This document shows, one piece after another, positions 1 to 45,109 of a stretch of DNA of 45,109 nt; position 1 is the stretch's first letter; every line of letters begins with the position of its first letter. The translations under genes were made by a program, and so were the position numbers. The DNA comes from Opitutus sp. GAS368 (GTDB taxonomy: Bacteria; Verrucomicrobiota; Verrucomicrobiia; Opitutales; Opitutaceae): the NCBI GenBank assembly GCA_945871005.1, contig CAMBUJ010000005.1, positions 1 to 45,109 of the forward strand, given 5' to 3'. The notes below the pieces were generated by a model, which was not told where the DNA came from, searched no databases, and saw only the letters and a list, made by a program, of their open reading frames with translations.

Positions 1-1
1 A

Positions 2-631
2 GCCCGTCGTCGCCAGTTTGTGGAAGCATCCACTCAGCTCACCCACACCGATCCACGCGCGCTGATCGGCGCGCTTGCGGTAGCGGAAATGAGCGCTTGG
101 GCCTGCTCCACCCAGGAAGCGTCTCCGATCGTGCTTTTGAAAAACCTCAGTGCACTGCCCGAGTGGCAAAAGCTGATCGGCGAAATGGAAGCTGCCTCAG
201 CGGAAAACCTCAGCGTTCAGGCATTCGCGGCTCGGTTGGGGCTGGAGCAAGGTGTGACCGGCTACGTTTTTCACACGGTGCCAGTTGCCCTCTACGCTTG
301 GTGGCGACATCGCGGAGATTTCCTCGGTGCCTTGGAATCCGCCCTCAATTGCGGCGGCGACACCGATACAGTGGGTGCGATCACAGCCGCTCTCGCCGGT
401 GCCGACCTAGGCGTGACTGCAATACCGTCTGATCTCACCGGAGGAATCGCCGAGTGGCCACGATCGACGCAGTGGTTAACCCAATTAGCCGAAAAGTTAA
501 GCCGTCAGGCGGAGAGCCAAGAGCCACTTGGCGCGTTGCCACTGTTTTGGCCCGCCCTGCCAGTGCGAAACCTCTGGTTTCTTGGAATCGTACTCACTCA
601 CGGCTTCGGCCGTTTGATCCCACGGTTTTAA
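2..631 (+). CDS. ADP-ribosylglycohydrolase family protein, C-terminal part
   Basis: The reading frame is already open at the window edge, so the start lies upstream and only about 210 C-terminal codons are present. The family removes ADP-ribose from proteins or hydrolyses related ADP-ribose conjugates with a pair of Mg2+ ions. Visible family signatures are a TH-x-DPRA segment near the left edge and a GGDTDT motif at about 352-370, whose acidic residues bind the metals, followed by the usual alanine/glycine-rich helix. It is followed after 34 bp by an SPFH protein and then an NAD-kinase-like protein on the same strand, which suggests one NAD/ADP-ribose-related operon. The specific substrate cannot be told from the sequence. 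Confidence 0.88.
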   Translation, partial: ARRRQFVEASTQLTHTDPRALIGALAVAEMSAWACSTQEASPIVLLKNLSALPEWQKLIGEMEAASAENLSVQAFAARLGLEQGVTGYVFHTVPVALYAWWRHRGDFLGALESALNCGGDTDTVGAITAALAGADLGVTAIPSDLTGGIAEWPRSTQWLTQLAEKLSRQAESQEPLGALPLFWPALPVRNLWFLGIVLTHGFGRLIPRF

Positions 632-665
632 AATTTTTTCAGCTCAACTCCTAACTCTTATCACC

Positions 666-1685
666 ATGTTCGGCATTCGCTTCATCAAGGTTCAACCCGG
701 CACCTACCTGCTCCAGTATCAAAACGGAAAAATAGTGCGCGAGGGCACCGGTGTTTCCTTTTTCTATTACGCCCCGACCACCTCGTTGGTCGCCATCCCT
801 ACCGCCAGTAACGAAGTTCCTTTCATCTTCGAGGAGACGACTGTGGATTTCCAGAAGGTGACAATCCAAGGGCAGATCACCTACCGAGTTGCTGATCCCA
901 AGAAACTGGCAGCTCTTATGGACTACACCTTGGACGCCCGCGGCCAGGGCTATTCCTCGGACGATCCGGAGAAATTGCCGCAGCGTTTGATCAACATTGT
1001 TAACGTCCAAGCTCGGGCCCAGATCCAGAAACTGCCCTTGCGCCAGGCCGTGCGTGAATCGGATGCCTTGGTCGAAGCCCTCCGTCCGCGTTTGATCAGC
1101 TCGCCTGAAATCGCCGCGCTCGGCCTCGAAATCATCGGCTTTTCGGTGCTGGCCATAAAGCCGACCCCGGAAACGGCACGCGCACTCGAAGCAGAAACTC
1201 GCGAACAGCTTTTAAAGGAAGCCGATGAGGCGATCTTCCGCCGCCGCAACGCTGCGGTCGAAAACGAGCGGGCGATTAAGGAAAACGAGTTCAACACCGA
1301 GAACGCCGTTGAACTTAAAAAACGGCAAATTCGTGAGACGAAAATGGATGCCGACCGCGCCGTGCAGGAAAAGCAGCGCCTGCTGCGAGAGGCGGAAATG
1401 GCAGCGAGCGTGGCCCTGGAGCAAAAGAAGAAGGAACTGGTGGAGCTAACCGCCACCAACGCCCGTGCCGAGTCCGATGCCCGCGCCTATGGCATCGAGG
1501 CCACCATGAAGGCGTTGGGGAGTGCGGATGCCCGCACGTTACAGGCATTGGCCAATGCCGGCATGAACCCCGAGCAACTCATCGCCGTCGCCTTCCAGGA
1601 AATGGCCGGTCGAGCCGACAAGATTGGCCAGCTGAACATTTCGCCAGACCTGCTGCGCGAGCTGATGGGCAAGCGCGAAGGCTAA
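666..1685 (+). CDS. SPFH/band-7 domain protein
   Basis: This 339-residue protein has an N-terminal SPFH (stomatin/prohibitin/flotillin/HflK) domain over about residues 1-180, then a long charged, Glu/Lys/Arg/Ala-rich segment (about 180-275) typical of the coiled coil that follows SPFH domains, and a short C-terminal tail. I see no N-terminal signal peptide or membrane helix, so any membrane contact would be peripheral. SPFH proteins form ring or cage scaffolds on membranes. The ATG at 666 is the only sensible start. The next gene begins 1 bp after its stop, so the two are very likely co-transcribed. The specific role is unknown. Confidence 0.85.
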   Translation: MFGIRFIKVQPGTYLLQYQNGKIVREGTGVSFFYYAPTTSLVAIPTASNEVPFIFEETTVDFQKVTIQGQITYRVADPKKLAALMDYTLDARGQGYSSDDPEKLPQRLINIVNVQARAQIQKLPLRQAVRESDALVEALRPRLISSPEIAALGLEIIGFSVLAIKPTPETARALEAETREQLLKEADEAIFRRRNAAVENERAIKENEFNTENAVELKKRQIRETKMDADRAVQEKQRLLREAEMAASVALEQKKKELVELTATNARAESDARAYGIEATMKALGSADARTLQALANAGMNPEQLIAVAFQEMAGRADKIGQLNISPDLLRELMGKREG

Positions 1686-1686
1686 C

Positions 1687-2631
1687 ATGGACCGCCTCAC
1701 TGAGAGCAAAATCGTACTCATCGTGCGCGAAACGCGCCTTGAAAAACTCAAGGCGCGTTTCAACACGGTCAGCCAGGCGCGCTTTTATGTGAAGCAACTG
1801 GGCGGGGATTTTACCGACTACGAATTGGAAGATGCCTCCTACCGCCAGGCGGTCACGCAGGCGCAGCAGGTGTTAACCCAGCTTGGGCGACTCCAAGTGG
1901 TGCAGCGGTCATTTTTGCCCAACTTCATTTTCGGCCCGAGCGACTTGGTCGTGGCGGTTGGCCAAGACGGTCTGGTGGCAAATACCCTGAAGTACCTGGA
2001 TGGCCAGCCGTTGATTGGTGTGAACCCTGATCCACGACGCTATGACGGGAAACTGCTGCCGTTTCAGGTAAGGGACCTCGCGTCCATAACCCCCGAAGTT
2101 TTGCGCCAAAAACGCCCTCTCAAGTCGGTCACGATGGCGAAGGCCTCGCTGAATGACGGCCAAACCCTCTACGCGGTGAACGACCTGTTCATTGGCCCGA
2201 AGAGCCATGGTTCGGCCCGTTACACCCTGCACCACGGGACTCAGCGCGAGCGGCATTCATCCAGTGGGGTAATCGTTTCGACCGGGTTAGGCTCAACGGG
2301 CTGGTTCAGCAGCCTATTGGCGGGCGCACAGGGACTTATGGCCGGAATCGGGCAGGCCGACCGGGCGGATTCAGCGGCACATTTCCCCAAGTTGACATGG
2401 GACACGCCGTATCTGGTTTTCACGGTGCGCGAGCCCTTCCCGAGTCAAACGACGACCACCCAACTCGTTTTCGGACGGGTGAACGCCGAAACGCCGTTGG
2501 TTATTGAATCACACATGCCGGAGCGGGGTGTGATTTTCAGCGATGGGTTCGAGTCGGATTTTCTGGAGTTCAACTCGGGGGCGAGGGCTGAGATTCAGGT
2601 GGCGGAACGGCAAGGGAGTTTAGTCACCTAG
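1687..2631 (+). CDS. NAD-kinase-fold protein (diverged ATP-NAD kinase-like)
   Basis: This 314-residue protein shows the two hallmark regions of the NAD kinase/diacylglycerol kinase fold. The glycine-rich active-site loop near residue 92 reads V-GQDG rather than the usual GGDGT, and an AVNDLFIG segment near residue 165 corresponds to the NE/ND substrate-binding motif. The SSGVIVSTGLGSTGW segment near residue 195 matches the S-T-P-T-G-S-T-A loop of NAD kinases. The N-terminal 75 residues are unlike those of housekeeping NadK. It could phosphorylate NAD or a related nucleotide, and the altered loop leaves activity uncertain. The gene follows the SPFH gene directly (stop 1685, start 1687). An ADP-ribosylglycohydrolase two genes upstream supports an NAD-linked role. 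Confidence 0.72.
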   Translation: MDRLTESKIVLIVRETRLEKLKARFNTVSQARFYVKQLGGDFTDYELEDASYRQAVTQAQQVLTQLGRLQVVQRSFLPNFIFGPSDLVVAVGQDGLVANTLKYLDGQPLIGVNPDPRRYDGKLLPFQVRDLASITPEVLRQKRPLKSVTMAKASLNDGQTLYAVNDLFIGPKSHGSARYTLHHGTQRERHSSSGVIVSTGLGSTGWFSSLLAGAQGLMAGIGQADRADSAAHFPKLTWDTPYLVFTVREPFPSQTTTTQLVFGRVNAETPLVIESHMPERGVIFSDGFESDFLEFNSGARAEIQVAERQGSLVT

Positions 2632-2872
2632 AAATGTACCTCATAATATCCTATCAGCTGTTCTTGATAGATCCAATCCTGCGGCTACCGGTTGTCAGTA
2701 ACCGACCAATCAGCTCACGGCCTTGCCATGGTCGATCAATCCTTTCGTCGGCAAAGAAACACTGCGCCTTGAACCAATTGGTGAATCGGAATTCTCCCTA
2801 TTTAAGCATTCAGGTTATGGGTTTATCGATTACCCAATTCCTGGCTGAAAATGCTATAAAAAATAGCCCCAA
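2632..2872. other. AT-richer spacer before the biosynthetic operon
   Basis: About 240 bp with lower GC content than its neighbours separate the NAD-kinase-like gene from the radical SAM gene. No terminator hairpin with a T-run and no convincing -35/-10 pair could be fixed by eye. The stretch is open in one frame (2634-2876), but the translation has no family features. A 19-codon frame from ATG 2817 ends in a TGA that overlaps the TTG start of the radical SAM gene. It could be a short leader peptide, but this is weak. The spacer probably holds the operon promoter and may hold the left boundary of an insertion. Confidence 0.4.
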
Positions 2873-3667
2873 TTGAAAAACGTCTTCCCCATTATTGGTG
2901 GCCGGGTTCAGACCCGGTCATTGGAATCGCATATCGTTGATCACTGTAATCTTCACTGCGCGGCTTGCTGCTCATTGTCTCCGCACCTGCCGCAGTGGGA
3001 GGTGGAACCCGCAGCGCTGGAGGCTGAACTGCGCCTAGCGCGCCGGGCCCTCGCACCAAAGTGGCTAAAGTTGGTGGGTGGCGAGCCGCTGCTCCATTCC
3101 CGTCTGATCGAGTGTCTAGAGGTAGCTCACTCCGTGGACATCGCGCCTATTGTTTCCCTGACGACCAATGGCTTCTTACTGCCGCGTCAACCGAAGGAGT
3201 TTTGGGTGATGCTAAATGCACTTACGATCTCGCTTTACCCCCAGCCTGTTCTCCCGGAGCAGACCATCGTGTTGGTGGAAGCGCGGGCGAAGGAATATAA
3301 CGTCCAGTTGAACTGGAAGCGTCAGGATTTTTTTGTGCAGATGGATCGTAAGTCCCTTTGCGAAGACGAAACCGAAAACGCCATCGTCTGGGATGCGTGC
3401 TGGCTGCGTCGGCGCTGTAATATGGTCCGCGATGGCAGGTTTTACGCCTGCACCCGCCCGCCCCATTTTGGTAAACTTTTACAGGCGGATTTTTCTGGTG
3501 ATGGGATCCCTCTAGATGAGCGCTCGTCACTCGCTGAGGAGATCCAAACGTATCTGCAACGTCGCGAACCACTCGCGGCCTGCGCGCTGTGCCTAGGAGG
3601 GAATGCCAAAGAGTCTCCGCATCGTCAGTTACGCGCCGGTGAGGAGCGCATCTTCGCTGCCGGATGA
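2873..3667 (+). CDS. radical SAM enzyme with C-terminal cysteine cluster
   Basis: This 264-residue protein has the radical SAM signature C25-x3-C29-x2-C32 and a GGEP motif at residues 69-72, so it should bind a 4Fe-4S cluster and cleave S-adenosylmethionine. A second set of cysteines (C176, C182, C193, C237, C240) resembles a SPASM/twitch-type auxiliary cluster site. Such sites are common in enzymes acting on peptides or amino-sugar intermediates. An in-frame stop at 2864 forces the start to TTG 2873 or later, and TTG 2873 keeps all domain residues. It is the first gene of a tightly packed operon and overlaps the next gene by ATGA (3664-3667). The substrate is unknown. Confidence 0.85.
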   Translation: MKNVFPIIGGRVQTRSLESHIVDHCNLHCAACCSLSPHLPQWEVEPAALEAELRLARRALAPKWLKLVGGEPLLHSRLIECLEVAHSVDIAPIVSLTTNGFLLPRQPKEFWVMLNALTISLYPQPVLPEQTIVLVEARAKEYNVQLNWKRQDFFVQMDRKSLCEDETENAIVWDACWLRRRCNMVRDGRFYACTRPPHFGKLLQADFSGDGIPLDERSSLAEEIQTYLQRREPLAACALCLGGNAKESPHRQLRAGEERIFAAG

Positions 3668-4692
3668 CTGTGGTGGCTTCCTACGCTCCTTTTGGTACGC
3701 GCCCTTGCTATTATGCGGCGGCGGGAACCGCTTATGGGCCGACAATCGAGTCGGTACTTAAGCAGCAATCCGCCCACAGCCGTTGGGACCTTTGCGGCGT
3801 GAAAAACTACCTGGATCGATCACCGGATGGCTGGCGGACGTGTTTTGCCGACATCCATGCGGTGCCACCTGAAACGGAATTAGTGGTGTCAGGAGATCGC
3901 TGCACGCTGAGGGCCGCCACGCCACCAAGCCCAAGCTGGACGTCTTTACCTGAGACTCTCGAACAGGCCGTAGCTAACTTGGTGTCAGATGGGCGCCGTA
4001 CTGCGGTTGCGCTCAGTGGGGGCTTGGACAGTGCCTTGCTTGTCGCCTTACTTCGCAGAATCGGCCGCGACGACATCCCCGTGTTTACCCTTACAAGTGG
4101 ACTGCCAGGATATTGCGAACGATCGGTGACGGAGTGTGCCGCAGCGATGCTCGGAGTTCAACAGCTGCAGGTGATTGAGACGAATGCGATGGAAATGGTG
4201 TCAGCCTTTCCTGCTGTCATCGCAGCGGCAGAGGTGCCGTTGTTTAACTTGCATCCGGTGAATCGCTGGCTGCTAAGCCGGGCCCTGCAACGTGAGGGAT
4301 ATGAAGTCCTGCTCACTGGCGATGGCGCGGATCAGGTCTTTGCTGGCAGCGACCCGCGCAACTATCTTCCGATCATTGGCGCGCTGACCCGGGCGGCTGG
4401 CCTTGAGCTGCGTTCACCCTTTTTCAACGAACAGGTCATGGCGTGTGCGCACCTCGCGACACCCGAAAAAACTCTATTGAGACAGACCGCCCGGCAGTGG
4501 CTACCTAAAGCCCTTTTCGATCGCCCAAAGTCCGCGACCTATGCTCCGGAACTGGACGTACGTGAATTTTGGAATGAGCCTGCGATTCAGGAGCTCGCGG
4601 CTCAACTTCACGTGGGGCCTGTGCACCCAAACGTGAATGCACAGGCCACTCTGTGGACCTCACTGGGGCTTTTGGCTAATTTAATAAACTGA
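3664..4692 (+). CDS. asparagine-synthetase-like amide synthetase lacking the glutaminase half
   Basis: This 342-residue protein keeps the ATP-pyrophosphatase synthetase domain of the asparagine synthetase B family, with an SGGLDSA PP-loop at residues 118-124 and an LTGDGADQVF motif near residue 218. The N-terminal Ntn glutaminase domain is reduced to its last ~80 residues (a G-T-R-P-x-Y-Y remnant at about 11-17), and the Cys2 nucleophile is absent. It therefore cannot hydrolyse glutamine itself. It probably adenylates a carboxylate and joins it to an amine, as in beta-lactam synthetase-type members, or takes ammonia from the full-length paralogue encoded next. It overlaps both neighbours (ATGA at 3664, TGATG at 4690-4694). 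Confidence 0.83.
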   Translation: MTVVASYAPFGTRPCYYAAAGTAYGPTIESVLKQQSAHSRWDLCGVKNYLDRSPDGWRTCFADIHAVPPETELVVSGDRCTLRAATPPSPSWTSLPETLEQAVANLVSDGRRTAVALSGGLDSALLVALLRRIGRDDIPVFTLTSGLPGYCERSVTECAAAMLGVQQLQVIETNAMEMVSAFPAVIAAAEVPLFNLHPVNRWLLSRALQREGYEVLLTGDGADQVFAGSDPRNYLPIIGALTRAAGLELRSPFFNEQVMACAHLATPEKTLLRQTARQWLPKALFDRPKSATYAPELDVREFWNEPAIQELAAQLHVGPVHPNVNAQATLWTSLGLLANLIN

Positions 4693-6461
4693 TGTGTGCC
4701 ATCGCTGGAATCATCTCCGCGCAAGCGGATCTGGATTTCTCAAAGGGACAAGTGGCCTCAATGTTGCGGCGCATGCGTCATCGGGGACCGGATGGCTCTG
4801 GGCTGGTGGTTCGGCCTCGATGCGTGATGGGCTCAAATCGGCTCGCGCAAATTGATGCTGCTGGCGGTGGGCAGCCCATGTGCTCTCCCGACGGCCGCTG
4901 GATCCTGGTCTTTAATGGAGAGATCTACAATCATCGTGAACTTCGGCAGGCTTTGCTTGGGTTATGGCAATTCACTAGCTGCTCCGATACGGAGGTATTA
5001 CTCGCAGCATTGATTATCTGGGGGGAAGCGGCCTTGCCGCGTCTCAATGGCATGTTTGCCTTTTTTCTCTGGGACAGCCGCAACCACTGCGGTTTTGCCG
5101 CTCGCGATCGGTTGGGGGTGAAACCCCTTGTTTGGACTCGGAGTGCGGGAGGTATGGCGTTCGCTTCCGAGGCCAAGGCTTTACTTGAAGTAATGCCGGG
5201 ACGACCCACGGCAAACGTCGGCGCCGTGCTGGAGTATTTTGTCGCGCCAGCCTTCAGCGGTGTAGAGACGCCCCTGTTTGCCAACATGCATCACCTTGCT
5301 CCGGGCTCAGTCCTAACTATCAGCGATGAAGGAATCAAAACGCGGATTTGGTGGAGTTATGATCTACGACAGGCCGTGGATCTGCGGGAGGATTGGTTGG
5401 CGGGAGAATTGCACGATGCCATCCCGTTTGCCGTGACTCGTTCCCTGGATACCGATCAACCTGCTGCGGTCTTTCTGAGTGGTGGGCTCGACAGTACTCT
5501 GGTGGCGGCGTGTGCAGTGCCCAAAGGCGTTACATGCGCTTACACCATTGGCTTCGAAGGTCAGTCGCAGTTTGATTATGCCCGATCGATAATGGTGAAA
5601 TCGGACGACCAGCCCTTTGCGGTTGAAGCGGCAGGGGCGCTTGGTTTGGAGCACAGGATTGTGACGGTGAGTCGAAGCTCGTTAGCAGATGATCTGCGGG
5701 TGCTCGCGGTTCAGAATGATGCCATCCCGGCTTGGGAACAGGAATTGGCTCAGCATTATTTAGCCCGGGCGGCCGCAAAGGATTACCGTGCCGTTCTCGT
5801 TGGTGATGCCGCAGACGAGACCCATTATGGTTACAACTTTACATTGAACTCGGCCTGTGGCGGGCAGGTCACCGATTTTTTAACCCAACTTGGCCGGGCG
5901 CCCCTAGCGCGCCAAATGGAGGTTGAGGCCTTGCGACTTACGGCCCGCTACGAAGCGCTGGTGGCCGAAGCTGGTTTGGCTGGAGGTAGCCCTGTGGACC
6001 GCCAGCGTGGCATCGCGCATCTACTCGTGCAGCGTTGGTTACCTCGGTTGCTACACAACGGCGATATTCATACGATGGCTCATAGCGTAGAGGCCCGGGT
6101 GCCATTTGCAGATACCGCGCTGCTTGATCTCGCGGTTAAAGTACACCCGGATCTGGCGACGCGCGAAGGAACGGGGAAGTCCCTCTTGAGGCGGGCAGCG
6201 CGTGGGTTGATGCCTGAAACCGCCCGGCTCCGGAGGAAATCGAGTTTACCCAAGGATGACGCTTGCGCGCAGATTTACCAGCGGGAGGCGGGAAAAGCGC
6301 TGCATGCTTCCGAAGGACTACTAGGCACGTGGTTGAATACATCGTCACTACGGTCCATTTGCGCCCCTGCCCATGTGCTTACAGAGAGCGAACGGGCCTT
6401 ATTATTCAGAGTCATCTGCTTCCATCACTGGGCTGAAGTCTATCAAGTGCAGACGCCATGA
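4692..6461 (+). CDS. asparagine synthetase B family, glutamine-hydrolysing
   Basis: This 589-residue protein is a full-length class II amidotransferase. It begins MCAIAG, exposing Cys2 as the glutaminase nucleophile, and has the RGPDG and FNGEIYNH motifs of the Ntn domain. An SGGLDST PP-loop near residue 263 lies in the synthetase domain, with a GDAADE segment further on. It may make asparagine. Its position inside a specialised operon, directly after a truncated paralogue and overlapping a glycosyltransferase gene (ATGA 6458-6461), suggests instead that it forms an amide in the pathway product. The length agrees with AsnB. Confidence 0.88.
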   Translation: MCAIAGIISAQADLDFSKGQVASMLRRMRHRGPDGSGLVVRPRCVMGSNRLAQIDAAGGGQPMCSPDGRWILVFNGEIYNHRELRQALLGLWQFTSCSDTEVLLAALIIWGEAALPRLNGMFAFFLWDSRNHCGFAARDRLGVKPLVWTRSAGGMAFASEAKALLEVMPGRPTANVGAVLEYFVAPAFSGVETPLFANMHHLAPGSVLTISDEGIKTRIWWSYDLRQAVDLREDWLAGELHDAIPFAVTRSLDTDQPAAVFLSGGLDSTLVAACAVPKGVTCAYTIGFEGQSQFDYARSIMVKSDDQPFAVEAAGALGLEHRIVTVSRSSLADDLRVLAVQNDAIPAWEQELAQHYLARAAAKDYRAVLVGDAADETHYGYNFTLNSACGGQVTDFLTQLGRAPLARQMEVEALRLTARYEALVAEAGLAGGSPVDRQRGIAHLLVQRWLPRLLHNGDIHTMAHSVEARVPFADTALLDLAVKVHPDLATREGTGKSLLRRAARGLMPETARLRRKSSLPKDDACAQIYQREAGKALHASEGLLGTWLNTSSLRSICAPAHVLTESERALLFRVICFHHWAEVYQVQTP

Positions 6462-7636
6462 AGCGGTTTCTTTTTCTAACTATTCCAGAGAAGGGACACC
6501 TCAACCCAATGATTGGGCCGGCCGTGTGGCTTCAACGAATGGGACATCACGTGCGTTTTCATGCGGCTGAAAATATTTCGGTCCAGCTTGAGGGCGCCGG
6601 GTTGAAGATGGTGGAGGATGAAAACTGGGCTACCCGAACTACCGATGAGAATCGGGGGGCTCTCTTTGCGCAGCGCGTAAGAGACCCCGTCTGGTTGCGG
6701 CAATGGATTGGTGATTTACTCATTAAGGCCGCCCCAGTGGTTTTGCCGGCGCTCGAATCGGTGATTTCGAGGTATCAGCCAAGCGTGATCGTAACCGATC
6801 CAATGATCTATCCGGGCGCGATCGCTGCACACCGAGCGGGGATTCCATGGGTGGCGCTGTCGAACTCATTGAATCCCGTGCTAGATGATTCAATAACCAG
6901 TGATCTGCTAGATACCGTGCGATCCCTCGGCCCTGCACGGCGAGAGTTGTTTGGGGCTCATGGCATGTCCCTAAAATTCCGTGGTTGTGACATGCTCTCT
7001 CCGCATCTCTCCATAGTTTTTACGACGCAGGAATTCATCGGGAGGAGCCTGGCTGACGTGGAGATGGTCGGGCCATCTCTGCCGCTTGGCCAGAGGGGGG
7101 ATGAAATCGATTTCCCGTGGGAAAAGTTAAGCGCGGGAAAACGTCGGATCTACATGTCGTTTGGCAGTCAAGTGTACCATCAACCGGACCTATTTCAGAA
7201 AGTGATAACAGCCACCGCAGAGATGGGCGTCCAGTTGGTGATTTCGGCGAATGAGTTGCATGGTCAAGGTGCCTTTGGGGATGCCCCGGCTCATGTACTC
7301 ACGTGTCATACTGCGCCACAACTGGCACTTCTTCCGAAGATTGACGCCTTCATCACTCACGGGGGCGCAAACAGCGTGATGGAGGCCCTGCATTTTGGTG
7401 TCCCCATGCTTATTTCCCCCATCTGTAACGATCAGTTCCATCAGGCCCATTTCATCCGGCGCTCCAGCACGGGCATCGAGTTGGATCTTTACCAAGCAGG
7501 GAAAGTGGAGATTCAGGACGCTTTGAATCAGCTGCTCTGTGATGCAGTGATTGCGAGCAATGTCCGTCGGGTTGCAAAGTCTTATGCTGTGGATGGAGCC
7601 ATGCGTGCGGCCGAATTAATCGCTCAAGTTCCATGA
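6458..7636 (+). CDS. GT1-family (UGT/MGT-like) glycosyltransferase
   Basis: This 392-residue GT-B glycosyltransferase resembles macrolide/UDP-glucosyl transferases. The N-terminal segment ends in a GHLNP motif (residues 13-17) that contacts the acceptor. The C-terminal nucleotide-sugar site reads HGGANSVMEAL...GVPMLISP...DQ, the classic UGT signature, at about residues 298-330. Such enzymes move a sugar from a UDP- or dTDP-sugar onto a small molecule. It is encoded in the middle of the operon and overlaps both neighbouring genes. The downstream PIG-L deacetylase makes an N-acetylated sugar such as GlcNAc a plausible donor, but that is inference. Confidence 0.9.
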   Translation: MKRFLFLTIPEKGHLNPMIGPAVWLQRMGHHVRFHAAENISVQLEGAGLKMVEDENWATRTTDENRGALFAQRVRDPVWLRQWIGDLLIKAAPVVLPALESVISRYQPSVIVTDPMIYPGAIAAHRAGIPWVALSNSLNPVLDDSITSDLLDTVRSLGPARRELFGAHGMSLKFRGCDMLSPHLSIVFTTQEFIGRSLADVEMVGPSLPLGQRGDEIDFPWEKLSAGKRRIYMSFGSQVYHQPDLFQKVITATAEMGVQLVISANELHGQGAFGDAPAHVLTCHTAPQLALLPKIDAFITHGGANSVMEALHFGVPMLISPICNDQFHQAHFIRRSSTGIELDLYQAGKVEIQDALNQLLCDAVIASNVRRVAKSYAVDGAMRAAELIAQVP

Positions 7637-8580
7637 AGCCCCTGATCACTATTGGCGTCACAGCGCGCAATGAAGCGGCATGTATTCGGAGAACGCTGGA
7701 ATCCTTGCTTCACTCAGTCGCGCAAGCCGTAAGGGAGGGATTGGCGGATTACCAGGTGGTGGCGATCCTTGATGAATGCACCGATGACACGGAACGCGTT
7801 GTTCGAGAGTTCCCAAATGTTCACGTCGCCCATTCCTCTGGTGGGTTGATTGAAGCCCAACGAACGATTTCAACCAAACGGCCATTTGTTATCTTTTGTG
7901 ATGCGGATATTTTGGTTGGGGCGAATGTGATAACAGCGTTGAGCCGAGCTATGTTATCCGACCCAAAACTTCAGGTGACTTATCCACGCAAACGTCCGCT
8001 TCGGCCAATGCGTCGTACGTTGCTCGCCGCTGCGCTATACTGCTACAACCGGGTGGAGGGATTTCAGACATCTCGCCGTTATTTTAATGGCAAGTTATTC
8101 GCGATTCGGGACTGGCAAGCCCCCACGATCGAACAATTGCAACCTAGGTTGGCGGGGCTGACCGATGATCGGTTTTACAACTATCACTCGGGGCTGAGGG
8201 TGGATGATATTTGGCTAAGTCGTGACATTCTTCTCCGCCACGGCGCACAGGCGATCAGGGAAGTGGAGGCCGCGGAGATTTCGTATCAGCCTCCTGAGAC
8301 GCTAACGGGTATGTATCGCATGTATCTGCGCATGCGGCGCGAGATCGAACGATTGAACGTTTTATTTCCTGAATCCGTCCCAGCGCATCAAGCGCGACAA
8401 CATGATCGCGAGGCTGAACGCAGGGCACCCGTAACCGATCGCTTGCTCTTGCGGGTTTTCAATTTGGCGCTCGTTTGGTGCAAAATCCGCTACCGGATGG
8501 ACCGCTTCTATTATCAGAATTTATCGAGCGAAACGATGGATGCATGGAAACCAGTGCGTGAGACCAAGATTGCACCATGA
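7633..8580 (+). CDS. GT2-family glycosyltransferase
   Basis: This 315-residue protein has the start of a GT-A family 2 glycosyltransferase (ITIGVTARNEAACI, then DECTDDT at about residue 49) and the metal-binding D-x-D as CDADILVG at about 91-98. The C-terminal third is basic and contains a moderately hydrophobic stretch near residue 275 that could dock to the membrane. It overlaps the previous gene by ATGA (7633-7636) and the next by ATGA (8577-8580). It probably adds a second sugar in the same pathway. Donor and acceptor are unknown. Confidence 0.85.
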   Translation: MKPLITIGVTARNEAACIRRTLESLLHSVAQAVREGLADYQVVAILDECTDDTERVVREFPNVHVAHSSGGLIEAQRTISTKRPFVIFCDADILVGANVITALSRAMLSDPKLQVTYPRKRPLRPMRRTLLAAALYCYNRVEGFQTSRRYFNGKLFAIRDWQAPTIEQLQPRLAGLTDDRFYNYHSGLRVDDIWLSRDILLRHGAQAIREVEAAEISYQPPETLTGMYRMYLRMRREIERLNVLFPESVPAHQARQHDREAERRAPVTDRLLLRVFNLALVWCKIRYRMDRFYYQNLSSETMDAWKPVRETKIAP

Positions 8581-9365
8581 AGAGATTACGCCCCGACGGG
8601 ATTTTTCCGCTAGAACTTTGGGACCTGGAGGTGGGTGATGGCATTCTCTGGGATTACATGAATTCACCCCGTTTTGGATGCATACTAAAAAGTGCGCTGA
8701 TCGAGGTCTGGAATGGTACTGCGAAAACCCGCTCCGAAGGTGTGATCCCGGATATCGCAAAACATTTTGCTGGGGTATACTTGTCCGGCGGTGGCTCAGC
8801 TGCCACCGGAGATGCGCTACTTGGCGGCCCGTGGAAAACGGTGCAAAAAGGCGTGGATCAAAACTTCGCAGGCGAAGCAGGGGCCATGGCGTTGCTCTCA
8901 GAGCAGGGCCTAAGTGGTTGGATGCTGGACCTCGGCCAAAGCACACTTAAAGTGAGTTTTAAAGGGCAACGGCGGACGTGGATGCGCAATCTAACCCGTT
9001 TACCGATCAGGGGCGGACCAGACACGCCGTTAGTCGAGCAACGGGGAGAACTTCGGCGATTTTTGGCAGAAGCAATTGGTGATTGCGTGGCCTTGAGCGG
9101 AGAACATCCCGCTGCCATCCTCTGTGGTCTTCCCAGTCGCCTTGATGATGCCGGAGTGCCAGAGGGAAGTTCGTATATTGGAATGAAGGGGGATGTTTCG
9201 CTACTCACAGACGCCTTCGCCGCTGCGGGACTACACTCTACCCAAATTCTCGTTCTCAATGATGCTGAGTTGGCTGCTGTCTCAGCTCGGCTGGATCCTC
9301 ATGTGCATCCCGGGACCCTCGTTTTAACAATCGGATTTGGCATCGGAGCCGCGTTGGTTCTTTAG
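8577..9365 (+). CDS. ASKHA/ROK-like sugar-kinase-fold protein, apparently circularly permuted
   Basis: This 262-residue protein carries the ATPase motifs of the actin/hexokinase/Hsp70 fold, but in the wrong order. A segment at about residues 68-107 (LSGGG ... FAGEAGAMAL) looks like the adenosine motif, which normally sits near the C-terminus. After it come a phosphate-1 motif (DLGQSTLKV, about 118-126), a catalytic-Asp segment (LNDAELAAVSA, about 227-237, like the NDAN of ROK kinases) and a phosphate-2 motif (TIGFGIGAAL, about 251-260) at the extreme C-terminus. The simplest reading is a circular permutation of the two lobes. It may phosphorylate a sugar or cyclitol of the pathway. The stop is 2 bp before the next start. 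Confidence 0.6.
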   Translation: MKRLRPDGIFPLELWDLEVGDGILWDYMNSPRFGCILKSALIEVWNGTAKTRSEGVIPDIAKHFAGVYLSGGGSAATGDALLGGPWKTVQKGVDQNFAGEAGAMALLSEQGLSGWMLDLGQSTLKVSFKGQRRTWMRNLTRLPIRGGPDTPLVEQRGELRRFLAEAIGDCVALSGEHPAAILCGLPSRLDDAGVPEGSSYIGMKGDVSLLTDAFAAAGLHSTQILVLNDAELAAVSARLDPHVHPGTLVLTIGFGIGAALVL

Positions 9366-9367
9366 TT

Positions 9368-10207
9368 ATGGGCACCGTCATTTTCCTGTCACCGCATTTG
9401 GACGATGCGGTTTTTTCCTGTGCCGGAATGATTCAGCAAATGATTCGGACAGGGAAACGAGTTCTGGTGGTGACCTTTTTCACGAGCGGTTACGACGGCT
9501 ACGACCAACGCAGAACCGAAGATATCGCTGCGGTATCGTTTTTGGGGGCGAGTGTCCTGCATCTTGGGCAGACGGATGCGCCATACCGCATCCCGGCATA
9601 TCTAACATTTCGCGAAATCATTTTTGGCTGGCACCCGCAGGACGAGCTAACTCTAGCGTCAACGCTTCAGTTACTCGAAGGACTGTGTGAACGGGAGCAG
9701 CCTGAAAGCATCTTTGCCCCCCTTGGCGTCGGTGGGCATGTGGATCATCGAATTGTCCATGAATCAGTAAAGCGCCTGTCTTGGCCAGCCTCCCTGTATT
9801 TTTATGAGGATCGGCCCTATGCCTATGCGCAAGGCGCTGCCGAATTGCGATTGCGTGAACTCAAGTACGACGCCCCCCCAGTGAATGTCCCTGCTTTGCT
9901 CAAAACTTTTCGGCAGTTGCCGCATGTGCGAAAGTATCTGCCGGCGGGAGTGGAGCGGAAGGCATGTGAGATTTTGCTGACAAACCCCTTGGCGGGCAAC
10001 CCAGGTAATCAATCAGGGATTACCCTGCTTCTGTCCTGCGCGGGTGACGATGTCCGAAAGTCCCATCATGCGGCTTCTTTTTATGTTTCCCAGTTCCCAG
10101 ATTTTTGTGGATCGCTGCAACGCCTCCAGAAACTCGACCTCCGGCATAGTGTGTGGCTTAGTAATCCGGACCAGCGGACTGAGCGCTATTGGAGGTTACC
10201 GGCTTAG
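9368..10207 (+). CDS. PIG-L/LmbE-family N-deacetylase
   Basis: This 279-residue protein has the zinc-binding signature PHLDDA at residues 9-14 (canonical PHPDD) and the later H-x-D-H as GHVDHR near residue 123. The family removes the acetyl group from N-acetylglucosamine-like moieties in conjugates, for example MshB in mycothiol, BshB in bacillithiol and deacetylases of aminoglycoside and teicoplanin pathways. As the last gene of the operon it suggests that a GlcNAc-type sugar is attached and then deacetylated, giving a free amine that an amide synthetase could acylate. Its stop at 10207 is only 3 bp from the stop of a convergent repressor gene. Confidence 0.9.
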   Translation: MGTVIFLSPHLDDAVFSCAGMIQQMIRTGKRVLVVTFFTSGYDGYDQRRTEDIAAVSFLGASVLHLGQTDAPYRIPAYLTFREIIFGWHPQDELTLASTLQLLEGLCEREQPESIFAPLGVGGHVDHRIVHESVKRLSWPASLYFYEDRPYAYAQGAAELRLRELKYDAPPVNVPALLKTFRQLPHVRKYLPAGVERKACEILLTNPLAGNPGNQSGITLLLSCAGDDVRKSHHAASFYVSQFPDFCGSLQRLQKLDLRHSVWLSNPDQRTERYWRLPA

Positions 10208-10210
10208 GAT

Positions 10211-11143
10211 CTAATCGGTGATCCGGGCAACGAGGCGGCCGTGGCATTGCATAAGACTCGGATCAAAGGGAAATCCCCCGAAGGAATCATAACTTTTATT
10301 ATCCCGACCGCATTTAATTTCACCTGCATTCACTGCGATTCGAACAACCATTAGGGTCTTAAAATTAATGTCGGCCAAGAGATAAACCCCTGATTCGTGA
10401 ATGCGTGGTTCACCTGCGAAAATCAACAAATCGCCCTTCCTGAAAGTCGGATCCATACTATCATCACGCATTATATGCGCAACTAGGGGTAATGCGGGCA
10501 GTCGCGACATTAGGCTACCAATCACGAACAATCGATCTAGCGGGTAAGCCTTAGCTGTAGAAAACTGGGGAGTAATTCGCTGGAATAGCTCAACTGCCTC
10601 CCTGACCCCTTCAGGCGCTACAGCACGCATGACTTCACTCACGATATCGTCGGCGACAGGCGGAACATCTTGATTGTCATTCCCACACAACAACCAAGTA
10701 GCTGAGACATTCGCAGCCTGACATAGTACGCGCAATTCCGTGCGGTTAAGCTCCGAACCCGCTTTAACCTGCGCAAGACGATCTTCTGGTATTTTAGTAA
10801 GCGCAGAAAGACCGCCCACACCATTAAACCGGGTGAGCAGTTGATCAAAACGCATCTGAAATTTCTGTTCCGCTAGTGGATCCTTACGCAACGAACCATC
10901 GTCGTAGCCCTGTGGACCCACCCCTGCTGCTAGCCATTCAATGCTAACTTCAGCAGTTCGGGCAATCGTGACGATGTTACGCATGCTAGGCTCTCCACCA
11001 AAGAAATATTTGCGCAGGGTACTATGGGGAATCCCAGATGACTTAGATAAAGCGTTAATGGACCCTAACTTGTCAGCACAAAATTTAAGCCGCGCACGAA
11101 GAGCATCACCTTCAGGCGTTGGCTTGGGGGAGGGTGCACTCAT
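10211..11143 (-). CDS. HTH repressor with S24/LexA-type C-terminal domain
   Basis: This 310-residue protein has an N-terminal HTH of the phage-repressor type (about 15-75, GIPHSTLRKYFFG), a second similar helical segment (about 95-155, TKIPEDRLAQVKAG) that may be a duplicated HTH, and a C-terminal S24 peptidase fold (about 210-310). The nucleophile motif is present as DDSMDP. The segment aligning with the T-V-K-R-L lysine motif of LexA reads MVVRI, so the catalytic lysine seems to be replaced and self-cleavage may be lost. It is divergent from the Tn7-like tnsAB gene, with a 96-bp control region between, and probably represses transposition genes. Confidence 0.82.
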   Translation of the reverse strand: MSAPSPKPTPEGDALRARLKFCADKLGSINALSKSSGIPHSTLRKYFFGGEPSMRNIVTIARTAEVSIEWLAAGVGPQGYDDGSLRKDPLAEQKFQMRFDQLLTRFNGVGGLSALTKIPEDRLAQVKAGSELNRTELRVLCQAANVSATWLLCGNDNQDVPPVADDIVSEVMRAVAPEGVREAVELFQRITPQFSTAKAYPLDRLFVIGSLMSRLPALPLVAHIMRDDSMDPTFRKGDLLIFAGEPRIHESGVYLLADINFKTLMVVRIAVNAGEIKCGRDNKSYDSFGGFPFDPSLMQCHGRLVARITD

Positions 11144-11203
11144 TGGGGCTCGAAGATTTACAAATTCAAAAACCTAAGCAAGCGATATGGGAAAATTTCG
11201 GAC

Positions 11204-11288
11204 TTGACCTAGCCCTTAAGGAACACTGAATGTCCCTTTGTGGATACCAATAAAAACTGGAAAGGAATAATTAAGTCCTTAAGGAACA
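11204..11288 (+). promoter_or_regulatory. candidate operator region of tnsAB
   Basis: The 12-mer CCTTAAGGAACA occurs twice in the same orientation, at 11214-11225 and 11277-11288, 63 bp apart. The first copy sits just before the GTG start and the second inside the first codons of tnsAB. The first copy is also the left arm of an imperfect inverted repeat, AAGGAACA-CTGAA-TGTCCCTT (11218-11238). A TTGACC at 11204-11209 could be a -35 element, but no good -10 follows at the right distance. These repeats are the best candidates for binding sites of the divergent repressor. They could also be transposase-binding sites. Confidence 0.45.
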
Positions 11289-13945
11289 GGGCAGGGCTTA
11301 CAAATGAAGGCCTAGCATACGTGGAAAGTGTCGTCACTTCGCCGCCGAGCCGAAATCCAAGTAATTGCAGTGGCCGAAATCTAATCACCGACTACGCCTC
11401 ACGAAAAATGGGGCATACCATGCAGCTCGAAAGCCTGACCGTGGAGGCTGCGTTCGCCGAATTTCTTGAGTTTGATGACAACTGTCTTGGCTACTGGGCG
11501 CAGCCCGCCCCATTCAGCATTCCATGCACAGGCAAAGATGGAATTAAGCGCCATACGAAACTCACATTCGATTTCCTGGCTATATACTATGACCGAGTCG
11601 AATGCTATGAGTGCAAAAAAGAAAGCGACCTGTTGCTACTAGAAGAAAAAATCCCGCTTAGATATAAGAGGACTGAATCAGGAAAGTGGTCATCGGCTGA
11701 AGTGGAGCCCTACATCCAAAATTTAGGGATGAAGTTCGTGATTAAAAGCGAAGCGGAATTTAATAAGACACTTTTGCGCAACTACACAATGCTGCAAGAA
11801 GTAAGGCAGTTAGAATACTCAAACCCTTCAGCCCTAACAAACCTCAAAGAATGCATTCAGATCAATCCCGCGACAACTAGTCTGAATTATTTATTAAAAT
11901 CATCCGCAGATAAACATTACACGAAAAACGACATCTACATTGCGATTAAAAGACGCGATTTACATGTCAATCTGTCCGAAAACCTCCTCGTAGACTGTAA
12001 AACAACGCTTGTTTTCTCTAGCCTAGAGAAGTTGGAAATACACAGACTCCTCCAACCTAAGGCCAAATCCATATCGACACCAACCATTATCATTAGAAAA
12101 GGGTCAAGGCTGCTATGGGATAAAATGGAGTATGAAGTTACCCGGGCCTCAAGCAGAGGCGTGGAGCTGAAAACAGCCAAAAACATCAGTCAGCTGATCC
12201 CCAAAGACCTCTTAATTAAATTAATTCACCAATCAGAAATTGAGGTGATTGCACCGCCGGAGAACAAGAATAACCCAGTCAATATAGATGACCTTAGCAC
12301 CATTGCACTATCAAAAGAGCAACAAAATAAGGCGCACAAAAAACTACAGTTTTTAAGGTCACTGGAAACCGGCGGAGGGAACGATCCAACGGTCTTCGGT
12401 CTTAAGCCATCAACTAAACGAACCATACAGCGATGGAAAGTTAGCGCGCGCGAATCAGAAAGCAAGTTTTCGACGGCATATTTGGGGTTGATCGATAAAC
12501 CCAGAACAGGGCGCCCCCGAAATGAATTACCTAATAAAATTCGCGAAATAATGACTTTAGTTGCGAATGAGTTGTACTTCAGTAGCACGGCCCGAACAAT
12601 GACATACTGTTGGAGGGAAGTATGTAAAATAAGCTTAAGCGAAAAAATTAGACCGCCATCCAAAGGGGCATTTCGGCACCATGTGGGTAAAATGAGGAAT
12701 ACTGCAGATACTATTAAATGCCGAAATGGAAAAGGCGCGGCATATAAATTCAAGAACCAGAATGTGGCCGAAAAAAACTGGATATCAGCAGGCGACTTCC
12801 CATTTAAAATCACTCAGATGGATGGAAAGACCTTCGACGTCCTCGTGATCGACGATGAAACGGGCGAGGTTTTGGGGCGCCCAACCATTACCTTAATCAC
12901 GTTACCGCATTATGGTGCTGCACCGGTGGGGATGGCCCTACTTTTCGAGCCTGAATCCTCCAGATCGGCAACCGTTGCTGTACGCGAAATGCTCAAACGG
13001 TTTAATGAGCCACCCAAATACATAGTAGTCGATAACGGGAAGGCATTCAACAATACAACTTTCGATCAACTCCTCGGAATACTGGGAGTAACCAAAATTA
13101 ATCGCCCGCCACGCGATCCAAGATTTGAATCGGAAATTGAAAGTACATTCAAGACACTCGACACAGAAATAGTGCACAATCTAAAAGGCAATACGAAGGC
13201 ACTAAAATTGGCGCGTGAAATGAGTAAAGAGGTAAATCCTAAAGGCCTCGCGGTCTGGACATTTTCAGAATTATACGACGTAATCGAAAACTACCTTTTT
13301 AACATGCTATGGGATGCGCCTTCGGCGGCCATTGGCACTACACCCAGAAAAGCTTACAAGCGCGATGAGGCCAGGTCGCCAGACCGGAGTAGCTCGTTCA
13401 TTATCACTCCTGAGCTAGCCAATGTAGCCTTTTTACCTGAGGTGGACGGCGGAACCAGGCTCATCCAACCCGGCAAAGGAGTGTATATTGAGGGATTTTA
13501 TTATTGGAGTGAATCAATGAATAACCCCGGCTTACACAAAACGAAAGTTCCGGTTCGATATGACCCATACGACCTGTATACAGTGTTTGTGGCAATAGGA
13601 GGAAAGTGGATAAAATGCATCGCCCGACGTGCACCTGAACTACGCAATATGACCGTCCGAACCCGCCACCTACAATGCATTGCAATTAGAACGCTCAAAA
13701 ACAGCCACTCGCTAAGACGCGAACAGACTCACGGCAAAGCACTTGCCATTAGCCACACCAGAAATCGTGAAATCGAAAAAGTACTCAGCGAGAATCGACG
13801 GGCCAATGCGCAGCGATATGCACTGGAGCAGGTGCAGGAAAAACCCCCGATTAATACAACACCCAAAATCAAACATAACGCGCATAATATTGATGAAATA
13901 ATGCTGCCTAAATTTGATTTTTCTTACTTACGGAAATCAGCTTAA
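11240..13945 (+). CDS. tnsAB: fused TnsA endonuclease-TnsB transposase (Tn7-like)
   Basis: This 901-residue protein joins two Tn7 functions. Residues about 70-190 form a TnsA-like endonuclease domain with FAEFLEF, a YWAQP strand, a diverged TPDFL motif reading TFDFL, and E-C-K (ECKKES), so the catalytic Asp and Lys are kept. Residues about 410-750 are a TnsB/TniA-type transposase with DDE residues in QMDGK (about 528), VVDNGKAF (about 597) and ESEIEST (about 630). TnsA nicks the 5' ends and TnsB joins the 3' ends, giving cut-and-paste transposition. The GTG start at 11240 has no clear Shine-Dalgarno sequence, so the start is uncertain by some codons. Confidence 0.88.
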   Translation: MDTNKNWKGIIKSLRNRAGLTNEGLAYVESVVTSPPSRNPSNCSGRNLITDYASRKMGHTMQLESLTVEAAFAEFLEFDDNCLGYWAQPAPFSIPCTGKDGIKRHTKLTFDFLAIYYDRVECYECKKESDLLLLEEKIPLRYKRTESGKWSSAEVEPYIQNLGMKFVIKSEAEFNKTLLRNYTMLQEVRQLEYSNPSALTNLKECIQINPATTSLNYLLKSSADKHYTKNDIYIAIKRRDLHVNLSENLLVDCKTTLVFSSLEKLEIHRLLQPKAKSISTPTIIIRKGSRLLWDKMEYEVTRASSRGVELKTAKNISQLIPKDLLIKLIHQSEIEVIAPPENKNNPVNIDDLSTIALSKEQQNKAHKKLQFLRSLETGGGNDPTVFGLKPSTKRTIQRWKVSARESESKFSTAYLGLIDKPRTGRPRNELPNKIREIMTLVANELYFSSTARTMTYCWREVCKISLSEKIRPPSKGAFRHHVGKMRNTADTIKCRNGKGAAYKFKNQNVAEKNWISAGDFPFKITQMDGKTFDVLVIDDETGEVLGRPTITLITLPHYGAAPVGMALLFEPESSRSATVAVREMLKRFNEPPKYIVVDNGKAFNNTTFDQLLGILGVTKINRPPRDPRFESEIESTFKTLDTEIVHNLKGNTKALKLAREMSKEVNPKGLAVWTFSELYDVIENYLFNMLWDAPSAAIGTTPRKAYKRDEARSPDRSSSFIITPELANVAFLPEVDGGTRLIQPGKGVYIEGFYYWSESMNNPGLHKTKVPVRYDPYDLYTVFVAIGGKWIKCIARRAPELRNMTVRTRHLQCIAIRTLKNSHSLRREQTHGKALAISHTRNREIEKVLSENRRANAQRYALEQVQEKPPINTTPKIKHNAHNIDEIMLPKFDFSYLRKSA

Positions 13946-13956
13946 TTAACAGAATA

Positions 13957-15090
13957 GTGACCCGAAAAATGCTCTCCCCTCTCCCCTGCTTCCACGAAAC
14001 AATAAAACATGAATATTTCAATCAGTGCCTTGATCAACTGCATGAAATTGTAACACTTAAAACAAGTACAGGGTTAGTCATTGTTACTGGCCCAACAGGC
14101 GCCGGAAAAACAACCATGCGGGAAGCATTCGCGAGAGAACTTGAAATTCTGGCCGCCCCCGAAATCGCAAATAATCCAGAATTAATAGCATACGCATCAT
14201 GTTCGGTTAAAGCACCAGGCCCCACCGCATTTTCATGGAAAGACACGTACATACAACTCCTCCTCTCCCTATATCACCCTTTTGCCCACTCCAATTTGGA
14301 GCGAAACCCTAAATCATTTGCGTCAGCGGAATCTTTTTCCGCTAGCCCCGATTCACTGCAGAGAGTTACAAGTGACCGGCTTTTCCGTATTTTACAGAGA
14401 ACGATAAATCATCGCCGCCCCAAGGCGATATTTCTCGACGAGGCCCACCACCTACTAAGGCTTAAGTCCGGTCATTCGGTGCACAATCAACTCGAGCATC
14501 TAAAATATATCGCCGATGAAACCAAGACCCTACATGTGCTTTATGGTACTTACGAACTCATCGCATTGATGGATTTGAGCAGTCCACTTATAAGAAGAAG
14601 AGAAATCATCCATTTCCCCCGATACATATACTCCCCTGACAACCCAAAGGATAGCATTGAACCCTTCGCTAAAGTTGTTGCCGAGTTTGCGCGTGACCTT
14701 GATGACTTCAGCGAAGTAAGCCTACTTGAAGAAGTATACTACTACTACCAAGGCTCCGTGGGATGTGTTGGCGTACTTAGAGATTGGCTTTTTCGCGCTT
14801 ACTCGCGGACCAGATACGACAAAAACCAAAAGATCTCAAAAGAAATCCTTGAAGCAACGAAGTTATCCCCTGGGGATCTTTATGCCCTGCTAAAGGACGC
14901 ACGTGATGGCGAAGACTATTTCGCCAAAAGAAATTCCAAGAAAAAAGAATACTACGAAGCACTTGGATTCAGCATTCCAGAAAGCCATTCAGTAATTGAA
15001 TTGGGCGACATTAAAAAGAAGCCCCCGAGAAGCCCATTTAAACGAAAACCTCATAATGACCCCGTGGGCCTAGAATCTTTAACGCCCTGA
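13957..15090 (+). CDS. tnsC: TnsC/TniB-type AAA+ ATPase
   Basis: This 377-residue protein has a Walker A motif GPTGAGKTT at about residues 45-53 and a Walker B FLDEAHH at about 159-165, the pattern of TnsC/TniB ATPases that assemble on target DNA and pass the target to the transposase. It lies 11 bp after tnsAB. The GTG at 13957 is used here, but an in-frame ATG at 13969 (four codons later) is equally possible. The C-terminal ~100 residues are basic and charged and probably contact TniQ or TnsAB. Confidence 0.87.
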   Translation: MTRKMLSPLPCFHETIKHEYFNQCLDQLHEIVTLKTSTGLVIVTGPTGAGKTTMREAFARELEILAAPEIANNPELIAYASCSVKAPGPTAFSWKDTYIQLLLSLYHPFAHSNLERNPKSFASAESFSASPDSLQRVTSDRLFRILQRTINHRRPKAIFLDEAHHLLRLKSGHSVHNQLEHLKYIADETKTLHVLYGTYELIALMDLSSPLIRRREIIHFPRYIYSPDNPKDSIEPFAKVVAEFARDLDDFSEVSLLEEVYYYYQGSVGCVGVLRDWLFRAYSRTRYDKNQKISKEILEATKLSPGDLYALLKDARDGEDYFAKRNSKKKEYYEALGFSIPESHSVIELGDIKKKPPRSPFKRKPHNDPVGLESLTP

Positions 15091-15121
15091 GACCGCTATT
15101 ACTCTTAAATCTTAGAAAAAC

Positions 15122-16462
15122 ATGAAGTGCACGGAATTATTACGTGTCCGGCCCGGCGACGAAATGGGCCCACACCGGGAGTCCCTATTAAGTCTTATAA
15201 TTCGGACCGCTGCAGAAAATGATGTTAGTCCGGCCAAATTATTGACTATAAAGTTTAATGACTCCGAATCACCTGATAGCCCCAAATTGATATCAAGGAC
15301 CGTAGGCGCTAGTCTTGGAAAAAGCATTAATGGAGGTGGTCGAATCGCTTCATACTTCACCCAAAAAACTGAAGCATTGACCCAACTAAATAACCTATCT
15401 GCATCAACTACCACTGCGTTCTCAAAATTCACCCCAGAAAATGGACTTTTAAGAAATAAGCTTGCATGGAGTCCCGGCTATTTGAGCGAACACCCCACTG
15501 GATACTATCCACTACTTTGGGCCCTTGATGCCACTCGGGTCTGCCTGCACACCCATAAGCCGCTTGCTTCAGCGTGCCCACTCTGCAGGAACGAATTAAA
15601 TGTATTGTCGGGTGCAATGCGGATCGGAAAATGCTACCGGTGTGGCACCGATCTTTCTACAATGGATAAACATTTGGGCGCGACCAACCCCCTCGCCCAA
15701 GGCATTAAAGACATCGATTATGAAATATGGGTAGCACGAGAATTAGGTAATTTCATACAATATCAGGCATCTCACGAATTGCCCACTGACTTAAGCTTTT
15801 CGCCATCATTCCGGTTTTGGCTAGATAAGTTCGGCCTTAAAAATGACTCCAAATCAAGCACTCAACTGGGGCTAACCACCCAAGCAATGCATAACTGGTT
15901 TGGTAAAAAAACGAAACCCAGGCTAAGAATGACTCTTAACTTATGCTGGATTTTTAATCTATCGCTTCTCGATTTCATACTTTGTCGACAACCAATAACG
16001 CATAGCGGCTCATTACGCCCATCAGCAGACGCAGGAGAACGGCATGCACTCACCTCGGTCCGGCGGCCTTTAGATAAATCAAAAATGGAGATTAGGCTTA
16101 ACAACATTATCGATCAAAACCTACATGCGCTTGTTTCATTCTCTGAAATTTGCCGTAAACACATTAAAAGAAGCGATATTTTCATTAGACAGTGCTTCCC
16201 TGAACTCAGCCGCAAAATAAGCCAGAGATACCTGCAAAATCGAAAACTATTGGCCCAACTAGAACAGGACCAATATTGCACAGCAATTAAGTCTATTGCG
16301 CGGCACCTTCACGCCCAGGGCATTACTCCGAATCATAAAACGATTTCCCAATATGTAAAACAACCTGGGAAATTGAGATGCGACTACGCCATTGCCGCAC
16401 TTCGGGAAATCCGCGATGAATTAGGCTACTATAATCACGAGCGATTGTTGTCCTTCGGCTAA
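15122..16462 (+). CDS. tniQ: TniQ/TnsD-family target-site selector
   Basis: This 446-residue protein starts with the TniQ N-terminal pattern (RPGDEMGPHRESLLSLIIRTA) and has a zinc-ribbon with CPLC near residue 153 and CYRCG near residue 173. The C-terminal ~250 residues are basic and helical and should read the target DNA, as in TnsD. It is the last gene of the transposition operon, 31 bp after tnsC, and is followed within 90 bp by tRNA-Ile(CAU), which makes that tRNA gene the obvious candidate for its target. No CRISPR array or Cas gene is nearby, so guide-RNA targeting is not supported. Confidence 0.83.
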   Translation: MKCTELLRVRPGDEMGPHRESLLSLIIRTAAENDVSPAKLLTIKFNDSESPDSPKLISRTVGASLGKSINGGGRIASYFTQKTEALTQLNNLSASTTTAFSKFTPENGLLRNKLAWSPGYLSEHPTGYYPLLWALDATRVCLHTHKPLASACPLCRNELNVLSGAMRIGKCYRCGTDLSTMDKHLGATNPLAQGIKDIDYEIWVARELGNFIQYQASHELPTDLSFSPSFRFWLDKFGLKNDSKSSTQLGLTTQAMHNWFGKKTKPRLRMTLNLCWIFNLSLLDFILCRQPITHSGSLRPSADAGERHALTSVRRPLDKSKMEIRLNNIIDQNLHALVSFSEICRKHIKRSDIFIRQCFPELSRKISQRYLQNRKLLAQLEQDQYCTAIKSIARHLHAQGITPNHKTISQYVKQPGKLRCDYAIAALREIRDELGYYNHERLLSFG

Positions 16463-16549
16463 TTCGGTGTTTTTTTTGAGGCAAAGCCCATTTTCCGATT
16501 GCTGTTCTACGTGCTAAACCGAAGTTCAGGTCGTTCTTTGGATATTCTC

Positions 16550-16848
16550 GGGCCTATAGCTCAATGGTTAGAGCAGAGGACTTTCACGGGTCGGCGGTAG
16601 GGAAACCTACCGTTAGTCAGGTGTAAATTCGGTGAACGGCCTATCCGCACGGATGACCCAACGCCGAGCCAAGCCCACACTCAGGTGTGGTAAGGTGTAG
16701 AGGCCATAATCACCCACCTAAACCGATGGCGGCAGGGTGAAGGCATGGTCCAGACCACGCACGGTTTCCGATATGGAGTCCGGCGGCGAAAGCCGAAGTG
16801 GTAAGCATAATCCTTTGGTTCTGGGTTCAAATCCCAGTGGGCCCACCA
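16550..16848 (+). tRNA. tRNA-Ile(CAU), interrupted by a group I intron
   Basis: Exon 1 (16550-16582, 33 nt) and exon 2 (16806-16848, 43 nt) join to a 76-nt cloverleaf with an encoded CCA. The acceptor GGGCCTA pairs with TGGGCCC, the anticodon stem GAGGA with TCCTT, and the T stem CTGGG with CCCAG. The anticodon is CAU. The body matches the minor isoleucine tRNA rather than elongator methionine tRNA, with GGTTAGAGCAG and the TTGGTT variable region, so C34 should be changed to lysidine. The intron lies between U33 and C34. Compared with the intact copy at 31107, the 28-42 pair is A-U instead of G-C, a compensated change that suggests the tRNA is functional. Confidence 0.9.
16583..16805 (+). ncRNA. 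group I intron (Azoarcus-type) in tRNA-Ile
   Basis: The 223-nt intron has no reading frame. Exon GACU (16579-16582) pairs with GGUC (16589-16592), giving P1 with the conserved U-G wobble at the 5' splice site, and the intron ends in G16805. A perfect hairpin CGGTAGG-GAAA-CCTACCG (16595-16612) fits P2 with a GNRA loop, and CGGC-GAAA-GCCG (16784-16795) fits a P9 hairpin. Core segments AACGCCGAGCCAAGC, AAGGTGTAGAG, CACCCACCTAA and GGTGAAGGCAT are the same, or nearly so, as in the Azoarcus tRNA-Ile ribozyme as I remember it. It should self-splice with guanosine. The insertion point is 5' of the anticodon, while I recall the Azoarcus one following it. Confidence 0.9.
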
Positions 16849-16853
16849 TTTTC

Positions 16854-17156
16854 TCACGCTCTCAAGCGTTGCTCCAGCTTCTCATAATCCCCCAGATGCG
16901 CGCGCATAAGGCTTTTCCAGAGCTTTCCATGATTGGGAACGGAGAAGTGCAGGAGTTCATGCACGATCACGTAATCTCCGAGCGCGGGATCCATATCTAG
17001 GAGTTCATCGTTAAAACTCAGGGTGCCAGCCGTCGAGCACGACGCCCACTTGCGTTGCATGGGGCGTACGTAGATCGCGGTTGCCGGCACATCCAGTTTC
17101 GTCGCCCATTCCCTCACTCGCAGATGGAACGCTTCCCGTTTATACCAGCGCTTCAT
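16854..17156 (-). CDS. YgjP-like zinc metallopeptidase, short form
   Basis: This 100-residue protein matches the C-terminal core of the YgjP/DUF45 family: W-A-S-C-S, then a HELLH motif (residues about 67-71) followed by N-H-x-x-x-W, which supplies the zinc ligands. Full YgjP proteins are over twice as long, so this is a minimal form or a remnant of a longer one. Short proteins of this type are often encoded next to type I restriction genes. The start ATG (17156) overlaps the stop of hsdR (ATGA), so it is the last gene of the defence operon. Its stop is only 5 bp from the 3' end of the convergent tRNA-Ile gene. Confidence 0.78.
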   Translation of the reverse strand: MKRWYKREAFHLRVREWATKLDVPATAIYVRPMQRKWASCSTAGTLSFNDELLDMDPALGDYVIVHELLHFSVPNHGKLWKSLMRAHLGDYEKLEQRLRA

Positions 17157-20074
17157 TGTTTGAACGCGCGCTCCAGCAGGTTGAACAAAGCATCTACCGT
17201 TGTCGTTACCTTCCCTAGGTCGTCTTCATGGGCGTAGATGGCGAGGGTTACCTTTTTACGCAGTTCACGCAGCTCGCGTTCGCTTCTCTGCCAGTTGATG
17301 TGGAGCTTGAATGCACCGGCGATGTTTTCGCTCACGATCTTTGCATTGCCAATGCCATCTTCGGTGAGCTTGCAGAGCACAAAGTAGGTCAGGTTGTCCA
17401 ATCCCTGCGCGGCCTGTTCCTGTTTACGCTTTTCGTTTAGGGCGATAGCGGAGAGCAGTTCCTCCAGCGCCTCCGCAGTGCCGAGCTGCCGGTCTTCGAA
17501 ATTCTCCTGAACTACTTTTGCCCTATCAGACAGCGCCACCAAGAATGGGTCTTCGCTCTCATCCTCAGCCTTTTTCTCAATGCTCTTGATGAGGTTGATG
17601 ACCTTGGTCGCTTGGCCACCGGCTTGTTTTTTGATGACGTCGATGGTGGTGGCATCGATTTTAACAAAACCTTGTGGAGCACCCTCCATCATCGCGCCGA
17701 TGTGTTTTTGAACGAGTTCGTTGGTCTTCTTCTGAAACGCCCGATCAACATACACCTGCTTGGTGTAAGCTTTACGCACCACCTCGTAGATGCTCGACAG
17801 CGTCGTGTAGTCGTCGATGTAGGGTCGCAAAAACGCGTCCGGAGAGATGATCTCGTAGAGCATCTCCAGCTCCTTGTAGTCACGGAAGAAGGTCTTGCGC
17901 CGCTCCTTGTCGCGGAAGTGTTCGATCAGATTGTCGACGTCGTGATCGTTGAAGTTGTGCTTGAGCAACGCGAGGTAGGCGGGAGCCTGATCCTTCATCT
18001 TCGTCCCGAAGAGCAGCTTCAGTAGCCGCAGGTCCTTAACGATGGCGTTCACCTCGTCGCTGTCGAACGCGAGGGCCTTCTCCAACTTATCGAAGATGCC
18101 CACAAAATCCAAAACGAAGCCGTGCGGCTTCACCATCTCCTCAGCCTCATTTTCGTAAGGGCGGTTCACGCGGGCGATGGCTTGAAGCAAGGTGTGATCC
18201 CGCATCGGTTTGTCCAAATACATCGCGTAAAGGATAGGCGCATCGAAACCAGTGAGTAGCTTTTCCGTAACGATGAGAATTTTGGGCAGTTCGCTGCGTT
18301 TGGTGAAAGCCTTGCGGATCTGTCGCTCACGCTTCGGGTCGAGGTGCCACTTTTTAAGGTGCTCCTTGTCGTTATTGTTTCCGGTGAAAACGATCTCCGA
18401 ATACTCCGGTGGCAGGATCTGATCCAGAGCCTCCTTGTAGAACACACATGCCTCGCGATCCACACCGACGAGGAAGGCTTTGTAGCCGAGGGGCTCGACG
18501 TTTTGCAGGTAATGCTCGGCCACCATGGCAGCGACCTTGTTGATGCGTGCCTTTCCCTTGAGGAAGTTTTTGAGATTTACCGCACGCTCCAGGATTTTGT
18601 TGAGCTCCTCGATGTCGGCGACGCCCTCGCTCTCAACCAGCGCGAGAAACTCTGCCTCCATGATCTCCGTCGGCACGAGCATCTCGTTTGGAGCGAGGTT
18701 ATAGTAGAGCGGCAGGGTGGTGCCGTCTTCGATGCTCTCAGCGATGGAGTATTTGTGCAGGTAACCTTGATCGTCCTCGCAGCCGAAAGTCTTGAAGGTG
18801 CCTTTGCCAAAGACGGTCTTGTCCACCGGAGTCCCAGTAAAGCCAAGAAAGGTGGCATTCGGTAGGCCCGCCATGAGGAAGTTGCCGAGATCGCCACCGG
18901 TCGTGCGGTGCGCTTCGTCGATGAGGACGTAGATGTTCGCGCGCTTGTTGAGATCGGCCGGCATGTCGCGGAATTTATGGATCATCGTCACGATGATCCC
19001 CCGGTAGTCGTCCTTCAGCAGCTGGTTGAGTCGGGCGATGCTGCTGGCGTGCTCCAGGTTGCTTAGGCCGAGCGCGGCCAAGTTCTTGAGCATCTGGTCC
19101 TCCAATTCGTTGCGGTCGATCATCAGCAGGACGGTCGGCTTGTCCGCCTCAGGTGCGCGGAAGAGCCGCTCCGCCGCCTTGATCATCGTAAACGTCTTGC
19201 CGCTGCCTTGGGTGTGCCAGACGAGGCCTCGCTTAAGCTTGGGATCGAGGGCGCGGCTTACGGTCGCGTCCACCGCACCGGTCTGATGCTGGCGCAGGAT
19301 GTATTTATTCAGCTCCTCGTCCTTCTCGGCAAAGACGATGTAGTCCTTCAGGAACGCGAGCACCTGAGAGATGGCGCAGAAGCTCTTCACCTTGGCCTCT
19401 AGCTTGCCGACATCCGCGTCCTTCCAATTAAAAATGTTTCGTCGGACGGTGTTCCAGGTGACCCCGTAAGAAAAGCCGATGGCGTCGGTGGCGGTGAAAA
19501 GCTGCTGCGACACGAACAACTCGGGCGTCTCGCTGTGGTAGCGGCGGATTTGGTCCACCCCCAGGGCAATCGCCTCGTCCTTTTTGGCGTTCTTGCACTC
19601 GATCACCAGCACGGGGATGCCGTTGATCAGAAAGACCACATCCTCCCGCGTGCCGTAGTGGCCATTGTGAAAAGCCCACTCCTCGGTGACTTCGAAAAGG
19701 TTCCGCGCCGGGTCCTCGTAATCGATCAGGACCAGGTCGCGTTCACGCTTTTCCTCATGATCAAAAAATTTGCCCCGGTTGCGCAGGTGATCGACGAATT
19801 CCCGGTTGCCGTAGATGTCGGAGTGGAGATGGCGGAACTTCCCGAGCAAGGCCGCCTCGGCCTCGGCGTAACGCGGATTGAATTCGCGGACCTTGGCGTC
19901 GAGCAAGTCGTCGAAGAAGAGCGAACGATTCTTGGCGCGATCGGCGGGAGGCACATCGGGGTCAAACCCACGCCGCTGCTCGGCTTCCTCGCGGGATACG
20001 GCAGCCCAACCGATAGCCTCAGCGTAAGCGAGAATGCGGGCTTGGACGGTTTTGTGTTCTCCAGGTTTGGGCAT
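17153..20074 (-). CDS. hsdR: type I restriction enzyme R subunit
   Basis: This 973-residue protein is the motor and nuclease of a type I restriction system. The N-terminal PD-(D/E)xK nuclease has an IECKNAK motif at about residues 158-164. The SF2 translocase has Walker A in HTQGSGKT (about 287-294) and DEAH in LIDEAHRTTGG (about 386-396), then the usual helicase motifs including GFTGTP. The length is normal. It starts 6 bp after the TIR gene and overlaps the downstream protease gene, so it is expressed with the Thoeris genes that separate it from hsdM and hsdS. Confidence 0.95.
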   Translation of the reverse strand: MPKPGEHKTVQARILAYAEAIGWAAVSREEAEQRRGFDPDVPPADRAKNRSLFFDDLLDAKVREFNPRYAEAEAALLGKFRHLHSDIYGNREFVDHLRNRGKFFDHEEKRERDLVLIDYEDPARNLFEVTEEWAFHNGHYGTREDVVFLINGIPVLVIECKNAKKDEAIALGVDQIRRYHSETPELFVSQQLFTATDAIGFSYGVTWNTVRRNIFNWKDADVGKLEAKVKSFCAISQVLAFLKDYIVFAEKDEELNKYILRQHQTGAVDATVSRALDPKLKRGLVWHTQGSGKTFTMIKAAERLFRAPEADKPTVLLMIDRNELEDQMLKNLAALGLSNLEHASSIARLNQLLKDDYRGIIVTMIHKFRDMPADLNKRANIYVLIDEAHRTTGGDLGNFLMAGLPNATFLGFTGTPVDKTVFGKGTFKTFGCEDDQGYLHKYSIAESIEDGTTLPLYYNLAPNEMLVPTEIMEAEFLALVESEGVADIEELNKILERAVNLKNFLKGKARINKVAAMVAEHYLQNVEPLGYKAFLVGVDREACVFYKEALDQILPPEYSEIVFTGNNNDKEHLKKWHLDPKRERQIRKAFTKRSELPKILIVTEKLLTGFDAPILYAMYLDKPMRDHTLLQAIARVNRPYENEAEEMVKPHGFVLDFVGIFDKLEKALAFDSDEVNAIVKDLRLLKLLFGTKMKDQAPAYLALLKHNFNDHDVDNLIEHFRDKERRKTFFRDYKELEMLYEIISPDAFLRPYIDDYTTLSSIYEVVRKAYTKQVYVDRAFQKKTNELVQKHIGAMMEGAPQGFVKIDATTIDVIKKQAGGQATKVINLIKSIEKKAEDESEDPFLVALSDRAKVVQENFEDRQLGTAEALEELLSAIALNEKRKQEQAAQGLDNLTYFVLCKLTEDGIGNAKIVSENIAGAFKLHINWQRSERELRELRKKVTLAIYAHEDDLGKVTTTVDALFNLLERAFKQ

Positions 20075-20080
20075 GAGATT

Positions 20081-20653
20081 TTAACGCTCGAACGGATCTT
20101 TACCGGCAAGCCATTCATCGAAAACTATATAACATGTCGGACTTCGTCGCACCCAAAGCTTCTCGCCGTGTTTATCGCTTCGTTGCTGAGTAATGTACGG
20201 GTAGATCCCGAGATATTCCTGGCCTTTAAAATCGTCTGGTCTTGTCGATTGAAGAGGAAGAATGGCAGAGCGATTACTCTGACCATCTTTGAATCCGAGC
20301 TCCCACGGCATCCACTTTGAATTGCTCGTGCTCTCTGTTGTGGCAAAGAAAAGACACTTTGCGCTTCGCATGCGCTCCCGTAATTTCAGCGCGGTGGTTT
20401 GGTTCACGTTTTTCCGGTCAAGCGACGGATCATCCCGCCAGTCGAGATAAACCGTGTATCCAAGATCCTCTAGCGTTAAAGCAACTCCGAGAATCAACTC
20501 CTTATCATCAAAAGCGTGAGAAAGAAAGATGTCGTGTCTAGTTGAGGATGCCTGCTTTTGCATCCGCTCTGTGAGCACGCTGGCCGCACTAAAATTGGTG
20601 GGGACGCCCCGTTGCGCACGTGCCCTTGTGGCTGATGTGGTAAGTAGCGACAT
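20081..20653 (-). CDS. TIR-domain protein, second Thoeris sensor
   Basis: This 190-residue protein has a TIR domain from about residue 38: HDIFLSHAFDD, then a strand GYTVYLDWRDDP and a WMPWELG motif whose Glu118 is in the position of the catalytic glutamate of NAD-cleaving TIR domains. It belongs to a different TIR subfamily from the adjacent ThsB. Thoeris loci often encode more than one TIR protein, each sensing different phages and making a cyclic ADP-ribose signal for ThsA. Its ATG (20653) overlaps the stop of thsB (TGATG), so the two are translationally coupled. The first ~35 residues are low-complexity, and a later start is possible. Confidence 0.82.
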   Translation of the reverse strand: MSLLTTSATRARAQRGVPTNFSAASVLTERMQKQASSTRHDIFLSHAFDDKELILGVALTLEDLGYTVYLDWRDDPSLDRKNVNQTTALKLRERMRSAKCLFFATTESTSNSKWMPWELGFKDGQSNRSAILPLQSTRPDDFKGQEYLGIYPYITQQRSDKHGEKLWVRRSPTCYIVFDEWLAGKDPFER

Positions 20654-21228
20654 CAGGAGATCCAGGAGCTGAATTTGTTAAACCCGTCGTTAGAGACCCA
20701 ATCATAAGTCGGATACCACTTGGACAATTGAAAGTGTTTCCCGTGATTTTCAGCTGATTGCTGACGTGATAAGCTCCAGCCGTCATGTTCCGCGTAATTG
20801 ATCCAGGTGCCGTTGCGGTATTCTGTCGGGTTTACTCGGGTTCCATCATTGCTTATCGTGACACCCAAGTAATCAAACGGATTAGGCCCACTAAGTTTTG
20901 TTAATTGGTCTTTGCCCTTAATTGAATTAATATGAACCCCAAGAAGCGAGTTCCCGCAGGCCAAACTATGGATTATCTCATATCTAACCCAATTTCGGTC
21001 ATATGTTTGTGAGCCAATCAAGACCGCCGTGACTGAGGTTCCCTCCAATTCAGAATTGATGAGGCGCTTTAATGAAAGCGGATTCGTGTTCTTAGCGGTC
21101 TCCCAGATTGAGTGATCGTAGTAGCCAGCAGTTTCAACTCCCTCGGTGAAGTTGTGTTTACGAACAACGTTTGCCCGAAAATCGATGACGTCTTGGTAGT
21201 GAAAGGCGAAGTAAACTCGTTTAGCCAT
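20653..21228 (-). CDS. thsB: Thoeris TIR-like sensor ThsB
   Basis: This 191-residue protein is a close match in pattern to ThsB (DUF1863, TIR-like). It starts MAKRVYFAFHYQDVIDFRAN, has S-x-W-E-T near residue 42, IGSQTYDRNWVRYEI with Glu84 as the catalytic residue (Glu85 in Bacillus cereus ThsB), then GVHINSIKGKDQ and NPFDYLGV. On infection ThsB is known to make a cyclic ADP-ribose isomer from NAD that activates ThsA. It lies 2 bp downstream of thsA and overlaps the next TIR gene. It is full length. Confidence 0.93.
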   Translation of the reverse strand: MAKRVYFAFHYQDVIDFRANVVRKHNFTEGVETAGYYDHSIWETAKNTNPLSLKRLINSELEGTSVTAVLIGSQTYDRNWVRYEIIHSLACGNSLLGVHINSIKGKDQLTKLSGPNPFDYLGVTISNDGTRVNPTEYRNGTWINYAEHDGWSLSRQQSAENHGKHFQLSKWYPTYDWVSNDGFNKFSSWIS

Positions 21229-21230
21229 GG

Positions 21231-22682
21231 TCAGTATTTTTGTAGGTGGTGAATGATCTTCATGATTTCATTCTTCAATTCTGCCGGTGTTGCAGAGTTG
21301 TTGCCAAGTGCGTTGAAGCTCTTTCGAACCGAGGCGTTTGAATTGGGGAAGAAGTGGCTGAAATTTCCGTCTACCTCTTTCCAAAGCGTATCAGCCATAT
21401 AGCCGGTTGCTCCGATAGGGAGCGGGACAACACCAGACGCTACGCACAAATCGAATTCCTCCCTCATTCCATCTGATTCAATGATCGCTCCTGCCGCATC
21501 CCTTTTGTTTCCGAAAACAAAGATCGCGATACCAGCGTAGTCTATCATGGATTTCCTGTAGGTCGTCCATCTGGCTTTGGATGCCGGTTTCCCAGACGCC
21601 GTATGAGGAAACGGGCGCATCATGAGTTGTTCTTCCGAAATAGCGACTCCTGCTCGGTCAAGATGCTCCAGCGCACCGTTAACAATTACTCCACCGATCC
21701 CAATTCCAGATCCGGTGATAATACGATTTTGCTCCGCCGCGATCGAAGCCGCTAGTTCGTAAAGGAATGAGTCCACCTCGTGCGCCTTCCATGCCCCAAA
21801 TTCAGCGGCGGCACCCGACACGAAGATTGAGGAACGCTTGAATCGAGTGGCGACTCGCTCCAGCACGAGAGGTATATCCTCGTAGGTGTCTACTTCGACG
21901 GTTTGTATATTCTTCCGCTTAAGATCGCGAATAAAGTAATCCTGTTTGAGCTGGCGGTATTCGAAGTCACTTTTCTTCTCGTTCGGCCCCCTAGTGATTT
22001 TCTTCTGAATGCAGTAATGTTCACGCTGATTGTTTTCCAATACGGCTCGCACTCGACTCAGGATGAAATCGATGTTTGGATCGGTGAAGCTGAACCCAAG
22101 GAACAGGAACGTCTTTTCGATAAGATCGCCTTTCAGTAATGAAGCGAACTGGCCCATTTTGAACGGATACCGCTCGTAGTCATCCTTGCATATGACCGCG
22201 TTGGTCGGATCACCGACGTCACCGTGCATCTTATAGACGACCGCGTTTCGGTTGGGCCAAGTGGTCGAAAGTTGCTCAAGCGTATGTTTTACGTCCGGAA
22301 CTTTCTTGGCGTTTTCGAGGCTCGTTTCGATCAGCTTGTCATAATTGGTCGTCCAGAAAGTGTGGATAGGAAGACCGGCAAGAATCTCGTGGCCTCTGGT
22401 AGGCTTTTTTGCGACCCCGATATTGTGAAGAATCGTGCGCGTTAGTGCATTCTTGTTACCTCCCGCTTTATTCACGGAATACTGCGCTACGCTTACGAGA
22501 TCTTGCTCTTTGCTTGGGTCGAGTCCGAGATCCTTGATTACGCCCTCAAGAAGTTTTTCCCAATTGACGTAACCAGCAGACATTGAAAAACCAGCGCCGA
22601 TAAAAACTGCAGCATTCCGGCTATGGAGTTCTTTGGTGAACTCACGGAGAAACTGTTCCTCTGGAATTGCTTCGGTGCTCAT
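21231..22682 (-). CDS. thsA: Thoeris effector ThsA (SIR2-SLOG NADase)
   Basis: This 483-residue protein has an N-terminal SIR2 domain with FIGAGFS (27-33), TTNYD with Asn113, and KMHGD with His153. These are the catalytic pair that correspond to Asn112 and His152 in B. cereus ThsA. The C-terminal SLOG domain starts near residue 285 (IFVSGAAAEFG, then GSGIGIGG) and binds the cyclic ADP-ribose signal from ThsB. When activated it depletes NAD and stops phage spread by killing or arresting the cell. Its ATG overlaps the stop of hsdS (ATGA at 22679-22682), so Thoeris translation is coupled to the type I restriction genes. Confidence 0.94.
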   Translation of the reverse strand: MSTEAIPEEQFLREFTKELHSRNAAVFIGAGFSMSAGYVNWEKLLEGVIKDLGLDPSKEQDLVSVAQYSVNKAGGNKNALTRTILHNIGVAKKPTRGHEILAGLPIHTFWTTNYDKLIETSLENAKKVPDVKHTLEQLSTTWPNRNAVVYKMHGDVGDPTNAVICKDDYERYPFKMGQFASLLKGDLIEKTFLFLGFSFTDPNIDFILSRVRAVLENNQREHYCIQKKITRGPNEKKSDFEYRQLKQDYFIRDLKRKNIQTVEVDTYEDIPLVLERVATRFKRSSIFVSGAAAEFGAWKAHEVDSFLYELAASIAAEQNRIITGSGIGIGGVIVNGALEHLDRAGVAISEEQLMMRPFPHTASGKPASKARWTTYRKSMIDYAGIAIFVFGNKRDAAGAIIESDGMREEFDLCVASGVVPLPIGATGYMADTLWKEVDGNFSHFFPNSNASVRKSFNALGNNSATPAELKNEIMKIIHHLQKY

Positions 22683-23797
22683 GTGGTAATCTCAAGTTCG
22701 TGAACGCGGGTCTTCGCGGTCATCAGTTCGTGAAGGAGGGTGCTGAAGAGGTCTTGCAGCGCCGCGACTTTCGTCTCGGCGTTTCTTCCCTTTTGGTCGA
22801 CCGTATCAATTGCGCTGGCTATGTCGCGCTGCTCAGGAAGTGGAGGCCTCGGAATGCTCTTTTCCTTGAGCAACTTGAAATGTCGATTGTAGCCCCTACT
22901 CGGGAGATCAAGAGCGACAAGCGCGTGAAAGAAGAACTTGGGATCGAACAGCTTGGCGTTCGATTTCAGAATCTTCGTGCCGTCTGCGCCGAGAACGAAC
23001 GGGAAATCCACAAACTTGAAGCAGCGCGTGTGGTCTCCAAAAATCACAAGTGGCAAATCGAAATCAATCAGCCGCGCGTGGTCGTCTGTGAACCCAGCAA
23101 CGAACGCCTGTCCTTGATCGACTACAGGATGTGCTCCAATTGCCGCGATATCTTTTGCAGGAATCTGGTGCTGACGGCCAACACGCGTCTTTTGAAGCGC
23201 AACCGGAACCTTGCAAACCTCCCAGCTTTCGGGGACGGGGCCGATTTCGGTTTTTTTTTGTAGTTCGCGGCGGAGGCCTTCGGTGAAGAGCTTGTGCATG
23301 AGGGACTTTTTCAGCTCGGTGGTGGTCTGAATGATCCGCTCCTGCGCTTCGATCGCCCGCTGCACCGTCGAAAGGATATGCGCGATCTTCTTCTGCTCGG
23401 GGAGTGGGGGGAGCGGAAGGCTCCGTTCGTTGAGAATTGTGAAGTGGCGATTGTAGCCACGACTGGGGATCTCCAGCGCCAACAGAGCAAAGTAGTAGAA
23501 CCTCGGGTCGTAGAGCTTCTTGTTCGGCAGGAGAACCTTGGTTCCGTCAGCGCCAAGGATGAACGGGAAGTCGACGTATTTTAAGCAGCGCGTGTGGTCG
23601 CCGAACACAATAAGCGGCAGGTCGAAGTCGATGACCCTGCTTTCGTCATCGCAGTAACCGGCAACGAACTTCTGCCCTTGGTCGACGACCGGGAAGCGAC
23701 CAACCTCCGCGATATCCTTTGCGGGAATTTGGTTTTGCCGACCGACCTTGTTCTTAACGAACGAATCGGGCACGGCGCATGTTTGCCAGTCGTTCAT
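22679..23797 (-). CDS. hsdS: type I restriction specificity subunit with two near-identical recognition domains
   Basis: This 372-residue HsdS has the usual TRD-spacer-TRD-spacer layout, but the two target-recognition domains are copies of each other. Both contain QIPAKDIA, PVVDQGQ, FVAG, IDFDLPL, FGDHTRC, FPF-LGADGTK, PSRGYNRHF and PPLPEQ. TRD1 spans about residues 15-135 and TRD2 about 205-325. Each TRD reads one half of a split DNA target, so this HsdS should recognise two identical half-sites in inverted order, that is, a palindromic bipartite site. The nucleotide sequences of the repeats differ at many silent positions, so the duplication is not recent or has been maintained. The gene overlaps hsdM and thsA by ATGA. 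Confidence 0.93.
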   Translation of the reverse strand: MNDWQTCAVPDSFVKNKVGRQNQIPAKDIAEVGRFPVVDQGQKFVAGYCDDESRVIDFDLPLIVFGDHTRCLKYVDFPFILGADGTKVLLPNKKLYDPRFYYFALLALEIPSRGYNRHFTILNERSLPLPPLPEQKKIAHILSTVQRAIEAQERIIQTTTELKKSLMHKLFTEGLRRELQKKTEIGPVPESWEVCKVPVALQKTRVGRQHQIPAKDIAAIGAHPVVDQGQAFVAGFTDDHARLIDFDLPLVIFGDHTRCFKFVDFPFVLGADGTKILKSNAKLFDPKFFFHALVALDLPSRGYNRHFKLLKEKSIPRPPLPEQRDIASAIDTVDQKGRNAETKVAALQDLFSTLLHELMTAKTRVHELEITT

Positions 23798-25344
23798 ACC
23801 CCGAGTTTCTCCAGAATTTGCTTCAGCGCTTTGTCCGTCTCCCGCGCCTCGGCTTCGATGCCCTTCAGTTCCTCGACGATCTCGGCGATCGGACGGTAGG
23901 TTTCGGCGTCACTGGTGTGAATATAGCGGCTAGGTGAAATATTATAGTCGTTTTTCTTCAGCTCGGCGTGATCAACGATGCGGCTGAGTTTCGACTCCTC
24001 CGTCCACTCGATGAGTGTGCTCGCGATACGATCAATGCCCGCGTCGGGGATGAAGTTCTTGGGGTCGCCCTTTGCGAAGATCTGGCTGGCGTTGACGAGT
24101 AAGATCTTTCCCTTCCGCGCCATGGGCTTGGCTCGGTTAATAAATAGGACGATGCCGGGAGCCGGGGTATTGTAGAAGAGGTTTTCGGGCAGGTAGAGGA
24201 CGCTCTCGATAAGGTCGCGGTCGACGAACCACTGGCGGACGGTCTTCTCCTTACTGATTCCTGAGTTGCCAGAGCCGCGAGAGGCAGCGCCTGTGTCCCA
24301 GACGACCGCGGCGCGGCCGCGCTCGTTGAGGCTGGCGAGGATGTGCTGTGTCCAGCCCCAGTCAGCGGAGGATTTGCCGGGGAAGCCGGCTCCGGCGGGA
24401 AAGCGGTCGAGCTCGTCGTTGTCGTAGTCCCCCTCCGTGAACCAGTCTTGGTTCCACATGGGATTGGCGATGACACGGTCAAAGGTGCGGAGCTTGCCCT
24501 GCTTGTTGCGGAATTTGGGATTCTTGAACGTGTCGCCGATCTCGATCTTCCCCTCCATGTCATGGATGATCATGTTCATATTGGCCATGGCCCATGTTTC
24601 CGGGGTGTATTCCTGGCCATAAAGCTTTAGCGGGGCAGGTTTTTCGTCCTGAGCGCCTTGCTCCATGGCTATTTCACACTTCACCAGAAGACCACCGGAG
24701 CCGCAGGTGGGGTCATAGATGTCCATCCCGGGCTCGGGCTGCAGAACACGGGACATGATGGTGCCGACCTCGGGCGGAGTATAGAATTCACCGGCGCTCT
24801 GGCCGCCGCCCTCGGCGAACTTTCTGATCAGGTATTCGTAGCTCTTGCCGATGATGTCGGCCTCCACGTCCTCCAGCCCAAGTCGCTTGGTGCTGATCGC
24901 CTCGATGAGATTGGAGAGGCGATCGTCATCGATATCGCGCTGGCCGTGGGTGGTGGCGTTGAAGTCAACGCGATCGATGATGCCTTGGAGCAGCGGATTT
25001 TCACGGGCGATGGCCCGCATCTGGGTGGTGACGCCTTCGCCGATCTTGTCGGAGAGCTTGCGGATGACGGACCAGACGGGCTGTTCGGGATCGTCCGGCA
25101 GGAGCGGAAGGTAAAACCGGACAAGTTTTGGGTCGGCCTTGGCGATCTGAAAGGCCTTCTTCCTGGAACCGACGTCCTTGGTGATACGATTCAGCTCGTC
25201 GTCGAAGACGTCGCACAGGCGCTTGGTGAAGATGAGGGGAAGGATGTAGTCCTTGTATTTCGGCGCGTCCTTGGCACCGCGAATGGAGCAGGCGGCATCC
25301 CAGATCCAGGATTCGAGAGATTTGTTTTTATCGGGATCTGACAT
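23794..25344 (-). CDS. hsdM: type I DNA methyltransferase M subunit
   Basis: This is an N6-adenine methyltransferase of about 516 residues from the ATG at 25344. It has an HsdM N-terminal helical domain ([15 protein letters not shown]), the SAM-binding motif DPTCGSGG near residue 213 and the catalytic motif IV as NPMW near residue 291 (canonical NPPF/Y). The aromatic residue is Trp, which is tolerated in some HsdM proteins. An upstream in-frame TTG at 25383 would add 13 residues, but the ATG matches the family start better. It is the first gene of the coupled operon hsdM-hsdS-thsA-thsB-TIR-hsdR. Confidence 0.94.
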
Positions 25345-25434
25345 GAATACGTGTTTTGTGCGGACTGGAAACAAGTTGGGCAATGCTCGGTTGATGCGTT
25401 CTATCTATTTGTCAGTTTACAGCTTTGGCGGGAA

Positions 25435-28400
25435 TCACGACGACGACGAGCTGGGCGCAGCTACCGGGTGCAGGAGACGCAGGGATTTGAGCAGCTTCTC
25501 AACCTGGGCGTCGTAGTTATGCCACCAATCGGTGGACCAGATCCGGTGCAGCTTCCAACCGAGCCCCGCCAGGATCATTTGACGCAGCTTGTCCCGGTCA
25601 CGTGCGGTTGCGGCACGATGATAGGTAGCGCCGTCGCATTCCACCCCTAGCAGGTAGCGGCCGGGGGCCGAGGGATCCACGACGCCCAGGTCGATGCGAT
25701 AGCCGGAACAGCCGACTTGATGATGCACTTCGTAACCGGCAGCCCGGATGCGATCGGCCACTAGGCGCTCAAATTCAGAATCAGGCTCGGCCGACGCAGA
25801 TGCTTGGGTCGCAGCGGAGAGCGATTTCGGGCCACGCTCGGCATAATCGAGGAAATATTTGAGGTCGCGCACACCCCGCGCACGGGTGCGTGTCAGGTCG
25901 ATTTGATCGCCACGCAGACCGCTGAAAACCGTAACCTCATGCTTTGCCCGGGTAATTGCCACGTTGAGGCGACGCTCGCCACCGTCCCGGTTGAGCGGAC
26001 CGAAGTTCAGCGAGATTTTGCCGGCTTCATCGGGGCCGTAGCAGATGGAAAAGAAGATCACGTCACGCTCGTCGCCCTGGACGTTCTCCAAGTTTTTAAC
26101 AAAGACCGGTTCACCTTCCAGCGGGGGATTGTCGCCAAAGTGGCCTTCGATTTCGGGGTGCTTACGCCGTTCCTCGTCGAGCAGGTTCTCCACCAGTTGC
26201 TGCTGAGCTTGGCTAAAAGTGACGACGCCGTAGGAACGGATTGGGCCGCCCTTTTTGCGTAGGCGGGAGACCAATTCCTTCACCAGGGCTTCGGCTTCGC
26301 CTCGGTTGGTGCGGGACTTTCCTTTGTCGTAGCGCGCCTTGGGCAAATGATGGAAGCGCACGCCGCCGCTGTTCGTTTCAGGCGAAGGAAAGGTCAGCAG
26401 ATCGTTCTCGTAGTAGTGGTGATTACTAAACGCGATGAGTCCCTCGTGCCGACTGCGATAATGCCACTTGAGGCGCTTATGGCGCAGGCCGTTGGTCATC
26501 AGTTCATCGAGGATGCTTTCGAGGTCTTTGTGCTCTTCGGGAGTGATGTCCTCCTCGTCGTCGCCTGAGTTGCTGAAGAAATTGGTGGGAGGAAGCTGCT
26601 TGGGGTCACCGACCACGATCAGTTGTTTACCTCTGGCAATGGCGCCCACGGCATCCCAGACGGGGATCTGCGAGGCTTCGTCGAAAATCACCACGTCGAA
26701 GCTCTGGTGAGAGGCGTCCAAATACTGCGCAACCGAGAGCGGGCTCATCAGCACGCAGGGTTTTAGGCGCGGAAGGAGTTTGGGAATGCGAGTGAGTAGC
26801 TGGCGCACGGGAATGTGCCGCATGCGTTTCCCAATCTCCTTACGCAACAAGCTCAGTTCCTCCTTGGGGACCTCCTGTTGGCTCTGATCATGCGGGATGC
26901 GACCGGCGAGCCGTGACCGAATGAGGTCACGGGAGAGAGCGGCGATTTCGTCGTCGAGGTGGCGGAAGCGCTCGATTCGTTCGGTGTGTTCGTTACCGAA
27001 AAATTCGCGAAGCGTCGCCTCACGTTCGATGCAGGCGAAAAATAACGACCGACGGAAGCTGCGTTCAAACAGTGCCGGAATATCGGGCAACTGCCCGTCG
27101 GCGGATTCAAGGATAGCGATCACCGGAGCGAGGCCGAGTGGCAGACTTTCCTGGCGTACCTTTTGCCAGGCGCACCACTCACGAATCTTAGGCCAGCCCG
27201 TGGGCAGCCGCTCGGAAAGGGTGGCCACGGCGGCAAAATAGTCGGGGGCGGAATCGAGCGTTTCCCTCCTGAGCCGCAACTCGTCGGACAAAACACCGAC
27301 GGCCGTGCGCAGTTGAGTTAACGAATCCCGGTAACGGCTGAACCGGCCGCCGATCGTGGTGCCGACGGCGTAAACGGCCGGGCCCTCGGTAAAGAGAGTG
27401 GCGATCAGTTGCCTGAGTTGGCCGAGCCAGCCGAGGTCATCACCGGCGCAGGCGACCAGGTTGGCGTGAAGTTTCTCGCCCCAAACCCGTGCACGGGAAA
27501 GTTCATCGGCTGCTGGTTCTCCCTTGGTCCACAAAATCCCTAGGCAGGCGCGAGCGGCAGGATCCGCTTCATTGAGTTTGGCGTTGATCAGGTGAAGGCG
27601 AAGCGCGTGTTTCAGAACATCGCCCAACGTGGAGACCTCGGGCTTGGATAGGTCCACCCGCGTGGCGCGAAGCTGACGTCGAATGCCGCCAATTTTCAGC
27701 CACTTAACGAGCCACCACGATTGAAGCGCCGTTTGCAGGTTCGTTTGCAGAGCAGTCAGATCGAGCGCGAGGAGCTTCTCTTCGTCGTAGCCGGCCAACT
27801 TGGAGAGCAGCTCCGAACGCTCGCGCACCAACGCAATCCACGCGTCCAGATTGCTGGAAAGCTGATTCCAGGGAGTGGTGGCGAATGCCGCTCCCACCGG
27901 TTCCGGTGCCAACAGGGTTTCGACGAGGGCCAACAGTTTCGTCAACTGAGCGTGCGCAAGGACATCGGTGGGGTAGCGCAGCCAGTTAAGAAGGTCGAGG
28001 GAGGCATCGGCAGCCGATTGGCTTAAGGCTCCGAGTGCTTGGATGCGGTCCAGGTTGCGTTCTGCCCAAGCAGGCGACCATTCCGTACAAGCCAGTGGGG
28101 TGAGCGGATGGTCAACCAACGGGGATACTTGTCCCGCTCGTTCTTGGAGTAACCGAGCCAGCAGACGGCCCCGTTCTAGGGCTTCCGCAGAGGTGTCGAT
28201 AATGGCGGCCCATCCATCGAGGCGGACGGTCGTCTCGGACTTACGGGGCAGCAGATAATCGAGACATTGGTAGGCGCTGAGGCCGCAGGCATGCCGACGA
28301 TGCAGGGTGCGAGTGTAGTTGTTCAGCGAGGCCCGCAGGCGCTCCAGCTCGGCCGTGCGCTGTGCCCAGTCAGGAACAGCGTTATCGCTGAGGAATTTCA

Positions 28401-30705
28401 GCGCTTGGTCGAACTGAGCAAGCACCTCGGACTTGCCGGTTTTGTTGGAATGCAGTTCGAGGCAAAACGGCTCCAACCCCTCCTCTTTGAGGCGACGGTG
28501 AACGACGTCGAGGGCCGCGCGTTTTTCGGCCACGAACAGGACCCGCTTCCCGTGGGCGAGGCTGTTCGCGATGATGTTGGTGATCGTTTGGGATTTTCCG
28601 GTGCCAGGAGGTCCCTCTAAAACGAAGTCATGACCGGCCGCCACCGCCATGACGGCGGCAAGTTGCGAAGAGTCCGCACTGCGAGGGCAGAAAACGTCAC
28701 GCGGATGAAATTGATCATCGAGTTGAGGCGGCTGAATATCCCCCGATGGATTGGGATATTGGGAGCCGGCATCGTGCACGAGGTGCCGAACGATGCGGTT
28801 ACGCGTGAGCTCATCCAGACGGTCGGAAAGGTCCTTCCACAGAAGAAACTTGGTGAACGAAAACTGGCCCAGCCAGATCTCCGACTTTACCTCCCAGCCC
28901 GGGAGATCACGGACCGCGTCCCGAAAAATTTTGAAAACGAGGGGGACGTTCACGCCGGTGTCGTCTTCAGGTAGAGGATCAAGCCCCGGAATCTCCTTTT
29001 GAAAGTTCTGCCGGAGCATTTCCATTAGGGTTACGTTTAGCCTGGTTTCTTCATCGAGACGGCCCAGCGAAAAACCATCGATTACCGACTTACGCTTCAA
29101 TTCTACCGGAATCAAAAGCAGGGGGGCTCGAAGCGTTCGGTCGCTATGCTCGGCCTCCTTCCACTCTATGAAGCCTACGGCGGCGAAAAGGGTGTTGGAG
29201 CCGTTTTCTTCGAGTGAATTACGCGCCGCACGGTAGAGTTCGGTCAGGCGGCGAGCGTGCTCGGCCTCCTCTAGGTTGCTATGCAATCGCCCGTGGCTGA
29301 GTTCATCCCGCAAGTGCTCATCCAGCGCATCGGTTCCAGTCTTCTTAATGTAAGCGGCTGAACTTCGCGGATCACCACTTCCCATCAGACTGGGCTTGGG
29401 ACGAAGCGAGAGTTGCCGTTCGGCCGCCAGCTCGTCCTCAACGCACTCGGGGGCCGCCGAGAGGATGCGAACCGTGGCCTTGGTCTCTTTAAAGTTTAAC
29501 AGGCGATTGCGCAGGCTCAGGTCGAGGAGCCGACTCTTCCACTGGTCGATGCGTGTTGAAACTTTGTCGGGGGCCTTGGGTGCAGGTATGACCACGTCCG
29601 AAAACACCCGATCACCGAGGCCATTCGTAGGCACCGGCCGGTCGGATGGCGACGTCGGGACTACCGCAGCGGATATTTGGCCGGGAATAGGCAGCGGGTG
29701 AATTTGGGCTACCCGAGAGCGGCGCACGTCCAGCGCGAACCGGAACGGTAGTTCGGTTTCCAGGTGTGACCGGGCCGCAAGTTCGGCATCCTTAAGCGTT
29801 CCGCAAGATTCACAGGCGACGATGGTGCTCTCGAACACCGTGAGCAGTGATTCGACCTCCAGTTTACGTATTTGCTGAAGGTCATCACCGGCCGGTTCCG
29901 GCAAGGTGCGCTCTTCAAGCCAGCACCCTGCATAGGCGTGGCCCTCATGCATGAGAATGAGCGGATTCAGGCCGGCCTGCTCGCAACAGGCGGCAAACAA
30001 AAGGGACAGATCGAGGCAGTTGCCAAAACGCTGGGCGAGAATTTCGAACGGGGTGCGGACTTTTTGACCGGTGTTTTCGAAGCTGGCGGGGGCGACGATG
30101 TAGCGGATGCCGAATTCACCTACGGCCTTGTAAATGGCAGCCGCCTGGTCCCATGCACGTTTGTTGCTTTTATCCTGATAGCCGTTAAACCCTCCGCGTT
30201 GGGTGCTATCCCGGAGCAATTCAGAGGCACGACTGAGAATCGTCATGACAGCGGGATCGTTAGGCAAAATGAACGCCGCCAAGATTTCAGGCAGGGAGGA
30301 AAGCCCGCACCATTCGTTGCGAGCCAGCAGCGAGATGGGCTCTGTGCGGGTGCAAATCACCGTTTCACCGGCGACGACTTCAACTTTAAGCCAGCCGGCC
30401 AATTTTTCATTCAGCGCGAAGAGGAAATCGTGACTGAGCTTTAGTTCGAGCGGGGCGACGCGATATTCACCCTGAGCAGCGATCGATTGCAGGCGGATTT
30501 CGACCGGCGAAGCGAATGCCGGCTCAGTGCTGACCCGAATCACCAGATCCTTGCGAGGCGAGGCGTCGTTCTGAAACTTTAACTCCTTAATGACCGGAAT
30601 CGCGTTTTGCTGGAAGGCGTAGTTAATGGCGCGGTCATAGCTGATTGAAATGAGCGCACTCGCCTCAGCTAGCATTTCTTTTGGTGAGACGAGTAAAGAA
30701 GACAT
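25435..30705 (-). CDS. giant SF1 helicase-nuclease (DUF4011 type) with transglutaminase-like and Vsr-like domains
   Basis: This 1756-residue protein has several recognisable parts. Near residues 220-260 lies a transglutaminase-like segment with Cys in FGNCLDLS and His in EGHAYAG. A DUF4011 segment (RLLDLSLRNRLLNF) starts near residue 390. An SF1 helicase has Walker A GPPGTGKSQT near residue 697, DEASQIP near 1338 and GDPKQLPP shortly after, then UvrD-like C-terminal motifs. A C-terminal Vsr/DUF559-like nuclease (about 1650-1740) has IDLGVVD and GVECDGATYH. Proteins of this kind are frequent in defence islands and probably degrade foreign DNA. It is encoded 90 bp upstream of hsdM and may be co-expressed with the island. 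Confidence 0.85.
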   Translation of the reverse strand: MSSLLVSPKEMLAEASALISISYDRAINYAFQQNAIPVIKELKFQNDASPRKDLVIRVSTEPAFASPVEIRLQSIAAQGEYRVAPLELKLSHDFLFALNEKLAGWLKVEVVAGETVICTRTEPISLLARNEWCGLSSLPEILAAFILPNDPAVMTILSRASELLRDSTQRGGFNGYQDKSNKRAWDQAAAIYKAVGEFGIRYIVAPASFENTGQKVRTPFEILAQRFGNCLDLSLLFAACCEQAGLNPLILMHEGHAYAGCWLEERTLPEPAGDDLQQIRKLEVESLLTVFESTIVACESCGTLKDAELAARSHLETELPFRFALDVRRSRVAQIHPLPIPGQISAAVVPTSPSDRPVPTNGLGDRVFSDVVIPAPKAPDKVSTRIDQWKSRLLDLSLRNRLLNFKETKATVRILSAAPECVEDELAAERQLSLRPKPSLMGSGDPRSSAAYIKKTGTDALDEHLRDELSHGRLHSNLEEAEHARRLTELYRAARNSLEENGSNTLFAAVGFIEWKEAEHSDRTLRAPLLLIPVELKRKSVIDGFSLGRLDEETRLNVTLMEMLRQNFQKEIPGLDPLPEDDTGVNVPLVFKIFRDAVRDLPGWEVKSEIWLGQFSFTKFLLWKDLSDRLDELTRNRIVRHLVHDAGSQYPNPSGDIQPPQLDDQFHPRDVFCPRSADSSQLAAVMAVAAGHDFVLEGPPGTGKSQTITNIIANSLAHGKRVLFVAEKRAALDVVHRRLKEEGLEPFCLELHSNKTGKSEVLAQFDQALKFLSDNAVPDWAQRTAELERLRASLNNYTRTLHRRHACGLSAYQCLDYLLPRKSETTVRLDGWAAIIDTSAEALERGRLLARLLQERAGQVSPLVDHPLTPLACTEWSPAWAERNLDRIQALGALSQSAADASLDLLNWLRYPTDVLAHAQLTKLLALVETLLAPEPVGAAFATTPWNQLSSNLDAWIALVRERSELLSKLAGYDEEKLLALDLTALQTNLQTALQSWWLVKWLKIGGIRRQLRATRVDLSKPEVSTLGDVLKHALRLHLINAKLNEADPAARACLGILWTKGEPAADELSRARVWGEKLHANLVACAGDDLGWLGQLRQLIATLFTEGPAVYAVGTTIGGRFSRYRDSLTQLRTAVGVLSDELRLRRETLDSAPDYFAAVATLSERLPTGWPKIREWCAWQKVRQESLPLGLAPVIAILESADGQLPDIPALFERSFRRSLFFACIEREATLREFFGNEHTERIERFRHLDDEIAALSRDLIRSRLAGRIPHDQSQQEVPKEELSLLRKEIGKRMRHIPVRQLLTRIPKLLPRLKPCVLMSPLSVAQYLDASHQSFDVVIFDEASQIPVWDAVGAIARGKQLIVVGDPKQLPPTNFFSNSGDDEEDITPEEHKDLESILDELMTNGLRHKRLKWHYRSRHEGLIAFSNHHYYENDLLTFPSPETNSGGVRFHHLPKARYDKGKSRTNRGEAEALVKELVSRLRKKGGPIRSYGVVTFSQAQQQLVENLLDEERRKHPEIEGHFGDNPPLEGEPVFVKNLENVQGDERDVIFFSICYGPDEAGKISLNFGPLNRDGGERRLNVAITRAKHEVTVFSGLRGDQIDLTRTRARGVRDLKYFLDYAERGPKSLSAATQASASAEPDSEFERLVADRIRAAGYEVHHQVGCSGYRIDLGVVDPSAPGRYLLGVECDGATYHRAATARDRDKLRQMILAGLGWKLHRIWSTDWWHNYDAQVEKLLKSLRLLHPVAAPSSSSS

Positions 30706-30731
30706 GATCGAGTGTGCAAAAGCTGCAACGA

Positions 30732-30865
30732 GGTAGGCATGGACCTACCGGAGCTACAAGGTTGGACGGAAAGTCCGCGCGCTATTTCGGAATGAGGGTA
30801 ACGGAACGCCCCTTAACGCACCGCATGGAAGCGACAACTTGTGGGTACCAATGAGTGCGGACTTT
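30732..30865. other. possible structured RNA or control region upstream of the defence island
   Basis: No gene is visible in 30706-31106. Its first part is rich in potential pairings: a perfect hairpin GGTAGG-CATGGA-CCTACC (30732-30749), then GGAC-GGAAA-GTCC (30764-30776), whose 3' arm lies within AAAGTCCGC (30770-30778). That segment is also perfectly complementary to GCGGACTTT (30857-30865), so two exclusive folds are possible. The GGAAAGTCCG string recalls RNase P RNA, but nothing else of that RNA is present. It could be a small RNA or a leader on either strand. The function is unknown. Confidence 0.35.
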
Positions 30866-30960
30866 GCAGAAAAAACAATTTTCAATTCCTAACTATAACG
30901 ACAGCAACATTATGAAGTAAAACGGACATTCAGGGAAATCTCGTTTCGTCGTTGAAATGA

Positions 30961-31079
30961 GCGACATTTCGTGGTGACCAAAAAAATACCCACAAGATGT
31001 CGCTTTTTTCGCTGAAAAGCTGGTCACTACAAAATGTCGTACCGGTTTGGTCACCACAAGATGTCGTTTTGCGACATTC
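30961..31079. repeat. cluster of ~20-bp repeats beside tRNA-Ile
   Basis: A motif close to TGGTCACCACAAGATGTCGT occurs at 31048-31067 and 31021-31040 (forward), in a partial forward copy at 30986-31003, and inverted at 30961-30980. A half copy GCGACATT lies at 31071-31078, inverted. The first two copies in the row face each other and can form a stem. Several spaced, oriented copies of a ~20-bp motif are typical of transposase-binding ends of the IS21 and Tn7/Tn5053 kind, so this may be a leftover transposon end. Binding sites for a regulator are the alternative. Confidence 0.5.
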
Positions 31080-31106
31080 TAAAATGACTTTACCACGCGA
31101 CTAGAC

Positions 31107-31183
<77 letters not shown>

Positions 31184-31244
31184 TTTGATAGTGAAGGAGT
31201 TAGGGTGGATTTTAAGGTCTATTTTTAAGGCCTTATTTTTTTAG

Positions 31245-31263
31245 GTGTACCCCCAGTGTACCC
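31245..31263 (+). promoter_or_regulatory. paired GTGTACCC sites at the left end (putative integrase arm sites)
   Basis: GTGTACCC occurs at 31245-31252 and 31256-31263, 11 bp from start to start, followed by a T-run. The same pair with the same 11-bp step and following T-run occurs at the other end of the element (38039-38057). Matching sites near both attachment repeats fit arm-type binding sites of a tyrosine integrase. Apart from these sites I see no gene between 31183 and 31404. Confidence 0.6.
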
Positions 31264-31581
31264 TTTTTTCACTCCACCTTTTCCCCTGCGTTCGGGTGCG
31301 GCTATGCTGTGAACGGTTCCGCCTCCACCTCAGCGGACACAAAAAAGCCTCAGCCGGTTAGAGCCGAGGGCGTGGTGATGGTCGTGATGGATCAGGCGTT
31401 GGGCCTACTCAGGCCGCACCGGCTGGACTACGCCGGCGCCGTGCCACTCCCTAAGTTGCACAATCTCGGGGGCGATGGGCCGGCGCTGCATCTCCTCCAT
31501 CGTGATGGCCACCGGATCAAGTCCAGCGACGGCCAGCCGGATGGATGCGAGTTGGTCGGCCTTGTCGATTGCCTGCTTATA

Positions 31582-32731
31582 CCTTTTATTTAGCAAAATG
31601 GGTCTATTGGAATGATTGCTGCTTTATGGGAAAGCAATGAAACCGAAAATCAAGTTGATGGATGAGCAGGGGCGAAAAGAGGTGAAGGCGCTGTTGGCCG
31701 GGGAGGAGCAGGCAGGATTGCCAAAGGCCAGGTTGATGGCGGTGAGGTTGGCGTTTACTGGACAGCATAGCCTGGAGGAGATTGCGGAGTTGACGGGGAT
31801 GGCACGCAGTCGGGTGATCGAGTGGATCGGACGTTTCCGCAAAGAGGGTGTACAGGGGCTCAAGAATAAGCCCAGAGGGGGCGCGAAGGCGGGTAGCACC
31901 CAAGTGACCCCGAGCGCTGAATGCGGGTTGATCGAAGGGCTCAAAGAGGGCCGATGGAAGCGGGCCGAAGAAGTCCAACGTTGGGCGAAGAGCCAGGGGG
32001 TGAACTTGTCACGGCCCGGGGTGTATGGATGGCTGCGGCGGGTGGGGGCGAAGCTGAAGTTGCCGCGCAAAAGTCACGCGAAAAAGGATCCAGCCAAAGC
32101 CGATGCGTTCAAGCGGGAGTTGGACACTCGCCTAGCCGCGCTGGGTTTACCAAAAGGAACGAAGGCAAGGGTTTGGGTGGCCGACGAACACCGCTACGGA
32201 CTGATCAGTGTCTTACGCCGCGTGTGGACTTTACGGGGGCACCGCCCCACTGCGCCTTACCGCACTCGTTACCAATGGGGCTATCTTTACTCCGCGCTCG
32301 AGGTAGCCGGCGATGGTTTGGCCGAAGCCATGTTCGCCGATGGAGTAAGTCTGGACATGAGCCACGCCTTTCTTCGCCAAATCAGCACCCGTGATCCCGA
32401 AGCAGTTCACGTCATCATCTGGGATCAGGCTGGTTTCCACCAGAACACCGACACCTCGCTCGATCAACTGCCCCCGAACGTACGCATTATCTCGCTGCCT
32501 CCCTATAGCCCTGAACTTAACCCGGTCGAAAAACTTGGTGATCTGATCAAGGACCGCATCGGCAACATTCTTTACGACACCCTTGGCGACATCGAAGCGG
32601 CCATCAGCGAGAAACTCCATCCCATCTGGCACGGTCCAGAGCGCGTTCGAAAATTGATCGGCGAGGGTTGGCTTCTCGCTAAAACAAACTGTTCCTTCAA
32701 ACTCTATAGACCCGTTTTGGCATAGAAAGAG
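31582..32731 (+). mobile_element. IS630-family insertion sequence
   Basis: The 1150-bp element has 26-bp imperfect terminal inverted repeats (31582-31607 and 32706-32731), with an identical GGGTCTAT inner end. TA dinucleotides flank it directly at 31580-31581 and 32732-32733, the target duplication expected for IS630/Tc1-type elements. It contains one complete transposase gene. It interrupts a small minus-strand gene of the integrative element, so it arrived after that element was formed. Confidence 0.85.
31637..32725 (+). CDS. IS630-family transposase
   Basis: This is a single-frame DDE transposase of about 362 residues. The N-terminal half has HTH segments (SLEEIAELTGMARSRVIEWI, and a second winged region). 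The catalytic domain has Asp in VADEHRYG (near residue 182), Asp in WDQAGFH (near 261) and Glu in SPELNPVEKL (near 297), with the LPPYSPELNP motif typical of IS630. The ATG at 31637 is preferred to an in-frame TTG at 31616, which lies only 9 bp inside the inverted repeat. It is complete and likely active. Confidence 0.9.
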   Translation: MKPKIKLMDEQGRKEVKALLAGEEQAGLPKARLMAVRLAFTGQHSLEEIAELTGMARSRVIEWIGRFRKEGVQGLKNKPRGGAKAGSTQVTPSAECGLIEGLKEGRWKRAEEVQRWAKSQGVNLSRPGVYGWLRRVGAKLKLPRKSHAKKDPAKADAFKRELDTRLAALGLPKGTKARVWVADEHRYGLISVLRRVWTLRGHRPTAPYRTRYQWGYLYSALEVAGDGLAEAMFADGVSLDMSHAFLRQISTRDPEAVHVIIWDQAGFHQNTDTSLDQLPPNVRIISLPPYSPELNPVEKLGDLIKDRIGNILYDTLGDIEAAISEKLHPIWHGPERVRKLIGEGWLLAKTNCSFKLYRPVLA

Positions 32732-32960
32732 TATTACTCACTCCCACGATCTTGGCGCGGCGGTCGAGAGATTGGCGGGCGATGCCGTCGCCGGCGGCGA
32801 GACTGCAAAGGTTCTTGAACCCGACTGCCGAGGTGGTGGCGATGCGCTCTAAGCGGCGGGCAAGTTGGATGCCGAGACCTGGACGCAGTGACTCCAGCTC
32901 GTTAAACCGTGCAGCGACTTCAGCGAAGATCAGGGCAGCTTCGGGCGGGAGGTTGGCCAT

Positions 32961-33221
32961 GTCCTAGCGCGGTTCGTAAACCAAAGCGCTTAAACGTAAG
33001 CGTAAACCCTGTACGCGATGGCGTACGGTTACGGCGCGGGTTACATTTCACCGCGTAACGCCGGCGCCGGCGGGGTGAATTAGGCAGGGGGGGGGGGCCT
33101 AGTGCTCGAAAGCGTAACTCTATTTAAAAAAAATCAGCCGCAAAAAGTGGCGATAGGTAACAAAACCCCTCGGTTCCCCTACCCGCCGAAAAGATTCCTT
33201 AGGGGCGCGCACCGGCGGGGG
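32961..33221. other. gene-free region with small palindrome and G-run
   Basis: Between the broken gene and the primase gene lie 261 bp without coding features. It holds a perfect inverted repeat GTACGC-GATG-GCGTAC (33011-33026), several GTAAC/GTTAC units on both strands between 32995 and 33058, and a run of 11 G (33087-33097). The units could bind a regulator or replication protein, or mark the promoter of the split minus-strand gene. No terminator could be assigned. Confidence 0.35.
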
Positions 33222-34325
33222 CTACCTGCCAGCGTCAGCTTCAACCTGTGCCGGCGTCCACGTTGGCCAGTTGTAAGGCTTACAGGAGCAGGTCGGGCCG
33301 TTGATGGGGGCGATGACACGACGACTCCAGCAGGCTGGGCAAAGTCCAGCGGGTGCCGGCGTTGGTGCGGGCGTGCTCGTTGTGCGTTGTGGGGCGAGGT
33401 AAAGCAAACGCTGGGTGGCGCCACTGGATCGGGTGCCAAGGGGCAGACGCACAAACTGTTCGGGGCAGAGCAGGCGAGGGTCGGCACCTAGGCGAGTGAA
33501 GCGCCCGAGTATATCCGCCACCTCGGGTTCGCTTAGCTCTGAGCAATCGAACCAGCCGTGCAGCGATTTGCCGCCCGAGGCGACGACGGCAGCGAGGCGG
33601 CAGGGCACGCGGTCGCGCATTTGCCAGAGGGCCGTTGCCTGTTCGTCGAGGGTTAAACCTTGGTCGCTTTCGATGATGAAATACCGGCGCGGGCCGGTCG
33701 TTGCGCGGCACCGGGTGGATTCATAGCCGGCCTCGGCAATGGTCGATTTAAGGCGCATTGGGTTCGGCACGACAAATTGCCACGCGGTCAGGTCTTCGGC
33801 CTGCCAATCGCGCAGGAAACGCGTCTCTGAGTGCTTGGCGTCGCGCCCTAGGCACACGAGGTCATCGGGGCCGAACAGCAGCCCGAGCACGTCCTGCACG
33901 CGGGTGGTCGGGTGGGTGGTCTGCGAATGGGTCAGCAGGTCGGCGCAGGTGATCTCGTGCACGTTATCGAGCAGCGCGGCCAATGCCGAGGGCGAGAAAA
34001 GCGGGAGTGTGCTGGGTTTGAAATGTCCCTGCCAACCGGCGGCGGCATCGTAGCGGGGCGCGTCGGCGTCGGGGGTGGTGGGCGGGTGGAGAGTCCGCGC
34101 CCATCGTGGTGGAGGGCGTGAGGTCAGGCGCGTTTCAGTGATGCCGAACGCGTCGTTAATGGCGGCGGAAACTTCACGGGCTGGAATGGGGCGGCGTGTG
34201 CCGATTGCCGCGTGTTCGATGGCGGCGTGTGCCTCGTTGTGTGAAAAGCCGTGGCGGCGGCAGGTGCAGGCGCTGGCGAATAGCCAAGCGTGTATTCCGT
34301 TAATAGGTGGTGGATTAAGTGTCAT
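33222..34325 (-). CDS. AEP-type primase-like protein of the integrative element
   Basis: This 367-residue protein has features of an archaeo-eukaryotic primase/polymerase domain. An acidic motif FIIESDQ lies near residue 215, followed by ASGGKSLHGWF near 250 (the S-x-H motif of this fold) and QFVRLPL near 295. The C-terminal end has a possible zinc ribbon with CPAC and CSC. The N-terminal ~90 residues are helical and resemble primase-associated regions of phage and plasmid proteins. With the SF3 helicase encoded just upstream it would form a minimal replication module. The family is inferred from short motifs only. Confidence 0.65.
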   Translation of the reverse strand: MTLNPPPINGIHAWLFASACTCRRHGFSHNEAHAAIEHAAIGTRRPIPAREVSAAINDAFGITETRLTSRPPPRWARTLHPPTTPDADAPRYDAAAGWQGHFKPSTLPLFSPSALAALLDNVHEITCADLLTHSQTTHPTTRVQDVLGLLFGPDDLVCLGRDAKHSETRFLRDWQAEDLTAWQFVVPNPMRLKSTIAEAGYESTRCRATTGPRRYFIIESDQGLTLDEQATALWQMRDRVPCRLAAVVASGGKSLHGWFDCSELSEPEVADILGRFTRLGADPRLLCPEQFVRLPLGTRSSGATQRLLYLAPQRTTSTPAPTPAPAGLCPACWSRRVIAPINGPTCSCKPYNWPTWTPAQVEADAGR

Positions 34326-34349
34326 TTCTCGTCGCTTTCTTCTTTGTTG

Positions 34350-34435
34350 GTGACGCGAGGTGACGCCATTCCCGTAAACTTTCTTAGAGATACGCGTAGG
34401 GAAAAGTTTAGTGCAGACGCGTCACCTCGCGTCAC
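34350..34435. other. nested inverted repeat, candidate replication origin
   Basis: The 128-bp gap between the helicase and primase genes contains a perfect 17-bp inverted repeat (34350-34366 and 34419-34435). Each arm is itself two direct copies of GTGACGC spaced by GAG, making four iterons, two per orientation. Inside lies a second perfect inverted repeat, TAAACTTT (34375-34382) and AAAGTTTA (34403-34410), and near the centre the palindrome TACGCGTA (34391-34398). Iterons plus an AT-richer core between helicase and primase genes fit an origin of the P4 or plasmid kind. A shared operator is the alternative. Confidence 0.55.
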
Positions 34436-34453
34436 ACGGGTCGCTTTCATGGG

Positions 34454-35896
34454 TTATTCTTGGGGTAGAAAACGGATTCCCCTCCAACCGCGTGCAGCCC
34501 GTCCCCGTACCTGCACCAGTCCCTTGTCGGTTAAAAACGCGGATAGCCTTTTGATGCCGAGTGCGGACGCCCCCACGGATTCGCACCATTCCTCGTAATG
34601 CCCACGAAGCTCAGCCGTCGGAGTGACGGCGTTGGGGTCAAGCGTCGCCTCCTCCTCCAGCAGCTCGGCATACCATTGCCCGGTCACGTTGTTTGCTTCT
34701 CGGTAAGCGTTTGTTGCCGCCAGCACGCAGGCAGGCGGGGCCAACCCTTCGCGCCCACCTCCCCGAGCTTGCCAATCGAGGCAACCGGCGAGAGCCCAAC
34801 TTAGCAGGGCAGACCGGGCAGCGGGATCGTTTACCAACTCGCGCTTGATTGCCGGGTCGCGGTGTTCGGGGGCGAGGGCCGGAAACGGCAGCTTGAGCAG
34901 ACGTCGCCAGATTCCCGAGTCGTCAGCGTCGGTGGCGGGGTCAAAGTTGGTCGCCAACCAAAGTTTCCAAGTTTGGTTTATTTCCATCGGTGCCGAGTAA
35001 AGCGCCCGCACGGTCACGCGCTCGTTACCCGAGAGCAGTTTCACGGCGCCGGCGTCGAGGCGGGCGGCTTCGTCCCCCTCGCTCGCGTAGGCCAAACGAG
35101 AACCGCGCAGGCGCACGAGGTCAGGCGATGCCCCTCCCGGTGATCGTCCATTGCGCGAGGCGCACAAACTCTCAAAGGGCAGTTTGCAAACATAGTCCCC
35201 GAGCAGGCTTGCCAGCGATTCCAGTAGCGTCGTTTTCCCATTTCCGCCCGGGCCTTGCACGAGGATTACTACCTCAGGCGAGGCGTCGCCGGTCAGGGTT
35301 GCCCCTACGCAGCGGGCAAGAAAATCCCCGAGTCCAGGTGCACCATGCTCCAGATTAGCCAGCAGCTTTTCGAGTGCTGGGTGCTTTGCGCCTTCAGTGT
35401 AAACAGCCGGTGCCAGCTTGGTGCAGAGGTGGGCGCGGTGATGAGGGCGCAAGGTGCCGGCGTGCAAATCGAGAGTCCCGTTTTTCACGTTCAGCAGCCA
35501 AGGGTCGGCGTCGAGTGCATCGTGGTGCACGCGTAGGCGCGGATCGGACTCAGCCAGTGTCACGGCGGCGTTGATGTGGCTTAGCGATTCCATCCCGAGA
35601 GCGCGCTTGGTGCGTTCAACTCGCCCATCGTCGGAGCCGGTGGCGGCGGCGGCAGTCCAAGCCCGAGCAGCGGCGATGCTCAGTTGAACCGCGCCCGCCT
35701 CGCCCTCCTCGGGATTCCAGCGGGTGCCGTCCCAATGAAGCCAACCGATGCCGGGGCAGAAGCGAAGGGCTGTTCGGGTGCGTTCAACGAAGCGCAGGCT
35801 GGCGTCGAGGTCAGTGGCAGTGTCGGCAATTTCCAGAGTTGGCGCACCAGCGGGGGGCAGAGCGTCGCGCCATGATTTTTCGGTGGTGGTGCTCAT
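34454..35896 (-). CDS. SF3 (D5/P4-like) replicative helicase
   Basis: This 480-residue protein matches phage/plasmid P4-family helicases. It has a D5_N-like N-terminal domain that includes an N-x-x-N-G-T-L-D-L segment near residue 137, a Walker A GPGGNGKTT near 214-222, the acidic Walker B-like stretch LAYASEGDE near 265, and the SF3 sensor segment KLWLATNFDP near 310. It forms a hexameric ring that unwinds an origin. It has no primase domain of its own, which fits with a separate primase gene downstream. Its start overlaps the stop of the upstream HTH gene (ATGA at 35893-35896). Confidence 0.88.
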   Translation of the reverse strand: MSTTTEKSWRDALPPAGAPTLEIADTATDLDASLRFVERTRTALRFCPGIGWLHWDGTRWNPEEGEAGAVQLSIAAARAWTAAAATGSDDGRVERTKRALGMESLSHINAAVTLAESDPRLRVHHDALDADPWLLNVKNGTLDLHAGTLRPHHRAHLCTKLAPAVYTEGAKHPALEKLLANLEHGAPGLGDFLARCVGATLTGDASPEVVILVQGPGGNGKTTLLESLASLLGDYVCKLPFESLCASRNGRSPGGASPDLVRLRGSRLAYASEGDEAARLDAGAVKLLSGNERVTVRALYSAPMEINQTWKLWLATNFDPATDADDSGIWRRLLKLPFPALAPEHRDPAIKRELVNDPAARSALLSWALAGCLDWQARGGGREGLAPPACVLAATNAYREANNVTGQWYAELLEEEATLDPNAVTPTAELRGHYEEWCESVGASALGIKRLSAFLTDKGLVQVRGRAARGWRGIRFLPQE

Positions 35897-36330
35897 TCGC
35901 TGAGTGTTCCGGTTGCTGCGAGTTCACGGCAGGCGGCGGCATATTTGCGACGGGCCTCGTTTTCGATGTAGGCGCGCTGGCCGGCGTTGAGGTCGGAGCG
36001 GGCAGCGATGCAGGCTAACTCGCCGGCCAGCACGGTCGCGAGGGCTTCCGCGAATCCGCCAGCTTCGGTCGTCGGCTCGTTGGTGCGGTTGCGCTTGGGG
36101 CCGGACACAACCGGCGCACGTCCTGCCAGTAGCTCGCGCACGCTGGCCTCGGTATATCTCACGACGCGCTCGTTGAGTCGGATCGCGACCAATTGCCCGC
36201 GTGCCGCAAGTTGCCGTGCGGTGTGGCCGGTGCGGCAGGTTGAGCCGATAAGGGCGTGAACTTGGCGGAAGGTTAAAAGCGACCCCATCGGGGTGGCGGT
36301 GCTGTTCTTTTCGTTATTGGTGGCTTGCAT
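35893..36330 (-). CDS. small putative DNA-binding protein of the integrative element
   Basis: This protein is about 145 residues from ATG 36330. A GTG at 36336 would add two codons. The N-terminal part (TFRQVHALIGSTCRTGHTARQLAARGQLVAIRLNERVVRYTEASVRELL) looks like a winged helix of the excisionase/AlpA kind. The remainder is helical and Ala/Arg-rich. It is the first gene of the replication operon (HTH - helicase - primase), overlaps the helicase by ATGA, and is divergent from another HTH gene with about 20 bp between starts. It may control replication or excision. The family assignment is weak. Confidence 0.6.
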   Translation of the reverse strand: MQATNNEKNSTATPMGSLLTFRQVHALIGSTCRTGHTARQLAARGQLVAIRLNERVVRYTEASVRELLAGRAPVVSGPKRNRTNEPTTEAGGFAEALATVLAGELACIAARSDLNAGQRAYIENEARRKYAAACRELAATGTLSE

Positions 36331-36351
36331 ACACACCTATTCGCTTCGTCA

Positions 36352-36765
36352 ATGTGTCACACTTTGAGAGCGAGAATAAGCAAATCAGAAGCGGCCAGAA
36401 TTGCGGGCGTGAGTCGGCGCACCTTGATTCGTCACGCCTCGCAGGGGCTTATCTCGGAGGACAAGCGCGGGCGGGTGTTACTTAGCGAGGTCGCGAGTGC
36501 TCTTGTCTCGGATTCGTCGCAGGGTGCTCGCTTGGCGTGTCGGGCGAGGGTGCACCGAGTAATCGTTTTAGAGGGCAAAGAAACGACTGCCTACAAGGTC
36601 GCGAAGGCGGCGCTTGCGGGTATCGGATCGATACCGGCGGGGCGTGTTTTTATGGTAGCTCGGGAGCTATTCGAGGCCTATCTGCGTGACCCCGCCGGCG
36701 TCGTTGAACAGGCGCGGTTCTGTGCGGGAAACGAAGCGTTTGCTAGGTCGCAGGGGTGGCGGTAG
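36352..36765 (+). CDS. small HTH regulator of the integrative element
   Basis: This protein is 137 residues from ATG 36352. An in-frame TTG at 36325 would run into the divergent gene and is less likely. The N-terminal HTH reads ISKSEAARIAGVSRRTLIRHASQGLI, similar to MerR/excisionase-like recognition helices. The rest has no familiar domain. It is the only plus-strand gene of the element apart from the IS transposase. Its last 23 bp overlap the 3' end of the convergent integrase gene (36743-36765), so antisense interference between the two is possible. It may act as repressor or excisionase. Confidence 0.65.
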   Translation: MCHTLRARISKSEAARIAGVSRRTLIRHASQGLISEDKRGRVLLSEVASALVSDSSQGARLACRARVHRVIVLEGKETTAYKVAKAALAGIGSIPAGRVFMVARELFEAYLRDPAGVVEQARFCAGNEAFARSQGWR

Positions 36766-38107
36766 CGGACAAGTCCACGGTGACAGAGCGGGTGGCGAGG
36801 TAAGAGCGGGCGGTGGTGGAAACGTCGCGGTGTCCTAGGTGCTGGCGTGCGGCTTCAAGTCCGGCCACGGCATAAATGAAAGAGCCGGACAGCTTGCGCA
36901 GGGCGTGAAGCGGGGTGAGGTCTTTCATCCCCTGCTTTTTTAACCACGCGGTGAGGGTCGGCCACGCCTTCGCTTGATACTCGTAAGCGGCAGTTTTGGC
37001 GCTGGCGGCTTTGCGGGCGGGCTTGATGGCGTGAGCAGCAAGGACAAGCTCGGCGTCGGGTGCGGCTTTGCGTGCGGCTTTGAGCCGTGCCACCACATCA
37101 GCGGGCAAAGGTACGGTGCGGTAAGATTCGCGGGACTTGGGGCGAAAGGTCGGAGTCACGTCGATTCGCACGGTGCCCGCCTTCAAATCAACATGGGCCC
37201 ACGGCAGGGCGTCAGCTTCACCACGGCGCAGACCGGCGCAAAGGAGCAGGTCAAAAGCGGTGCGGGTGTCGGCGTCGAGTTTGTCGGCGGTGGCGTAGAG
37301 CTTGCGGGGGTCGAGGTCGCAAACAAAGCGGCGGGTGGTGGCGGCGGCGGTGATGCCTTCAAATGGTAGCGGCGAGGGCAAGGTGAGTGTCTTCCCTACC
37401 TCAGCAACGATGGCCTCGGAAAACAGAGCGCGGGCGTCGCGCAGGTGGCTTGCTAACGTCGAGGCGCGGCGGTCTTTGGTCGTCTCGCCACCCTCGGCGC
37501 GTGCGGCGTCGAGTTCGGCCTTGTGCCATGCCCGCACCTCGGCGGGGGTAATCTTATCGAGGCGCACGGCGTCCACTAGGGCCCGCCACTCGGCGCGGTC
37601 TGCGTGCTTGTCCGACTTCGGAGCGATGCCGCGCACCGCCGCAACGACACGGCGCAAGCTCCCTTCATACTCGGCAAGGGTGGTCGGGCGTACGGTGGAA
37701 ACCGCTTTTGCCGCTGTGAGGTAGTCGGCAAGGGTGCAGACACGCTCGGGGCGTTTATTGGGGCGCAAATCGGCAAGGACGGCGTCTAAGCCTTGCACCT
37801 GTACCTTCTGCCAGAGGTCGCGAGCTTTGCGGGCGGCTTCGGCACGGTTGGCGGTATCGAGACAAAACCAAGCCCCACGGCCACCCTCTTTTAATCTCAG
37901 GTAGAGTTCTGGCGTCTCGGTGCCGTCCTTCAAAACGCGGGGGCGAACGCGGTCTTTCCAGTAGGCCACCTCGGACTTCGCGGAGCGGGTAGTTTTGGCC
38001 AAAACAGGGGGCGAGGGAAAAGGGTACACCTGCGTTTGGTGTACCCTTAGTGTACCCTTTTTTTCGTTCTCAAGGCTGTTTTCGGCTTCGTTAGTCTTCG
38101 CGCTCAT
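36743..38107 (-). CDS. tyrosine recombinase/integrase of the element
   Basis: This integrase is about 454 residues from ATG 38107. An in-frame TTG at 38155 would add 16 residues and is less likely. It has a SAM-like core-binding domain (about 110-250) and a catalytic domain with Arg in CAGLRRGEAD (near 289), H-x-x-R in LHALRKL (near 399), LGHRDVSTT and the nucleophile Tyr in RSYL (near 434). It should cut and rejoin the tRNA-Ile attachment site. It lies 80 bp from the right attachment repeat. Its first codons contain three GTGTACCC sites, so binding of integrase there could repress its own gene. Confidence 0.92.
   Translation of the reverse strand: MSAKTNEAENSLENEKKGTLRVHQTQVYPFPSPPVLAKTTRSAKSEVAYWKDRVRPRVLKDGTETPELYLRLKEGGRGAWFCLDTANRAEAARKARDLWQKVQVQGLDAVLADLRPNKRPERVCTLADYLTAAKAVSTVRPTTLAEYEGSLRRVVAAVRGIAPKSDKHADRAEWRALVDAVRLDKITPAEVRAWHKAELDAARAEGGETTKDRRASTLASHLRDARALFSEAIVAEVGKTLTLPSPLPFEGITAAATTRRFVCDLDPRKLYATADKLDADTRTAFDLLLCAGLRRGEADALPWAHVDLKAGTVRIDVTPTFRPKSRESYRTVPLPADVVARLKAARKAAPDAELVLAAHAIKPARKAASAKTAAYEYQAKAWPTLTAWLKKQGMKDLTPLHALRKLSGSFIYAVAGLEAARQHLGHRDVSTTARSYLATRSVTVDLSATATPAT
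38022..38057. promoter_or_regulatory. GTGTACCC site cluster at the right end (putative integrase arm sites)
   Basis: Three copies lie inside the 5' part of the integrase gene: inverted at 38022-38029, then forward at 38039-38046 and 38050-38057. The forward pair has the same 11-bp step and is followed by a T-run, as at the left end (31245-31263). Two pairs placed inside both ends of the element fit arm-type sites. Confidence 0.6.
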
Positions 38108-38187
38108 GTTCTGTAAATCGCTTGTAAGCAGTGGTAAAGTAAAGTGGTTAAGCAATACTTGCGAAGATTAAGAAAGAGTCAAGTTAA

Positions 38188-38236
38188 GGACTCATAATCC
38201 CTTGGTTCTGGGTTCAAATCCCAGTGGGCCCACCAC
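38188..38236 (+). repeat. attR: 49-bp tRNA-Ile fragment
   Basis: This is an exact copy of 31135-31183, starting in the anticodon stem and ending one base after CCA. The 5' half of the tRNA is missing, so this is not a functional tRNA but the displaced end of the attachment site. It marks the right border of the element. Confidence 0.88.
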
Positions 38237-38739
38237 GTTTTCTCCAGCAAAACCGAACCGCTCCGGATTCCGCCCCGGGCGTCCCGCTGAATGCAGGTCA
38301 TCGGCGCGAAATGAGCGTTCCGTTTTTCGCCTGAGCCTCCGCGCACTCGACCTGCTGATGCCGGTCGCCCTCATCGCCCAGTACTTGCCCTCACGGCTCC
38401 GTTGGCACGAGCCAGCTGGGTAGAAATGCCCGGGGCGCAACCCGCCTCGTCCTCGATTTGAACGCCGCACGTTTTATGGACCGCAGCGGGCTAGGTCGGC
38501 TTTTACGCTGTCTGCGTCTGGTGGGGGCGCCCGGCCCTGTTCGCTCACGCGATGTCCCCCGCTCCCCAATGTGCGTATTGTTCTCCGACTCACCAAGCTT
38601 GAGCGCCTCTTCCGTCACACCTAGCCCATGCCCCCCCACCACCCCGGCAGCCTCGACCGCACGATCGCTCTCGACCAGCCCGAGAAAGCCTTCCCCAAAC
38701 CCGCCCGCCCCAGGCCCGCAACTTTAATTAAGCACCGGC
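38237..38739. other. gene-free stretch right of the island
   Basis: About 500 bp between the right attachment repeat and the GT4 gene. Open frames here (for example 38391-38642 on the minus strand) give Arg/Pro/Ser-rich translations without family features and are judged spurious. The octamer TTAATTAA at 38724-38731 stands 8 bp before the GT4 start and is the only AT-rich patch near the gene, so it may belong to its control region. I see nothing else of note. Confidence 0.5.
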
Positions 38740-39927
38740 ATGCTCCACGTCGCCATCAGCACCAGCGTTAACCAACGCGGCAAGTCCGGGGTCGCCACTT
38801 ACCTGTTCGGACTGATCGATGGGCTGCTGCGCGGGTGCCCGGAGGTGCGCCTGACCCTGTTCGGCCTGGCCGGGGACCGCCCGCTGTTCGCCCGCTGGCT
38901 GGACCGCGCGGCCTGGCAGGAGGTCGCGGAATTCTGGCGGCCCGCCGGGCGCGACATCCTTTGGCACCAACTGGTGTTGCCCCGGCGCCTGCGCGAGATC
39001 GGCGCCGAGGTGGTGCATATCCCCAGCTACCGTCGCATTCTCGCGCGCCCGCCCTGCCCGCAAGTGATTACCGTGCACGACTGCGCCGCCTTCCAGGTGC
39101 AGGGCAAATACGACCGCGCCCGCATGGCCTACGGCCGCCACATGGTGCCGCGCCTGGCCCGTCGCGCCAACCACCTGATCACCGTAAGCCACGCCACCGC
39201 CCGCGACGTAGAAACCTTTTTCCACCGCCCGGCCGGGGAAATCGCGGTGATCTGGAACGGCATCGACCACGCCCGCTTCCGCCCCCCGGCCGCCGCCGAG
39301 CTGGACGCGTTTCGCGCCCGCCAACAGCTGGTGCGGCCCTACGTGGTCTACCTCGCCCGCCTCGAGCACCCGGCCAAGAACCACCTGCGCCTGATCGAGG
39401 CCTTCGAGCGGCTGGTCACGGCCCGCCCCGACTGGCCCCACGAACTGGTGCTGGCCGGGGCCGATTGGCATGGCGCGGCCGTAATCCACAGCCGCGTGGC
39501 CATCTCGCCGGCGAGGGCCCGCATCCGCACCCCCGGCTTCGTCGAGCCCACCGATCTGGCCTTGTGGTATGCCGGGGCCGACGCGCTGGTTTATCCCTCG
39601 CTTTTCGAGGGGTTCGGCTTACCGCCAGTCGAGGCGATGGCCTGCGGTTGCCCAGTGGTTTGCTCCGAGCGCGGCGCCCTCGGTGAAGTCGTCGCCGACG
39701 CCGCCCACCTGATCGATCCGCTCGATCCGGACTCGATCGCCGCCGGCCTGCGCGCCGTGCTCGCCGAACCCTCCGCCTGGCGCCAACGCGGCCTGGCTCG
39801 CGCCCGTATCTTCGACTGGGATGCGTGCGCTGCGGCCACCGCAGCCATCTACCATCAGGCCGCCCAACCCTCCCCCTACTCGCTTGAGAAATCGCCCCCT
39901 CAAGAGGGCCCGTTTCGCGGAGCCTAA
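38740..39927 (+). CDS. GT4-family glycosyltransferase
   Basis: This 395-residue GT-B enzyme has a glycine-containing N-terminal loop (GKSGVATYLFGL), a Glyco_trans_1 domain with LARLEHPAKNH near residue 205, and the signature PSLFEGFGLPPVEAMACG (near 287-304), whose first Glu and G-L-P-x-x-E contact the nucleotide sugar. It resembles mannosyl/rhamnosyl transferases that build cell-surface glycans. The ATG at 38740 is clear. The next gene is 260 bp away. Very GC-rich, host-like codon use marks it as resident chromosome. Confidence 0.9.
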   Translation: MLHVAISTSVNQRGKSGVATYLFGLIDGLLRGCPEVRLTLFGLAGDRPLFARWLDRAAWQEVAEFWRPAGRDILWHQLVLPRRLREIGAEVVHIPSYRRILARPPCPQVITVHDCAAFQVQGKYDRARMAYGRHMVPRLARRANHLITVSHATARDVETFFHRPAGEIAVIWNGIDHARFRPPAAAELDAFRARQQLVRPYVVYLARLEHPAKNHLRLIEAFERLVTARPDWPHELVLAGADWHGAAVIHSRVAISPARARIRTPGFVEPTDLALWYAGADALVYPSLFEGFGLPPVEAMACGCPVVCSERGALGEVVADAAHLIDPLDPDSIAAGLRAVLAEPSAWRQRGLARARIFDWDACAAATAAIYHQAAQPSPYSLEKSPPQEGPFRGA

Positions 39928-40187
39928 CGCCCGCGCCGCTATCATCACCCAAGTGAGAGCGCCGCGAGCCGGACAAAGATCGGTGACGGCCAAACCCACG
40001 GCCAAAAACAAGCCTATAAAAAAACGCAAAGAACTGCTTTTAATTAAGTTAAAATATCCCGCCGCACGTGGAGCCCGACTGTTTCTAAATCCCCCCCCAA
40101 ACGCGAAGATTTAATTAAAGCTGCGGCCGAATGGGCCGATGTTTTTAGCGTACAAACGTACACGGTTCTGATCCACTCCTACCCGAT
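39928..40187. promoter_or_regulatory. upstream region of the hibernation factor gene
   Basis: This 260-bp gap is unusual for its two copies of TTAATTAA (40040-40047 and 40111-40118) in otherwise GC-rich DNA, and for a short palindrome GTAC-AAAC-GTAC at 40150-40161. It probably contains the hpf promoter. A -35/-10 pair could not be fixed with confidence. Confidence 0.35.
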
Positions 40188-40571
40188 ATGCCCCACATCA
40201 CTCCTGAAGTTATCGACGCGAAACTCATTATTCGCGGTATCCACCTCAACCTAACCGATTCCATGAAGGCCATGATCCACGAAAAAGTGGGTCGCCTGCT
40301 CCGCCACGAACCCCGCATCGACCGGGTTCGCATCGAGGTCGACATCGACCGCACCAAGGGCTCCAAAGCCCATTTCATCGCCAAGGGCCACATCGAGATC
40401 AGCGGCCCCGACCTCAACGCCTCGGTCGATTCCGAGGACGCCTACAAGTCGGTCGACCTGCTGGTCGACAAACTCGACGGACTGCTGCGCAAGCGCCACA
40501 GCGAGCTCAAGGAAAAGCGCCACCACCCCCACGCCGTCGAACTCGGCGGCGCCCTGCCCAAAGCGTTCTAA
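40188..40571 (+). CDS. hpf: ribosome hibernation promoting factor / RaiA family
   Basis: This 127-residue protein matches the HPF/RaiA fold: an N-terminal beta strand (LIIRGIHLNLTDSMKAMIHEKVGRL), a VRIEVDIDRTKG strand, FIAKGHIEISGPDLNASVDSEDAYKSVDLLVDKLDGLLRKR, and a short basic tail. These proteins bind the 30S A/P site in slow growth and protect or dimerise ribosomes. It lacks the long C-terminal dimerisation domain, so it is the short form. It is a single-gene unit closed by a strong terminator. Confidence 0.9.
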   Translation: MPHITPEVIDAKLIIRGIHLNLTDSMKAMIHEKVGRLLRHEPRIDRVRIEVDIDRTKGSKAHFIAKGHIEISGPDLNASVDSEDAYKSVDLLVDKLDGLLRKRHSELKEKRHHPHAVELGGALPKAF

Positions 40572-40580
40572 ATCCAGCCG

Positions 40581-40599
40581 GTTTGCCCATGGGGCAAAC
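40581..40599. other. perfect stem-loop after hpf
   Basis: GTTTGCCC-ATG-GGGCAAAC forms an 8-bp stem with a 3-nt loop, 9 bp after the hpf stop and just before the terminator. It may protect the 3' end of the mRNA. Confidence 0.6.
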
Positions 40600-40611
40600 A
40601 CCTACTTCGTT

Positions 40612-40647
40612 AAAAAAAACCCGGCCTCTCGCAGGCCGGGTTTTTTT
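40612..40647 (+). terminator. rho-independent terminator of hpf
   Basis: CCCGGCCT (40620-40627), loop CTCGC, AGGCCGGG (40633-40640), followed by seven T. A run of A before the stem would let it work in the other direction too. Confidence 0.92.
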
Positions 40648-40715
40648 GTGGCCGCGCCACTTTACCCGCATAATTCACTCGGCAAGGCCCCGCCTGATCC
40701 CTTTCTTTTTCCACC

Positions 40716-42197
40716 GTGCGTCCCCTTCGAATTCTTTTTGTCACACCCGAAGTTGAACCGTTCGTGAAAGTCGGCGGTCTCGCCGACATGACCGGCGCCT
40801 TACCCAAAGAGCTCGCCGCACTCGGCCACGATGTGCGCATCGTTTGCCCGGCCTACGGCTCGGTGAAAATCCACGGACCGCGCACCGCCCGCCCCGATCC
40901 ACTCGGGGTCGATGTCGGCACCGAGGCCCACTGGGCCCGCACCTGGGAGACGAGCCTGCCGGGCGGCAAGGTGCCCGTCTACCTGCTCGAGCACGACGGC
41001 TTTTTCGCCCGCCACGAGGTCTATTCCGGCCCGTGGGGATCCCACGCCGACAACGACCTACGTTACGCCTTCCTTTGCCGCGGCGCCCTCGCGCTCTGCC
41101 AACAGATGGACTGGATCCCCGACGTCGTCCACGGCCACGATTGGACCACCGGCCTGTTGCCCGTCTACCTGAACACCACGCTCAAAGACACCCCGTTGGG
41201 CCGCGTCGCCTCGGTTTTCACCATCCACAATTTGGAACACCAAGGCTACGCCGACCGCCGCGTACTCGACTTCGCCCGCCTGCCCGCATCCGAGTTCCGC
41301 GCCGACAGCGTCGAGTCGACCGGAGCGGTTAACATGTTAAAAGCCGGCCTGTATCACTCGACCAAACTCACCACGGTGAGCCCGACCTACGCCGAGGAAA
41401 TCAAGACGGCGGCCGGCGGCTGGGGGCTCGACGATGTGCTTCGCTTCCGCGCCGGCGATCTGGTCGGCATCCTCAACGGCATCGACACCGGGGCGTGGAA
41501 TCCGGCGACCGACAAGTTCATCCCCGCGCACTACTCGGCTGAGAACCTCGCCGGCAAAGCCGCCTGCAAAGCCGCGCTGCAAGCCAAACTCGGGTTGGCC
41601 ATCGACCCGCACATCGCGGTGTTCGGGGTGGTGGCGCGCTTCGCCAACCAAAAGGGCCTCGACCTGCTGGCCGAGGCGCTGCCGCACATCGCCGATCGCA
41701 TGCATGTGCAATTTGCCATCCTCGGCGCCGGCGATCCCGGCCTGGAGCACACCTTCCGCTGGGCGGCCAAGCAGTACCCGGGCAAGGTCGGCGTTTACAT
41801 CGGCTACGACAACGAACTCTCCCACCTGATCCAAGCCGGCGCGGACTTCTTCGTGATGCCCAGCCGCGCCGAGCCCTGCGGTTTGACCCAGATGTATGCG
41901 ATGCGCTACGGCACCGTGCCGCTGGCCCGGGCCACCGGCGGCCTGATCGACACCATCGAGCAGTACATCGAAGGCACGAGCAAGGGCACCGGATTCCTCT
42001 TCACCGACGCCACCGCCCCCGCCCTGTACAACACGGTGGGCTGGGCCTGCGCGACCTACTACGACAAACCCCAAGAGTTCGCCCGCCTCCGCCTCAATGG
42101 CATGGCCCAGGATTTCAGCTGGAAGACCAACGCCGGCCGCTACGTGGAAATCTACCGCTGGGCCGCCGAGCAGCGCACCGGCGAAAAGCTGGCCTGA
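40716..42197 (+). CDS. glgA: glycogen/starch synthase (GT5), copy 1
   Basis: This 493-residue GT-B enzyme starts at GTG 40716 and shows the GlgA hallmarks: EVEPFVKVGGLADMTGALP (the K-V-G-G-L ADP-glucose loop, residues about 18-22), GHDWTTGLLP near 140, TIHNLEHQGY near 170, and the C-terminal motif PSRAEPCGLTQMYAMRYGT near 380-400. It transfers glucose from ADP-glucose to the growing alpha-1,4-glucan. It is convergent to a second, clearly different GlgA. The two may act on priming versus elongation. Confidence 0.93.
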   Translation: MRPLRILFVTPEVEPFVKVGGLADMTGALPKELAALGHDVRIVCPAYGSVKIHGPRTARPDPLGVDVGTEAHWARTWETSLPGGKVPVYLLEHDGFFARHEVYSGPWGSHADNDLRYAFLCRGALALCQQMDWIPDVVHGHDWTTGLLPVYLNTTLKDTPLGRVASVFTIHNLEHQGYADRRVLDFARLPASEFRADSVESTGAVNMLKAGLYHSTKLTTVSPTYAEEIKTAAGGWGLDDVLRFRAGDLVGILNGIDTGAWNPATDKFIPAHYSAENLAGKAACKAALQAKLGLAIDPHIAVFGVVARFANQKGLDLLAEALPHIADRMHVQFAILGAGDPGLEHTFRWAAKQYPGKVGVYIGYDNELSHLIQAGADFFVMPSRAEPCGLTQMYAMRYGTVPLARATGGLIDTIEQYIEGTSKGTGFLFTDATAPALYNTVGWACATYYDKPQEFARLRLNGMAQDFSWKTNAGRYVEIYRWAAEQRTGEKLA

Positions 42198-42386
42198 GCG
42201 GCGCTGCGCCCCCCCTCCCGCTGCCGCAGCGCGGTGGGGGGCGGGGCGCGCGGATCTCAAATCTGAGATTTGAAATCTCAAACCGGAGATTAGGCATTTT
42301 CAAATCGCAGCCCTAAGCTCAACCAGGGGCTTGGCGAATCGCCGATCGGCGCGAGCGCCAACAAGATTACCTGATTCCCTTGCTGT
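42198..42386. other. gene-free region between the two glgA genes, left part
   Basis: A GC-rich potential stem lies just after glgA copy 1 (42199-42250, with GCGCTGCG against CGCAGCGC and C-runs against G-runs), followed by a small palindrome TCAAATC-TGA-GATTTGA (42257-42273), related to the hairpins of the adjacent tandem repeats. No gene is visible. Confidence 0.5.
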
Positions 42387-42578
42387 GGCGCGTGCTGCGT
42401 GAAGCGTGGGCTGGTTCAGGTATCTCAAATTTAAAATCTCAAATTTGAGATACCTCGATGCTCTCCAAGCGCACCGCAGGGCGGCGCGTGCTGCGTGAAG
42501 CGTAGGATTGTTCCGGCGTCTCAAATTTCAAATCTCAAATTTGAGATACCGGGGCGCGCTCCAAGCGCGCCGCGGTTA
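42387..42578. repeat. two tandem 96-bp repeats with internal hairpins
   Basis: Units 42387-42482 and 42483-42578 follow each other directly and are similar along most of their length (GGCGCGTGCTGCGTGAAGCG start, CTCCAAGCGC near the end). Unit 1 contains a perfect 14-bp inverted repeat GGTATCTCAAATTT / AAATTTGAGATACC (42419-42432, 42441-42454) with an 8-nt loop. Unit 2 has the same stem with two mismatches (42515-42528, 42537-42550). They lie between convergent genes and could act as a two-way transcription stop or as mobile intergenic repeats (REP/MITE-like). Confidence 0.8.
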
Positions 42579-42584
42579 GCGCGC

Positions 42585-44027
42585 CTAGAGCGCATCGCGG
42601 TAGAGCTCTTCGTAGGCCTGCGCCGTCTTCGCCCAGCCAAAGTCGCTACGCATGCCCCGGGCCTGGATCTCGGTGTAAAGCTGCTTGTCGGCATACAACT
42701 TGAGCGCCCGCGCCAACCCGCCCGCCAAGCCGGCCACGCTTGGGCTAAACATGATGCCGGTGCCCGCCTCCGGATTCGCGTCAATGTCCACCACCGTGTC
42801 GGCCAGGCCGCCCACTTGCGTCACCAACGGAATCGTCCCATAGACCTGCGAATACATCTGGTTGAGTCCGCACGGCTCAAAGCGGGAGGGCATCACAAAG
42901 AAATCGCTGCCCGCCTCAATCAGGTGGCTCATCGATTCGTCCACCCGGCTGGAGAGCACCACGTGGGTGGGAACCAATGCCGCCAGTTCGCGCAGGCTCG
43001 CCTCGAGCTGTTTGTCGCCCTTGCCCAGCACGATCAGCGCCACCTCGTTTTTGCGGAAAAACGCCCCGTTATCCAACAGCAGATCGATGCCCTTCTGCTC
43101 GGTCAGGCGACAGACCATGCCGAATATCGGCCCCTTGAACTTGGGATCGAGCCCGGCCCGGGTCAGCAGCTCAGTGCGGCACTTCGCTTTACCGGCCAGT
43201 TTGCCGACCCCGTAGTGATAGGGGATCAACGGATCGGTCGCCGGATTCCACACGGTGGTGTCGATCCCGTTGATGAACCCGACCAGATCGGCGGCCCGGC
43301 TCAAAATCACACCGTCGAGCCCGCAACCGAATTCGGCCGTCTGAATCTCGCGCGCATAGCGAGGGCTCACCGTGGTGACCCGATCCGAAAACAGGATACC
43401 CGCTTTCATCATGCTCATCTGCCCGTAAAACTCGACGCCATCGATCCCCTTGAGCTCATCGGGCAGATTGGTCCGAGCGAACGAGCGCATCGGGAACACC
43501 CCTTGGAACGCAATGTTGTGGATGGTAAACACCGTCTTCATCGCCAGGGTGATACCGTAGCGTTGCTCGGCGTGGCGCAGCAGCAGCGGCAGCAAACCGC
43601 ATTGCCAGTCATGCCCGTGAATCACGTCGGCACTCATTTCGAGAAAGCGCATGGTTTCCACCACACCTTTGCAGAAGAAAATAAACCGGTGGTGGTTATC
43701 CTCGTAGTCGCGCTCAGGCGTGCCGTAGGGATTGCGCCGGTCGAAGAACTCCTCACGGCAGATCAGGTGGATCGTCAGGTTGGGCGCCGGCGAAAAGGAC
43801 CTGACTTCCCCGCTCATGAACATGTCACCCATCTCGATGCGCAGCCCGTGAGTGCGCGTCGCGTTCACCACCAGCGGATGATCCAGAACCGCGCGGTACC
43901 CCGGCAAGAAGACCGTCACCTCATGCCCCCGCGTCGCCAGGGTCGCGGTCAGCGCCGCCACCGCATCCGCCAGGCCGCCGGTTTTAATGAAGGGAAACAA
44001 TTCACTGGCGACGTGGACGATTTTCAT
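42585..44027 (-). CDS. glgA: glycogen/starch synthase (GT5), copy 2
   Basis: This 480-residue protein is a GlgA with ELFPFIKTGGLADAVAAL (K-T-G-G-L loop, about 15-19), HGHDWQCGLLP near 138, TIHNIAFQGVFP near 167 and PSRFEPCGLNQMYSQVYGT near 379. It makes alpha-1,4-glucan from ADP-glucose. It is clearly diverged from copy 1 and has the more classical bacterial GlgA motifs. It is divergent from the RNase R gene with 83 bp between starts, so promoters for both must lie there. Confidence 0.94.
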   Translation of the reverse strand: MKIVHVASELFPFIKTGGLADAVAALTATLATRGHEVTVFLPGYRAVLDHPLVVNATRTHGLRIEMGDMFMSGEVRSFSPAPNLTIHLICREEFFDRRNPYGTPERDYEDNHHRFIFFCKGVVETMRFLEMSADVIHGHDWQCGLLPLLLRHAEQRYGITLAMKTVFTIHNIAFQGVFPMRSFARTNLPDELKGIDGVEFYGQMSMMKAGILFSDRVTTVSPRYAREIQTAEFGCGLDGVILSRAADLVGFINGIDTTVWNPATDPLIPYHYGVGKLAGKAKCRTELLTRAGLDPKFKGPIFGMVCRLTEQKGIDLLLDNGAFFRKNEVALIVLGKGDKQLEASLRELAALVPTHVVLSSRVDESMSHLIEAGSDFFVMPSRFEPCGLNQMYSQVYGTIPLVTQVGGLADTVVDIDANPEAGTGIMFSPSVAGLAGGLARALKLYADKQLYTEIQARGMRSDFGWAKTAQAYEELYRDAL

Positions 44028-44110
44028 CGCGGGACCCTAGGCGCTGGCGTTGGGTATTTCCACTGAAATAACTGGGAAATCACCCAGTTTCGTCCGCACC
44101 GTCCCCCGCT

Positions 44111-45109
44111 ATGAAATACCGAGACTCGCTTCTGGAACTGCTGCGCCAGCCTGACTATCGCCCCTCCACCATTCTCGCTCTTTCGCACGCGCTTGGCCTC
44201 CACAAAAAACTGCGCTCCGTGTTCGCCCACGAGATCCGCGGGCTGCTCGGCAAGGGCGAACTCGCCCTGGTCCACGGCGACCGCATCAGCCTGCCCTCGC
44301 GCGCCGCGGCCGCCGCCTTCACCCCGTCCGCCCCCGCCAACCGCGGTTTCAGCCACCCCCGCCCCGCCGACTCTGGCCGCGGCCCCGATCGCTCCCCCGA
44401 GGCCGAGGTACTCACCGGCCGGCTCAACTTCCGCGCCGGCGGTTCCGCCTTTGTCGTTCTCCCCAAAGCCGCCTCCGGCCCGGCCCCCGAGTCGATCCAG
44501 ATCTTCCCCGAGGACACCGGCGTGGCCTTCCACGGCGACACCGTTGAGATCTTCGTCAACCCCGGCATCCGCCAGCGCCGCGACGGGCGCGGCACCGAGC
44601 GCACCGGGCGGGTACAACGCGTGCTCGAACGCGCCCGCGACACCGTGGTCGGCAACCTCCAGCGCATCCGCAACACCTACTACGTTAAGCCCGACGACCC
44701 CCGGATGTTTCACGAGATCGTGGTCGGCGACCCGGCCACCGGAAAACTCACCCCCGCCCCCGAGCTCGGCGACAAAGTTGTGGTGCGCCTCGGCGAATGG
44801 ACCCAGCGCAGCCAACTCATCCAGGGCGAAATCATCGAGCGCCTCGGCAAGACCTTCGAGCCGCGCGCCGAACTCGCCGGCATTTACCACAAGTTCAAAC
44901 TCGACCCCACCTTCTCCGCCGCGGTCGAGAGCGAGGTCGCCACGCTTCCCGACTCCGTGCAACCGAGCGAACTACCCGGCCGCCTCGACTACCGCGAAAC
45001 GCCGACTTTCACCATCGATCCGGACGACGCCAAGGACTTCGACGACGCCCTCTCCCTCGAACACCTGCCCACCGGGGAAATCCGCGTCGGTATCCACATC
45101 GCGGATGTC
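44111..45109 (+). CDS. rnr: ribonuclease R, 5' part
   Basis: The gene runs off the window, leaving 333 codons from ATG 44111. The N-terminal winged-helix region (MKYRDSLLELLRQPDYRPSTI ... LLGKGELALVHGDRI) is followed by a Pro/Ala-rich linker, cold-shock-like segments (GRLNFRAGGSAFVVLP; GDTVEIFV) and the start of the RNB catalytic domain, TIDPDDAKDFDDA, whose Asp residues bind Mg2+ in the active site. RNase R degrades structured RNA from the 3' end. The length to this point is normal for the family. The C-terminal S1 domain is outside the window. Confidence 0.92.
   Translation, partial: MKYRDSLLELLRQPDYRPSTILALSHALGLHKKLRSVFAHEIRGLLGKGELALVHGDRISLPSRAAAAAFTPSAPANRGFSHPRPADSGRGPDRSPEAEVLTGRLNFRAGGSAFVVLPKAASGPAPESIQIFPEDTGVAFHGDTVEIFVNPGIRQRRDGRGTERTGRVQRVLERARDTVVGNLQRIRNTYYVKPDDPRMFHEIVVGDPATGKLTPAPELGDKVVVRLGEWTQRSQLIQGEIIERLGKTFEPRAELAGIYHKFKLDPTFSAAVESEVATLPDSVQPSELPGRLDYRETPTFTIDPDDAKDFDDALSLEHLPTGEIRVGIHIADV

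Follow-up and report, generated by a model that had tools for sequence, protein, structure and literature searches.

To our knowledge, there is no settled explanation for why self-splicing introns that lack a homing endonuclease persist in the tRNA genes of bacteria. The excerpts of the literature cited here by PMC number describe several related systems. Group I introns of tRNA genes are placed by a 2014 review in cyanobacteria and in alpha- and beta-proteobacteria (PMC4033280), and the tRNAscan-SE 2.0 paper adds tRNA-Ile2 introns of Acidovorax and Burkholderia (PMC8450103). The guide sequence of the Azoarcus intron pairs with the anticodon CAU itself (PMC6274277), and this intron therefore stands 3' of the anticodon. 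All group I introns observed in phages until 2014 lay in protein genes, according to the excerpt of another review of that year (PMC3984707). For archaea, Randau and Soll put forward the hypothesis that split or intron-containing tRNAs resist mobile elements (PMC4390854). Among the matches listed for open-licence full texts, no paper was found on tRNA group I introns in Verrucomicrobiota, nor on mobile elements with an intron-bearing replacement tRNA. The window, that is, the whole stretch of 45,109 nucleotides from Opitutus sp. GAS368 analysed here, contains a tRNA-Ile(CAU) gene interrupted by a folded group I intron, inside a transposon with recognizable ends and target duplication, and a second, intron-less copy of the same gene just beyond the transposon end (Table 1). 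In four related genomes, the host tRNA-Ile itself is split in two. Genomes are designated below by G numbers, G000 being that of the window.

Table 1. Positions of the features of the window.
Feature	Position	Strand	Remarks
HTH_3 protein divergent from tniA	10211..11143	-	beside tniA also in G015 and G125 (26-29%)
tniA, transposase (Mu-transpos_C)	11240..13945	+	homologues of 49-50% in G015 and G125
tniB, ATPase	13957..15090	+	
tniQ, putative target selector	15122..16462	+	stop 87 bp 5' of the intron-tRNA
GTTCTTTGG, boxA-like leader motif of the intron-tRNA (NusB/S10 antitermination)	16533..16541	+	
5' exon, tRNA-Ile(CAU) nt 1-33 (33 nt)	16550..16582	+	ARAGORN, sequence
Group I intron, 223 nt, IC3 type by resemblance	16583..16805	+	covariation (n=27); profile match to Rfam-recognised group I introns
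Intron helix P1	16579-16582/16589-16592		
Intron helix P2	16593-16601/16606-16614		
Intron helix P3	16620-16623/16711-16714		
Intron helix P4	16629-16634/16662-16667		
Intron helix P6	16668-16670/16694-16696		
Intron helix P7	16702-16707/16745-16750		
Intron helix P8	16715-16718/16736-16739		
Intron helix P9	16755-16758/16798-16801		
Intron hairpin P9b	16784-16795		
3' exon, tRNA-Ile(CAU) nt 34-76 with CCA (43 nt)	16806..16848	+	
Cargo, defence island	16854..30705	-	YgjP-like, HsdR, two ThsB TIRs, ThsA, HsdS, HsdM, DUF4011/Hhe-like helicase
Transposon right end, CACCACAAGATGTCG-type repeats and terminal ACTTTACCA	30962..31095	+	
5-bp target-site duplication CGCGA	31096..31100	+	partner before TGGTAAAGT, left end on G000 contig C135 (L141)
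Host intron-less tRNA-Ile(CAU), target; also attL of the downstream element	31107..31182	+	
Tyrosine integrase of the second element	36743..38155	-	homologues beside the split tRNAs of G032 and G195
attR, tRNA 3' part (nt 29-76)	38188..38239	+	98% identical to 31135-31186

The joined exons form a 76-nt tRNA with the anticodon CAT that is accepted by ARAGORN, which bears out the preliminary description of a cloverleaf divided by a 223-nt insert just 5' of the anticodon. With default settings ARAGORN missed the split gene; when long introns were allowed it returned exactly 16550-16848 with a 223-nt insert, but put the intron at position 37 and gave a wrong anticodon. The structural hallmarks described at first are likewise present: P1 consists of G-C, A-U, C-G and a U-G wobble in which U33 pairs with G, invariant in 27 of 27 sequences; GAAA loops close P2 and P9b; and the last nucleotide of the insert is G in all 27. 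The site between U33 and C34 of the same tRNA is shared by all 28 parsed loci, the window's included, with CATAATC unbroken 3' of the intron; the parse of the relatives presupposed this site, and the printed sequences of the 28 loci then agreed with it. The fold of the 299-nt precursor has a predicted energy of -116.9 kcal/mol (z -2.85; one of 200 shuffles was equally low), and the window has a single occurrence of the intron core motif, which was absent from all 100 shuffles. The split tRNA and the intact tRNA are one compensating pair apart, A28-U42 in the former and G28-C42 in the latter.

The Rfam model RF00028 (Intron_gpI), proposed at first as a check, was dropped as an arbiter. It found no match at the gathering threshold in the window, none up to E 10 in 16450-16950 and none genome-wide, and among eight relatives it gave one score of 23.7 bits (threshold 50) and no match for the other seven. 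Homology was therefore shown through covariation and a bridging profile. The expected Rfam match thus fell away while the assignment to group I stood, supported by fold, covariation and profile, with splicing as a prediction. Subgroup IC3 is our assumption, made from the GAAA loops of P2 and P9 and from a core that fits the Azoarcus intron as we take it to be.

By blastn the intron was matched in 31 of 252 genomes of the same family (own included), representing 16 of 49 genera, and its core motif was found on 92 stretches of IMG/VR viral contigs; the earlier statement that such introns are rare in bacteria has to be qualified to this extent. Thirty loci were looked at and 28 parsed (G186 gave no locus, and G264 and G051 stayed unparsed); G277, whose exon is masked, does not figure in the 27-row alignment, in the tree or in the exon comparison. 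In the alignment, a hand-drawn P1-P9 structure with crossing P3 and P7 is paired in 97.9% of cells, with two-sided changes in 22 pairs (P2 8, P5a 4, P6a 6, P7 2, P8 1, P9b 1). None of 500 shuffles matched the real alignment, and slides of 1-3 columns paired at most 45.4%. In the core, P7 and P8 are 99-100% paired and contribute two and one of the two-sided changes; the pairs of P1, P3, P5 and P6 are constant across the 27 sequences and hence provide no covariation evidence. A profile of the 27 introns, run against 11 loci, matched four viral-contig introns (L220, L228, L247 and L286) with E values of 1.4e-15 or lower, and these four pass the RF00028 gathering threshold with 51.4-74.9 bits. The intron search in plasmids and phage records gave no match.

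Among 80 of the 92 viral stretches (L219-L298), 34 fit a loose tRNA pattern on both sides, with several isotypes by eye. By reading, the intron stands 3' of the anticodon in seven CAT tRNAs, some near-identical, and before C34 in two; 7 of 12 pattern matches were read as true.

The split gene is assigned to Ile(CAU) rather than elongator Met by exclusion, since the weaker tRNA matches that were fetched proved to be Lys or elongator Met tRNAs. Elongator Met-like genes (GCCAG or GGCAG acceptor) are separate from tRNA-Ile in G007, G015, G032 and G125; full-length matches of 76-82% identity in G123, G279, G280, G180 and G113 lay outside the fetched set. A same-genus reference was available for 21 of the 27 intron-tRNAs, and 17 of these 21 (with one tie) have exons nearer to the intron-tRNA of another genus than to intron-less copies of their own, which speaks for a mobile unit; the control for this comparison is noisy, another genus being the nearer one for 18 of 45 intron-less tRNAs as well. 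The three transposon-borne tRNAs described below resemble intron-tRNAs of other genera more than their hosts' own copies. Of 29 intron loci, none has two or more flanking genes in common with an intron-less locus and three have one (G051, unparsed, and the window itself being outside this set), a test of low power in that intron-less loci share at least two flanking genes among themselves in only 12 of 43. The transposon-borne introns do not form one clade in a poorly supported intron tree, and a single origin for them is not supported by these sequences.

GTTCTTT stands in the 40 nt preceding 26 of 28 intron-tRNAs, the exceptions being G032 and G277 (masked exon), and in the 40 nt preceding none of 32 intron-less tRNA-Ile(CAU) genes, four of which sit behind a transposon end; the background is 16 of 11,896 40-nt windows (12 loci). 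We take this leader, by its presumed consensus, to be the boxA of the Nus antitermination complex. boxA recruits this complex, for which an aid to RNA folding has been proposed in the excerpts of two papers (PMC4807359, PMC10250234), and the recruited complex would suit a long, structured and untranslated intron-tRNA precursor. In G032 the start of the tRNA is repeated in truncated form just upstream of the intron-tRNA, preceded by a TTCTTTTT leader (L058, 9710-9731).

The genes tniA, tniB and tniQ are present in that order, as in TniABQ (Tn5053/Tn7-like) transposons. A 9-bp terminal repeat, TGGTAAAGT/ACTTTACCA, is common to the left and the right end. In G015 both ends are found on one 5.96-Mb chromosome, with the left end TGGTAAAGT 50,982 bp off and TCATT flanking both. 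The ends lie on different contigs in G000 (the window and C135), with CGCGA at both, and on two contigs in G125, with CCGCG flanking both; in these two genomes the element therefore rests on a 5-bp match, for which the chance is about 1 in 1,000 each. A second right end in G000 (contig C2:53340-53501, L138), 94% identical to the window's, is situated away from tRNA-Ile and is flanked by CGAGA, so that the CGCGA of the C135 left end picks the right end of the window. The right end with its CGCGA duplication thus places window positions 1-31095 inside the transposon and makes the intron-tRNA a part of it, and this right end stops 11 bp before the intact intron-less tRNA-Ile(CAU) at 31107. The window proteins that were searched gave no match to TnsA or CRISPR families; the contig does not include the left part of the element, and the ORF beside tniA is the HTH_3 protein.

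The remainder of the element holds various cargo. Between 17153 and 30705 a Thoeris system (two ThsB, ThsA) is nested between hsdR and hsdS/hsdM, and this cluster adjoins a DUF4011/Hhe-like helicase-nuclease of 1756 amino acids. The G015 element contains a counterpart of the gene pair at 666-2631: the band-7/SPFH gene has 87% identity and the adjoining gene 69%, far above the tni genes (50-58%). The cargo at 2634-10207 comprises two asparagine synthase-like genes, a weak radical-SAM match, glycosyltransferases and a PIG-L deacetylase; the neighbours that flank its counterpart in G015 are only about 280 bp apart.

Counting G000 itself, three of the 252 genomes, from three genera, were found to have this TniQ (G000, G015 and G125; homologues of 46-51% identity); G125 was reached through this search and not through the intron. 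The intron-tRNA follows tniQ by 87, 57 and 65 bp in G000, G015 and G125, and the right end precedes the intron-less tRNA-Ile by 11, 13 and 12 bp. Of all 31 intron genomes, these three carriers are the only ones in which a full-length intron-less copy (at least 89% identity) was found; G051 is excepted from this count, as its intron-less 5' part runs up to the edge of a contig. Searches with TniQ elsewhere gave cyanobacterial matches of only 23-31% in plasmids, no match in viral contigs, and in the genome contigs collection a single match, the G125 contig.

A search with the right end gave matches in 10 of 252 family genomes (that of G205 being just 30 nt long). It abuts tRNA-Ile in four, the three carriers and G012, a 93%-complete genome in which a right end with an altered last base lies 12 bp before tRNA-Ile and in which neither TniQ nor intron was matched. 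The right ends in G000 (C2), G263, G037, G118, G272 and G230 are not at tRNA-Ile, which counts against the rescue and shielding proposed below. G118 combines a right end with a different tniABQ (26%), upstream of whose tniA lies an intron-tRNA; no left end was found there in the 20 kb read, and G118 is kept outside the carrier count. In G248 a distant TniA/TniQ element (22-24%; L079, 8340-9963) with TTGCACATAAGTTTGCACT-type repeats lies just before tRNA-Ile(CAU), and in G243 a TniQ fragment (L080, 11477-12570) with repeats of this type lies before tRNA-Ile(CAU) or its 5' half, the last ACGACA being 7-12 bp from the tRNA or half; the intron search of these two genomes gave no match, which is also counted against rescue and shielding. 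Altogether 24 of the 31 intron genomes lack a firm link to a mobile element, with hints in G118, in G026 (a decayed 3' fragment) and in G264 (an integrase fragment 74 bp after the intron-tRNA).

A second element, of about 7 kb, occupies approximately 31183-38187 of the window; it encodes a DDE_3 transposase, a D5_N helicase and a tyrosine integrase, and leaves the intron-less tRNA-Ile whole. In G032, G195, G241 and G182 the host tRNA-Ile lies in two pieces, cut at the anticodon loop. Neither half is called as a tRNA there, and the halves joined at their common core (16, 11, 8 or 7, and 16 nt, respectively) give one tRNA(CAU). Every one of these cores contains CTCATAA, the loop that the intron interrupts. 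The intervals bounded by the halves measure 104 kb in G032, 65 kb in G195 and 29 kb in G241, and each of the three includes the intron-tRNA; the two halves of G182 are on separate contigs. In the one-contig genomes G032 and G195 an integrase homologous to that of the window stands beside attR, that of G195 belonging to the Phage_integrase family and that of G032 scoring 26.2 bits, just below the cut-off of 27.1; no such integrase was found in the attR neighbourhood of G241 and G182. The only intact tRNA-Ile(CAU) found in each of the four genomes is the intron-bearing copy. These hosts were found by the intron search, and a statement that every replacement has an intron would therefore be biased.

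We propose, with a probability of roughly 60% and on the basis of sequence comparison, that elements damaging tRNA-Ile(CAU) carry a replacement, and that the intron hides this replacement from the element's own integrase or TniQ and then splices out. TniQ would steer the transposon to the host tRNA-Ile(CAU), and insertion 11-13 bp upstream, between gene and promoter, would cut the tRNA off from its promoter and endanger an essential tRNA. The integrase islands would be a second kind of element with the same sort of intron-bearing replacement, whose integration in the anticodon loop would destroy the host tRNA-Ile. With the host tRNA thus cut off or destroyed, the cell would perhaps depend on the element's copy, which with a putative promoter of its own and the boxA-like leader would supply the tRNA once the intron splices out. 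One point against rescue is that the host tRNA, intact and 11 bp from the transposon end, may still be transcribed from the element.

In DNA the intron splits the replacement at the anticodon loop, so that the element's copy would not be seen as a target; it is because the intron sits in the attacked loop that hiding from integrase or TniQ is plausible. At U33/C34 it would break the integrase core and also the TniQ site, if TniQ reads like TnsD. TnsD of Tn7 reads its target some 30-55 bp from the insertion point, and the U33/C34 junction is 44-46 bp from the insertion point of the transposon. The ribozyme would restore the tRNA after transcription. Rescue and shield form a two-step logic, each piece of which can be checked separately. 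If the proposal is true, these are transposons that pay for harm to an essential gene, and if mobile elements keep introns to hide rescue tRNAs, the introns would have a selectable job at the level of DNA, apart from RNA. The odds are about even, judging from the sequences, for the broader idea that self-splicing introns serve as DNA camouflage in two unrelated kinds of elements, TniABQ transposons and tyrosine-integrase islands, which would explain the patchy spread of tRNA-Ile introns across genera and perhaps the intron-tRNAs of viral contigs.

A possible but distinctly less probable reading retains the replacement tRNA and dispenses with the shield: a captured tRNA-Ile would have carried a neutral self-splicing intron, which spread with the spare as a passenger. 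Splicing can render an intron insertion phenotypically neutral, as the excerpt of one review has it (PMC3984707), and many genomes have the intron in a sole-copy tRNA-Ile without an evident element, yet all three close TniQ lineages found have an intron beside tniQ when only 31 of 252 genomes have one at all. The G248 element, beside a tRNA-Ile without an intron copy, suits a passenger; the coincidence of the intron site with the loop cut by integrase elements, and the closeness of the three transposon-borne tRNAs to intron-tRNAs of other genera rather than to their hosts' copies, do not.

It is rather unlikely that the shield is directed at competing tRNA-targeting elements, or at homologous recombination with the host copy, instead of at the element's own machinery. 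The separate integrase element of the window did use the intron-less tRNA at 31107 rather than the intron copy at a distance of 14 kb, although one such case from one genome is weak evidence, and an analogous idea exists for archaeal tRNA introns in the excerpt cited above (PMC4390854); the attacking integrase and the intron-tRNA nevertheless share one interval in G032 and G195.

Very improbable is an ordinary tRNA intron at its native locus, with the transposon and the second tRNA as coincidental neighbours: the genus has intron copies without an intron-less partner (G007, G011), and the promoter region of G007 resembles by eye that of the intron-less G005, but ends and target duplication put the copy inside the element, the same gene order recurs in G015 and G125, and the two ends and the duplication on one chromosome already contradict this reading in G015. 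Just as improbable is a degenerate, non-splicing intron in a pseudogene, with which the missing RF00028 score would agree, since core, P1, terminal G and cloverleaf are kept with compensatory changes and the split copy is the sole intact one found in G032 and G195.

The proposal of a shielded replacement can finally be set beside known systems. Group IC3 introns of bacterial tRNAs are likewise small ribozymes in the anticodon loop; those of Azoarcus tRNA-Ile(CAU) and Acidovorax/Burkholderia tRNA-Ile2 interrupt the same tRNA, and cyanobacterial tRNA-Leu and tRNA-fMet introns also belong to this comparison group. The Azoarcus intron stands 3' of the anticodon, as derived from the excerpt cited, whereas that of the window stands 5' of it, at U33/C34. 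Unlike these introns, the present family is carried inside mobile elements, has a boxA-like leader and belongs to a host from Verrucomicrobiota, a phylum outside those named for tRNA introns in the papers cited. Ordinary tRNA-integrating islands restore the tRNA from a 3' half borne by attP, and the element at 31183-38187 is of that kind. The islands of G032, G195, G241 and G182 have in common with them a core in the anticodon loop and, in G032 and G195, a tyrosine integrase beside attR, but their host tRNA stays broken and the intact copy is a separate, intron-bearing gene. With Tn7/Tn5053-like transposons that use tRNA sites (type I-B2, I-D and V-K CASTs), the window element shares the TniA-TniB-TniQ order, repeated end motifs, a 5-bp duplication, a fixed distance to the tRNA and defence cargo. 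CASTs insert downstream of the tRNA and leave it intact, according to the excerpts of two papers (PMC10293859, PMC8649781), whereas the elements described here lie 11-13 bp upstream of it and bring along a spare copy. The hypothesis of Randau and Soll, as excerpted, has one point in common with the present proposal, namely that a tRNA, once interrupted, no longer offers an integration site. In their case the advantage falls to the host and enzymes do the splicing, whereas the interrupted gene described here is carried by mobile elements and its intron is a ribozyme.
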